Positions 1 to 64,000 of a DNA stretch of 64,000 bases are shown one piece after another; the stretch's first letter is position 1, and each line of letters begins with the position of its first letter. This DNA is from Polytrichum commune (Eukaryota > Streptophyta > Polytrichopsida > Polytrichales > Polytrichaceae). A model generated the notes under the pieces. The model was not told where the DNA came from. It saw only the letters and a program-made list of their open reading frames with translations, and ran no database searches. Both the position numbers and the translations under genes were made by a program. The stretch covers positions 34,442,440-34,506,439 of the forward strand of contig OX485807.1 of assembly GCA_950295325.1 (NCBI GenBank), given 5' to 3'.

Positions 1-63
1 AGGAGGTTGTTGTTGTTGGTGTCGTCTGTTTCCTTCTTCTTCGTCTTCTTCTTCTGCTCTAAT

Positions 64-2707
64 ATGGCCACGTCACTTCTTATGCGGCCTCTTGTAACTG
101 TGCCATCGGCGGCAGCATTGGTGGGAGCGGGAGGGGGGGAGAGTTCTGGCAGGCAGCAAGTTTTTTGCAGCAGAGGAACAGAGAATGGTTGGAAATCGAA
201 GAGGAACATTCTGAAGCTCTCCTGCTCTGCGGAATCTGAGAACGCAACTTCGACTTCCACTGCAGTGGAGCTCACACCGCCCGTTATAAACCTTGAATTC
301 CTTGGGGTGGAAAATCTTTACTCCCTCTCAATTCGTTTCCAGATTTCTACTTCCAAGTCCAGTTGAACGGTTTCATACGTGTTGTTCAGATATTAAAGTG
401 TGAGTCCTGTATCTATTGTTGTATTTGGATTAGGAGTGATTGGGGAATTTGTTTACAAGGTCGGTCGAGGAGATTTTGATGCAACGACAGCAGTACCCTA
501 CCTGGCGGCCAGACTAGGCGTACATTAATTATTCATGGCCAAAAAGTGCCAAATTACATCGTGTGATTGGTTGGAACCTCTTAAAGGGTGACATGGAAAT
601 TGAGACTAAGTTATGTGACTGGACTGTGTGTAGCCGGAGGCGGGTGGAGAAGTAGCAACGGCGTCAGTTGGAAGCGGAGATAAATTGCTCAGGACCATTA
701 TCCTCGACAACAAGCTAGAGCTTTACGGCCTCTATGTAAGCTTTCTTGGCTCGTGCTTTTGAAATCTATATTGGACATTTCTAGAGAAGCATTGCAAGAC
801 ATTGAGAACCAATCGATAGTAATGCTGGAGAATCTCTACTATGGGGCTGAATCCGAGGTTAATTCTCTGAAGCATTTTGTCGGATGATGGAGATAAGGAT
901 CATTCCTTCGTCTTTACTGTTTATGAAGCCCAGGGTCATTCAAAACAGTGTGGATTACCCCCCGGATTATCATGTGGAACTACAGAATGCTTCTTACAAA
1001 AGAATGTCATTTTCAAGCATTAGAGTTTTGTTATGTTCCATATAGTGCATGCTAATTTGTGTTGTACTCGTCAAAAGATTTGCACTCTCGGTAAAATATA
1101 ATAGCACGGAACTCCAAATGGTGAACCCCACTAATTGTCATATAAGGTGTACACTAAACATCTGATTTAGTGTGGCATTACGATTGAACTTCCAGTGCTT
1201 ATTAGAGTGGCCTTCAGGACTTGTCACGTAGCACCAAGAGTTTCATCCCTGCTACCTTCTTTGGTTGCCACCAAGTGATTGCAAGACTCATTTACGCATG
1301 TCGCTTATGATACTCTGGGCCACACTTAATCAGATGTCTAGTGTACTTTCGGCACTGATAAAGGACAGGTTAATCCAAACGTGAGCCCAATATAGTGGAA
1401 TGGCGTCCCATATAAGTTGATTGTGTGACTCGCGGTTATTGTTGACAGGGCAAAGTGATGAATTGTGGAGGTGGAGGCAGCTGTGGTACCTGCGTAGTTG
1501 AGGTATAGTTAAGGATAGCCATTCAATCCTTTTTTCCTGCATTTGGTTGAATATTAGTGAATGTCGACGAATGAGATCTACAGGAATTGCATGTTTGTGT
1601 ACTAAACTTTAAAGTTATTGTACTCTACACAGATCTTGGAGGGCAAAGAGTTGTTGAATGAGCGCACTGATGCTGAGTACAAATATCTTAAGAAGGTTTG
1701 TGTTGTCTTATTCATGTCTATTAAACGCAGACCTTGTTTAGAGTGTCGGCATTTGTGGTTTCTCTTTCCTATGTCAAGGTATGTCACCCTAGTATTGTGG
1801 GCACTTTCAGCTTTATAGCCATTTCTGACCATTGGATCAGCTCAGGAATTGTCCATCCAGTTTGCAATTGTAAAGCACAGAAATTGTCATTTCAAGTTTC
1901 AGAATCGGAGTAGAGATGCAAAAGTCATATGTATGCAAAGTCAAGGTTCTCTTACTCTTCAAAGGATCACTCTCAATTGTGCTGACTGGTGAAACTAGAA
2001 CAGTGTCAATACTCCAAGTACATAGTCCAATCTCATCTTGTAACATATGTCATTTTGGTGCTTGTTCTTAACATAAGTCTTTCCAGATACCACTCAAATA
2101 CAGGCTCCAATCAATGAGAGTGACCACATAAGGCCCACATACCTGCCATTCTTCGTCATTCCTGTTGAGCTAGTTTTGAGTTTCAAGCGTTTCTCTCAAT
2201 TCTGATGTGGCTTGTTCACAGAAACCAGAGAGCTGGAGATTGTCTTGTCAAACAATTGTTGGGGACAAGTCGAATAGTGGCAAGGTAAGCAACATATCCA
2301 TGTCTTTGTATGCAGGAAGTTGACCTGGTTTGGCTTCATTGGAGTCTATGGTGATCATTACTCAGCTATCTGAAAACTCAAAAATGAAATAGTAATGTCT
2401 TGACAGCATGAAGAGCTACTTGGTCTTTAACTTTTCCTGAAGTTCACATTACGGTAATAAATGGTAGTGTAGTTGTGAATAACTATCCTTGGCTACAAAT
2501 TGAAATCTTTTAAGACAGCATCATGACAGGGTTTGTCAAATTTTCGGAGTAGTAACCAGTAGATATTGAAAAAGGACAAGCATGGGCAAAGTAGGCCCAT
2601 ACACACAGTGGCCAAGATTTTCTACTTTGGATGCTGATTATCAATCTGTCTCGTGCTTTATGATGCAGGTTGTTGTACAAAGATTGCCACAGAAGAAAAA
2701 GGCGTAA
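64..2707 (+). CDS. PNSB3: Photosynthetic NDH subcomplex B subunit 3 (2Fe-2S ferredoxin-like)
   Basis: Six exons read in one frame: 64-306, 634-735, 1449-1502, 1633-1695, 2222-2284 and 2669-2707, all with GT-AG borders and phase 0 joins, giving 187 residues. The product matches the plant protein PNSB3 (NDF4, Arabidopsis At3g16250), a nuclear-encoded subunit of subcomplex B of the chloroplast NDH complex, which drives cyclic electron flow around photosystem I. Visible marks are a Ser/Ala/Arg-rich N-terminus like a transit peptide (about residues 1-55), the motif KVMNCGGGGSCGTCVVE of the ferredoxin-like fold (exon 3), KELLNERTDAEYKYLKK, KPESWRLSCQTIVG and a short basic end. The ATG at 64 is used because the in-frame stretch upstream lacks ATG and is T-rich leader. 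The cysteines fit a 2Fe-2S site (C-x5-C-x2-C plus a later C). Family identity is firm; the exact transit peptide cut is unknown. Confidence 0.93.
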
Positions 2708-4349
2708 ATCTACTCTGATATGAAGTCATATATTAAAATGGTGCTTTTAGGTCATAATCTGAGGTCAGGACATATTCTTAACATTGTTCAAATGCCACGT
2801 TCATTTGGCTGTACAGGAACTTTGCAAAATACAGAGCGAAAGTAAATTATTTTTAGAGCCTCCGTCAATGTTTTTGTGAATGCTGGGCTGAATTCTGGGC
2901 CTAGGCAACTGAGCACATTGTAGCAAAACTGTAGTTGAATGTTGCATTCTACAAAGCAAAGAGACCTTTGGATTGGATACCAGGCCTCAAATTAGAGTAG
3001 GAAATTGGAATGAGCCACAAAGGTCATTATGGAAACTTGACAATAAATGCACTCAACAGACCAGTGTAGGAGATTCCCCTATTTTAGCCTGAGTGCATGA
3101 CTTTTTGTCACCATAAAAACATTGTGAAGCACTCAAACTCATAGAAGGCCAGACGCATAGCCCAACATTAATGAGATGATTTGTAAACTATAACATAAAC
3201 AAAGTAAAGCACAAGGTTCTTGGCTTTATGCTATGTCTTTATGCTATAAAAATATGGGCACTTCTAAACATAACATATTTGAATGAAAAGTTAAACACAG
3301 CAACACCAATAAACCATCATTAACCAAAATTTTATTTGTAAATTGGTAACCATATCTTTAGTTATCCTCTTCTTACGTAATGTTCCGCAGTGTAGTTCAC
3401 CAACACTAAATGTTAACCCAACATTATTTATCATTCCTTATAATGTTTTTTGGGGATTATAGATTTACAGTGTTGCAATTATTGTCACTTACCAAGTGAT
3501 TTTATATCCAAATTTCAATCATCGATGACAATATATCTTTACAAGTTGCTTACAAGAGAAGGTAGGGTTTTGGCCAATGGATGAACTCATCCATCATTCA
3601 TGACAAAATTTGTTTGACTTCTTCATAAGTGTCATCTGTAAAGTTACCAGAGTGACATAAAATACCATGTGATACTATAGATCATATTTAATGTAGATGA
3701 TTTCGATGTTTAAGGATGTATATGTGTATTGTACTGGAGAATGATCATCCTTGATAATATATGCGTGGAACAAGTTAGAATTGGACCATGTAGAATAGAA
3801 CACGATGTTCCGGAGACATGTGCTTTCTAGAGTATGACCTTTATGGAACAAGCTCTTGTTGGAACATGTTCATTTGGAAGTTGCAGAGAACGGAGCATGT
3901 TCTTCCAAGAACATATGGTGGCTTTAAACAATTTGGGTACATGATAATTTGAAGTTCTGTGTATATGTTTCTTTTGCATCTCAAAGCTCATTCACACTCA
4001 ACTACAATGCAATTTTAGGGTTTAGGGTTTTTTTTAATATTATGTAATGTAAAGGTTTGTATTGATGTGTCATATATGACAAATTGGAAGAAAAACATCT
4101 ATGCATCGCACATTCTCTTATAAGCTACACACATTATTGTCATGTATAGCTCATAATGCACCACCATATGTCATGTCAAATTATCATTTACCCAACCATT
4201 TACGACAATTGCAACTGTTGAAAGAACTGTAACTGTTGGAACAGTTGTGACTGTTGACAACCATATGAAGAATGCTCTTTTGGTCTTGATGGGCATTAAT
4301 AATTAGGCTAAGAATTGTTTGTAGAAGACGTAGATTTTTTAATTTAAAA

Positions 4350-5285
4350 AAGAAGCTATTTGTGTAGGGGACGAAGGAATTAGCTAATTGTCAGTATGAC
4401 TTTTAGATGACCATGAGAGGACTGGAGGGCTAATTCAAGTGCTGCACCTACATCGCTGGAAAATAAATCATCAATGGTGCTTGTGGAAGCAAGATTGCCA
4501 TCTCGGGCCTGAGGGAAGAGTCAAGCAGTTGGAGAGAGGAACCAATTAAAATTCTTGATAGGGCTTTAACGAGAATGTTCAACTCCACATAAATCTCCAT
4601 GAGTGGTTTGTAGAGATGTCTCACAAAAAACTTACAATATGGAAATTAATTGCATAATACTTTGAACTCATCTGCCAACTAGCAGAAACAACACATGCAC
4701 TTTGCCATGCGCGTGAGTTCAAAATACACATAGGCCATTATGGGGATAGCTAATCTACCGAGTGGAAAACAAATAATAGAGGCATAAAAAAATTAACCCA
4801 AAACCTCATAATAACAATGCACTTGTGGTTTTAAGTTAGTTGGTTTTATGTCTCTATCATTTGTTTTCTACTCAGCAAATTGACTATCCTCGTAACAACC
4901 CATGTGTATTTTGAACTCTTCGCATGCATGGCAAAGTGCACGTGTTGCCTCTAATAGTTGGCACATCAATTCAAGGTATTTTGCACTCAATTTCCATATA
5001 GTGTGTTCCTTTTCCTTATTTCTAAAAATCACTCACGGAATGTGCCTTGCAGTCTAGCATTCTCGTCGAAAGCCCTATCAAGGATTGCAATTGGTGCCTC
5101 TCTTTGAGTGCCTGACATCTCCCCTCGGGCCTAAGATGGCGATCTTGCTTCCACAAATGCCATTGACGAACTATTCTCCTACGATATAGGAGGAGCACTT
5201 GATTTTCCCCTCCTCTTTCGTCGCCCTCTAGAAGTCATATTGAAGATTAGTTCACTTTTACGTCCACTTCTATGTAGAATCCTCT
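4350..5285. repeat. Long imperfect inverted repeat (foldback element)
   Basis: Two arms of roughly 450 bp face each other around a centre near 4815 with only about 20-25 nt of unpaired loop. Matching landmarks are GTGGAAGCAAGATTGCCATC (4483-4502) against the complement of GATGGCGATCTTGCTTCCAC (5134-5153), TTCAAGTGCTGCACC against the complement of GGAGGAGCACTTGA, and AACAAATAATAGAGGCATAA against the complement of TTATGTCTCTATCATTTGTT beside the loop. Outer limits are approximate. It could be a foldback-type DNA transposon or a small-RNA-producing hairpin locus. Confidence 0.8.
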
Positions 5286-6314
5286 ATTCATTTTCTTCCC
5301 ACTTCGGTCTTGGAGCAAACACATCATCCGGCCACAACACTTGCAACTTGTGTAACCTTAACACCCTTCCGTTCGTACGATTTTTTGCACTTAATGTGTG
5401 GCTTGAACCTTGCAAGATGAGAAGCACAAAGGCATGCTATAGAGTGAGATGTATAAACCCATAGAAGCACACTTGTAGTATATGTGGTTTGTAGATAATC
5501 TCATCTATGGTTGCACCATCGAGCCATAATCAATAGTTATCTAAGTCCAAATTGGTGCGTATGACAACAAAATCAACAATAGTTGTCAAGTTTGAATACA
5601 TCGCCATTTGAGTTTTTGTGTCATCAAGCTTTACAGCTCACGAAGGATTGAACCCTATGCTCCAACAAGCAATGCTATCCTGACCAACTTTTGTCATGAA
5701 ACTTAAAGTAAATGTCATCATGACTCCTTCCTCCTGCATTTGTATGCAGCTCAATTCCATCTTCAAGTGAACATAAACTTTGCACCTAACCACATGTTTT
5801 ATGAACCCTAACTCATTTTATCTAGGGACCTAGAAAGTGTAGAAATCTTTGCCCATACTCTTCTCCATAGCAACACCCATTGCCTCCATATCATTTGATG
5901 TGGAGTCCACATACGTGACTAGAAGAACTTTCCTACCCTCATCCAAACTCGCATGCAATAGATGGGAGGAAGATTTCACCAGCTTAGCCACAATTGCATA
6001 TCTCCAAGGGGTTTTGGAGGGGCCAAGGCGGGACTTCATTGCCCTCCAACTACGACCAATGATGCCATGCTCATTAAATGGTTTATTCCAAAAAAAACTA
6101 AAAAGAAAGAAAGATTACTTAGACATGACTATTGATAAATGAAGAATCAGGGACATGAAATATATCAAAAAAAGCAAATCATCACAACCCAAAGTGAATG
6201 GGGAGTGAATGGAAGCACATGTTGGAAATGACATAAACATGTCGATATGAACAAGGAGTCTTTGATGGCAAAACAACCCCTGGTTATGGAATGATTGTTG
6301 GCCACCCTAAGACT

Positions 6315-6610
6315 TCAAAAATGTGCATACCAACATGAAGATGAGCATATAAACGAAATGGTGTACACCGCTGGCATTGAAGGGGGAATTTTGTAGGCAA
6401 CCCTTAACAAAATGAAATGAAATGGGAAACAAAATGAACCAAACCCAAAAAAGCAGCGCAATGAAGTGAATTAAATATATGACACGAACATAAAGGCTTA
6501 AAAGATGGGCATACCAACATGAAGATGAGCATATGAACAGAATGGCAAACATGCATTGGTGGCATCAAAGGGGGAAATTGTAAGTGACCCTAAATGAAGC
6601 AAAATGAACT
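6315..6610. repeat. Two-copy direct repeat, about 100 bp each
   Basis: The block starting GCATACCAACATGAAGATGA at about 6324 returns at about 6509 with the same order of words (GAGCATAT, AATGGC, AAGGGGGAA, ACCCT, AAATGAA). The copies are about 185 bp apart and clearly diverged. No coding function is seen. Confidence 0.7.
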
Positions 6611-8145
6611 AAATCAAAAAAACAGAACAAAGGCCAAGTATGAGAGTGCAGTGAACTGATACAACAAAGGTAGAGTGCGTAGAAGTGAAACATCGAAAAA
6701 TGTTGGCAAATAGGTGAAGCAAAGATAATCCATAATTGAAGAGCTGAAGCACATAATATTGAGCCATCCGGCATCCAAATTGGTGGAATTCCAAAGTGAA
6801 GCCATGAAAAAACATTGTACTCACAAAATACTCCAAAGTGAAGCAACAACAAAAGAACTTACACGTTGAATGCGATGCTCCCAAGGGCTTCTTCGTAGGT
6901 AGTAGGATCTAATACTTTGAATGATAGCGCTTGTTGTGGGCACAATGATCCTGAATGTGTGTCGAAAAAATGTCAACCCAAATGAAAGCTCTCCGGTGCC
7001 TCAACACTACAAGACGCCCACCTTTCCTCTTCAATGCGAATGAAGTGCACCCATTCAAACTCTTTATGTACACCCTACCGCCATTGACAAGACCACTTTG
7101 ATAAATGTGGTGATCCTCACAATTTGTAGGTGATGATTGCTCTCAAGAACAACCATCGCCCTCTATGTAATAGAGTGACATATGACATCCGGTAACTAAC
7201 ATCCATGGGATGATCATGGCACATACATGCTTCTGACCATGTGGCATGTGAAATATGTCCCATGATGTGATGTTCTAGTTATGCAGGTCCTTTGGGGCAC
7301 ATGTTGTTCCATGGGGACATAGCCATGTGAAATATACCATCATGGGTGCTCCATGGAACATGGTATGCCGGGTTACCATGTCGGGGACCAAGGGACAAAT
7401 GTGACTGTTATTTATGGATGGGCCCCATCAGTTTCCACAGCTAGCAGCAGGTGGTTTACCCAGCTTCAATTACAGGCCTTGGCTCATATAAGGTGAGGGA
7501 TCATCCTCCCAACGACAAAAATCTGAAGTTTAGGTGGACAATCGCAAAATGACAAACACTTACAGAACTTAAATTATAGGTAACACCACCTTCACTCAAT
7601 AGTATTACTCAGCTATAGGAGAAACAATGAACTCCAACGAGAAATAATTTGCAGCATCAGCTTGATCAACTGTATGTGAAACGAACCATTTCAGTGCTTC
7701 CTTTACACGAGTTCATGTGTAACCATAGGTCGGACACAAAAGCCTTCGCGTACGTATTTATCATCACATTCTTCACTTGATGTCCGCTTCTGTGTAAATC
7801 TGAAGTAAAATAATACAGCTCCAAAAACTGGAGGAAAAAATATGGAATTTCAGTATGTTCCGAGTGGAGTGTTTCCCAACCTGCCTAGCAAATCCTGCAC
7901 TATATCTGCAATCCTTCAACACATCACTGGGCCAATTGTCATTGTCCCAATCAGATTACAGGAGCTTCAATAAATTCGACCGGAATGGCGGGGCAAATAT
8001 TCTCTGAAGGTCACTGGTATCCACCGACTAAACAACATGGGACAAATGGGGAAACACTTGTCTTCCAATGGTCTGTCAGTCAGGATGCCGCAATCTACTC
8101 GTGAAATGTTATAATAACTCAAATGTACAAGCAGACCGAATCTTG

Positions 8146-10630
8146 TTAGTGGCGTATAGACGCCTGCATAGCCATTGCAAATTTGTCGAGGGAGTCTCCA
8201 ATCCGGTTCAAGGCATTTATGTACCCCGTGCCGAGCTGCTTCTGGAGTTCCATCAAATCTCTGTGCTTTTCCCGCTCGAATTGCAACGTCTGCTTATGTC
8301 TATGGTCCTTGCAGTCTTCCGCCATCCTCATCGCATCCACAATGTTCCTATTGTTCCGTTCTAATACAACTGCAATTCCATCGAGGCTGCCTCCTGACTT
8401 TGTGCCTGCCAGTCGCCTCCGTTTCCCAGCAGAAATAGGGCCAATGTCATTCTCATCGCTCTCCTCCCCGACAGAGCCAGAGAAGTCCATGTTGCTTGCT
8501 GTACAGCAAATTTATTGTATATTTAGGGTTAGCATTTTTTTTTAATTATATATTTTTAAATATATCATATATCCTAGAGTCATCATCATCATCGTCAAGA
8601 TTGCTTCCAACTCATCCAGCAGAAGCATGAGGTATGTGGGCCTCATGTGGTCACTCTTCTTAAGCAGACACCTATTGTTGAGTCATATCTGGCAAGGGTT
8701 GCAGTCAATAACGGACACCAAAGGAACATGTGTTGTGATGAGGTTCAATAATGAACACAATTGGAAGGGTCTATGTGATCCATGTGGTCTAGAGTAAGAG
8801 AATCTTCACTTTGGACTCCTCTAACTTTTGCATGTCTACTCTGATTCTGAAAACTTGAAATGGCAGTATTATTGATTCGCAATTGCTAACTAGATGAGAC
8901 TGTTCCTGAGCTGATCCAACAGCCAGAAATGTCTGTGAAATTGGAAGTGCCCAGAATAGGACCACTTATCTTGCCCACGATATCATGTGCTCCAATAACC
9001 CAGGAAAACTGGTCAAGGTTGACATACTCAAAAACAACGTTGACCCAAAAAGCGACCCCTACATTTTGATCAAAAAGTGGCCCTAAAACCTAGATATTGT
9101 TTCCAATTATGTACTTAAAAGCCTACGAGAGCCTAAGGTCAATTATTTTGGCTTACACCAGTAGGTAATTCTTTGAAAATTCATAACTTACTCACAGTAT
9201 TCAAATAATACTTGCTAAGGTGCGGTCAAATCCCCTTTCAGTTGCTAACAAGTTCCAGTAATGAAGGAAATTAAAATTTTAAAAAAATTAAAAATTAAAA
9301 ATTAAAAACCCACAAACTATGCTCAATTGCTTAAAAGGTCCAGAGTGGCTGACCAGAGTGCAGAGTAAGAGACAGGAGGCTCTCACCAGTTCCTCTGGAA
9401 ATATTCAACAGCAACCTTCACCCAAAGAGTAACCCCTACACTTTGACCTTAGGGTGGATGATATTGGATTACACCTATAGGCAACACTTTGAAATCTTAT
9501 AACTTATTCATACGGTATCAAAATAACACATGCTGCTATGCATTGAAATACCCTATCAAATGCTAACAAGGCCAATAATAAAGAAACTATGCTCAATTGC
9601 TTTAAATATGCAGAGTGGCCGACGAAGTGCCACGTTAAAACAAGATATTGATTCCGAAATTGTAGACAATCAGAACATGAAAGCCTATGCGCACCTAGGG
9701 TGAATGATTTTGAGTGACAACTATAGGCAACAATTTAAGAATTCACAACTTATTCATACGATATTGAAATAACATATTAAAATACTACGGTATTGAAATA
9801 CTGCGTTCAAAAACAGCGAACTATCTCAATTGCTTCAATGGTGCAGAGAGAGAGAAAGAGAGAGACAACAGCCAGGAGGATCTCACCAGTTCCTCTGGAG
9901 GGAGCCAAAGCGTCAAACAGGACGCCGGGTTCCCCAGTGCGGCTCTTGACATACCACTCCTGCAGGGCTGCGAAAACCTCCTTGTGGAAATTGGGAGGGA
10001 GGCGCATCTTCTTCTTGTCATCGCTCCCCAACTGCCAGTAGGAAGGATGGCCCACTGTGAGCTGCTTCTCGTAGTCGTTCACCTTCTTGAAGCCCGCGGT
10101 GATGCCCTCCCACTTGTCCTGGCACTGACCCGCGCTCCGCTGCACCCCTTGCATCCAGCACCGGTCCTCCATCCACTTCCATCTCTCATGGGCCGACCTG
10201 TTATGCTCTCTCTCCACTTCAGAGCTTTCACGCCACATTCCATTCTCAAGTCTGAGGGGTGCAAAACCTTTAGATCAATCACAATAACTACGCACATAAT
10301 TCACATACACATATACAAAACCCCCCTCTCACATTCCACTCACACATGGATACAGGGGGGGGGACACGGAGATAGGGTTAGCAATGTGGAAGCTGACCTG
10401 TGCTTCTCCCTGCTGCCGCCTTTCGCTTGCCGTTCGAAATCCTCGCGCCGAACTGCCTGCAACACCAGAAGCTCAGACACCGTCCACATGCCTTTCTTGT
10501 AATGTCGAATCTCGTCGTCGCCTTGAAGCTCCTCAGGCATTGTCTCGTCTACGTTGATGGCATCCTTGTTGTCTAAAACCCCCGGAGGCATATTCTCGTC
10601 ATGGCTACCCATGCCCACCACCGCCAACAT
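8146..10630 (-). CDS. Trihelix (GT/SANT-like) transcription factor, ASR3-like
   Basis: Three exons on the minus strand: 10630 (or 10612)-10398, 10251-9887 and 8498-8146. All joins are GT-AG and phase-consistent (AG+A, then G+CA), giving 310 residues from the ATG at 10612 or 316 from the in-frame ATG at 10630. A trihelix/SANT-like DNA-binding domain spans about residues 40-165 (GMWTVSELLVLQAVRRED, then RWKWMEDRCW, QCQDKWEGITAGFKKVNDYE, PSYWQLGSDDKKKMRLPPNF). The arrangement closely resembles Arabidopsis ASR3, a nuclear repressor of immune genes. A basic cluster GKRRRLAGTKS looks like a nuclear signal, and the C-terminal 70 residues are a predicted helical, charged coiled coil suitable for dimerisation. 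The DNA target is unknown. The 1.4 kb second intron carries a repeat array that reaches the exon 2 donor. Confidence 0.85.
9041..9905. repeat. Three-copy diverged repeat in trihelix intron 2, reaching exon 2
   Basis: Three tandem, diverged copies lie at about 9041-9400, 9420-9640 and 9660-9905. Shared words in order are ACCCCTACA..TTGA, a TTACACC..AGG..AA segment, TCATAACTTA.TCA, GCTAACAAG, and CTATGCTCAATTGCTT followed by AGAGTGGC. The first copy ends with CAGGAGG.TCTCACCAGT at 9373-9390, which nearly repeats the exon 2 donor edge at 9873-9890. Confidence 0.75.
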
Positions 10631-11145
10631 GGGCTAAACCCCTTTGGATCCCCTCGGACCAAAATCCAAAAGAATCACCCAACCCCACCTCACACCCTAA
10701 CCAAAGCCCAATTCCGCTTCCTTTCCCTTCACTGCATCCCCCACTCCAATTCTCCCTCACTCCCCTACACTCCAACCCGCGATTCGACATCCCAAAGTCA
10801 CAAAACACCATCTCCCCCTCCTCCCCGCCATGCGGAGCGGGTCCACGCAATGCATGACACGCACATGGATTGCAAACCCTAGGCGAGTGGAACTGCAAAA
10901 GCTGCGCAGGTAGAGGCGTTTGATTTTGCGAGTTTGCGAGTGGAATTGGAGCGGGGAAGTGGGGCCGCGGCTGAGAATTTCGAAGGGCGACGAGAGTTTG
11001 AAGGTGCGTTGATGCGAGAAGGGGAGAGAGAGAAAGGTGACAAAGAGAGAGAGAGAGTCTGCGAGGGGTGGCCGGCGGAAGCAGAGGGTGAGCGCTGTGA
11101 GAACGCAGGGGGTGAGCCGGCGATGTGCGGGGTGGGGGAAAACAC

Positions 11146-11302
11146 TCTTCATCCAATGGCTGTGGATCGCCCATGACATCGGACGGTTGCAATTTCTCTC
11201 TACCCTTAGGGAGACAAAGGCGCTTCATCCAACGGTTGTGGATTGCTCATGACATCGGACGGTTGTGGTTTCTCTCTATCCTTAGGGAGACAAAGGCCCT
11301 TC
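11146..11302. repeat. Tandem repeat of about 77 bp, two full copies
   Basis: The unit holds CTTCATCCAATGGCTGTGG, GACATCGGACGGTTG, TTTCTCTCTA and CCTTAGGGAGACAAAGG, and returns directly at about 11223. A third diverged part (CTCTTCATCCAATGG, then AGAGAGACAAAAGCTCTTCA) lies at about 11670-11730. Confidence 0.8.
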
Positions 11303-11840
11303 AAGTGCATAAGATTATTAATTTTGGTCCAAAAATGCCATGCGTTTTATGAATGGTTGGAACCTCTATAATCATAATGTAGGAATTGAATTTAGGCACA
11401 AGTATGCCCAATCAAATTCGAACATATGGTAATCATCCTCTAACTCTGCATAACTTTTGGTGGGGAGTTGGTTGTTTTGCATACAAAAAATTTCATGTCC
11501 AATAAGTTTGTGTACTAGGTAGTGTGGAGGTTTGAATGAGAGGAGCATTGTAAGTATATCAGTTCATTGAGAGTCAAGCTCATTTTGACATGCTAAGGAA
11601 GTTGTAGGTCCATTGAAGAGATAGAGAAGGGAGGGGGGGAGGGGGGGGGGGGGGGGTGCGCAGAATGGGGACACACTCTTCATCCAATGGTTGCTTGTTG
11701 TCTTTAGAGAGACAAAAGCTCTTCATCACACGGTGCTCGATGACCATTGTGGTTGGTTAACTACAATTTTAGCAATTGTAGCCTGCAATTTTACATATGA
11801 TTGCGTATTTCTATCTCTCAAGTTGTGTTGTACATAAGTT

Positions 11841-11976
11841 AGTTTTGAGCCTTGGGACATAAGTTTATTGAATAATACCTTGCTATGAGTTGTTTATGAA
11901 TATTTAGTTTTGAGCCTTGGGACATGAGTGTATTGAATAATACCTTGCTATGAGTTGTTTACGAATATTTGCCATC
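11841..11976. repeat. Tandem duplication of about 67 bp
   Basis: TTAGTTTTGAGCCTTGGGAC, ATTGAATAATACCTTGCTAT and GAGTTGTTTATGAATATT occur twice in a row with only a few substitutions. It is a recent local duplication with no gene. Confidence 0.85.
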
Positions 11977-12848
11977 AAAATCTTATACATGGCATTTTGG
12001 CATGTCAGGGTGTTCAATTTAGCTTTCAATCATATGGATGAAATCTTTTAAGTGATTTGTCACCCAAATTTTCCTTTAGTGTAACAAAAACAAAAAGTGA
12101 AAAACCTCAAATCTCTAGAAACTGCAGTGTGGTGTGCACTGCCCATTATCAGAGTGGAAACGTAGAGCAGGCTTCAAAAATGTGCTGTTGATTGTACAGT
12201 TGGTACACCAAGAACAAACCACTTTGTTCATATTCAAGACTTCTACAAATAGGTAACTCTACGCGTTGCAAATCAGCAGATAATCTCTATGGAAGTATTT
12301 AAGACGCTATGAAAGGCCTAGAATGCTCTCTTTTTCTCTCCAAGCTCCTTATGTTTTCTACACGAGGTCCATTTAGCAGAGCTCTGCCACAGAAGGCAAT
12401 GCTTGTACCAAAGGCCACAAATGGCCGTACATTCAATCTCTTCCATTGCTGCTGCCACGAGTTCTTTGTGTGCAGTCTAATCTTCAGAACTAATTTGTTC
12501 TCAACACCTTAACAGCCCTCGGAAGAGACTGCTCTCCCCCTCCAGGCCATATGCATCCAGCTTTAGCTTTGATTGGATTCAGCCGTCAGCTAACTTAATA
12601 GGCATCTCCATTCTTTGAACGCTATGTAGCCAAGCACATTGCCAGGGAAGATTAGAGTGCAGGAGGAATTTTCCCCACAGTGAATGCAGAAAGTCTTACA
12701 TTGCAACAGCCCCAAGTTTAACCTGGACTATCACCTCTGTGTACAAGCTATCCATACTTGATCTGCTGGACAGACCACCCCTGAAACATCTCTGGTCCTG
12801 ACATAAGCAGAACACCGAGCCCCAATAATTAAATAGCGGGACAAATCC

Positions 12849-15800
12849 TCATGCACTATTGCTGTCATCTTTGCTGTAAGTTGGTGTGTACTGATTCGGA
12901 GACGGTGAGTAGCCCGGTGCTGATGGGGAGTAGCCACCAGTAGCACTGCATCCAAAAACATGTTCATTATTTGTGTTTGATGAGAGCACAAACTAATCAG
13001 TGTCAGACATGCATACCACAAGACAAACCACATATCACCGAAATTGAGATCAAATTTTCTGATTCCTTACTGAAATTAGCAAACTCCTCATGATTTTTAC
13101 TTTTTTCCATATTTGACAGACTTCTCAACACATGTCATACAACAGAGAGCAATTTGGAACTGACAACAACCGATTACACTTTGTCTCTCTGCAACAGTGA
13201 AGAGCGTAAGAAATGATGTAACAGATTCATTACCTGTAGTGTGGGGAGGTGGGACTGTAAGCTGGGCTTCCAGGTGTGTATGCTGGACTGCAGGCATGAA
13301 GGAAGATGTCATTAAATGTACAGAAAAGACTTACAGAGACTTGCAGAAGGAAGAGGAAAAATATAAAAGCAAGTTTTAGTACTGGCTTAGGTCCGAACTG
13401 CTCACAAACCTTGTGGGAGAGTACGAAGGTGATCCAGGAGTGTAAGCAGGGCTGGTAGGCAAGTACGAAGGAGATGATGGGGAGTATGATGGTGATGTAG
13501 GGCTGCATTCAACACACACATATTTACAAAATTAGATATTAATGTTTGTATATCACATGAGACAATACTATTAGTATTAATTTGGTATGAGTAATTGGTA
13601 GAGCGCATGCTTTGCAAACATGAAGCTGTCGGTTCAAATCCGACCGTCTCCAAATAAACGAGTGAGACATAGTAAGCAATCAGTAGCTGCCAAAGCAGAA
13701 AGTAAACGGTACAAGATAAGAATTGCATTACAAGGTTTGTCAGCAGCAGCATTCAAACCATAGGTTCAATTCTAAGGTCTCACAATAAATATTCACAAGC
13801 CAGGACAAACCATGTCTGAAAGCACCAGATTCTCAATCAATAGCACCAGTGAAAACAGAAAAGGAAGGGGTCAAGTTTACCTGTAGCTTGGGGAGGTGGG
13901 ACTGTAAGATGGGCTGGATGGAGAATATCGTGGACTGCTTGGGGAGTATGCAGGGGAAGTAGGGCTGTAACTGGGAGATGTGGGGCTATATCCTGGGGAA
14001 GTAGGACTGTAACTGGGAGACGTAGGACTGTAACTTGGAGAGGTTGGACTGTAACTGGGAGATGTTGGACTATAACTTGGAGAGGTTGGACTATATGCAG
14101 GTGAGGAGGGAGCATAGGAAGGAGAAGTGGGACTGTATGCTGGGGAGCTGGGGCTGTAAGCTGGGGATGTTGGACTATAACTGGGAGAAGTTGGGCTGTA
14201 GCTCGGTGAAGTTGGACTGTAGCTCGGAGACGTTGGGGCGTAGCTTGGGGATGTAGGGGAATAAGATGGACTAGTTGGCGAATATCCAGGTGATGTGGGG
14301 CTGTAGGATGGAGATGTAGGGCTGTAGCCAGGGGATGTGGGGCTGTAACCAGGAGACGTAGGGCTGTAACCAGGAGATGTGGGGCTGTAACCAGGAGACG
14401 TAGGGCTGTAACCAGGAGATGTAGGGCTGTAGCCTGGGGATGAGGGGCTGTAACCCGGGGACGAAGGTGAGAAGGGCATGCTGCCAACATAGGGCGAAAA
14501 TTGAGCTTCCGTGAGTGGAGAAGCCCGCATGCTGGGACTCAGGAGATAACTGGGTGACATCATTCCTTCGTTCAGTGGAGAGCCTATCATGGGTGACCTT
14601 GTTGGGGTCATCCCAAAGTCAGTTCCTTCAAAACTAGGCAACTGTAACTCAATTGCATGTTGTAGCATCTGCTCATTCAAGTGGAGAGCAAAGTCTCCTG
14701 TCCCAATTGGTGCTAGTTGCCCAAGCATAATATTCTCAGTAACACCTTTCAGATGGTCAGCTTCTGCATATACTGCAGCATCCAGTAGAATATCCACTGT
14801 TTCCTCAAACGAGCACCGCATCATGGGCCCTGTATCATTTCTATTGATACCATGGCGAGTGATTGCCATCAAGTGACCACGATATGTCATGACATCACAC
14901 AGGATGGCAAGATGCCTGTAGTTCACGTATGAACCATCGAAAGAGATGACATCTCGCAGCTCTTTCAGTAGCGCATTTCGAACAGCCTCGATACCAAGGA
15001 CCTCAATCACCTCAATCAAATGATTACTGGTTGTGCGAGTAGCATCAACATCTTCATGGCACATCACTGCAAGCATGTTAACACCCTCTGTATCAAGCAT
15101 CCATTCTTTCTCAGGTTCAAAGCCAACGATCTCATCAAACCGGTTCTTCTTCTCCTCCTTGATGAATACTTTCCGAATATCAGGAATACCCCTTAGTGCC
15201 ATCTCTGTCAGCATATTACTCTCAATCTTTTTCAAGAATACATCATCTTCAGATTGTTCAGGAACTTCGCCTTTTGGAGCCTCGTCATTCATGATGCGAA
15301 TACGGAGAATGAGCTTCTCAGCATTGTCATCGTTGAATATACAGGTCAAGTCATCATCAAACTCAAGATTGATCTTCTCTGCAATATCAGCCATGCTCAG
15401 CTTCTTGTCCACCATCATTTCACGGTTCAGCTCAATACGCAATAGCCAAGGTGATATTTTTTCTGGAGCAACATCCTCATCTGGCATTTCATAGTATGAC
15501 CGCACGAACTCCACATCCTCCTCTATGAGTGTGCTCATTGGTTCTGGATCGTACCAGATCTCCGTTGCCTGAAAAAAGAAACAAAAAAAAGCTATAAGTT
15601 TCCACATACAGAACATGCCTGGCACAAAATCCAAGGATCTGCTAGTGACTAGTAATTACTGTACATCTACAAAACAAAAATGTCTTTGCTTACCTGGGTC
15701 ACAGAACGAAGAGTAGTATACTCCAAGGCACATTGCACATTCTTGGCCTTCTCCTTCTCTTTATTTAATCCAGGTTTCAGATACACTGACAGGGATGGAG

Positions 15801-18800
15801 TCTTTGTTTTCTTTGCTACATTAATGATCTCACGCAAACGGGGCACACCAAGAGTCACATTCTTGGCACTCACACCTGCAAGTAGAATGCAAAACCTCAG
15901 AGTTGATATGACAAAAATGAAATCTGCCCGACGACTTGACTATATATTCTCCTTCAACACATGCTGCTGGGAGAAGCAGAATTTCATGTGCAATATAAGA
16001 ATATAGATCTAATTTGATCTTTCAGCTTGAAAATGATAAAAATAAAGTGCAAAGAGGGTGAGGAAAGTACCAGCAAAATGGAAAGTATTTCTGCCAAGCA
16101 CAAAACAAACCACATCAAATGAATATTGTCAGAATCTTACAAAAGGTTTGGTAGACCCAGAATCCGCTGAAAGCACCAACAATTATGTTCCAAATGCCCC
16201 AAACAATCAAAACAGCCAGCAAAGGGAAATTAAGGATGTCATTGTTTCAAGATTCATTGTCTTCAATTCATCAGAACCTCTCTGTAAAAAGTTTCCAGGA
16301 TCAAAGGATCAGACTTACAGTGTCATCTGTGTGGCTGGCTCTCCAATAGACTGAGCAGCGACACAACCTATCATCTCCCCTGGTGCCACAAGCGATTGAA
16401 GGAAACGCGTCTCTATCTCACCAATCACCCAGTCAAATGCCTCCCTTGTCAACCGATAGTCCTTGAGAACACGTTTGCTGGCCAATGTGCTGCGAAGCAG
16501 ACAACCAAAGAACAAGGTAGCATTTCTTTGCGCTTCCATAGATATGTGATCATCCCCTGGGACAACCTTAAGCCTCTCTTGCAACTTGTCGACTGCCTCC
16601 ACAATCTCCATTGGATGCATATCTGATGGCTTTCGGAAGTCCACTTTGAAGATCTTTTGAGCATTCCAAATTAACCTCTTCAGATTCACAGGCAAGGGCC
16701 AATTTGCCTCCCCAGTTGGCGCAATTTCCATACCCATTTGCCTACGATCCGCTTCCAGCTTAGAGACTTCTGCATCAAACACATTCCGAATCTCCTGTAT
16801 GGTTTTGATGTCTTCAGCAGCTTCTGTAGACATATAGTCAGGTGACCAGTCATCTCTGTCAATCTCAAACTTGTAAACCTTGTTGAACTCTTTTTTCTTC
16901 ATCTTCAAAGAGTCCAGCTTTTGAGACTCAATCCAGACTGAATCCATTCCATCCTCACCATACAGGAACTGAATCACGTCTCCTAGAGAGTTTCGAACTG
17001 TTCCATCATACTTCACCATGACATCCTCCATAGCCTTTACCAATCGCCTCTGGATATAACCAGTCTCTGACGTTTTCACAGCTGTGTCAATGAGACCCTC
17101 CCTTCCTCCCATAGCATGGAAGAAGAACTCCTGTGGTGTTAATCCCCGCAGGTATGAGTTCTCCACAAATCCACGACTCTCAGGTCCATAGTCATCCTTT
17201 GTGAAGTGAGGTAGTGTCCGGTCCACAAATCCATATGGAATACGCTTCCCTTCAACATTTTGTTGACCCACACAAGCAGTCATCTGAGATATATTGATAA
17301 ATGTACCCTTAGACCCTGCTGTAACCATGGCCTTCAAATTGTTACTCTCTGATAAACTCCGTTGTGCACTAGCTCCAGCTTCGTCACGAGCTTTGTTCAA
17401 GACCTGTTGTAGCAGAGCAATTATAAGTACCATAAATATCAGATCTAGCACTGCAAGGGCCTGCATAGTGCAAAACTGACTTTAAACAGTTGGTTGGATA
17501 AAGATGTTAACCAGAGAAAAATCGATCCAAGGAACTAACCCCATTCACTCGATTTTCGAAAGACTCTTTCATGGTCCGACCAGGCTGTGCCTCAAGCTGC
17601 TTGTCTTGAGCCATTTTGATGAGGTCCTTCACATCGTTTTTGGCTTTTGTGATAGTCTCATTAATTTTCTCCATTGTTGCTGCATCAGCAATGGTATCCC
17701 CAATTCCTATGCTGAAACCTTGTTGCAATAGCCAATAGTTTACCAGCCATTGTGTATGCCCCAAAAACTTCCTAGCTGCATCAGGCCCAACCTCCTCCCT
17801 ACAAAAGATCCACACATTAGCAGTGAACATTCACAATTACTCACAACCATGACACATTCAATCAAGCAACGAAGTTCTAGGAAGGGCGCTGATTGAATGT
17901 GTCATGGTCTTCAGTGTAATGGAGTGAATATGTCAGGATGTGTCTAAAATTCAGCATACAGACAAGGTTCTCAGCAATTTGTGATTTCCAGCACAAGAAA
18001 GGGGGTCAACAGGATAATGTCCAAAATTGAGCAATACCAGATAACATGGATAAGACTGCCTCCAGAAGTACCCAAGGTTTTCTTGCAAAGAGTGCCAGCA
18101 ACCACCTCCCCTTTCTCAATCCGGACCTGTGTGTCACCAGGTGACATATCGCCAACCTCTGCATCAGGGTGCCAAAAGGCTTGCCGCATAAGGTTGATTT
18201 GTTTTGGAATGATGAGGCTGAAAATTTGTTTCCCTGTCCACAGTGGCCGTGGCTTCAAAATTGTGGGAATCGGTATTTTTCCATCAAAGTCCTCCCACCA
18301 CATCAAGATGTTCATGAACACATCCTGCACAGATCAATATTCTCTTAGGATCCTATACAAGAGGCCAGTACCTTGCTACTTCCTTCTATGGCATAATTGT
18401 CTGCAAAATTGACAACCTACATTAACTCCACCACAACTGCATTGAGCAAGTAAAATTATCTTCAGAATGAAACCTAATTCAGGAGCATAGAGAGAGTGCC
18501 ATTTACATACCTTCTCGATGAAGGTGTCCCTCTTAGTAACTTTTCGGCAACCCAGGAGTGTATCTTGCACAATTCCAATAACAGGCCGATTTGACTGAGG
18601 AGACACAATACACTTGGGAACCATCATAAGTTCCAAAACCTCTGCCCGTGTCTCAAAGGACTGAGGCACATGCATGTTCATTTCATCTCCGTCAAAATCA
18701 GCATTGTACGGTGATGTCACAGACAGATTCAGCCGAAAGGTGGAGTATGGCATTATGCGAATTCGGTGACCCATAATAGACATCTTGTGAAGACTGGGTT

Positions 18801-21800
18801 GTCGATTGAACAACACAAAATCACCATCATTCATGTGTCTTTCCACCTGCAAAACATTCACAACACTATCAGGACAAATGCGACAAGCCTAAAAGTGTTC
18901 AGTACAATCTTACACAATTTGAGGGCCCACTGCAGACATCACAGCAAGAACAAGATACCATTCTCACTCTGGCAGCAAGTACCTTATATCCAAGCTCCAA
19001 GTGGCGATCACTACTCTTTTTCAAAAATCGAAGATCCAATCGTTGCCCATCCTCTCTAATTATGTACTTTGCACCAGTCTTGCCAGGGGGTGGGTGAGGC
19101 CCATATTCAACGAGCTCTTTCAGCCTGTGCCACACCAAGCAAATACCTTTCAGCAATGGAAGTGTAGACTGCACTAGGATAGAAAAGAAAAACATATCTG
19201 GCATTCAAGAACTGTGTAGCAAGAGAGTACTAACCTCTCCATGTTGTAAGGCGTGACAGTTTCTGGGTATGTCAAATTCAGTGCAATACTCCATGGAACT
19301 CCAAGTTCATCAATATTGATGTTTGGATCTGGTGTGATCACAGTACGGGCAGAGAAATCCACACGCTTTCCCATTAAGTTTCCCCTAATTCGGCCCTCTT
19401 TTGCCTTCAGCCGCTGGCAAATTGATTTTATTGGTCGCCCAGACCTTTGAGTGGCCTGTTATGCATCAAATGCAACACCCCCTCATATTAGACACCAACA
19501 GCATCGAACTATGGCTCAAGGCCCAGATCTAAACTCTTCCCGTGGGATCCTTCACTACTATAACCCACTAACAACCAACTCCCCTCTTCTCTCAAGAGAG
19601 CGGTTGCCCAGATATAAATCAACATCATAATCTACAAGCTAACAAGTATCATGCATCTCTAAAATAATGTGTGTGTGCTGAACTTATTAAGAATGCAACT
19701 AACTGCAACAACAAATTCTTGACATTCTCCTCCAAGCTAATCAACGAACACATGATCTCATTGGGACTGAAATCTCAATCCACATTATTAGATAGCACTG
19801 ACTTGCTCTGGGAGAGAAAATTTAGTGGGAAAAATGAGGGACCTTAAAAAAATGAGCACAATCACTCTTCAATACCCAGGAAGAGGATACAAGCAAATAC
19901 CCACCCTTGGCTGCCCTGGAAGATCGTTGTCAAAGTATGTGGCTATGTGAAATTGCAGAAGCTGCGCAAACTCATTGATAATATGGGTGGGAGCACCATT
20001 TTGCTCTTGCCGCTTCAAGTTATTGTTATGGCGAATAATCATGGCCAATTGATGTGTCAAATCATCCTACATTGTACAATAGACAATATCAAGTTAATAT
20101 AGTATATTGGCAGAACAGTACTCTCCTCCAAATAGAACTCGTCCCTAGGTTAAAAGAACCAGTGACATTGTCAGTACAAAAAAATCAGGTGCTATTCAGC
20201 CCTTCAACTATTTACTGCTCACAACCTGTTGTTGTAAGATGGGCACTTGCACAACGACAACCTGACACCAAATCTAGTGATGCATTTACTTTCAGTCATC
20301 CATCACCCTATTTCAAAAATTGGATAGTACAAATAAATAAAACCACACCACCGTATAAACACTGAAACAAAGAAATGAATAAATAAAAGGAAATCACCTC
20401 ACTGCGAGCTGAGCTGTCCATCATAACAGAGGGGCGGACAGGTGGTGGTGGAATAGGAAGTGCTTGTAGAATCATCCAATCAGGTCGGGCAAACTTTGGG
20501 TTAAGACCCAACAAAGTACAGTCCTCATCACTGATTCTCTTGAGAATGCTTAGTACCTGAAGCAGAAGTTGCAGACAGGAGAATCATCAAGACCATGAAC
20601 AAATTGATAAATCAAAGCACACAGGTTTCTATCTGTCTTCCTCTGCACACAAACATCAGTTGGACGAAGCCAATTCAAAATTGCCCCCGCAATTGTAGAG
20701 ACTAATACATTCCAGATAGCAAGATTCAACAAAAGAAAAATATGCGCAACTCTTCACTTTGTAAACTATACATTAGTTTATGCCCTGCTCCAGCTATCTG
20801 TTTATGGTTCTTAACAACAACTTGGCTTTTCAGAATTGCACAGCACCTTCTCAGCACTGAGTTGCTGTTTGCGTTCCACAGGTTCTGGCATGTACTGATC
20901 TTGTTCATCAGCCTTTTTCCGGCTTGGCTTAAATTCAGCTACAAGCTTCATGCCATCTATTGTGATTTTTGGTTGCTGTGCACCACAACCTCCGTGAGAT
21001 TTTTTCTTCTCTGTGTCCTCCTCTCCATAGCGTGTGTCATTCTCATCAATCTCATCGCCTGCATCACATTTGGTTTTGCTTTTACAGCAGTCCAGTACCT
21101 TCTTCAACCTGTGCTTTGGATTTCGTACTTTTTTGGCTTGCTTGAAACGATGGTCTTCCTGCAGATCATGAGCATGAATTCATCATTACAAGAACATCTT
21201 GAATACCTGATATTTCTCCTCTACCCTTTGCCCAACTGTCTGACTACTGATGCAGTTCCTCCATACATACGGGGCATACCGGATTGAAGAGACGTCGGCA
21301 GAAACCCTAGAATAGATAAAGAGTGAAAACCAACCTCATCAGCAAGACACCGTGAACAGTTGTAGCAGACACAACGCAAGATAGAGAGCACGGTCTTCAG
21401 AAATCCAATGTGAAACATAGGTTTGGCGAGCTCCAAATGTCCAAAATGACCAGGACATTCTGCCATGCTGCCTGCACATGTCTCGCATTTGGTGTGGCGG
21501 TCAATTGTGCCCAACCGGGGGTCACTAAGACCTCCCATCTTAGGTTTGCCCCTGTCATATGTCTCGCTGTTCTCTATTTTACATACTGACATTTGCCGCT
21601 GTTGCAAGGACAAAAAGCAACGGGTCAGTGCCAAGTAACCTAATTCAAAACTGTTGCACATACCACAAAGCGAGCTTGGTTCTTGTAGAAACCAGTGTCA
21701 CGGGATAATCTTCCTCCACTGCATCCTACAACCCTAGCTCCAGACAGGCTGCACTAACTCCAAATATGCAATCCCAAAATAAATTCGAAGAGTGCAGCCC

Positions 21801-22657
21801 CAGAGCTGGGGAGGACCAGATGAAGAAGGCTTAAAACTGCGAGTAATAAACCTCGGAACCTTAAGTATCATGATGTGGTTCAGATTGCCCTTCTACTTGC
21901 AGCTCGAATATACTTATAAACTTGCAATGCGTAAGCCAATAGTATGTCCAACACTCAAGTTTCCACATGACTTAGGGGGAATACTCGTAAGGTAACATAA
22001 TTCTGGCCAAAGTTAGGTCTCAAACTCCTCGTGGAAAGCATTCCAAATACAGAGCGCATGTATATTGTGCTACAACCCTAGCTCCAGACAGGCTGCACTA
22101 ACTCGAAAATGCATTTCCAGAACCGATTCGAGGAGTGCAGCCCCAAAGCTGGGAGGAACACAAGAACGCTTGAAAAGTCCGAGTAATAAACCTCGGAACA
22201 TTAACCATCATGATGTGGTTAAAATTGCCCTCTTGAATTCCAGCTCGAATATACTTATAAACTTGTGGTACATTAGCCAATAGTATGTCCAACACTCACG
22301 TTTCCACATGTCTGAGGCGGAATGCTCGTAAGGTAACACAATTCTCGCCAAAGTTAGGTCTTACAATCCTAGTGGAAGGCATTCCAAAAACAGAGGATAT
22401 GTATGTTATGCTTGTCGGCCAAGCATCATATACAATCTGCTCATCGTAAGTAAGCAGGCTCATCATCATGCGTCGCAGATTACACACTGCCTGCCCAGCA
22501 GTAAGGAAATAATTATGTATGTATGTATGTATATATGTATGTAACAAACTGCATCCCAGGGGTTTTAGCTCACAATTTCATCGGGACTGATGATGCCAAA
22601 CTGCACAGTTTTGACACGGGCCAAGTCGGCAGGAGAGAATGCAAAGCGCTGGTCCAT
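12849..22657 (-). CDS. NRPB1: DNA-directed RNA polymerase II subunit RPB1, complete
   Basis: Largest catalytic subunit of RNA polymerase II. Seventeen minus-strand exons: 22657-22574, 21598-21335, 21158-20847, 20556-20398, 20066-19905, 19455-19235, 19124-18983, 18846-18511, 18324-18038, 17798-17540, 17403-16319, 16090-16071, 15875-15694, 15568-13881, 13502-13410, 13287-13234 and 12945-12849. All phases agree and the total is 1814 residues (Arabidopsis NRPB1 is slightly longer). Visible are [20 protein letters not shown] at the start, the clamp zinc ligands [18 protein letters not shown], the catalytic [12 protein letters not shown] (Asp near 498, 500, 502), the trigger-loop start [12 protein letters not shown], and a CTD from about residue 1544. 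The CTD has 34 heptads, 13 of them exact YSPTSPS. No Lys occupies heptad position 7; one heptad ends in Arg and one in His. A non-heptad tail [12 protein letters not shown] follows. Identity is certain. Confidence 0.97.
13584..13652 (+). pseudogene. tRNA-Ala(UGC)-like fossil in RPB1 intron 14
   Basis: The 3' two-thirds is tRNA-like: GGTAGAGC, anticodon arm CATGC-TTTGCAA-ACATG with anticodon UGC, T arm GTCGG-TTCAAAT-CCGAC, acceptor strand CGTCTCC and A. The 5' acceptor strand and the first half of the D stem no longer pair, so it is probably not functional. The pattern resembles organelle-type (mitochondrial or plastid) tRNA-Ala, but the origin is inference. It lies on the strand opposite to RPB1. 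Confidence 0.7.
17847..17907. repeat. Perfect 18-bp hairpin in RPB1 intron 9
   Basis: CCATGACACATTCAATCA (17847-17864) and its exact complement TGATTGAATGTGTCATGG (17890-17907) flank a 25-nt loop inside the intron between the exons ending at 18038 and starting at 17798. It is a stable stem in the pre-mRNA on either strand. Confidence 0.85.
21727..22414. repeat. Tandem duplication of about 344 bp in RPB1 intron 1
   Basis: Copy 1 (21727-22070) and copy 2 (22071-about 22414) share long words such as CCTAGCTCCAGACAGGCTGC, AGTAATAAACCTCGGAAC, ATCATGATGTGGTT, CTCGAATATACTTATAAACT, CCAATAGTATGTCCAACACT and CTCGTAAGGTAACA. Divergence is scattered and small indels occur. The duplication fills most of the 975-bp first intron. 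Confidence 0.9.
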
Positions 22658-23136
22658 GGCTGCCAACCAACCGCCCGCTCCTCTCTCCCTGCTGCGACTC
22701 TCAGCCCCTCACTGGAGCGCAGCGCGCATGGAAGCCACCACAATCTTGTATGTTCCGCCCTCGCGGTGACGGCCGCCGATGCTACCAAAAAACTTTTAGA
22801 AATCCTATTTTCTTTGATTTCTCTTCTTTAAGGACGTGTGTAGTGTGATTTCGGTTCGCAGCGGAGCTGGAGTTGGAGATGGGGAAGCGGAGCGGAGGAG
22901 GGAGGAGAAGAGGAGGGGGAAGTGAACAAACCCTCACAAGGGTAGCCGAGGGGAGCTTTATAGGAACCCTAGGCCTGCGACGGTGGCCTTGACCAGCAAG
23001 CAAGAGCGAATCGGGACGGGCAGACTGATTGTTGTTTCGGGCAGCCCGCCCGTCAACGCGTTATTTTGTTATTTCCCTCTCTAGTATATGCCATGCTAGC
23101 GATTTTTGAAATCTTTAGAATGGTAACCTCAGAAGG

Positions 23137-24059
23137 CTTAGGGCCGCTTCACACTATGGCCATCCAAGTCGAGGGACCATGGGATTGAATGGCCGAACTT
23201 TGTTGGCTTTGTCTGTAGGACAGAGACTATGCATCAACTTCTCTGTTTCAAGAGCAAATTTCCTAACCACTTTGTGTTCACATTTGCACTGAACGTTACT
23301 TGTTCTTGCTATTTTAGGTCCAGCTTATTTAATGTGGATGTTGATTATAGTTATATGTATATCTAGTTAACTATACTTGCTCCCTAAAATGTATTGAAAA
23401 AATCTAGTTAACTATAGTTATTTTGACAGTTTTTTAGTATTAAACTTTTGGGTGAGAAATGAGTAGCTCCAGTCCTTGACCCCCATTTGAGAAGAAGGTG
23501 CACAAAATCCAAGAAAGGTTTGGTTATAGGTATAGTAAATAGCCACAGACTGGCATGAGCAAAGTGGACAGCTATTGTTGTAGTCTTTTGTAATAAAGGA
23601 CAGAGCCTCACGGTTCTACCGTTTTCTTGTTGAGAGTCCAAAGAAATGGGCTGAAAATAGCCAATAAAATATAGCAAGTCGAGCATTCGGCCGGGCATAG
23701 TGTGAAGCTTCCAAAGGCCAAACCCAAAGTCCAACAAACCCAAAGGAGCATGCCACTTTATTCCTTGCTCAAAATAACTCTTTTAATCTAACGGCCGAGA
23801 TCTTGTCAATGATTGATACTTTAATGAAAAAAACCCGACGGCCTCTCAACCATAGTTTGGGTTTCCATTCCCGTCTGACCCAAACTTCCTTCGAGAGTCC
23901 ATCGCCTTCTTCAAAAAGTAATCATTTTAAATTGCGATGGACTTTGGACTTTGGCCATAGTGTGAAGGGTCGAGAGGCCGAACTCTTGGTTTCTTGCAAT
24001 TCGATTGGTGGAAATCGACGGCCTCTCGACCTTCAGCCATAGTGTGAAGCGCCCCTTAG
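23137..24059. mobile_element. TIR element A of a three-element cluster
   Basis: It starts CTTAGGGCCGCTTCACACTA and ends with the near complement TAGTGTGAAGCGCCCCTTAG. It has no transposase frame. The internal block from about 23625 is shared with element B, so the two are relatives. No certain target-site duplication is seen. Confidence 0.7.
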
Positions 24060-24063
24060 AGGG

Positions 24064-24610
24064 CTTAGGGTTGCTTCAAACTATGGCCTTCCAAGTCGAG
24101 AGGCCGTGGGATTGAATGGCCAAACTTTGTTGAGAGTCCAAAGAAATAGGCTGAAAACAGTCAATAAAATATGGGAATTGGAGCCTTCAGCCGGGCACAA
24201 TGTGAAGCTTCCAAAGGTCGAGTCCAGAGTCCAAACCTTTGGCCATGAACTTCCATGATCTCTCGACTTGCACGGCCATAGTGTGAAGCCTCCAAAGGTC
24301 AAGCCCAAAGTCCAAAGGAAGAAGGAGCATCCCACTTTATTCCTTGCCCAAAACAACCCCTCCAATCTAACAGCCAAGATCTTGTCAATGTTTGATTTTT
24401 TAATGAAAAAAATCGACGGCCCCTCGACCATAGTTTGGGTTCCCATTCCCGTCCAACCCGAACTTCCTTCGAGAGTCCATCGCCTTGGTTAAAAAGTAGG
24501 CATTTTAAATTGTGACGGCCTTTTGGACTTTGGCCTCTTGGTTTCTTGCAATCTGGTTGGTGGAAATCCACGGCCTCTCAACCTTCAACCATAATGTGAA
24601 GCGGCCCTTA
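24064..24610. mobile_element. TIR element B, related to A
   Basis: It starts CTTAGGGTTGCTTCAAACTA and ends AATGTGAAGCGGCCCTTA. The body repeats that of A word for word over long parts (CCACTTTATTCCTTGC, GATCTTGTCAATG, CTTCCTTCGAGAGTCCATCG, TTGGTTTCTTGCAAT). Only 4 bp separate it from A. Confidence 0.75.
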
Positions 24611-25115
24611 CAAGAGCCACTTCACACACGAGGTTGAGGGCATGTGACCAGTGCACTTCAAGCCTCTCATTGGTGGAAAAGCCAGAGCTAGTCCAAGTTC
24701 ATTTCACACTACGTCTGAGGGACCAACAGAGTATGTGAATGCAAGATGGATGTAAAGTCTACATGGATTTTCTATGTGGCACCAAATGGACCATGTTTCA
24801 TGATCACTTGGACTATTTTTGAGAACCACCTCTTGAAGGTAGGTTTAACACAAAACCAAGAGACCATGGCACTCCGAAATCTCGTGACCATTGATCTATT
24901 ATATCTTATCATGTGTGAGGGCCCCGCATGAATAGAAAATCATTGAAATAGCACTTGGTCGAGGGTCTAGTCGCATATGACAACACATTACACTTGAGGG
25001 CCCATGACCACACTACATGATTTGGAAGTGTCTTGGGACAACATTGGGAGACAATTTTTGGGCTCTCACAATTTCCTGGACACAACTCTTGGCTCGTGTG
25101 TGAAGTGGCCCTAAG
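24607..25115. mobile_element. TIR element C with same termini, different body
   Basis: It starts CTTACAAGAGCCACTTCACA and ends TGTGTGAAGTGGCCCTAAG. Only the ends match A and B; the inside is unrelated. The far left end (23137) and far right end (25115) match in 17 of 18 positions, so the whole cluster could also have moved as one 2-kb unit. Confidence 0.6.
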
Positions 25116-26038
25116 TCCAATGAATTAACACGACCAAGTGGCTCAATATATGGCCGAATACACAACTTCTATGAGCCTCACCAAGTCTTAGAAATATATA
25201 TTCTATATGTTTCTTCGTTCAAACATTTTTGTATATTGTCTTATATCAAGGAGAAAAGAACATTGCACTCACATATGACTCTCATGATCAAATATATATA
25301 TGTATTTGCATTCAAGGGTATTCAGGTTGTGTATTTTTACTCAACTCTTCAATAACATCAATATATTCAACTTATTTGAAGAGTGCACTAGTTGATTTTG
25401 AGATAGTGTCAATGTTGATCAAATTGGCTAAAAATGGAAGCATGTAGCTTAAATACATGTTATGTGGATGGAGAGGCCCGGATTGGGCCTCTTAAATGCT
25501 TGGGGATTAACCTATATCTAGGAAGTGACATCTCAACTTACAAAACTACATTGATCATGGTAAATATTTTGGACCATATTATCAACCTTATTTCGAATTA
25601 ACAACATGAACCCCACATGTGCCATGACCTCAGTAGGTGTGAAGAAGGGAGGAAAAATCTAGCAGAGTGTCTAGTTGGCAAGTGCATTATGCTCCACGAT
25701 TCTCACATTGGATTACAATACATGCCTACAAATATTCTAAATAATTATGATATGGACGCCATTGAAAGTACAAAGGATTTCATCCTAGAGTTTTTACAAA
25801 CTTTTAGAAACACGATCTTGTGTCAACTCCAAAGACTAAGTCTAATGAATGTAGTTAGGTCTTCAAGGCGACATCTCGATTTACAAAATCGCATTGATTA
25901 TGGTAAATAATGTGGGCTACAATATTGAGCTTATTCCCACATCAAAAACATTGGAGATAATAACGTGGGTGCATATTCTCTAAACCAATTCACAATTTTA
26001 CATCCAAGATCCACATTAGGTTACATTGTTTTTATTGG

Positions 26039-26162
26039 ATTGAGCAATGCAGAGAAGAGAAAGAACTCCGGTCTCTAGGGCCGGAGTGAATAAAGTGTCT
26101 GTTCGTAGAACATCCTAGGCCAAGCCTTACGGCATTGGCTTTAGATGTAATTGAGCAATGCA
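26039..26162 (-). mobile_element. Short retroposon copy 1, with 13-bp target duplication
   Basis: ATTGAGCAATGCA stands at both 26039-26051 and 26150-26162. The 98 bp between (26052-26149), read on the minus strand, ends CTCCGGCCCTAGAGACCGGA and then a TTC-rich tail. It is homologous to the insertion at 28943-29018 over at least 70 bp. Tail plus exact flanking repeats indicate target-primed retroposition. Confidence 0.75.
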
Positions 26163-26471
26163 CATTTGTAATACTTCAAACTAGAGAATTCTAGCTCACA
26201 TATGAAGAGATTGGTACGAAACTAGCTTCCCTCAAGTATTAAAAACATTTCGTAAACATTCAAATCCTCATTGAAAAGTTTAGTTAATGGGGTTGCGCAC
26301 TATGTTCTACATGATGGTGTATGTTGTGGGTCACACTATAGGGTTGCCTTGGGTTAAGTCAAACTCTCATCACACTACACATATGCTCACATTTTATTTT
26401 TTTACTATGATCAATGCAATGAGCATTCAACCAACAGAGAATATTCTGAAAAATATTGTCAATCCCACATG

Positions 26472-26500
26472 ACATTGTTATGGATCTGAATAATGTTATG
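26472..26500. repeat. Solo arm of the 29356-29476 hairpin repeat
   Basis: ACATTGTTATGGATCTGAAT followed by AATGTTATG matches the right arm of the hairpin at 29356-29476. No partner arm is seen nearby. Confidence 0.65.
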
Positions 26501-28258
26501 ATGCAAAGAGACTGTAATTTGACATTACAATAGGTCCGTGCACGTGTCATGCTCACAGAGACAAAATTGATTGATTATATAATGTACATGGTTGGTTCCT
26601 TGTAACAGTCAAGAGTCGTGCCTCTGCTACATGTGTTGTCCAAGATGGTCAAAGTCACTAGAAAACAGAATCTGTTGGCAATTTCCATACAGCTCCGCCA
26701 ATCGAAAGACTATGTAGATCAGTTCATAAAGATGGATTACTTTGAAACTTTCGAGTTGGGTTCGCCCAAATCGTGTTTCATATTGTGCACGTGTGTGTGT
26801 ACATTATGCATTCACGATTCATTGGCAATCACAATCTTACTGAGCTTCTTGTTGCTTTGGTTGAAGTAATTCTCGTTCAATAGCATACTCGCACCATATT
26901 CTGCTCAGGATAATCGTTTAAATTGCCCATGACATTTCATTCTGCTATGTTTGAGATTCGCATGTGAAGCGTGAAGAACACTTTGCCGTGATGTCAGAAT
27001 TGTGGTGAAGAAGCCTGCACATGATTCATGGTAGATTAAAGTTTTGGCCCATTTCTGTTTGTAGCTGAAATTCAAGTAAAACCAGATTGTTTTGTGACTA
27101 TTGGACTTAAAGATGTTACAATTTTTGGGGGCATACTTACAATTTTCATCTTTTTGTCTGTAATTATAGATAGGGTATAGATTTTTCGGACACTGATATA
27201 ACTGATGCAATCAGTATCACCAGAATCAAATTTTGTAGTCAAATTTCCATCTGCAAACTTGATTTTGGATACATCTCATGTTTATCATGCACGTAGAATT
27301 ATGATGTAACCGAGAATGTCAACAAGGATGATTTGTGCACTTCCAAGAACTTCATTTGCAGAGTTGATGACACATATACTTCATCTTGAAACAAGTATTG
27401 AAATAATATACATTATCCAAAAACGCCATTTCTTATTTGAAAAAAAGACCAAGTGATCAAAAGTTTGTAGTAAGGTCTCTGAAGAAGCCTCTCTCTATCC
27501 ATGAAAGTTCTTAGAAACCCTAATTTTTTAGCAGAACCAAGTAACTGTTTTGAGTGTGTCTTGTGGGAGACAAACTTGATATACGCACAAGGATGCATTC
27601 GTTGTTCATTTTATGATTTTGTACAAAGTTTAGTGATTTACATTCTTGAACAACCATCTACTTGCGAGAATTTGGAGATGAGGAGGAAGAGATACCTAAT
27701 GTCAACACCATAGCATGCACATCTAAGAGATTCGCATCTGACTTACGTTGCATATTGAAGATATAAAACAATTACATCTCTTAAAATTATAACAATAACC
27801 GTATTTGTAGGGAAGTATCAGAATTTGGATCTTGACATGTTGGTTTTTTCTAGTATATATGTCATTCACCACTAATCTCACACATCAACATTATTTCATC
27901 TTGTATCAATCACATTGAACTATAACATTGATATCGATGCCTTCGAATCATAGTGTTGCAATTCTGATCTTGGGAAAGTGTCAAACGAATCGTTTGTTAA
28001 ATGTTGAGTTAGAAATGAAAAGACATAAATTTTGGAAGGGTTTGTATGAACACACGTTGCTCGTTTGCATTCTGACAAATACAAGTATTTATGATGTGGG
28101 TCGATTACCAGAAACAGTGCTATGGCAACATCATTTGTTCCATGGAAGTGGTAATCTTCTGGTGCCTTGCTCTTCAAAATCTCCAACTCTCCTCAAAGCT
28201 TGATGGTCAATAGAATTGCATTATTCATGCATCTCAACATAAGTTTTTTGGATCGATT

Positions 28259-28591
28259 CTAGCCACGTCCAGTAAGCTTCCGCGACCAGTTCCCCGATTT
28301 TGATGGCAAAGGAGGTGAATTCAAACTTCTTTTCTTGTCGTCAAACTCCACATCCTTGTCGTCCAACATCAAAAAACGGACCCGTTTTTTCTTCAGAATG
28401 CTGTTTGTGTGAGGGCTCGAGGAGCTCGATGCCTCGGCCGCATTGTTATTGTGAGCGACCCGAAACGAGCTCTTCAAGATCCGTGGCTCTTGTGCAGGTA
28501 ACATGACTTTGTCATGGTCAATTTTCGGTTCCGGGGACTTTTGACTCTTGGGTTCAAAGAACTTTTGCATCTTCTTCTTCACATTGCCCAT
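28259..28591 (-). CDS. Small lysine/serine-rich hypothetical protein, 110 residues
   Basis: An uninterrupted frame begins at ATG 28591 (a further in-frame ATG lies at 28615) in DNA that is more GC-rich than its surroundings. I do not recognise a family. The start MGNVKKKMQKFFEPK is basic, with a glycine after Met; the middle is Ser-rich; then comes SILKKKRVRFLMLDDKDVEF, whose RVRF fits the RVxF docking motif for protein phosphatase 1. The C-terminus is basic and Ser/Pro-rich. It could be a small single-exon gene or an open frame in old repeat DNA. Codon-scale composition and the motif favour a gene, but without homologues the call is tentative. Confidence 0.4.
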   Translation of the reverse strand: MGNVKKKMQKFFEPKSQKSPEPKIDHDKVMLPAQEPRILKSSFRVAHNNNAAEASSSSSPHTNSILKKKRVRFLMLDDKDVEFDDKKRSLNSPPLPSKSGNWSRKLTGRG

Positions 28592-28928
28592 TTTGTGCAC
28601 TCGTCCGATCCACAAGAAATCTCACTTTATTCAAACCATATTCGTGTTTTCTATGTCTCGAATTCCAATTAAAGTACCAAACTAAAAGCCAAAGATTACT
28701 TGCCACATGGGAGTTTTGTAGTGTGTTTCGAGCAAGAGATGTCAAGACTCCTTAAGCTTCATAAATGTACATGCGCTCTTTCCCATGCAAGCTAACCCTT
28801 GATGTGGGATTCGTCACAAAACCTTAATTCTTAAAAGCGCGTAAGACTTTTTTAGTCTCATGTGTCAACCGTTATCAATAGTTTTGGAGTTTGCAAAGAG
28901 CATCAAAATGTTGAATGTGAAAGGTTAG

Positions 28929-29032
28929 ACCCATCTATCTCAGAAGAAGAAGTCCGGTCTCCAGAGGAGGCCGGAGTGAATAAAGTGTATGTTCATAGAT
29001 CATCCTAGGCCACGCCTTACCCATCTATCTCA
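28929..29032 (-). mobile_element. Short retroposon copy 2, with 14-bp target duplication
   Basis: ACCCATCTATCTCA stands at 28929-28942 and 29019-29032. The 76 bp between, read on the minus strand, hold GGCCTAGGATGATCTATGAA, CACTTTATTCACTCCGGCC and GGAGACCGGACTTCTTCTTC. The body aligns with copy 1, but its 5' end is shorter, as expected for 5'-truncated retroposition. Confidence 0.8.
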
Positions 29033-29355
29033 ATACATATGGCTATGGAGAGCAAAAAAAATGGTGCAATCCAAAGGTTGGCGTAAATGAGAGAGGTTTA
29101 CCCTTTGAGCATACAATGATATCATATGTATGCCCAACACGGGCTTGTCAAGGTTAAGGAATGTGGGGTACCACCTCCCTTCCAAGATGTTTTCTTTTGG
29201 GAAGAATGGCCCAAGGAGGCTTGCATGGTAATGACATGGGTGCTCAAGGGACAGGGGGGAATGCTTGGATAATGGTTGGAGGGAATGGTATGGGTTTGGT
29301 TGTTTTTCATTGTTGCTCATTGAACATGGGGTATTTGGTGGCTACAAGGTGGATT

Positions 29356-29476
29356 CATAACATTATTCAGATCCCTAACAATGTTCAATGGGACTGACAA
29401 TAATTTATGGAATATTTCCATATATTTCCCACATTCAGTCCCACTGAACATTGTTATGGATATGAATAATGTTATG
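29356..29476. mobile_element. Hairpin MITE-like element of 121 bp
   Basis: The left arm starts CATAACATTATTCAGATCCC. The right arm ends with its near complement GGATATGAATAATGTTATG, with about 3 mismatches in 42 paired bases around a roughly 30-nt AT-rich loop. There is no coding content and no clear target duplication. Confidence 0.75.
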
Positions 29477-30624
29477 TTTGACATCTAGGTCACCGTAGTT
29501 GGATATGGAGGGCTTCAATGGAATTTGGGTGAAATTCCTCCCTATATTCAAGTTGTGAAAAAAAATTAAGGGTGACACACCAACATCCAACTTCTATGGT
29601 GCGTATCAACCGATGTTTGGTTTGTTTTAGTTTGTTTGGATCATACAACATCACCTTGGTCTTGGTCTTGTCATATGAAGTGGATCCCATAGAAAGACGA
29701 CTCCAATGTTGCTTCATTTTCTAGTTGGTCTAAGGTTATATGTAATCCTATAACGGCCATTATGAGGATTACAAGGGCCTCCTACGTGTGATGCCCTGTT
29801 TTGAAGGTAAACACCTTGAATATGTTAAGGACAAGCCAGCCAACACCTATATATCTCCCCCAAGGGCAAGCCCCCAAGTTTCCACATGGTTGGTTGAAAA
29901 TATCCGGTTCATCCAACTACCCTGGTACGATTGGGTGCATCATAGTTGGTAATGTGCACCAAAATTCAAGTGTTGGGATGCCATCAACATGCTCTGAATG
30001 TTTGTGTTATGAATGGAAGGTGATTTCAAACTATTGGATATTTTTGTCTTGTATTGTAGGACACTCCACGTGCAAGGTTCTTACCCTCCTACATGGACAA
30101 CTTCGTTGGAAATTATATTATTCCATAAGTTGCCAATATTTAGGATTTTTTTAATAAACATTTAACAAGGGAAAATTTGGGGAAATGTTGAATTTCAATT
30201 TTATGGAAAAAATGATTTTTTTCTTCAATTTCTAGATTCAAAAACCACCTAGTTAAGTTGCAAATAGACCCTCACATGCTTAGCACTAGATATGGATGTA
30301 GTGTGATGCCATCCCCTTGTGTATGTGCGCATTTATATTAACAAAAATTGGGTATAAAGAAACCCTTTGCAAGAGGCCATGCACGCTCTTTTTAGGTCTT
30401 TTAGTGTGCACAATGTTGGGCCAAGGGGGGGGGGGGACTAGGTAGCTAGAGCCCCGAAATTGCTATTGGTATACTATACTCATGCTTGATATGTTTGGAT
30501 GTGGGGAATGTAAAACATTGCTTTGGGCCTAAGCACATTAAATGACATTGCATTACTAATTTCTTAAATATAAAAAATCTCTTGACATCAAGATATGAAG
30601 TTCATAAACCTACTTTAAGAAAAG

Positions 30625-30658
30625 TGTGTGTGTGTATATATATATACACACACACACA
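30625..30658. repeat. Palindromic microsatellite (TG)n(TA)n(CA)n
   Basis: A run of GTGTGTGTGT, then TATATATATATA, then CACACACACACA forms a near-perfect self-complementary microsatellite. Confidence 0.9.
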
Positions 30659-31930
30659 TAAATGCCTAACACAATTTCAATTCAAAATCAAAGCCATTGT
30701 TTTGAAACTTTATGAAACCTCTTACTAAATCAACAGCAATTATGTCAAAACAATGAATAAAACCATTGTTTATTTGAACAAATGAGCACATTAAATAAAG
30801 ATAAGTTAGGAAGGAAATTGAAAGCATTGTTCGGGTGCAACATCCTAGTGCCAACAAGTGGGCACAAGCATGTATCTCCCTAAAATATGCACCAAACCGC
30901 TACATAGCTCTGCAAATAAGAAAAATTGACATCATATGCCCAAATGAAGCCTAAGTTTTGTGTATACATATTCATTGGTTGCACATAGTTTAAGCATATC
31001 AACTTCATGACATACAATATGCATGATAAGAGTTACAAACTAGAAGAGTGGCAACATGCATTAAGACTTAGGCACCATACTGGCATACACTAATTTAAGG
31101 ATCATGGGGTCCCCCAATTGTTTGAGTCCATGCACATAAAATTATGAAGGATTTCCATGGAAAAATGGGGGATATTTGGATGAAACTAGTGCGCAATTAT
31201 CCAAGTTGACTACATTAGTAGTGAAGTTGCATGTTTGTTTTTAAATAAATGGCATGAAAGATGTGTGAGGTTCTTCATGTACATATTATTGGATTCTTTA
31301 TGATGTAAATGAAAAGTGTATGATGTTGTGAGCAAGAATGTGAGGTTAGGACAATACATTTGAAGAATCAAAATACCCAATGATATGTAATCGTCCATTC
31401 ACAACACCAACCTATCGTGGAACATTTAAACAAAAGCCTATTTTTTCTATGCTACACTTTCCAACTTTGATATGGACATGGACATGGAACCTTTGGTGCT
31501 CCGTCGACACCTGCCCCAACAATCCCCTTGTGTTTAGTGCAATCTATTACAATGGACTATTATGTGGCGATGGTGAAGTTCTTGTCCACTTGTAACAAAC
31601 CTCCCACATGTTTGCCACCAACTTTCACATTAACAATTATCAATGAAAATGATGAGTTGAAGAACTCACTTTATTTTCTTTGTAACGTCTAATTACAATC
31701 GTAGACCAAGGAGATCTTGGTCTAAGCTCAACCACCCGACCATAGGAGAGAGACCAAAAAAATATCCTCTCTCCTCCCCCCCCCAATTTGGGGAATGTAT
31801 TTAAGATGTCATATCGTACCATCTTAAGATCGGTTATGAAAGTGTGAAATAAGCAATTCAACTATTTTCTTTACACATCACGTTTTTGGTATACCGTGGT
31901 TATAGTCGGACTGGATTTGCACTAGTTGCA

Positions 31931-32236
31931 TCATCCCATGGTTACATTCTTGGGGTCCACATGCATGAGCGCACACCACTTAATAATGTTATGACAGGTT
32001 GTGAGTGGAAAATGCATGAGAATCTTTGCCGAAGGGACATTTTGCCAAAGAAAACAATCGCTCCCACATTCGGGGCATTTCTCTTCATTGAAGTATTCTC
32101 CCTCGAAGTAAATGCAACTCTTCAACACACTCCAATATTGTAGAGTGCTCCATGTTTCATCTTTCGATGTGCCGGAATGTCGTTTCCACGTGGGATGCAA
32201 GTGGGTTGCGATGAACACGAGCATGACACGTGGCAA
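31931..32236 (-). pseudogene. Transposase fragment, CACTA (En/Spm, TNP2-like)
   Basis: A 101-residue open frame contains EEKCPECGSDCF followed by AKILMHFPL. This is the zinc-knuckle-like CPxCG plus xKVLxYFPL signature of the Transposase_21/TNP2 family of CACTA elements. Only this part of a protein usually of several hundred residues survives; flanking DNA has stops in all frames and no element ends were found. The identification rests on two short motifs. Confidence 0.5.
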
Positions 32237-33991
32237 GTTTTGAGGGGGGAGGGGGATAATAATTATTTTGTGTCATAATAGAGAGCCCTCTACATTGCTC
32301 AACCCCAAGGTACGAAACAACCCACTGAACATTTTGAGTTACACCAAACTGTTACACATCTCCCAACGCGCAGAATGACCATCATGTGCCAATACCTTTA
32401 TATGTATATAACAAGATGCTTCATACATACATACATACATACATATTCATTCATGTTTAGATATTAACCCCCCCCCCCCACACGCACACACGCACACACA
32501 CGCACAAACTCCCCCAAAAGCCAAAGAGGCGCATCCAAAACGATCGATGCCAAGGCATATACAAAAGGCATGAACAATGAACTCCTATATCATAAAGGAA
32601 TTTATTTGAGAGGGTTTGTGTGTGAGAGTGTGCGCGGTAGTAGGGCCCCGAACCGAGCGAGCCCAAACCGTTAGGTTAGGGCTTTGTGTTAGAGGGAGGC
32701 AACACACAAGCACAGGATTCGTCATGTTGTGGTGTCGTGTTGCCCAAACTTCCACCACCGCAGGCACCGGCTCCCACCATCGCTGGACGCAGTTAACTTT
32801 CTTACCGCCGACAGAGAGACCGGTTTAACATTTCATCGCGACTCATCGTGGTTACTTAGAAGAGGGACCACAATTTCACTCCCGTCAAAAAAATCCTCGT
32901 CGCAAACTACTCAGGGTGTGAACCGTGCGAACCAAGCGGGGGTTTGGTTTGGTTTGGTGATCTCGTCTTGCCGGGAGGGCGGATTGTTGTTTGGAGTTTG
33001 TTGGAGTATTTGCGAGGTGTTCGAGAACGAAAGAGGGGTCGAGAGGGATAAGTAGTGGCAGATCCGGTGAAGGTTTGCGGTTGTTGCGAGCGAGAGAAAG
33101 GAATCAGGAGGGTTTGCAGGATGAAACGATAGGGTTAAGAGAATCATTCAGCGAGAGGAGGAAAAGGAAAGTGGAGCAGGGGAGGAGAGCGGCCGCTGTT
33201 ACATGTGTTGTTAAAAAGAGCCGAGAGAGATCAACATCATCATTCTCTTCATCTTCGTCGTCGTCGTTCGTTGTCATCTTGAGTGCCCTCCTGATGATGA
33301 TGATGATGCTGTGAAAAATTGCCTTGTTAAACTTCTGTATTCTTCGTCGTCATCTGTTGAGAGTGGTAAGGAAAGCCACTGACGAGGGAGTGTATTCTTC
33401 GTTCGTTCGTCGTTAGCTAGCTTAGCGAGAGCACACCGATGTTTGTGCAACCGTCATGTTTTTTCCTTCCTTTCCTTCAGTAGATATGATTTGGTATGGC
33501 ATGTGAGACTTAAGCCCTGGTTTCCGTCTGCGCATTGTTATAAGTATTATATGGCGCTTCGACATTGGTCCACGTTTGGTGCAGAACTGCCAAGAGCCTC
33601 CTCCTTGGCATTCGCTAGGCTTATTCACGAGGGGCTCGTCCAGGACATACTTCTGGTCATGCTACTGATTGTTCTTGCTGCTGGATTCAGTTTTCAGGTC
33701 ATGTGCCGATGTGATGTTCTGCTACTTGTGGTGGGAGAGTGGCCGGGCATTGTTGCAGAGGATGAATGTAGCATGTGTTTGTGCAGGGATGAGGATGAGG
33801 AGAGCGAGAGAGTGAGAAACTGCAGCTCTGTGAGAGAGAGGAGTGAGAGGGGAGAGGAGAGGAAGAGGAAGAGGAAGGAGAGTGGCAGGTCAGTGACTAC
33901 TACTTTGCAGGCACTACTACTAAAAGCTGTTGGTCGAGCTGTTTGTGAGTGAAAACAAACAAACATTGTATCTTCCGCCCTTTCTTGCGAG

Positions 33992-36900
33992 ATGGCTTCA
34001 GGCGAGCATGGTCTCAATCTTGGATCCCGCAAACTCGTGGTAAGTTACACTCTTACAATGTCTTCTCATTTGTTCTCTGAGTTTTTACATTTTTGGTCCC
34101 CAAATTTATGTAACTAAATATTACTACCCATCTTCTTCTGGACTAGAATTATGGGCTGTATGTAAATATTACCGATTTTTAAAATGCTATATTCGAATTT
34201 CTAAATCATTAAAATGATTTTTACTGACGAATAGGACGAGCCTTAAAGTGCGTATGGTAATTTACTTTATAGTATTTGACTTTATCAAATATCTATAAAA
34301 AAAAGTTAGCAAATTGGACCTCCTTGTTGAGCAGTGCATGTACAGTCATCCATGTGAGTTTTAATTGTAGTTTCAAGAATTTTTGTATAAAGATACTTCA
34401 GCTGGGCCAGCTGTGTTCTTCAAGGACTGGTCATATCATCAAATTATGTTCTCTTATAAGAAAATAACTGAAATGTTTACTCTGTTTCCAAGAATAAGTT
34501 CCATAGATCTGCTATTTGTTCATTACAACATGCACCGATATTGGATGTTACTTTTTTTGCATAGATGAGTCTTTGTTGTAGTAAAGGCGGAATATGTGTA
34601 TTTTTGGCCATTTTAGTTTTGGCCGGTTATCTTGTACCCCAGAGATCTCACTTCCTTGATTTTTTCCCCCTTGTTATAGTGTAACGTTCCTAGAGATATC
34701 TGCTATGTGGAATGTCACATTCGTGACTGGAGTCCCACTGTGATAACTGTCTGAAGGCATATGAAGTTTAATGCTTATCCCTCACACACCCCCCCCCCCT
34801 CGTAATATTTGGGCCTGACATCTCGTGGGCTGTTTTATAGTATATATAGACAACCTAATATATCTTGGCAGTATGCATGTTGTGGATGGAACATATTATT
34901 CTCCTGTTGCCAAAGAAAATGATGTATCACGTCTTCTGTATGCTTTCAGGTCTTGGGCATCCCGTGGGACATTGATACAGAAGGATTGAGGCAGTACATG
35001 TTGAAGTTTGGTGATCTTGATGATGTTATTGTCATGAAGGTCAGTTAGTCCCTGAAGTGTTATGTTTGCAGCACATATTTCTGTGCAGGATTACTTGTTT
35101 ATATATTTCTCTATCAGTTCAGTAGTCCACTTCCTGCATATGTTTTTCTGTAAGTTGATCCTTGCTTGCATATTTTGCAGGATCGTGCCACAGGAAGATC
35201 CCGTGGTTTTGGTTATGTGACCTTTTCAGTAGCTGAGGATGCTAAGGTACATTCTATATCCTTGATACACATATATCTAAATATATTATTGCACTACTTT
35301 GTCGTGCTGAACAGGATATGTTTGGTCTGGGATGCAGAAAGCAGTCTCAACACAACACTCGCTCAATGGACGAATGTTGGAAGTGAAGATTGCAACACCC
35401 AAGGTACACCAATTGTAATTAAATTGCACTTTAATCAATGATTCGATACTGTATTCTACAAGGTGTATGTAGTTATCATGTCTGCTGTTTTTTTTGCACA
35501 AAGGGCAATGAATTTCTCAGATCTCAGAAGCACTCTTTTCATCACAATTTGAGATGTCGATTCCTTCATTCCAAGGATGAAGCACATACTGTTGGTCTTG
35601 GGTTGTGTTTTGAAGTTGAATAATGTTACATTGATATTTGACATCTTTTAGTTTCTTGTTGAACAGGAAGAGATGAAGCCGCCAGCTAAAAAGATCACCA
35701 GGGTGTTTGTTGCCAGAATTCCTCCAAGTGTCACAGATGATGTATTTCGGAGGTATTTTAGCATTGAACAGATTGCTCCCAATTGCTTCATATTGCTGAC
35801 CACCTGAATATCTGAGAGGCAGTGACAGTATCTAAATTCAGTATTTACTGTCAAAGTGAATCTGAACTTTGCATATGAAATTGGAGAAGAGTAGCTTTTG
35901 CGTTTTTTTCTCAGTTTAGACCTCTGACAGGCAATTTTCTGAATGTTTTATTAGAGGAATTATATGATTTCAAGAGTGGTTTTGACAAGACTTCATGAGG
36001 TGATGTGGGTGCAGCTACTTCGAGAAATATGGAACTTTAAGTGATGCATACATGCCCAAGGTACAAGCTAGTTGCAAGATTATTTTATGCTTTGCCTTGA
36101 AATGAGTCTTCATGTCCAGTATTTATTTCACTAAGTCTATTGTACGTACTGAAGTACTTACTATTTACAGGATCAAGGATCAAAAGCACATCGGGGCATT
36201 GGCTTTGTTACTTTTGAGCAGCCAGGTGACTACTAGAATATCTACCATCCGTCCTAGTTCCCTGAAGTGAGCTCACATGCAAGTGTTAGCTGCTTCTTTC
36301 TTATTGTCCTTGCTGGATTAAAGCTTTGGTTCTGCTTTATTTTCTTCCCTTTCAGATATAATATCACCGAGTCTCACTGTCCTGTTTCACAGCTTTGACT
36401 GCCTCACTAATTGTGGTGCTGTCATGTAGAGTCTGTGGACCGGCTAATGAATGAAACACATGAGCTTGGCGGCTCAACCATTGCTGTGGATCGAGCTACG
36501 CCTAAGGCAAGTTACTCCCGGTTTATTTTGAGGGCTGTAGTATGACCATTTTCATTGGAGGGTCCAGATTCTGGTGATGTTTACAGTTTGAATAAAAAAT
36601 TCTTTTGATGATAAACAAAGTCCATTTACCCACCCTCCTGCATCTACTCCTGATCTAACAGTTTTTGCAGCTGGTCGTGCAATCTGGAGGATCCTGTGCG
36701 AAATCATTGATGTTATGTCACTTTTCAACATGCAGGAGGACGGTGTGAAGTCATGGGGACGTGGATTTCAAGGCGGCAATGCAAATTCTGGATCACATGC
36801 TGGAGCTGGTGCTTATGGAGCTTATGGTGTGTACACAAATGCTGCTCGGTTTGGTGGCTTTGGTGGTGCATTCGGTGCATATGATTATGCAGGTTCTAGT

Positions 36901-38139
36901 CTGGGAAGTGATTTGGGCCCCTCAGGTGGATTAAGCAGTGGATATGGAGCTGGTAATTCATGGGCCCCTCCCCCTCAAGGGAGTGGCTATGGTGGACCTG
37001 GTTTGGGAATTTCAGGTGGTGGAGGGGGAAACTATGGGTCGAGTGGACCTTCAGCTCTGCCTTTGAGAGGCCTGGGTACAAAAATATTTGTGGGTAGATT
37101 ACCACCTGAAGCAACTGCAGAGGACTTGCGACGCTACTTCAATAATTTTGGAAGAATATCAGATGTTTACGTCCCAAAGGTATGAATGGTCTAATATCAG
37201 TGGGATTCAAGTATAGTGGGGTACGTTTAGGATGCTACAGCGGAGCTGTGAAGCTGGTTTGTGGACATTTTTTGTCATGGAGTTCTGCCGTTAATTTTAA
37301 ACCTTGCTTGTACTCAGGACGCAAAGAAGACTTCACATAGAGGGTTTGGTTTTGTTACCTTCTCTGATGAAGGTGCAGCAGAGCGGGTCGCTCTAAGAAC
37401 ACATGAGATTCTCGGACATCAGGTCAGGATTCTGCTACCCTTTACCTTCAGTCATAAAAGTAGGTGCGTCTTGATGTGGTGATTCTGGTTCCTAACCTGA
37501 AATTATAACAAGTATGCTGTTTGTGTGGTATGCCATCCAGGCCCATTTATACTCCTTGGGTAATAGCATTTGATCTTGCCTTATTGCATAAATATCCTTA
37601 TTCTAACTTCCTCTTGCAACTTGGGCAGATTGCTGTGGACAGAGCAGCTCCTCAAGATGAGATGGCAAATAGTCCATACATGACCAGTGCCTCTCTTTCT
37701 TCTATTCCAACAGGAGGTGCTGGTGGTCCAATGCGAGGAAGCAATGGACCTCTTGGAGGCGGTGGGTATGGAAATTTACCTGGAAATCTGGAATTTAACT
37801 CTGGGGTAAGCTCATTTTCCCTATGTCAATTTTCAGAGATATTTTATCTATTTTTTGGTCTGTGGTAGTGCAAAACAGAATATACTCCATTCATTTATTG
37901 GGTCTTCACATATCTCTAATAATATCGTCATCAATCCATCATACATGTTCTATTGGTATAGAGGTATTGTTGTATATCCTTTCAAATATCTTGCATTTAC
38001 TAACTGTAACTACATATTGTTTCTATGTGGTCAGTGGGGGGGATATGGTCCAGTGGGTGGACTTGCATCAGGCATCGATGCAGGTTTGCCAGGAGGGCAC
38101 CGATCTTCCAGGATAGAACCTCGTTACCGACCATACTAG
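33992..38139 (+). CDS. Three-RRM RNA-binding protein, At4g36960-like
   Basis: Twelve exons: 33992-34039, 34950-35039, 35181-35246, 35338-35403, 35667-35752, 36015-36060, 36171-36225, 36430-36506, 36736-37179, 37318-37422, 37629-37805 and 38035-38139. All phases agree and total 454 residues. RRM1 is at about residues 14-90 (RNP2 LVVLGI, RNP1 RSRGFGYVTF), RRM2 at about 101-178 (VFVARI, AHRGIGFVTF), and RRM3 at about 294-372 (KIFVGRL, SHRGFGFVTF). A Gly/Ala/Tyr-rich linker lies between RRM2 and RRM3, and the tail ends RIEPRYRPY. The order, the TDP-43-like RRM1 and the conserved tail match the plant protein At4g36960; its targets are not known to me. It is expected to be nuclear and hnRNP-like. 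The donor after 36506 is GC rather than GT. The 5' leader probably starts near 32.6-33.4 kb. Confidence 0.92.
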
Positions 38140-38831
38140 AGAGGGCTTCCTTCATGGGTAGATTTTGACTATCTGTTGTCAAGGCAACAAATATTTAAGC
38201 AAAGAGCTGCAGTAGTGGATCTGTGTAGATGGTGTGAGTGTAGAGGTCAGGAGACTCACATGTAGAACAGTGTTTCAAATTGACAGTTAGTGAGAACTGT
38301 ACAAAGGTCAAAACCACAGAGAAAGCTGGTCATGTACTTCCAATCACAACTTGAGACCATTCCCTTGTGGGTTAAGCAGCGTTGCTCTAATTTACTTCGT
38401 GGGTATTGTTCCAACATCTGCCTCCACCAGTTCAATCAGTGGTTGGGCTAAGTCACTGGCAAGTGTACGTGGTAGCTGTTACGGCTCGAGTCCATGACAA
38501 GTTATTCTCACAGAATAAGTGTTCCTTCTAAGGGATGGTTTGACAGGGGATATTATTGGCTATGAATTGATCTGTGTGCTGAATTCCAGCTTTGAACATT
38601 TCTTTAGCAACACTACCATAATTCATCATTCGACCTTGCTAAATTTGGAGAGCTGTGAACATTCCAGTGGGATTCCTGAATTGAGTTTGTTTCTGTGATA
38701 GTAATGGGGTATTAACCAAAACATTGAAGTCAATAAAGTGCACATTATAGTGTACGAGTGTAACTCTAGGGATGGCGATCCAGATGTGAATTCTTTATAT
38801 CCTTTTTTTTCAACATGGTAGACATACATCT

Positions 38832-38905
38832 GCCTTGTTAGCTCAGTTGGTTAGAGCGTCGTGCTAATAACGCGAAGGTCACAGGTTCGAAACCTGTACA
38901 GGGCA
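38832..38905 (+). tRNA. tRNA-Ile(AAU)
   Basis: A 74-nt cloverleaf with all arms pairing: acceptor GCCTTGT/ACAGGGC (one G-U), D arm GCTC/GAGC, anticodon arm TCGTG-CTAATAA-CGCGA with anticodon AAU, T arm ACAGG-TTCGAAA-CCTGT, discriminator A. Box A (TAGCTCAGTTGG) and box B (GGTTCGAAACC) are intact. A T5 run for polymerase III stop follows at about 38909. It lies about 0.7 kb downstream of the three-RRM gene and looks functional. Confidence 0.96.
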
Positions 38906-40216
38906 GGCTTTTTGCAGAAATCACATTTCATATTGGTTTTGAATGTTGCATAACTTGAGTTCAAGATTGCCATCCTTACATCAACTGTAATATGTCAAGA
39001 AAATTTAGCCCAATGGAAACACTAAACATCTCTATCACTCTAATTTAAATAATAATGAGTGGATGATAAGTGATTGACTTCATTCAAATCCAAGCAGTGA
39101 CAAGGTTCTCATATTCATTGTATGCACGCCCAAAACAAATTTAAGTAATTGACACTGGAGTTAATCTTTAAATTCCCATATTAGTGTAGTAAGACACATT
39201 TGAAATGTATTGACCACAATTCTATCAAGGAGTACGACTCTTCTCCACCACACCTTAACCCCTAATGTCATATGTAACCACGATATGGTTATGAGTAGTT
39301 TGCTCTTACCCCCTTCGACACCACTTGATGGTTTCTTGATTGTTTCAACCACTCCTCTTGTTCATGTTCAAGTTTGCTAGGTTTTGCCACATGGATAATT
39401 TCGATTCAACATAGTTAGTTTTTTTTGGATTAATTCAAATCTAAAAGAAAATTTGCTCTCAATTGGTTTACAATGGCACCGGTCCACGAACCAAAACTTG
39501 ACATTTGTCACCGCCCTGGTTTAGGGGCAACATATCATGAACATGTTTTTTGTTGATCCCTATGTGCAAATGATTCCTAATTGATCTGAAAATTTGCATG
39601 GCACTCAAATGTAGTATTTCCTAAGCATCTACCGTTGGAAATTTTAGTCATACATAACGGTATCAAGATTTGTGAGTTGATTTGAGTATTTATATTGCCC
39701 CTCTTTTGAATGAGGGTAGCATTTTGTCATTTGGAGATGATTTGAGTGAAGGTTTGATCTAAAAACCAACCCTAATTTAATTGTTGCCCCCTCAAGACCA
39801 CTATTGGAATTCCTATTATAATCTCCCGCATAATAGAACTTCAACGTTTACAATTTAGAGTGTGAGTAGTCACCTCCAACCTGCAAACATCTATACGGTT
39901 GGATTTGTCAAAGAACTTTTTGTTTTTCAACTAAAATCGTTGAAATTGAGGTCACGTTTTCTGAGCAAATTTGAGAGAAATCGGGCATGGGAAGTTAGGG
40001 GTTTATTCAACTTAACAAACGCATAAGGAACAAAGGGGCTTTATTCACACATCATATGCTCCTAACATGCTCATGTTTACCTACCCAAAGGAAATAAGCA
40101 CTATGTGATGTCCCACGTGATACAAAATATTATGACATGACATTTATTAATATGTTAATAGTCTCTAATTGCATCTCTCCCACCGCTCTTCCACACTCTC
40201 ACCCCACCAATTAAGG

Positions 40217-40549
40217 TAGGGGTGGCAATTTCCGTGCGGGTCCTAAAGTTGACCCCTATGTCGGAAGCACCTATCAAGGTGCTTTTACCGTTCACAGCGT
40301 TGCCAGCAATCGGTTTTAAAAATCCACCCTGTGGATATACCACGTACCCTATGTGCGAGTGTTGGTCACTCTACAAGGTTTCCTTTAAAAATTTGTAGGA
40401 GATCATAAACATGCTGGAAATTTTTGATTTTTTCATAGTTGCTCTTGCACCAGCTTTGCGGAGCGCTCAAAAATAAAAAATAAATAAAAAAATAGTTTCA
40501 GCATCCCAACTAGGCACATCTGAAATTTGGACGGAAATTGCCACCCCTA
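40217..40549. mobile_element. hAT-type MITE of 333 bp with TAGGGGTGGCAA termini
   Basis: The ends TAGGGGTGGCAATTTCCGT and its exact complement form perfect terminal inverted repeats; TAGGGGTGGCAA is a typical hAT superfamily terminus. The flanking octamers are AATTAAGG and CCTTAAGG (6 of 8 equal), compatible with a mutated 8-bp target duplication; this makes outward pairing reach 25 bp. There is no transposase inside. Confidence 0.75.
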
Positions 40550-43036
40550 CCTTAAGGGGTAAGCAATGTTAAGGATTAGTGAGGATAAATGTTAAGTAAT
40601 GTTAATTGTTATTTGTGCGGCCAAACTGCCGATTAAGTTAACTTAGCATTTTTGCACAGGTTGTCCTTAGTTCGGGCACATAACTAGTCTAGTCAAGATT
40701 GTAAAACTTTCACTTGTTTTAGAATTTAAAATGTGGACACATAACTAGTCTAGTTAAATTTAACTCCCCTTCCCACACGGACTATTAGGGATAGATCTAC
40801 AAGTCAAGGTTGATTTTGTTAACATGACTAGTCCTAACCTAGTTGGGGTGGCCAGGATCAAGGACCGATCGTAATTGTCACTAGCAAGTGGGAATACAAT
40901 GTTACATAAAACTTGCTACACCCCCCCCCCCCTAAACACATACAACATAAGGTGGATGGGGCCAATTCAATTAGCTTCCTTAGTCAAGCACTTATTTTAT
41001 GTTCTTAATGGGTAGTACAATTGCTCTTATTGAGTGGGTGAATAACACATGTTCATTTAGCCAGTGCCTTTATGATATTTGGGTTACCGTATGTTGATAG
41101 TAGGTTGGGTGGAAAATAATTAAGCCTAATTCCTTTGGACATAATTGGGCTAGATGGCCTAAATGAAAGAGAAAATAATCTTCAAAATGTCTAAGGTTTA
41201 GGAGATTTGGTGCATTGGAACAACTCAGTCCAAAAACTGACAACACAACATGTCACACGCATTCATCGTAGCATTCACATGGAGTCAACTTCATATTCAC
41301 ATGTTAGGCATTGAACCTTTCAAATTCAAGTTGATAGAAATTTAAGAGCATGCGAAATCTAGTAGAGAAGTGTGTTGCCATGTGAATGTCTAGTTCTACG
41401 AGGGTGTTTCGATGGTGTAAATCTGCAACAAAGATGTGGTATTTCGTGGGTGCAACAATTTTTTCGTTCTTGGGTGAAGACTCTACCTTTGCTTCATTTG
41501 GGCATGATGCACCAAGCAAAAAATGAATCTCATTTGTAACAATGCACAAATGATTTTCACTTTTTTGATTCAAATAGTTGGGTGAAGTTCCATAGGTGAC
41601 AGTTGGCTATATACAACTTCGTCGAAGTGGAGATCGACTTTTCCAAAGTAGAGATTTGGGTGTTGCTTCGTTGAAGTCTAGATATGGATGCATGCTTGCA
41701 TTGGGATCCAACGTGCATGTTGCGGAAGTCATAGAAGTTTTAGGGGAGGAGTTTGATTTGGAGTTACATAAGGAGATCCAAAAATGCAAAGACGGAGGAG
41801 GGTTTGCATGCAAAACATGCGGAGAATAAGTACGAGGGTTAGCTATTGAGGTAATTACAAAAGTAACTAGGATTGATGTCACTCTCACGAACAAACTTGA
41901 CCTTGATCCATGAGTTGACCGTGAACACAATGAATACCTTGACCTTGATGACATAATACAAAGAAATTTGACCTCGATGACAATGATGGATCAAATGTTG
42001 AGGTCACATTTGGAAGGTTGCATTGAACTCACAAATCTCTTCATGGTAGTGAAGAGGGAGATGAAATTGTACAAAGGAGGGAGGTATGTGTGGAGGGGAA
42101 GGAGTAAAAAATGCGAAGAGGAGTTTGGTGCGAGAGAAACAAGAGGAGTGTGTTGCATGAACAAGACTAAGAGGAGGAATATGATGCGGGAGCAGCACTA
42201 ATTAGTTCATAACCCTAACCCTAATTAGCACACTAATACGGCTTAATCTAAATCCTTAAGGCTAACATCGGGCATTTAACCACCACGAATGAATGTAAAA
42301 CAAGTTACATTAGATGGATTTGTACGTAGTACATGCTATGTGCCTAAATGATTAAATATACATATACATGTTAGCCCTTTTTCATAAATGTTTTTACAGA
42401 CCTCCTAAGCATTTTTTAATTAATTGTTATTTTGGGCAAAAAATGGCCAATAGGCTATCAACCTATAACAATCACATTCACAATAATCAAACTACACCCA
42501 TCATTCATTCATAATTATGAGTGCTACCCACCAAGCTATGCCAACGCTTTATTTTTGTGGGTGAGGTGGGCAATTTAGAAGGTGGCATGCGGTTGTGAGG
42601 TGTGGATAAACTTGTATTGCAGGTATTTTATAACTAAAAGCTAGTTTGGTAACATTTCCTCTTATCTATGACCAATTTGGAGACATGGCACAGTCAATAT
42701 TGTCATTAAACTTCAGTTTATTTGGCAATTGATCCATGTAGAACATGTTAGTGATGACGTTCACTTACACAACCTTGAATGATGGAAGAGTTAACCCCTG
42801 TAAGACTAGATCGAGGAAGCAAAGAATCTTTGATTCCATAACTTAGATCAATTCATTTCTCAACTATAATTTCAACAATTCCAACAATTTCAAAATGTTT
42901 GGTTCTGATTTGCAATAGCTAACCCGCTCAATCTCCTAATACTCGAATCCATCGGCTCGATGGTTCCACATGGCTAGAGGTGTGCACATTAGCCTCGTCT
43001 ATGTTACAACCATTGGAACCTTTTCCGTTCCACTGT

Positions 43037-43337
43037 TGGAGATTGTGCCCTAAAACCCAACAATGCACTGGACTTAACTTAAGTTTATTCACATCATCAG
43101 CCTATTTTTTATAACGACTTAACTTACTTTGCAAATCTAGGCCCACCATCGGTCTGAGTATTACATAGTGGGAACAATTCTATAAATAACGCCTCAATGT
43201 ATGGGATATCACTTCTTGAATTGTGACTCTTTGGAACCCTAAACCTTTGTTTCTTAGGAACTAGTGTTGGACTAGTATTGTCTTTTTGTTGTACCGGAGA
43301 CCGGAGTTCTTCTTCTTCTTCTTTTTTGTTGTATCAT
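43037..43337 (+). mobile_element. Probable solo LTR (Copia-like), interrupted by a short insertion
   Basis: It begins TGTTGGAGATTGTGCCCTAA, a common style of Copia LTR start, has a TATAAATAA promoter-like box near 43181, and ends about GTTGTATCA. No internal region or second LTR is seen. A matching target duplication is not clear, so limits and class are tentative. Confidence 0.45.
43283..43333 (+). mobile_element. Short retroposon copy 3, 5'-truncated, 11-bp target duplication
   Basis: TTTTTGTTGTA stands at 43283-43293 and 43323-43333. The 29 bp between read CCGGAGACCGGAGTTC followed by TTC repeats, matching only the 3' end of copies 1 and 2. The orientation is opposite to those copies. Confidence 0.6.
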
Positions 43338-46300
43338 TCGGGCATCTATGGCAAAAATCGCATATTTTCTTTTTCTTTTTCATGTGTAATTTGGATGCAC
43401 GTTTGAAAAAATACGAGTCTCATATCCTACGAAAAGTGTGTGAAATATAAGTATCCAAATAACACACATTTCTTTTTGATACCACTGAGGTCTATGTCAT
43501 GTTCATAAAACTTTGTACTTGAGTAAAATCACCATGATATAAACATGGTTCAAAATGTTACTTTCCCATATACATAGTTGGGTATACAAGGAATCCCTCA
43601 CTTTGAGATACCCACCAAATTTCAATATTTGTTTGGTATTACAATAGAAATACCAGTTGGGTAGTTTGAAAGAACAATCTCCCTCTCACCTTGGGCCACG
43701 TTCGCAAAGCAAATGGCGCTCGACGTGAGTATTGTTCAATTCACAAATAGAACCAGCAGTTGGATGCGACACCACAATATTTATAACGTATTACCATATA
43801 AACATCGATGCACTCACAAATTTAGCGGACCCCACATATGTCATGCGTCTACACATGTTGTCGACTGCATCTTCACATTTGATGTTGTGAATATGGAATC
43901 TTGGCCCACCATTCGAGGATGTTGCCTACCCCCTTCCCCTTTGGAAACGATGTATATCCAATATCTACATAGTATACCGCCCTTTGGAGATTTGTGATGA
44001 AGAAACACTTTGTGGTGGGCCATTCTCATGCTACGTGAATTTGGGGTTTGCACAAGCTTTTGTGGACTTGGATTGCAAAGCAAATCTTTCTCTCACACAC
44101 TCTAGAGGAGCATATCCACTTCCCCAATGTGTGTTGACCGATAGTGCAAAGTAAGTTGGCTTATAAGTTCAAATTTCGGTTCTCTTGGGGCGAGGCATGC
44201 TTTGCATGGACTCATATCACAAGGTAATATCACCTTCCTTTATCGCCACTCTTGTGACACTTTCAAAGCTCGACCAACAAGTGGTGTAGATATACCATAA
44301 GTGCTTTGGGTGCAAGGGATTTTGCCTCCAACTAGTGGGGCCAAGGCTTCACAATACCCATGTTGATCATTGGGTCAAGAACAATGAGCCCGTCCAAAAA
44401 TCCGAGTCCCAAGTTTGTCATGTCTCCTCCGCCTTTTTGAGATTTCCATTCCATCGATCGTCCCAATTAGTGTGTGTTACTAATCGGAGTTACACGATAC
44501 TATACCTAATCAACGAGAATGTAATGCCTTAATATGAATAAACGATTATGTTCAATAATGTTTGAACAACCTATTGAACTTTCGTTAGTAAAAATTTAAC
44601 TCTTAAGTTTTACGTTATTAGATTAAGTAACTTCAAACAATAACACACACTAGTTGCCATCTGATAATCAGTGTAGCGAACCTTCCATTGGTGTTCATTA
44701 GACTAAACTAGTATGTTATATGTTTATCTTCATAGTTGCAATAATTGGGCTACAATATATATATATTGTTTAGTTTGTGCACACCTCGGTGTTTTCCAAC
44801 TATGATATATGCCTTCAGAAATTTGTGGACTACACCAATGATTTAACTTTGAATGGTAAAGCAAATTTAGGGTGCAAAAGCATTTGCCGCATTTTCTATA
44901 GTGTATACCTCACAAACATCACATGCTCAAATGCATGGAGCATCTTTGCACAAGAAAGATAGAATTGAACATAGTCATTGCTCATTGTTTGCATGTGTAC
45001 ATGTGCCCAAACATAGCGGGGACTTCATTCTACTTATTACTTTACACCCTTACCCATAAAGCTTTAGTAAAGCATAAACAACTCATCCAAGTCCTATTTT
45101 CACAACTTTATCCTTGTTTTTCTTTACTAATTTTGAGTAATCTATAAAATGTTGGTGTCATGATCTCATACATTGTCTTTTTTTTTATGTGTGTGACTAC
45201 AAAGTATATTTTAAGAAACATAAGACAATTGTATCAGGCAAATCAAACCATATTGAGTAGCAAACTCTATGACATTCTATTAAACTTGTATGATCTACCC
45301 TCCCCTTTAGGGCGCTCAAGTGACATGTCCCAGTGCATGCGAAGGTCATCGGACTAGACTTAAATTTATAACATCAGCACCCACAGTTCATGGATGAAAG
45401 TGGACCTAGACAAAGTTGACATCCCCGTGATAGGTGCTAGAATTGGATATTGACGAAACCCTAACCATTTACGATTAGCATGTGGGATACATGATTTATG
45501 GATCCTTGCACATGCCTTACATAGTGAGGATTTGTGGATAACTCTAATATAGTAGTATCCTCTTACACCTTTATCATCACACACTCCATGGTTATCCCAA
45601 GATGGTCTAGCAGCAAGTACCAAGTACAAATTGTTGTTTTCCTTTCTTCTTTCTCGGACAAGTACCATGGCGATGTTGTAACATAGGTTTTTATATTCAT
45701 CTTTGCACACTCCATACTATTTCACCCTCTCGCATCATGGCAACAACAAGGGTAGTTTTTATTGTGGATTAGGGCATTGTTGTCCGCCGTCATATAAGGT
45801 CGATATACTTAAAACCCTTGGTTGTTGGACCGATTTCCGACAGTTATTTGTAATTAGGGCACCCTTTGAAAGACCACGGATGCGAGACGGTCTCATGGGC
45901 ATGAGTGGGGTTTCGTTTCACAACACCTACCAAGGGGGAAGAGTCAAACCATGGGTTTTTATACTTATTATTATTATTAGTTTTTTCTAGCCCATTAGAT
46001 TGATTCGGGTTTTTGATTCTCAATTCATGAATTGAAATGGATTATTTAACAACTATGAAGTCGATAATAGTAGTTAACATTGTCGTGCTTCTTTTACCTA
46101 GTTGAGGGGCTGATCACACTGGTCAATTGTGACACCATTTGTTGGTATCTATGGCTGTAGTAGTGTGAAAAGTGGTGGGCCAATGTCTATTTACGAACAT
46201 AAACCCCAACAATTTTCGCGGTTGGAACTGGACGAAAAATTGGGTGTGATCGGGGGGCATGAGCCTCCTCTCCATGCTTTTCATCCTCCTACGTTACTAT

Positions 46301-48809
46301 GGCCACCAAGTAAACTTCACGGGGATTAGGGCATGGTTTTACCTCACCACCTAGGTCAATTTGCCATAGAGTTTGCACTTTAAGAGCGTGGTCAGTGGAC
46401 CGATTTCCAACAAGGTTCTTATAACGAGGATACCTACAACCTTTCAATCGACGTGGGATTTTGTTGCACAAGGTTGGTATACCCTAAACTAGCATTGAAT
46501 GTAAAATCAACACGATGTAAAAGAGTCTTGTATTTTGGGGCTTTCAATGTATAGCCATGGTGCATAGTATCAATGTTAGGGTTTGCTTTGGGTTTGGGCG
46601 TGCCTATGTTATCATCCATTGATTGAAAACCAATGTGAACATGATTGATATCACACTTTAAGTTATTGCTACACTAAATTAACTTAATTGTGTGGGTCAT
46701 ATATTAACTTGTCTAGTCAAGGTGGAAATATTGTGGGTCCAAGACCATGGGTGTTCTCTAAGTCTCCCTAGAGACTCTAGTAGCATATAATAAACTAACC
46801 GTCCATATTACTTTCTTAGAAGAATGATTTAATGTTGTCCACACCAATTTAAGTATAGATTTGGTCAGGGTTTGAAAAGTATTGTGGCCCACATTACAAT
46901 AGGCACAAGAATTGATTTGAGCTATTGTGAATTATTACGGTCCACACTAATTGGACGATTTAGTACAAAACCCCCCTCTCTTGTTGATACAATCGTAATT
47001 ATGTAACCACAACATGAAGGCGAGTTTACACTAGGGTTCGGGTCCGAGAAACATGAGGTGTAAAAAACTTGTCAATGGATTTTACTTTTAAGACTTGAGA
47101 GTGGACCCAAGCTTGAAGATTGATTTCTTAACCATAGAAGTGTATTTTCTTGGACTGGGAGTGCCCATTTAATGACTGGAAAATAATGCCAAATTAGCGC
47201 CACTTCATTTTCTCAAAGCTTGGACGTGGACCCTAATGTAAACTCCTTGGGTCCACAATGGTTTCTCTCGACCAATAGGATCGCTCAGTTTCGGGATTTC
47301 TTTGGTCTTGTGCCCTACTGTAAACCCACCGTAAAGAGCTTTTACTTTTTGGCAGCGGCCCTGCACAATCCATGCTTTTCATCGTCTGACAGGCAACGGA
47401 GAGGACAGGGTTTCATCCCCAGATCATCCAGAGGCGGATGAGCTTAGGGTTTCAAGAAGGACCCGGAACGCTCCCTCCTGCTCTTTCACTCCCGCCATCG
47501 CCATCGCCGCTTGGCTGCGCGCTCGCTCGCTCGCTCCACGACCGCCCTTTCGCAGTCTCCGCCGCCTCGCCTTCTCGCTCCGCTTCTGCCTCTTTCGCTT
47601 CCGGTGACTCCCCCTGTCATTCTGTCGTCTCCTGTCTCCCTGGCCTCTCCGCTTGTCATTTGGTGTCGTGTCGGTGTTGCGGCCCCGCCTTCCTTTTTGT
47701 CGCAGTTCTGTTGTCAAGCAGTCACTCAGTTAGACCGGCTTTCACCTCGTTTCAACGATCGCACCGCTCCTGGATTCCGTTGTCTCGATCTGTATGTTCT
47801 GGTGCTGCCACTTTTGACCCTGGAGTCGTTGCGGTTTGCCTGTTGGCGGTTTTTTTCTCAGTATGTATGTATGTATGTACGTACATCGAATCGATTCATC
47901 TGATCGGTGACTGTCATGTGTGTCGAGTTTAGTTCATTTTGAGTTGTATGCTGGAGACTGATTCGAAGAGGATTGAATACGGTCTGTGTGGCAGGCGGTG
48001 CTTGGTCTTTGAGGCTGATTACTAACAGGGCTTGAAGCGGTTTTGGTTTGAGGTCTTCGGAGGAGTTCGCCTGACTCCCGCAGCAGGGGAGGGGAGATCG
48101 AGGACGTCATTGCTCACCCTTCTGGTGCTAGCAGGTAAATCATCCGAGACGCCTGTTATGAATTTACTTCTGTCTGTTGCTGCGCTGACAGTACGGTATT
48201 GCCGGATAGTCTTTGTTTGAGGAGTTTCATAAGATGACTGTCGGATCTTTTGGTCTAATGGACTTGTCTCTGTCGCCGTGGATGTTATGGTTTTTCCGAG
48301 CAGCTCGCTTTATTGTTAGGATGAGGGTTTTGGATCCACATTGCTTTCTAGAAGTTACATATGGTGATCGGTATCTTTTTCCGTTTTTCTACATGTGTTT
48401 TTGAGAACTGTACTATGTTTAGTGAATGTCTGGAAGTCCACACTAGTCTAAATTTTTTCTTTGATGCTTGTTCTTTAAAGCCGCATCATACCTGTATTCC
48501 GTGCAAGTTCGTCTACATATCTTGTGTAGTAGAGAATAGAAGATGAGCCCTCTGAGCATTGCATGATGCTGGCGAGGAAACTATTTTTGGCAAGGGGAGA
48601 GGAGTCGTAGGAGCTGGTTATAACCTCGTTATCGATTTACGTCCATGGTGTACTGCTTATTGGTGGTTTAATAACGACATGGAGCCGATATCTGGGAAAT
48701 GTTCTGCGAGGTCATATGAATCAAACACGCCATTGGAACGAACGAAATTGAAATATTGTCGATGGACTTGTATGGCATGGAATTTATGTGTCCTGTTTTT
48801 GCAGGATTC

Positions 48810-51705
48810 ATGGCGACCCAGGCGGGAAATGCTGTTCCCCATCCAGCAGCAGCTCATGTTGTAAGTTTCTGTGTCCTACTTTCAATAAATGTGCCTGTGC
48901 TGTGCCCCAATTTTAGTTCGTACATTAGCTTTAAGCCCATTGATTTGCACACTTGGAATTCAAGATATGCTTGAGATTTACAACTAGCATCTGAACTTGT
49001 TATTTCATAACTTCATATGACATTACTCCGGTTTAGCCCAAAGCACAGAATTAAAGTTGGAATTGTAAATGGCACTAACAGATGAACGATGTGTTATTAG
49101 AAAATTGTCTACAATGCTAATTTTGGCATTATTGCTTGCGAGAAAGTGTTTCAGCATATGTTAGTCATTCAATAGTACTTATTCTATTATTTTCCTTGCA
49201 GGTTGGGAATGCTTTTGTGAACCAGTACTACAATGTCCTGCACCAGTCACCTCAGGTTGTGCATCGGTTCTACACCAATGCTAGTCGCCTGACTCGGGCA
49301 GAGGCAGGTGCTGATGGTGCTGTGGACACAGTTTTCAATCAAAATGTGAGGAACTTTCTTTTGTCGTTTCATATACGTGCATTGATTGCATGTTGTCTAA
49401 CTTATGGTGCATGAAGCTCTCGAACTTGGTTTTGGAAGCTTTGGTTTAGGGCCGCGTGGTTATCAGACCCCGTGGATTGTAATTCTTTAATCCACAGTAT
49501 TTGAGAGAATCCCTGATATGTATGTTTTGGTGTATTTCATGGATGGCGAGGATTTGTGAGGATTGAGCAAATGAAATTTTTTTAACGTGCTTGTTTTCTG
49601 CAGGATATTCACACGAAAGTTATGGCATCGGACTACAGTGAGTTTAAGGCTGAGATCAAGACCGTGGACTCTCAAGATTCTCTTGGTGGGGGAGTGTTGG
49701 TCTTGGTGACTGGATCACTTTCAACGAAATTGAATGGAAGGAGAGACTTTGTTCAGAGCTTCTTCTTGGCACCTCAGGAGAAGGGTTACTTTGTTCTGAA
49801 TGATATCTTTCGTTACCTTGATGATGAAGTCCAACATTTGAAGTCTGCACCAGTTTCAATGCCTAGCTCTACCGATGGTGCTATTGAAACACCGGCCGTC
49901 AGTCAACCTGGTGCAAAAGCAGGTAAAGAGATGAATGTCATTATTCTTCTACCCTTGTTTCCCCTCAGATTTATCAGGAAATATTCAATCAAACTTTTGC
50001 TTTTGCCTTGTAGTTGTGGAAGAAGAGGTACCAGCCCCAGAGCCAGAGGTAGTGAGGGAAGTTACTCCTCCTGCCGTTGAGGATGAAGCAACTGCAGAAG
50101 AGATCACCGAACATACCGATACAGCAGGACCTGAAGAAGATGACCAGATTGGGGCAGCGCCACTAGAAGATACCACATCACCACTTATTGAAGAGCCGGA
50201 GTCCCCAATGGTGAATCGTGAAGTACCTCCTCAAGTTATGCATGAATTGGAACCAGCTGGTGAAGCACCTAAAAAGTCATATGCATCCATTGTAAGGCAT
50301 TCTTCTCCATTACCAACACTGTAAGGAATTGAGAAATTGTTTTCCTATAATTCTGTTTGCAAAGAGAATTGTATGTGAAACAATGTATCATATACAGATC
50401 TTAATGTGATTTCTACGGACTGTCATTACAGTTAAGGGTTTTTGAAACAAAACCAAGAGCTCCAGCCCAACATGCAACTGAGCGAGCACCTTCTGCAGCA
50501 CCATCTCCTGCTGTTGTCACGTCACCACAGGACAGCTTGGTGGAGAGTGCTCCAGTTGAATCAGAAGGTAAGTCCCTGTATAAACTATGTATTTTCTATT
50601 CCTTTTGTTGAGTAGATACGCATTCAATATGCAAGTATCTACTGGACAGAATTTACCTTGGATTATTTCAGTCAAAGTTTCTTTATTCATGGGCTCTTTA
50701 CAAACTTATATTTTGTATTCAGCTGATGGGCGGTCAGTGTACGTCAAGAACCTACCAATGAGCATCACCGCACAGCAACTTGAGGAAGAGTTTGCAAAGT
50801 TTGGACCTGTTAAGGTTGGCGGTGTTAATGTCAGGAACCAAAAGGTACCTCTCGCTGTTCAGAGATCTCTCTTAGTAATGCACGTTTTTTAATGTCATAT
50901 TGTGGAGCAAGCCATGTCATGGGTGATTTATGGTACTTTCTGTTATTGTCTTGGTTGGAGCAGGCAGGTGTGTGCTATGCATTCGTGGAGTTTGAGGATG
51001 CAACCTCAGCACAAAGTGCAATTGAGGTATGTCTTCTACCACCGTTTTGTTTCCATCATTTGGTAGCTCCCATTTTTTACATTTGCAAATTGTCTAATGT
51101 TTTCTGCCCGTGCAGGCTTCACCTGTACCTATTGGTGGTCGCGCTGTCTACATTGAGGAGAAGAAGCCCATGGGCCGAGGTAAGTTTACATACTCACCTT
51201 TGATCTCTGATCCATTAGGTATCTGTCGTCATGCAGGTACAATGATGTTAACAAGTGTAGAAGAACCAACTCCACTGAACAATTTCGGTTGATTCATTTG
51301 CTTGATAATAATTCGCTTTCTGTTGGTACAACCTTGAATTAGAGGTATAAGAGTGTGCTTATGTATGTTTCTCTATTTTCAGCCCCAAGGAGGACGAGTG
51401 AAAACAGAAATGATCGCCCATATCGTACTGGTGATCGTGGTGAAGGTGGACGAGGTCGAGGTTCATATGGTGGGCGAAACTCTGGCAGGGGACCTGGTGG
51501 CCAAGATGGACGTGAACGTGAAGCTAATCGAGGAGGACGTGGATCAGGTGCCTCTCGTGGAGGATACTCAAACGCCAACCCTGCTGGTGCACCAGCTGGC
51601 AGTGGCCCTGACCGTCGCCCTGAAGGTCCGAGAGCTCCTAGGCGTAATTTTGGGGGACCTCAGCTCCCTCGCAGTAATGGCCCAACTGCAGTTGCTGCTG
51701 TTTAA
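48810..51705 (+). CDS. NTF2 and RRM domain protein (plant G3BP-like)
   Basis: Nine coding exons: 48810-48860, 49202-49345, 49604-49922, 50014-50291, 50432-50567, 50723-50844, 50964-51026, 51116-51179 and 51383-51705, phase-consistent, 499 residues. An NTF2-like domain spans about residues 16-140 (VGNAFVNQYYNVLHQSPQVV, later RRDFVQSFFLAPQEKGYFVL). An acidic Glu/Pro-rich linker follows, with the family motif KKSYASI near 260, then an RRM at about 314-388 (SVYVKNLP, CYAFVEFED) and an Arg/Gly-rich tail with RGG-like repeats. This order is that of G3BP proteins, which bind RNA and nucleate stress granules in the cytoplasm. The plant role is inferred from the family. The start is the first ATG after the leader acceptor at 48804. 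All introns are GT-AG. Confidence 0.93.
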
Positions 51706-53964
51706 GGATGGCATGCATTCTTGAAGAGCCTGCCAGCGCTAATCATCTTGTGAAAGCTAGTTCTGATCTGGGTTCTTTCAAGTGTGTGTGGGTGCTGCCA
51801 TATGGAGTCAGTGTGAAACGAGAAATTCATTTTGATCCAGATAACTCGAATAGATTGTCCCGCTTCACTGGATGTGTCAGTCAGGATGTTGAAGCAAAGG
51901 GCCAATTCAGCTTGTAATGAAGTGGAAATTGTTTTAGGGAAGCTGATACTTTGAAACCACTTGGATTAGGATTCAGGGGACAGGGTTAACTAGTCAATAG
52001 TGATAGATAAGTCCAGTCCACTCTTTCATTCATTTAATTGAAGGTTTTCTCGAGAAGATTTCCCCGGCGGTTTAGTGTGGGTAATATATCTTGAGGTAAG
52101 TGGACAGGATGTGTGGGAATACTTACTGTGGAGAGAGACAACTGAGACCGATTTTAGAAATCTGACACTCTGGGAGTTGTAAAGTGCTTATAAGTAGGAT
52201 GTTGGGGCATTCTGCTAAGGCCAGCCACACTTCCATGTTTCTGCAAATCATGTAGTTCATACTCGCTCTCTGAGTTGGTGACGATTTCAAGTAGAGGAGA
52301 GAGGTTAGTCTTGCTGGGAGAGTTAGTTCAGGTGGGGGACCGAGGAAGGTGTAGACAGACTAGCTTCCTTATTTCACCATGGACCTAAAGGAGACTGCTG
52401 GATGCCCAGTGCCGAGAAATTACATGTAAATTGATCAGGTAGTTGAGCAATTTTGGAATGAAGTCTTTACAGAAGGTCACATATGTGGCCTTAGGTCTGG
52501 AATAAATGCTCGTTTTATATTTTTATTCTTATTCCTGTCTTGAAGGTGAATGTTGACAAGCTGCTTATGTTTAATCTCAATCCTCAAGGACATGCGAATG
52601 CTCACGAAACATACTTGCCAGTATCACCTAATCGCCTCCGCACTAGACGTTCACCATTCATCCTTTGCAACAAAATTACAAGTGCATTTTTATAATTTAT
52701 CTTCAATATATAAGATTGTGTGACATTACATTCACAATATTTGATTGAAAAATACCACAAAGAGCAATTGTTTCGGATGAGATGGAGGTGCTTAACACAT
52801 TTATCTTTGCTCTACGGATGTTACACCTGACTAACATCAGATAAAGTCTTTCCTCTAAAAGGTATAATTAGTGCACGAGTCCATGATCAATCCACGTGGT
52901 AAACGAGCGGCCACTCGACCAACTACTGTTCCGACACGCGTAGATCCAGGTACAGCCTAAAAAAGCCTACTTTTTGACCTGGGCATTAATATTACCGAGG
53001 TATACGGTTCCTACTATAAACTTCTCTCATACATTTGTGGTTTATTTATCCCCTAAAACTGTCATGCCCAGTAATTGCCAATATGATGCCATTCGTCAAC
53101 AACTCGTTAAAGTGATAAAACACCTTGGTTTTGAAACTTAGAATAGCACATTGGGATACTTTAGATGGTAGTCTTGCATTTTAGTATGCAAGGGGCAGAC
53201 AGGGCAAGTGTCTTTTGTGTACACTTTAGTCAACTTGTAAACATGGGTGTGCACTACATAACACTATTGAACATACTTCTGCCAAGGTACTAGTAATCGC
53301 ACTTGAACACCAAGTGTCATGAGGTCCCACTTATGATGGAATTGCTTATCGTCATTGTAACTTAGAATACGCCTCAAAATATGGTAGGTGATACATGTGA
53401 CACTATATAGCATAAACAGTGTACACTACATATGCCACTTATCCCCCCTTCCCACCTGACTTTAGCTAAGACTAAAAGTTGGTTCTAACAACCCGGCCTT
53501 CACACCATCGACATTATCTAGTGCTGAGCCTAGTTGGCAAATGATGTGGCATGACTTAAAAGTGGAGGTTTTAAGCCTCCAACACCGACCCTCCCTCCCA
53601 TCGGTACCTAAACATGAGGCAAGAATATAGGACCTTTGAAAGTGTTGCCTCCCGCCCTTGTGATTGGTTGCTTTTTAGTCTTACCTATGAGGGCACGAGG
53701 AGCTTCATTAACAAAAAACCGATGGCAAGATAGGTGAGTAGGAAGGCATTTGGGGATGGGACAAAAACTACCCAACATTCATCGCTTGGTTGATAAAACA
53801 ATGAACATGTCTGAAAGCTACCTAACCAAAACCTACTTGATAATCTCCAAAGCAAATTCTTGTGGGTGCATTGGGATAGTTGGATGCCTCCGCTATAACT
53901 GAGGGAGCTTTACCCAGTTTTTAGGAAATACTTTGGTTATTTGATAAAGTAGGATGGGAAGAGG

Positions 53965-56700
53965 GCATTAGTGTCATATCGTATTTTATGTCATGTGGTG
54001 TTTTATGTCATTGAGGCGCCTTCTCTAATGACACTTCCTACGAATAAGTTTATGAATATTGTCATTCCAATTTACTTATTGTTCGTCCACTTTTGATATA
54101 TTTTGCATCTTAGCATTTGTGTAACTTCAATATTGTCACGGATGATTGAAATTCAAATGAAAAGCACTTATATGAAAATGAGTCACATGGATAAAGGCTG
54201 CATATCCGAGTTCATTGTAGGTACACTAAAATTAGCATTTAGTGTTGGCAACACTAAATCTCAATATCTCCACTATTTGTTATTCATATCATGTTACGAT
54301 GATGAAGCAATTAACTATGTGGTAATTATATAAACAATCCATTTACGAATTGCATTAATAGTAAATGCTGTAATGTTGTAAATGTTTTTATATATATATT
54401 ACAAAATCATCAATTTTTTATTTTGTAAAAGGTTGTAACTAACATCAATGCTTATACAACACCCATGATTGATTGTGTTTAGCAATTGCTTGGTGAAAAA
54501 ATTCACATGTTACTCTTCAAGGCAAATATGTGTTGTGTGACAAAGCTTTATGTTGTTTCGATTGCTTATCAAAAGATGGTTGTTAGAAATTTGGCCATGT
54601 ATGTGCATGGGGTGGTTATGTAATGTGCAATGTTATGTCAGTGTGGGTCCTAACTTTTTATATTGTAAATTTGTGGGTGGTTCATTGTATTTGGTTGAAT
54701 GTGGCGGAGACGAGTAGTTTGTTGGGTGATGATGTTGGGACGACGGGTGTCGTATGTGGTTATTTATTAGATATGTGATGATAAGTCCCATCCAAATCCA
54801 TATTGCACTCTCTGCTCAAACAACACGTCAAACACTTGGCCATACCTACTATCTACATGCTCAAACCAACATATAAAAAGACTTCGCATAACCAGACACA
54901 ACAATGTTGTGCACCAAATTGCCCACACTCTCCAATCCAATAAACACACCCACTTCTACACCTTGATCAATGCCAAAACCCACAATGTCAGGCCCCAAGA
55001 GATCACATGCCTTGATTGGCTCCTCAAATGCACATACATGGCCAAACTCATATTGGACATTTGTTGCATTCTAAGGGGGGGGGGGGGGACCATAGTCAAA
55101 CCCCCATCACCTCATCACCATCCATAATCATCCAATTCATAAATTTCACCTATTGCCATGATAGGTTTCCCACATCAATAGTTAGAGAAAAACACAACAA
55201 ATATAACCTCCTCGTTCAAAACTCATACTTATTGGGTAGGAAGTGAACCCCTCTCACCACCATTACCATCGGTGAAATGGAGTCATTCACAAACATTCCC
55301 TACAAGCATGAAAACCTTCAAAATACCCCTTAATGAATCATATTTTTTATGAGCACATACATCGCATCTCAATAAAACACCTAATAAAAGAAAACTAGAA
55401 AACAAACAAGCCTCCACCTCAATATGAACCCCCTCCCCCTCGCCCCTTAAATATATGTGTGTGCACATGTGTGAAAACCTAGACCTATTAGACACATGGA
55501 GCCCACCTTCCATAAGGAATGAAATAGCCTTACCTTGAGCTTGGTAACACACGATCAACTTAAGGAAGAACGAGTTGTTGTTCATCTTAGTGTTAGTTGT
55601 AACACTAATGTTCCTTTATTTATTTATGCACATTTGTTACATACTTTTTGTTTATCACATCCAATAATATAGATGAATCAATAACAAGGCTTATTATTTC
55701 CAAACTATGTCATGTTTTCTTGTTAAAATGACCAGTGCCTTTGTGCCTTTACTATGGACATTCAATACAACGATTCTCCATGAAGAGGAACACAAAAAGT
55801 ATGTGTACATGATTATAAATTGTGTATACATAAGATCACAATACTACAATAAATATTGTATTTAGTGTAACATGGTATTTTGATGTCATTGTGGTAACGT
55901 TTATAGTTAATACACTTCTTATGAGCATGTTTACAAATATTGTCATCCACTTCCGCAACCTAACATTTATATAATGAATTGTTGTCATGAATGATTGAAA
56001 TTTGGATGAAAATCACTTAGTAAGTGATAGTATTGGCAACATTGTAAATCCATAATGTCCAATTATTTTTACAAGGAACGACAAATAATGTTAGGTTTAC
56101 ATTTATTGTCGGGGACATTACACAAGCAATTACAATTAGTATCGAGCAAGGCAATTAGAATTGATGACATTGAATACAACATCTAGTGTAGTGTAGTAGT
56201 TCTCAACCTATGAAGATGCACACAATGTTGTGTGGTGCCTTTTGGAGAAATTTGTGCATGATTTGTATACAATTTTAGGGCATGACTTGTTATACGACCT
56301 ACTCGTGTATTTAGTACACTAAGTATTATGTTTAGTGTCATATTGCGTTTTATGTCGTTGTGGTAACTTTTCTAGTTCCACTCATCATGAATAAGATTAA
56401 AGTACTGCCATCCCAACTTACTTTTGATTCATCCATTTTTACTTTGGAAAATTTTGCATCCTAGCGTTGTGTGTTTTTTTTTCAAATGAAACATTGTCAT
56501 GGGTGGTTGAATTTGGATGAAATATCACTTAGTAAGTGACATTTCACAACATCGTAAATCGAAATCGCCCATGACTAATTCACAACAAACGGGAAAATTA
56601 TGTTACATTTACATATAGTGTTGTGACACTACACGGAAGATATACAACAATTAGTGTTGAGCAAAACAAATATAATTGGTGACACTAAATACGATGTCGA
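53965..56700. repeat. Three direct copies of a 350-450 bp repeat
   Basis: Copies lie at about 53965-54285, 55870-56205 and 56330-56700. Shared words in order are GT(G)TCAT.T.G..TTTTATGTC, ATTGTCATNNN, TTTGCATC.TAGC, ATTGTCA.G..TG.TTGAA.TT, ATCACTTAGTAAGTGA (last two copies) and TTAGTGTTG.CAACACTAAA-like text. The last two are about 460 bp apart in tandem; the first is 1.9 kb away. Confidence 0.65.
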
Positions 56701-57908
56701 ACTATACCCAAAAATGGGTATCGTTTCACATGCAATAATAGCACGAGACCACAAGTGTTTGGTGCATTTTGTCTGTATCCCTAAGGATGGCTTTGTGCTA
56801 TCCTAGTTGGATGGAGCACAATACAAGACTTGGAGGTATTGAGAGAATTGGTCATCTTATCGATACCCTAGGGTATGCTTTCATTCAATACTTGTGGTTG
56901 ACCCAAGCCTTACCTTTAGTTCCCGCTGACTAATGTTAGGCTCTCTAAGTCTAAATTCACGACAAATATAGTCGTTGAGCGGCTCTCACTCATCGCTATA
57001 CACATGGTACGAGTAGGGGGCCAATTCCCCCCCCCCCCCCCCCCCTCACCCGGCCTTCAATAAGTGTGAACGTAATGCTCTTAAAATCATTGGAGCATTA
57101 TAACGCACACGACCAAAGTAACACGAGAATGCGGAAAATTCTCTTGTGGCAAAATCTCACTCCCACATACTTTAAATGTGGGAATGTGTTGTCTATGCCA
57201 TTTATGGCCAATTTGACAGTCTTGCTTTTAAAAACTGACACCCTACTACAGCCCAAAGACCCTATTGGGGCGGCCCTATTGCTTTCTATAATGCATGCCA
57301 GTCCTCATCCATCCACTCTGTACATCCACGCTCATCCTCCCCCATTCGTTGATCCCTTCCACATGGACAACGGTCCGAAACTGACACAGATGTACCCACG
57401 CGCGTAGAAAGAGACCCCAAATCTACATATAGACTAGATGGTGCTATGGTTCTCTTCTCGGCAGGCGTGCCTGCACAACGGTCCCTTTCAGTTCAAAAAG
57501 CCAATCGCACGGATCTTAGCCATCTCGTAGATTTTAGGCCCCTTGCTGTTGCTAGTATCGTTGATGTGGGGTGCAACGGTCCCTCGATGAAAGAAGAATG
57601 GAGCAGGTCCTTCTGGGGGTTCGTGGGAATGTACCGGTGGGGGACATGCGCGGTGAGAAGGTAGATTTGGAGTTGGAGTTTGAACTGGGAGGGGGGGCAG
57701 CGGGCAGGGGATGAAGAAGAAGGGGAGATAGCTGACATAACTGACCGAGACATGGACAGAATGCGGGGATGGTGAAATGGTAATGTATATAATGGATGAG
57801 AAATGGTGATGCAGTTTGGTAACCATTGTGGTCTTGGATGAGCGATCGTTATGGGAGATTTGGAGTTGGGAGTTTGAACTGGGAGGGCAGCGGGCAGCGG
57901 GCAGGGTT

Positions 57909-57938
57909 TGGGGGGGGGGGGTGGGGGAGGGGTGGGGG
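57909..57938 (+). promoter_or_regulatory. G-quadruplex-forming stretch upstream of kinesin-5
   Basis: Five or more G-tracts of 4 or longer are separated by single T or A bases (GGGGTGGGGGAGGGGTGGGG). This fits the classical four-tract G-quadruplex pattern on the coding strand, about 1 kb upstream of the kinesin ATG. A regulatory role is inference. Confidence 0.5.
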
Positions 57939-58907
57939 GAGAAGAAGACGAGAGCGCTGGCGCCCTTTCTTCCCGCTCGGCTGCTATTGCCTTCCAATCT
58001 CTCTCTCTCTTTCTCACTGCAGCTCGGATTCTTCGCTGCCGCATTTGTGAATCTGTTTCCCTTCGCTGGCCAGTACTGGTCCCGCAAGCGTTGGCCACTT
58101 TCTTGTCGTTCCAGGGGGCCAGTATCAAGAAACGAGGAAGAAAAGAGGGAGGGAAAACAATGCTTGTAGGCTGTTTAGTTTTCCACCACAAGTCTTCCTC
58201 TCCATCGCACTGGAAGGCTACCTTAACGAGCGAGCACAAAAGACAGATTGCGCTGGTGCCCTCGCGTTTAGGCTTCCTCGTGAACTTTTGATCGCTCTCA
58301 AGCATTAAGTTATTTCCCTTGTCTTCTCCTTGGCTCGGACTTATGCTTCAGAGATCACTGTCTTGGTAGTATTTACTGTGCCGCGGAGCAGGCTTCCGTT
58401 GCGCGGTTGTGGACTACAATTGATTCGGGTTACAGGGAGAAGGGGAGCTGAACTTCTTGCACTGTTGGTGTGCTCTTCTGTGTGACACATTCTGGTTGTC
58501 TGCGTAGACTGCGTTTTTCTTGGATGGTCAATCGGTATCGGGCTTTTCTATGCTCTTTTAAATTCCTGCTGTTCCTCTGACCCTAGCATTCTTCATCGGG
58601 GGCCATCAATGTTTACATATAGCGCAGGGAAACAGCAATTTCGAATTCTGAGCCGCTCTATGCTCTATTCTTAAACTCAATCCTCAACCTCACATTTCAG
58701 TCTTAGGTATCTTTTATGGTCGGCATCTATCCAGTCAAGAAGGAAGGAAGAACAGGTGAAGAGGAGATTCTTGCACAGGCCGCTGCGACGGAGCTGAACT
58801 GTGCGTAAAAGCTCCCGTGGTCTCTCTACTCGCGAATCTTCACCGTTCCATGCCTTCTTTTCTTTTCACATAGTTCTATCGCATTGGTGTTGCATTGAGT
58901 CTAAGCC

Positions 58908-61900
58908 ATGGCGACACGAGTGGATAAAGACAAGGGCGTGAACGTGCAGGTCCTTCTTCGTTGCAGGTATTTTGACGACTTGTTCCCCTATTCTATTTTA
59001 CATTGGAAGTTGTTATACTCTAGTTGCCTTCATTTCCCATTTCTTATCCTCACTTAATGTTCCAATGTGCTTGCTGGCAGGCCTTTCAATGAGGAGGAGA
59101 AAAGAAGTAAGTCCCCTCAGGTTCTTTCTTGCTATGACCAGCGCCGGGAAGTCACCGTTTGCCAAAACATTGCAAGCAAACAAATCGACCGAACCTTCAC
59201 TTTTGATAAGGTTCGTCTTTCGAGCATCCTCTGCGCCTTAGGCCTGACTGGATTCTGACTGTGACTTCCATTCGTGTAAGATTGGGCATCATTGGTAAAT
59301 AACCGGGTGAAATTGCATCCTGTGAACTAGATACGGCTGTACTTTCCTACTGCAGACGCTTCTGGAATATTGAGAAAACCCCCAGGCTCAAAACGAAATT
59401 TCCATAATTGTTTTCCTGTCCCAGCTGTTTTGCTTCTGCCTTGTCCTACCGACGCTCTCCTGTTCATATTGAGGACTCTTCTGGAGTGCCATATGAATTG
59501 TTCGCGTGAGCCACATCTTCCTATTCTTTCCTTGTATCCAACATGTTCGGTAATAGAAGTCCTTAAAACTAAGCATGTAACATGGTTCCTTACTTGCCTG
59601 TATGTTGGCAAAACACCGTCGCTATGTAAGCTGGCAAAAGTTATCGCTCAGCAGCAATTTGGAAATTCAGGACGACATTGTCCAGTAAAGGCCTAATGTT
59701 GCAGCCGCAATTTGTCGTTGATTTTCTTAGACCATTGTGTACAGCACTCTTCAATTCCTGAAGTAGTTCCATCGCATTCTCGCGTTGTCTCCTTCATAAG
59801 ATCGCTTACTAGCCAGATTCCTGAGTTCTTCACTAATGCAGGGTGCCTCGGAAACAGTTCAGCACTAGGTCATTCAGTGGCATCATGCAAGGATAACATT
59901 GAGCTATACTCCGATGCTTAGGGTTTAACATATTTCTCAGGTAGATGTAGAATGTGCGGATTTCTCTATGGCCTTCTCTTTCCCTACGGACCACCTGCAC
60001 AAGGGACATACTCCTCATCCCAAGATTACTCGTACACCAGTGATTACTCCCTTTCTGATCATTTTATATTCATACTATTCGCGTATATCTTGCTGTTCGT
60101 TCATTTTTAACAAAATACTGATTCATTACTTGATGTACCTTCATCTGTCTCGCTTCAGGTGTTTGGACCGCAATCCCAGCAAAAGGACCTGTACGACCAA
60201 GCCGTTGTCCCAATCGTCAATGAGGTTTTGGAGGGCTTCAACTGCACCATCTTTGCCTACGGACAAACAGGGACTGGAAAAACGTACACCATGGAAGGTT
60301 CAGGGAGGAAAACCAAGGTAAGTTATTATCTCGCATGATTCTGTATAAAGGCTTCTGGTCTACATGATATAGTAAATGAAAATGTTGGTCCCTCTTGGGG
60401 AGGATCATTAATGTTCACTCTGTATTGTACAATCTTCCAATTTTCCAATCTTACGTAAATTATATGCTGTGAAACATACCAGAACCCGCACTCTGTAGGG
60501 ATCAAAAGTGGATTCCTGGAAGTGGATCTAGGTTCTTTTTGTTGATAACGGCTTCTATGTTATTGAATTTCAGAATGGAGAACTGCCTACTGACGCTGGA
60601 GTGATCCCCCGAGCAATTCAACAAATTTTTGACACCCTTGAGGCTCAGAATGCCGAGTATAGTGTTAAAGTCACCTACCTAGAACTCTACAACGAGGAAC
60701 TTACTGACTTACTAGCACCTGAGGAGTATTCGAAGGTGGTGATTGACGAGAAAATCAAGAAGCCACTTGCTCTTATGGAGGATGGAAAAGGTGGAGTTCT
60801 TGTTCGGGGTTTGGAAGAGGAGATTGTAACAAGCGCAAGTGAAATCTATACTCTCCTTGATAAGGGATCGTCAAAGCGCCAAACTGCTGAAACATTTTTG
60901 AACAAGCAGTCCAGGTGCACTATTTGACACATCATTTGTATGCTATGTTACGACCGTTTAGGAAGAGATTCTTGAGGAATTCCTGTTATTTTCTGCTTAA
61001 ATAGCAAATTCTTCGGTGAACTTTGTGCTACATTGTCCTGTCCAGTTTTCGCCTGCTATGGTCTACGAGTCCTTCTTAATTCAGGGTGTCACAAAGTTGG
61101 TACAGAATGAAATGCCATGAATTTCCTACATGATTTTAATCACCTAGTTTAATTTAATTTAGTTTCAGATGCAGTTCCTGATAGATAGCATCCCATCGTT
61201 TGCCTCCGTTTTAGGGAGGGTCGATGATATGAACACATCCTCGAGTCATCTCACTAGAGATTGATATACACATCCATCTTACATGTTTGTTTTCCTTGTG
61301 TGCAGTCGATCTCATTCTATATTCTCTATAACTATCCATATCAAAGAAACCACCCCTGAAGGTGAGGAGCTAATGAAATGTGGAAAACTGAATCTGGTGG
61401 ATCTGGCTGGGTCAGAAAACATTTCGCGCTCTGGTGCCAAAGATGTAAGATCCGGAATCCTTATTTCACCAATGAGACATGCATTCGTTGTGATTGGACA
61501 ATAGCTGAGTTTTTTGTGAGCTGCGTCATCTTACATAGTTGGATCATTGCAGGGACGTGCACGTGAAGCTGGTGAAATCAACAAAAGTCTTCTTACTCTT
61601 GGACGTGTCATCACAGCTCTTGTTGAACATTTGGGACACATACCTTACAGGTAATTAATGTGGACTACAATTGCTTGGCTTCTGAAATTGTGTGGTATAA
61701 TGAGTTGTTTTGGTCACATTGTCAATTGTCAGTTCTTGTCTATCCAACAAAGATATAGTCAGTTCGGTCATTTCTGCTCACAAATGCTGTCCGATTTCTA
61801 TTCGACAGAGATAGCAAGCTCACAAGATTGCTCCGAGATTCTTTGGGTGGAAGGACGAAGACATGCATTATTGCGACCGTGTCTCCCTCAGTCCACTGCC

Positions 61901-63953
61901 TTGATGAAACGCTCAGCACGTTGGATTATGCGCATCGTGCCAAGAATATTAGAAACAAGCCAGAGGTTTGTATTCTGGATGCCAAAGATTGAATACTCGT
62001 CTGTTTCTTGAGACCTGTGCTCCCTGGAGTTTGTGAAGGCAGGTGGTTCAAGGATGAAACTTATTTTGTATCATTAATTTTAAGTTACATGGGAATGGTG
62101 CATAGGAACATGTTTTCAAGTGCCAGCAAGGTTTGCCAACTGTAGGTGTCTTATGCTTCCCTCACCCTTGATATTCTTGGAACAGGTGAACCAGAAGATG
62201 ATGAAGTCAGCTCTCATTAAGGATCTGTACGGTGAAATTGATAGACTGAAATCAGGTACAATGATCTTTTGACTTTGACTGAACGGTTTCTCTAAGGTTG
62301 CTGTTTTGTAAGTGCGACAAGTTTAAATGTGGACCTGTACTAATTAGTGACTTCTTGTTCTTACTACTTCAGAGGTTTACTCTGCCCGGGAGAGGAATGG
62401 AATTTACATTCCACGTGACCGCTACTTTGAGGAAGAAGCTGAGAAAAAAGTACTTTCCTTCACAAAAGCAACGAACTCTAAGACATATCTTGTCATATCT
62501 TACTTTCGAATCTTATGGTTTCTTCTGCCCAAATGCGATGAACAGGACAGGGCATTTGTTGATGTTTGCCGTGTTGATATGCACAGGCTATGGTGGACAA
62601 GATTGAACGCATGGAGTTTGAATTGGAGACTAAAGACAAGGTGTGTATAGACCTTATTTGTGGGGAGGACTGGAAAATAATGACACTGTGATGGTCATAG
62701 TCGAATTTTTTGATACTTGTCACAGTTCACAACGGCTGGATCATCTGACCACTGGCATAAATACTTTCTTCCAGGACCTTGAGGATTTACGGATGCTCAG
62801 TGAAACCCAGAAGCAGCAGTATGCTGATCTAACTGCCAAGTTGAACAACACACAGGTACAATGCTACCCCAATATTCAAGGTCTCCTATCTGCTCCCGGG
62901 TTACATGATGTTTGATTTGACGCTTCCCAATTCCCTGTACAGAAAACACTGGAGCAAACACAGGACGAGTTGCATGAAACTCATGAGAACCTGAAACAAG
63001 CCAATTTTGCTATTCGAGAACGGGACTTTGTTATTGCCAGTCAGAGGGAAGCAGGTTAGATATTCCATCAACATTCCCCTTCATGTTCCTGAACTTGATC
63101 GAATGTCTTTGCATCCTGTGCTCAGTATTGCAACCTTCTAATGTACATTTACCGTTACAGAGAAAGCCCTCGTTAGTCGGGCAGCCGAGTTGAGACAGGA
63201 GCTGGAGGCAACTACTCAAGACGTCGAGGGATTGTTTGCCAAAATTGGTACATTTTCCTCTTTTCTGAGTAAATTGTAGTTGTAGCTGTAGTAGATTACA
63301 ACACCGATCATATCCTAGTTCAATACTATTGTTTATCTAGTACACTTCTATGGTTGGACATTTAAGATTTTAAACCAAGACATTTCCTAGCATTTAGCTG
63401 TTCCCGTAATATGCTGACGCTTTGATTGTATTATAATTCTTATTATTCTTATAATCTCATAATTCTTATTTTCTGGCATTGTATTAACAGGAAGGAAAGA
63501 GGATCTTGAGATAAAGAACCAAAAGGTGGTCGAGACATTCCAAAGTGGTCTTACAGAGCATATGAAAGAGCTCCGATCCCTAGTGGTAGCTGGTGTAGGC
63601 ATTCAGCAACAACAGCTTCAGAGCTTGGAGGAGCAACTACAGTCCTTCTTGACTTTCAAAGATCAGGTTGGTTATACCGCACGCTCATTAGATTCTATCA
63701 GGGTTGTAGAACATTTTAGCTTCTCCAGTCTGACATCGTATCTCTCATTCACGATTCCTTTAATAATATTTTGGATTGGCACTTCGCGCAGGCTGTTGAG
63801 CAATTAAAGGTGAAGCTCCAGACATTGAAGGCTCTGTACACGTCCCAATTAGAATCAGTGCATTCTGTGGTGCATGGACACGAAGCTGTCTCTTCCTCCA
63901 CCTTCAAAGCCCTTGATTCCACAGTGACTGCGCACCCTTCGATCCTTGAGCAG
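58908..63953 (+). CDS. Kinesin-5 (BimC/Eg5-type) motor, 3' end outside window
   Basis: Fifteen exons seen: 58908-58966, 59081-59210, 60159-60317, 60574-60914, 61306-61444, 61553-61650, 61809-61965, 62186-62255, 62373-62449, 62587-62640, 62775-62855, 62943-63054, 63161-63247, 63491-63666 and 63792-63953. All joins agree in phase, giving 634 residues so far of a family usually near 1000. The plus-end-directed tetrameric motor crosslinks and slides spindle and, in plants, phragmoplast microtubules. The motor domain (about 10-365) has P-loop GQTGTGKT, switch I NKQSSRSHS, switch [10 protein letters not shown], and [11 protein letters not shown] at its end. Then the kinesin-5 neck and [19 protein letters not shown] follow, leading into a coiled-coil stalk. 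Ending at 63953 with a GT donor, it clearly continues. The C-terminal BimC box is not visible. Confidence 0.95.
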
Positions 63954-64000
63954 GTATGATTACATGTCGGGTACGTTTCTAAAATCAAATTTGTTACTCA

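Follow-up and report, generated by a model that had tools for sequence, protein, structure and literature searches.

What gave rise to three very short inserts, each bordered by its own exact direct repeat, in a 64,000-nucleotide stretch of Polytrichum commune DNA (hereafter the window)? Our comparison with copies elsewhere in the genome makes it very probable that they are 5′-truncated copies of a land-plant non-LTR retrotransposon (LINE) of at least 9 kb.

Three inserts with a common 3′ end

A preliminary description had delimited three inserts (98, 76 and 29 bp) and their exact duplications of 13, 14 and 11 bp, and all of its coordinates hold (Table 1). It had also assigned them a common 3′ end with TTC repeats and a differing 5′ reach. 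When compared after orienting (inserts 1 and 2 are minus-strand, insert 3 is plus-strand), the inserts do share this 3′ end, and the genome copies agree on both features. Over 102 columns, insert 1 and the 3′ end of the long copy L026 are 90% identical; for insert 2, identity is 88-94% to the corresponding ends of L021 and L025-L028 and 79% to those of L029 and L030. At the boundary of insert 3, a single T can be assigned to either the tail or the repeat.

When positions in the window were drawn at random, 1 of 200,000 draws gave a perfect 11-bp repeat at any of the three insert spacings. A 14-mer searched in the window only, with up to three mismatches, gave 4 matches versus 2.7 expected, which is not significant; the significance of the family is carried by genome-wide counts, not by the window count. 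The window also contains an older remnant of a relative (Table 1), with 38-40% identity to the L029 protein in tblastn (E 1e-21).

Table 1. Positions of the inserts and associated features in the window
Feature	Position	Strand	Remarks
Insert 1, very probable 5′-truncated LINE copy, 98 bp	26052-26149	minus (sense)	degraded TTC run as 3′ tail
Insert 1, target-site duplication ATTGAGCAATGCA	26039-26051 and 26150-26162	.	13 bp, perfect
Insert 1, 3′-terminal hairpin	26066-26086	minus	inner stem shortened
Insert 2, very probable 5′-truncated LINE copy, 76 bp	28943-29018	minus	
Insert 2, target-site duplication ACCCATCTATCTCA	28929-28942 and 29019-29032	.	14 bp, perfect
Insert 2, 3′-terminal hairpin	28952-28976	minus	outermost pair broken by substitution
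Insert 3, very probable LINE copy, 29 bp	43294-43322	plus	hairpin 3′ arm and (TTC)n, nothing else
Insert 3, target-site duplication TTTTTGTTGTA	43283-43293 and 43323-43333	.	11 bp, perfect
Remnant of the CCHC finger and the C-terminal endonuclease-like region of a relative	54786-55312	plus	frame-broken; tblastn and translation

Copies across the genome

The 3′-terminal 20-mer has 166 exact occurrences in the host genome and its reversed control has none, while a 17-mer with up to two mismatches gives 779 matches versus 39 for its control. A rough first look at abundance returned 4751 places, of which 150 were scored. Copy lengths were determined in two subfamilies. For the first, 80 copies were taken from the initial 100 places in the list (contigs C1-C4): 51 do not exceed 150 bp in length, 3 measure 151-300 bp, 6 measure 301-600 bp, 2 measure 601-750 bp and 18 are longer. 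The sister subfamily (n = 76) comprises 15 copies of at most 150 bp, one of 296 bp, nine of 301-600 bp, one of 608 bp and 50 longer ones. Inserts of 22-150 bp are the commonest product in one of the two sampled subfamilies. In both, the stopping rate falls beyond 150 nt (P = 6e-7 for the first, 9e-4 for the sister subfamily).

Duplications scoring at least 8 and lying no more than 15 bp from the homology boundary flank 35 of the 62 short copies of the first subfamily, compared with 1.6% of shuffled pairs, and 21 of 26 in the sister subfamily, compared with 1.3%; a clear duplication is absent from the other 27 and 5 copies, respectively. The 5′ ends of the duplication-flanked copies are scattered (22, 24, 25, 31, 37, 42, 65, 69, 75 and so on to 146 bp), with no common start. 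T is the first base of the duplication in 31 of 35 copies, a bias inflated by the 7 of 35 in which the match begins within the final TTC of the tail. In the long copies L026-L030, a duplication was sought in the first 3 kb: four of the five yielded nothing and L027 merely a 9-bp internal match, none of it convincing.

A common TTC-tailed 3′ end, varying 5′ ends and, in most sampled short copies, individual duplications bear out the target-primed reverse transcription that the preliminary description had invoked. The search for longer copies that it had named as a check uncovered the parent: longer genome copies lead into a coding LINE, and short copies align along its 3′ end.

Could the short units nevertheless represent a SINE family with a LINE-derived 3′ end, that is, a separate short RNA copied by LINE machinery? 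Short copies do exceed long ones in the first subfamily, and Dualen/RandI LINEs of Chlamydomonas have tail-sharing SINE partners, as a passage of PMC3747384 describes. We consider this hardly credible, since the copies begin anywhere between 22 and 146 bp from the 3′ end and align along the LINE, and an Rfam scan of the window placed no tRNA or other family at the three inserts at gathering score (its single tRNA lies at 38832-38905). The SINE reading was rejected, as neither a fixed 5′ end nor a pol III-type head was found. Among the literature matches listed, the angiosperm SINE families (Au, Angio-domain) offered no lead to the present units. The scattered 5′ ends, together with duplications near the truncation boundary, therefore argue for target-primed LINE copies. 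Of the longer sources whose truncated tails the preliminary description had envisaged, the LINE is thus retained and the SINE is not; its other alternative, a tail-only family, is set aside because short copies align to the 3′ terminus of the coding LINE.

A higher share of short copies in the more diverged subfamily (51/80) than in its better-conserved sister (15/76) is what one would expect if these were remnants of longer copies, shortened by deletion or recombination rather than truncated at insertion, and age-related loss of long copies may contribute to this share. As an account of the short copies themselves, however, such shortening is highly improbable: in the 35 and 21 copies counted above, the duplication sits just where the 5′ sequence breaks off, whereas later deletion would remove or displace its 5′ copy.

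The 3′ end of the element consists of a hairpin with some compensatory changes, followed by (TTC)n. Five of its 11 pairs are changed on both sides, a count reached by 0 of 500 shuffles, with the same outcome for 17 classes of distinct 25-mers and for all 32 gapless classes. Such double changes are rare (6 cells), and the number of pair types is not above that of the shuffles (268/500 and 243/500 for 17 and 32 sequences). The seventh pair is mismatched in 12 of the 17 and in 27 of the 32.

Coding capacity of the parent element

The parent LINE encodes 2A-like peptides, an apurinic-type endonuclease (APE), a reverse transcriptase (RT), a PCIF1-like domain, an RNase H, and a CCHC finger accompanied by a motif of restriction-like endonucleases. 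RVT_1, RNase_H and PCIF1_WW score over cut-off in all six long copies scanned, and the RNase H lies between the RT and the C-terminal domain. Upstream of the RT, Exo_endo_phos_2 exceeds its cut-off in L029 only (5.3e-7), and Exo_endo_phos stays below its own in both L029 and L026; four of the scanned frames begin downstream of the APE region. The APE, RT, PCIF1-like and RNase H domains of the long copies are under purifying selection: dN/dS ranges from 0.04 to 0.17 over domain comparisons among four copies, with 0.10 for the APE (one pair compared) and 0.08-0.12 for the finger-endonuclease region. Some long copies lack catalytic motifs, namely YADD in L116 and both KPD (which reads KPN) and FIEFT in L026.

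After the CCHC finger, the motif KPD...IEFT...K..KY is invariant in eight aligned rows, a set from which the degraded L026 is excluded. An initial C-terminal piece matched no Pfam family and no PDB entry, and a PDB profile search with the C-terminal alignment (A1) recovered no R2 chain, its single weak match (E 0.22) being to a different kind of protein. Motif and conservation make a restriction-like nuclease, the second endonuclease of the element, the likeliest reading of this domain.

The lack of a profile or PDB match would suit an element of an APE-only clade, such as L1 or RTE, in which the C-terminal domain is not a nuclease. However, the RT has its best PDB scores with R2 structures (1.8e-25), far better than with 8c8j (6.9e-14), which we take to be human L1 ORF2p. 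A CCHC finger is part of the C-terminal layout of RLE-type LINEs. In the present element, the finger and the invariant motif follow the RT, a position taken by the nuclease in RLE-type LINEs (PMC3636483). A passage of a 2022 review gives L1 and RTE as the only LINEs of land plants (PMC9033089), and yet the (TTC)n tail is neither the poly(A) of most flowering-plant L1s nor the (TTG)n or (TTGATG)n of their RTEs (PMC3747384). On balance, we regard an APE-only element as unlikely.

PCIF1 is a cap-adjacent adenosine methyltransferase with a catalytic NPPF motif. The domain in the LINE matches PF12237 over cut-off in all six copies and aligns weakly to 6irx (E 0.021). Since NPPF is replaced by HPHT in all six, methylation by this domain is unlikely; it has probably lost this activity and been retained for another role, for example RNA-cap or RNA binding. 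Among the literature matches listed, nothing relevant to PCIF1-like domains in LINEs appeared. The 2A core, given as (D/G/C/N)(V/I)ExNPGP in PMC12846837, is intact in L029 and L116 (DIELNPGP) and in L115 (DVEPNPGP), and deviates in the others (DIQLNPGP, DIHPNPGP and, in L026, DIEPHPGP). As the polyprotein is translated, the predicted 2A-like peptides would probably divide its N-terminal portion.

Proposed mode of insertion, and related elements

How might such an element leave its short copies? Its RNA would end in the hairpin and (UUC)n, and its protein would nick DNA with a loose site preference, roughly R|T as read on the sense strand. The end exposed by the nick would prime on the UUC repeat, so that reverse transcription begins at the tail. 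Many attempts would end before some 150 nt had been copied, giving the copies of 22-150 bp, and those passing this early zone would usually continue for hundreds of bases or more; a second-strand cut 8-20 bp away would generate the target duplications. The fuller picture, plausible if still short of probable, is that of a land-plant LINE lineage with two endonucleases of different fold and a captured PCIF1 domain that has lost its catalytic motif yet is under purifying selection, behind a 2A chain, whose reverse transcription proceeds in two phases, early aborts near the 3′ hairpin giving the 22-150 bp inserts. With its two subfamilies and sharp drop in stopping after 150 nt, the family offers a natural system for the transition from initiation to processive synthesis in target-primed reverse transcription.

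Judged from its sequence, a LINE with two apparent endonuclease domains and a PCIF1-like domain resembles in architecture the Dualen/RandI elements known from algae and cryptophytes, whereas its host genome is that of a land plant, as the LEAFY gene also shows; the likeness is one of domain architecture, the RT having been compared through PDB scores to R2 and 8c8j. Common to both are an APE, RT, RNase H and C-terminal PD-(D/E)xK-like motif in one coding region, and a 3′ repeat that is not A-type. Published accounts of Dualen describe its dual endonuclease (PMC3636483, PMC4640811), its RNase H (PMC4640811) and its hosts, Chlamydomonas and relatives, with cryptophytes also listed (PMC8226300, PMC12747079). 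The present element differs in its land-plant host and in its (TTC)n tail, the eight green-algal families tabulated in PMC3747384 carrying (ATT)n and (CTATTT)n. The PCIF1-like domain and 2A-like peptides were observed in the present element. No report of Dualen in land plants was found among the literature matches listed. An abundant LINE of Dualen architecture would, if confirmed, widen the range of this group beyond algae and cryptophytes. Its conserved, catalytically altered PCIF1-like domain raises the testable question of why a LINE retains a cap-methylase fold. For annotation, inserts of 20-150 bp with target duplications can be LINE tails.

R2 elements carry a CCHC finger followed by a nuclease at their C terminus; the present element has a CCHC finger followed by a nuclease motif there, and its RT best matches R2 structures. 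In contrast to the R2 group, it has an APE and an RNase H, and its insertions are scattered over loosely preferred sites rather than directed to a single fixed target. With plant L1 and RTE LINEs and their SINEs it shares target-primed copies and 5′ truncation, and it differs from L1 and RTE in its TTC tail, R2-like RT, PCIF1-like domain and C-terminal motif. A compensated 3′ hairpin is likewise described for a maize and sorghum L1 lineage in a passage of PMC3747384.

Short copies in the window and across the genome

The three inserts sharing a (TTC)n 3′ end were recovered with exactly the coordinates and flanking repeat lengths given in the preliminary description (see the table of features). 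When placements inside the window were drawn at random 200,000 times, an exact 11-bp repeat at the insert spacings came up once. A 14-mer common to the inserts, allowing up to three mismatches, showed no excess over chance in the window alone; the genome-wide counts are decisive.

Features of the window
Feature	Position	Strand	Flanking repeat
Insert 1	26052-26149	minus	perfect, 13 bp
Insert 2	28943-29018	minus	perfect, 14 bp
Insert 3	43294-43322	plus	perfect, 11 bp
Frame-broken LINE remnant	54786-55312	plus	
RNA polymerase II largest subunit exons, long heptad-repeat C-terminus (judged by eye)	13877-21661	minus	

Two queries, a 90-bp one covering insert 2 and its second flanking repeat and a 99-bp one covering insert 1, were run against the 408-Mb assembly (64 contigs, window included). 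Each returned at least 40 scored matches, with 583 and 670 rough candidates, respectively. The 3′-terminal 20-mer of the family has 166 exact occurrences in the genome versus none for the reversed control, and a 17-mer with at most two mismatches has 779 versus 39. Among the first 20 copies, the 5′ ends differ, several copies have their own flanking repeats (judged by eye) and others extend into longer upstream bodies.

Within the window, the three copies lie in 17 kb (26039-43333). At the 17-mer density, the Poisson chance of at least three copies per 64 kb is 2 × 10−4, a value that is only suggestive of a dense cluster because the window was chosen on account of these copies. The window also contains a much older insertion of the same LINE group, of which the CCHC finger and an endonuclease-like part, both from a relative, remain at 38-40% identity.

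Target duplications, copy length and the 3′ hairpin

The first sample followed the order in which the 20-mer places were listed: of the first 100, on contigs C1 to C4, every fifth was left out and the remaining 80 were taken with flanks of 800 bp on the upstream side and 80 bp on the downstream side. Body length was judged by homology to long copies. Bodies measured up to 150 bp in 51 copies, 151-300 bp in 3, 301-600 bp in 6 and 601-750 bp in 2, with 18 being longer. Duplications, defined as repeats scoring at least 8 when the end of the tail is compared with the 45 bp surrounding the homology boundary, flank 35 of the 62 short copies compared with 1.6% of shuffled pairs; the other 27 had no such repeat at that boundary. 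None of the 35 duplications (mean 11.8 bp, range 8-20) is more than 15 bp away from the boundary, and the bodies they flank span 22-146 bp in 32 cases and 430, 453 and 686 bp in the remaining three.

The first base of the duplication is T in 31 of these 35 copies, a signal inflated by matches that begin within the last TTC of the tail (7/35). The preceding base is never C (0/35), and T and A are weakly preferred 6 and 5 bases upstream (n = 35). This target pattern would be consistent with the nicked strand priming on a (UUC)n RNA tail. That the family behaves as a target-primed LINE is strongly supported.

A sister subfamily, recognisable by another hairpin stem, is represented by 76 exact copies, versus none for its control. 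An upstream protein match, paired by eye, identified 43 of them as long; the other 33, which were fetched, comprise 7 long and 26 short copies (27-608 bp, 15 of them up to 150 bp), and duplications flank 21 of these 26 compared with 1.3% of shuffled pairs. The stopping rate drops sharply past 150 nt both in the 20-mer sample (51/80, then 3/29; p = 6 × 10−7) and in the sister subfamily (15/76, then 1/61; p = 9 × 10−4). The higher share of short copies in the more diverged subfamily may be due in part to long copies having been lost over time, and early abortion of most attempts is therefore suggested for one subfamily only.

The sequence preceding the tail folds into a hairpin with as many as 11 bp in the stem and mostly three bases in the loop. 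Covariation was assessed in 17 distinct 25-mers and then in 32 gapless classes, longer and shorter variants being excluded. Both sets show both-sided changes in 5 of 11 pairs (6 cells), which depend on few sequences since copies chosen by the exact 20-mer have an invariant 3′ arm. The observed covariation score was reached by none of 500 shuffles in either set, and pairing, 90 or 88% in the original register, did not exceed 54% once the partner was slid along. The number of pair types showed no excess over shuffles in either set, and most sequences are mismatched at the seventh pair. LINEs with recognition of their own 3′ end commonly carry such a hairpin, and a compensated one has been described for an L1 lineage of maize and sorghum (PMC3747384).

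The parent LINE and its domains

Tracing long copies upstream showed the parent element to be 9 kb or longer. In one copy, L029, a single stop separates open frames of 648 and 2169 residues; the others (L026, L030, L114, L115 and L116) carry breaks. L113, a locus joined to L029, holds a 931-residue open frame that precedes the 648-residue one by a few hundred bases, is in another frame and may belong either to the element or to a neighboring repeat. RVT_1, RNase_H and PCIF1_WW exceed the Pfam cut-off in all six long copies; the APE-type domain does so in L029 and falls below it in L026, the scanned frames of the other four beginning downstream of the domain. The RT best matches R2 structures (1.8e-25), with 8c8j, which we take to be human L1 ORF2p, at 6.9e-14; YADD is present in every long copy except L116. 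RNase H is followed by a CCHC finger and then by a C-terminal domain with KPD...IEFT...K..KY, which is invariant across eight aligned rows (the degraded L026, outside the alignment, has KPN). This is presumably the pattern of the restriction-like endonucleases of R2-type LINEs, and the C-terminal domain is likely such an endonuclease, an identity that profile searches did not confirm.

Between RT and RNase H, the PCIF1-like region aligns weakly to PCIF1 (6irx, E 0.021) as far as NPPF, which we assume to be the catalytic motif of PCIF1; all six long copies have HPHT instead. When four divergent copies were compared in six pairings, dN/dS was 0.10-0.15 for this region, 0.04-0.09 for RT and RNase H, 0.08-0.12 for the finger-endonuclease region, 0.10 for APE (one pair) and no higher than 0.17 in the other parts, all rough ratios since synonymous distances ranged from 0.8 to 3 and one was not computable. 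The low ratios, together with HPHT in place of NPPF, indicate that the domain is maintained, probably for a role other than that of a methylase. Pattern searches further located three NPGP motifs in the N-terminal frame of L029, two each in L115 and L116, one in L114 and a variant ending in HPGP in L026. DIELNPGP and DVEPNPGP fit the 2A core motif as it appears in excerpts of PMC12846837, the other variants deviate from it, and the peptides appear to be 2A-like.

Probable placement of the element and LEAFY-like host genes

Dualen/RandI LINEs are defined, in excerpts of PMC3636483 and PMC4640811, by an APE and a PD-(D/E)xK-like endonuclease in one element, which also carries RNase H; the hosts named in excerpts of PMC8226300 and PMC12747079 are Chlamydomonas relatives and cryptophytes. 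For land plants, the portion of a 2022 review available (PMC9033089) gives only L1 and RTE LINEs, and none of the literature matches listed, a partial coverage, places Dualen there. Judged by its domains, the parent LINE is probably of the Dualen type, with incomplete membership.

Four SAM_LFY matches, one of them much weaker, exceed the cut-off in the host assembly (C1:40569930, C7:8639033, C1:62297762 and C7:14030880). Together with LEAFY DNA-binding exons readable beside one of them, these matches mark the host as a land plant or a close relative. They also point to several LEAFY-like genes in one genome.
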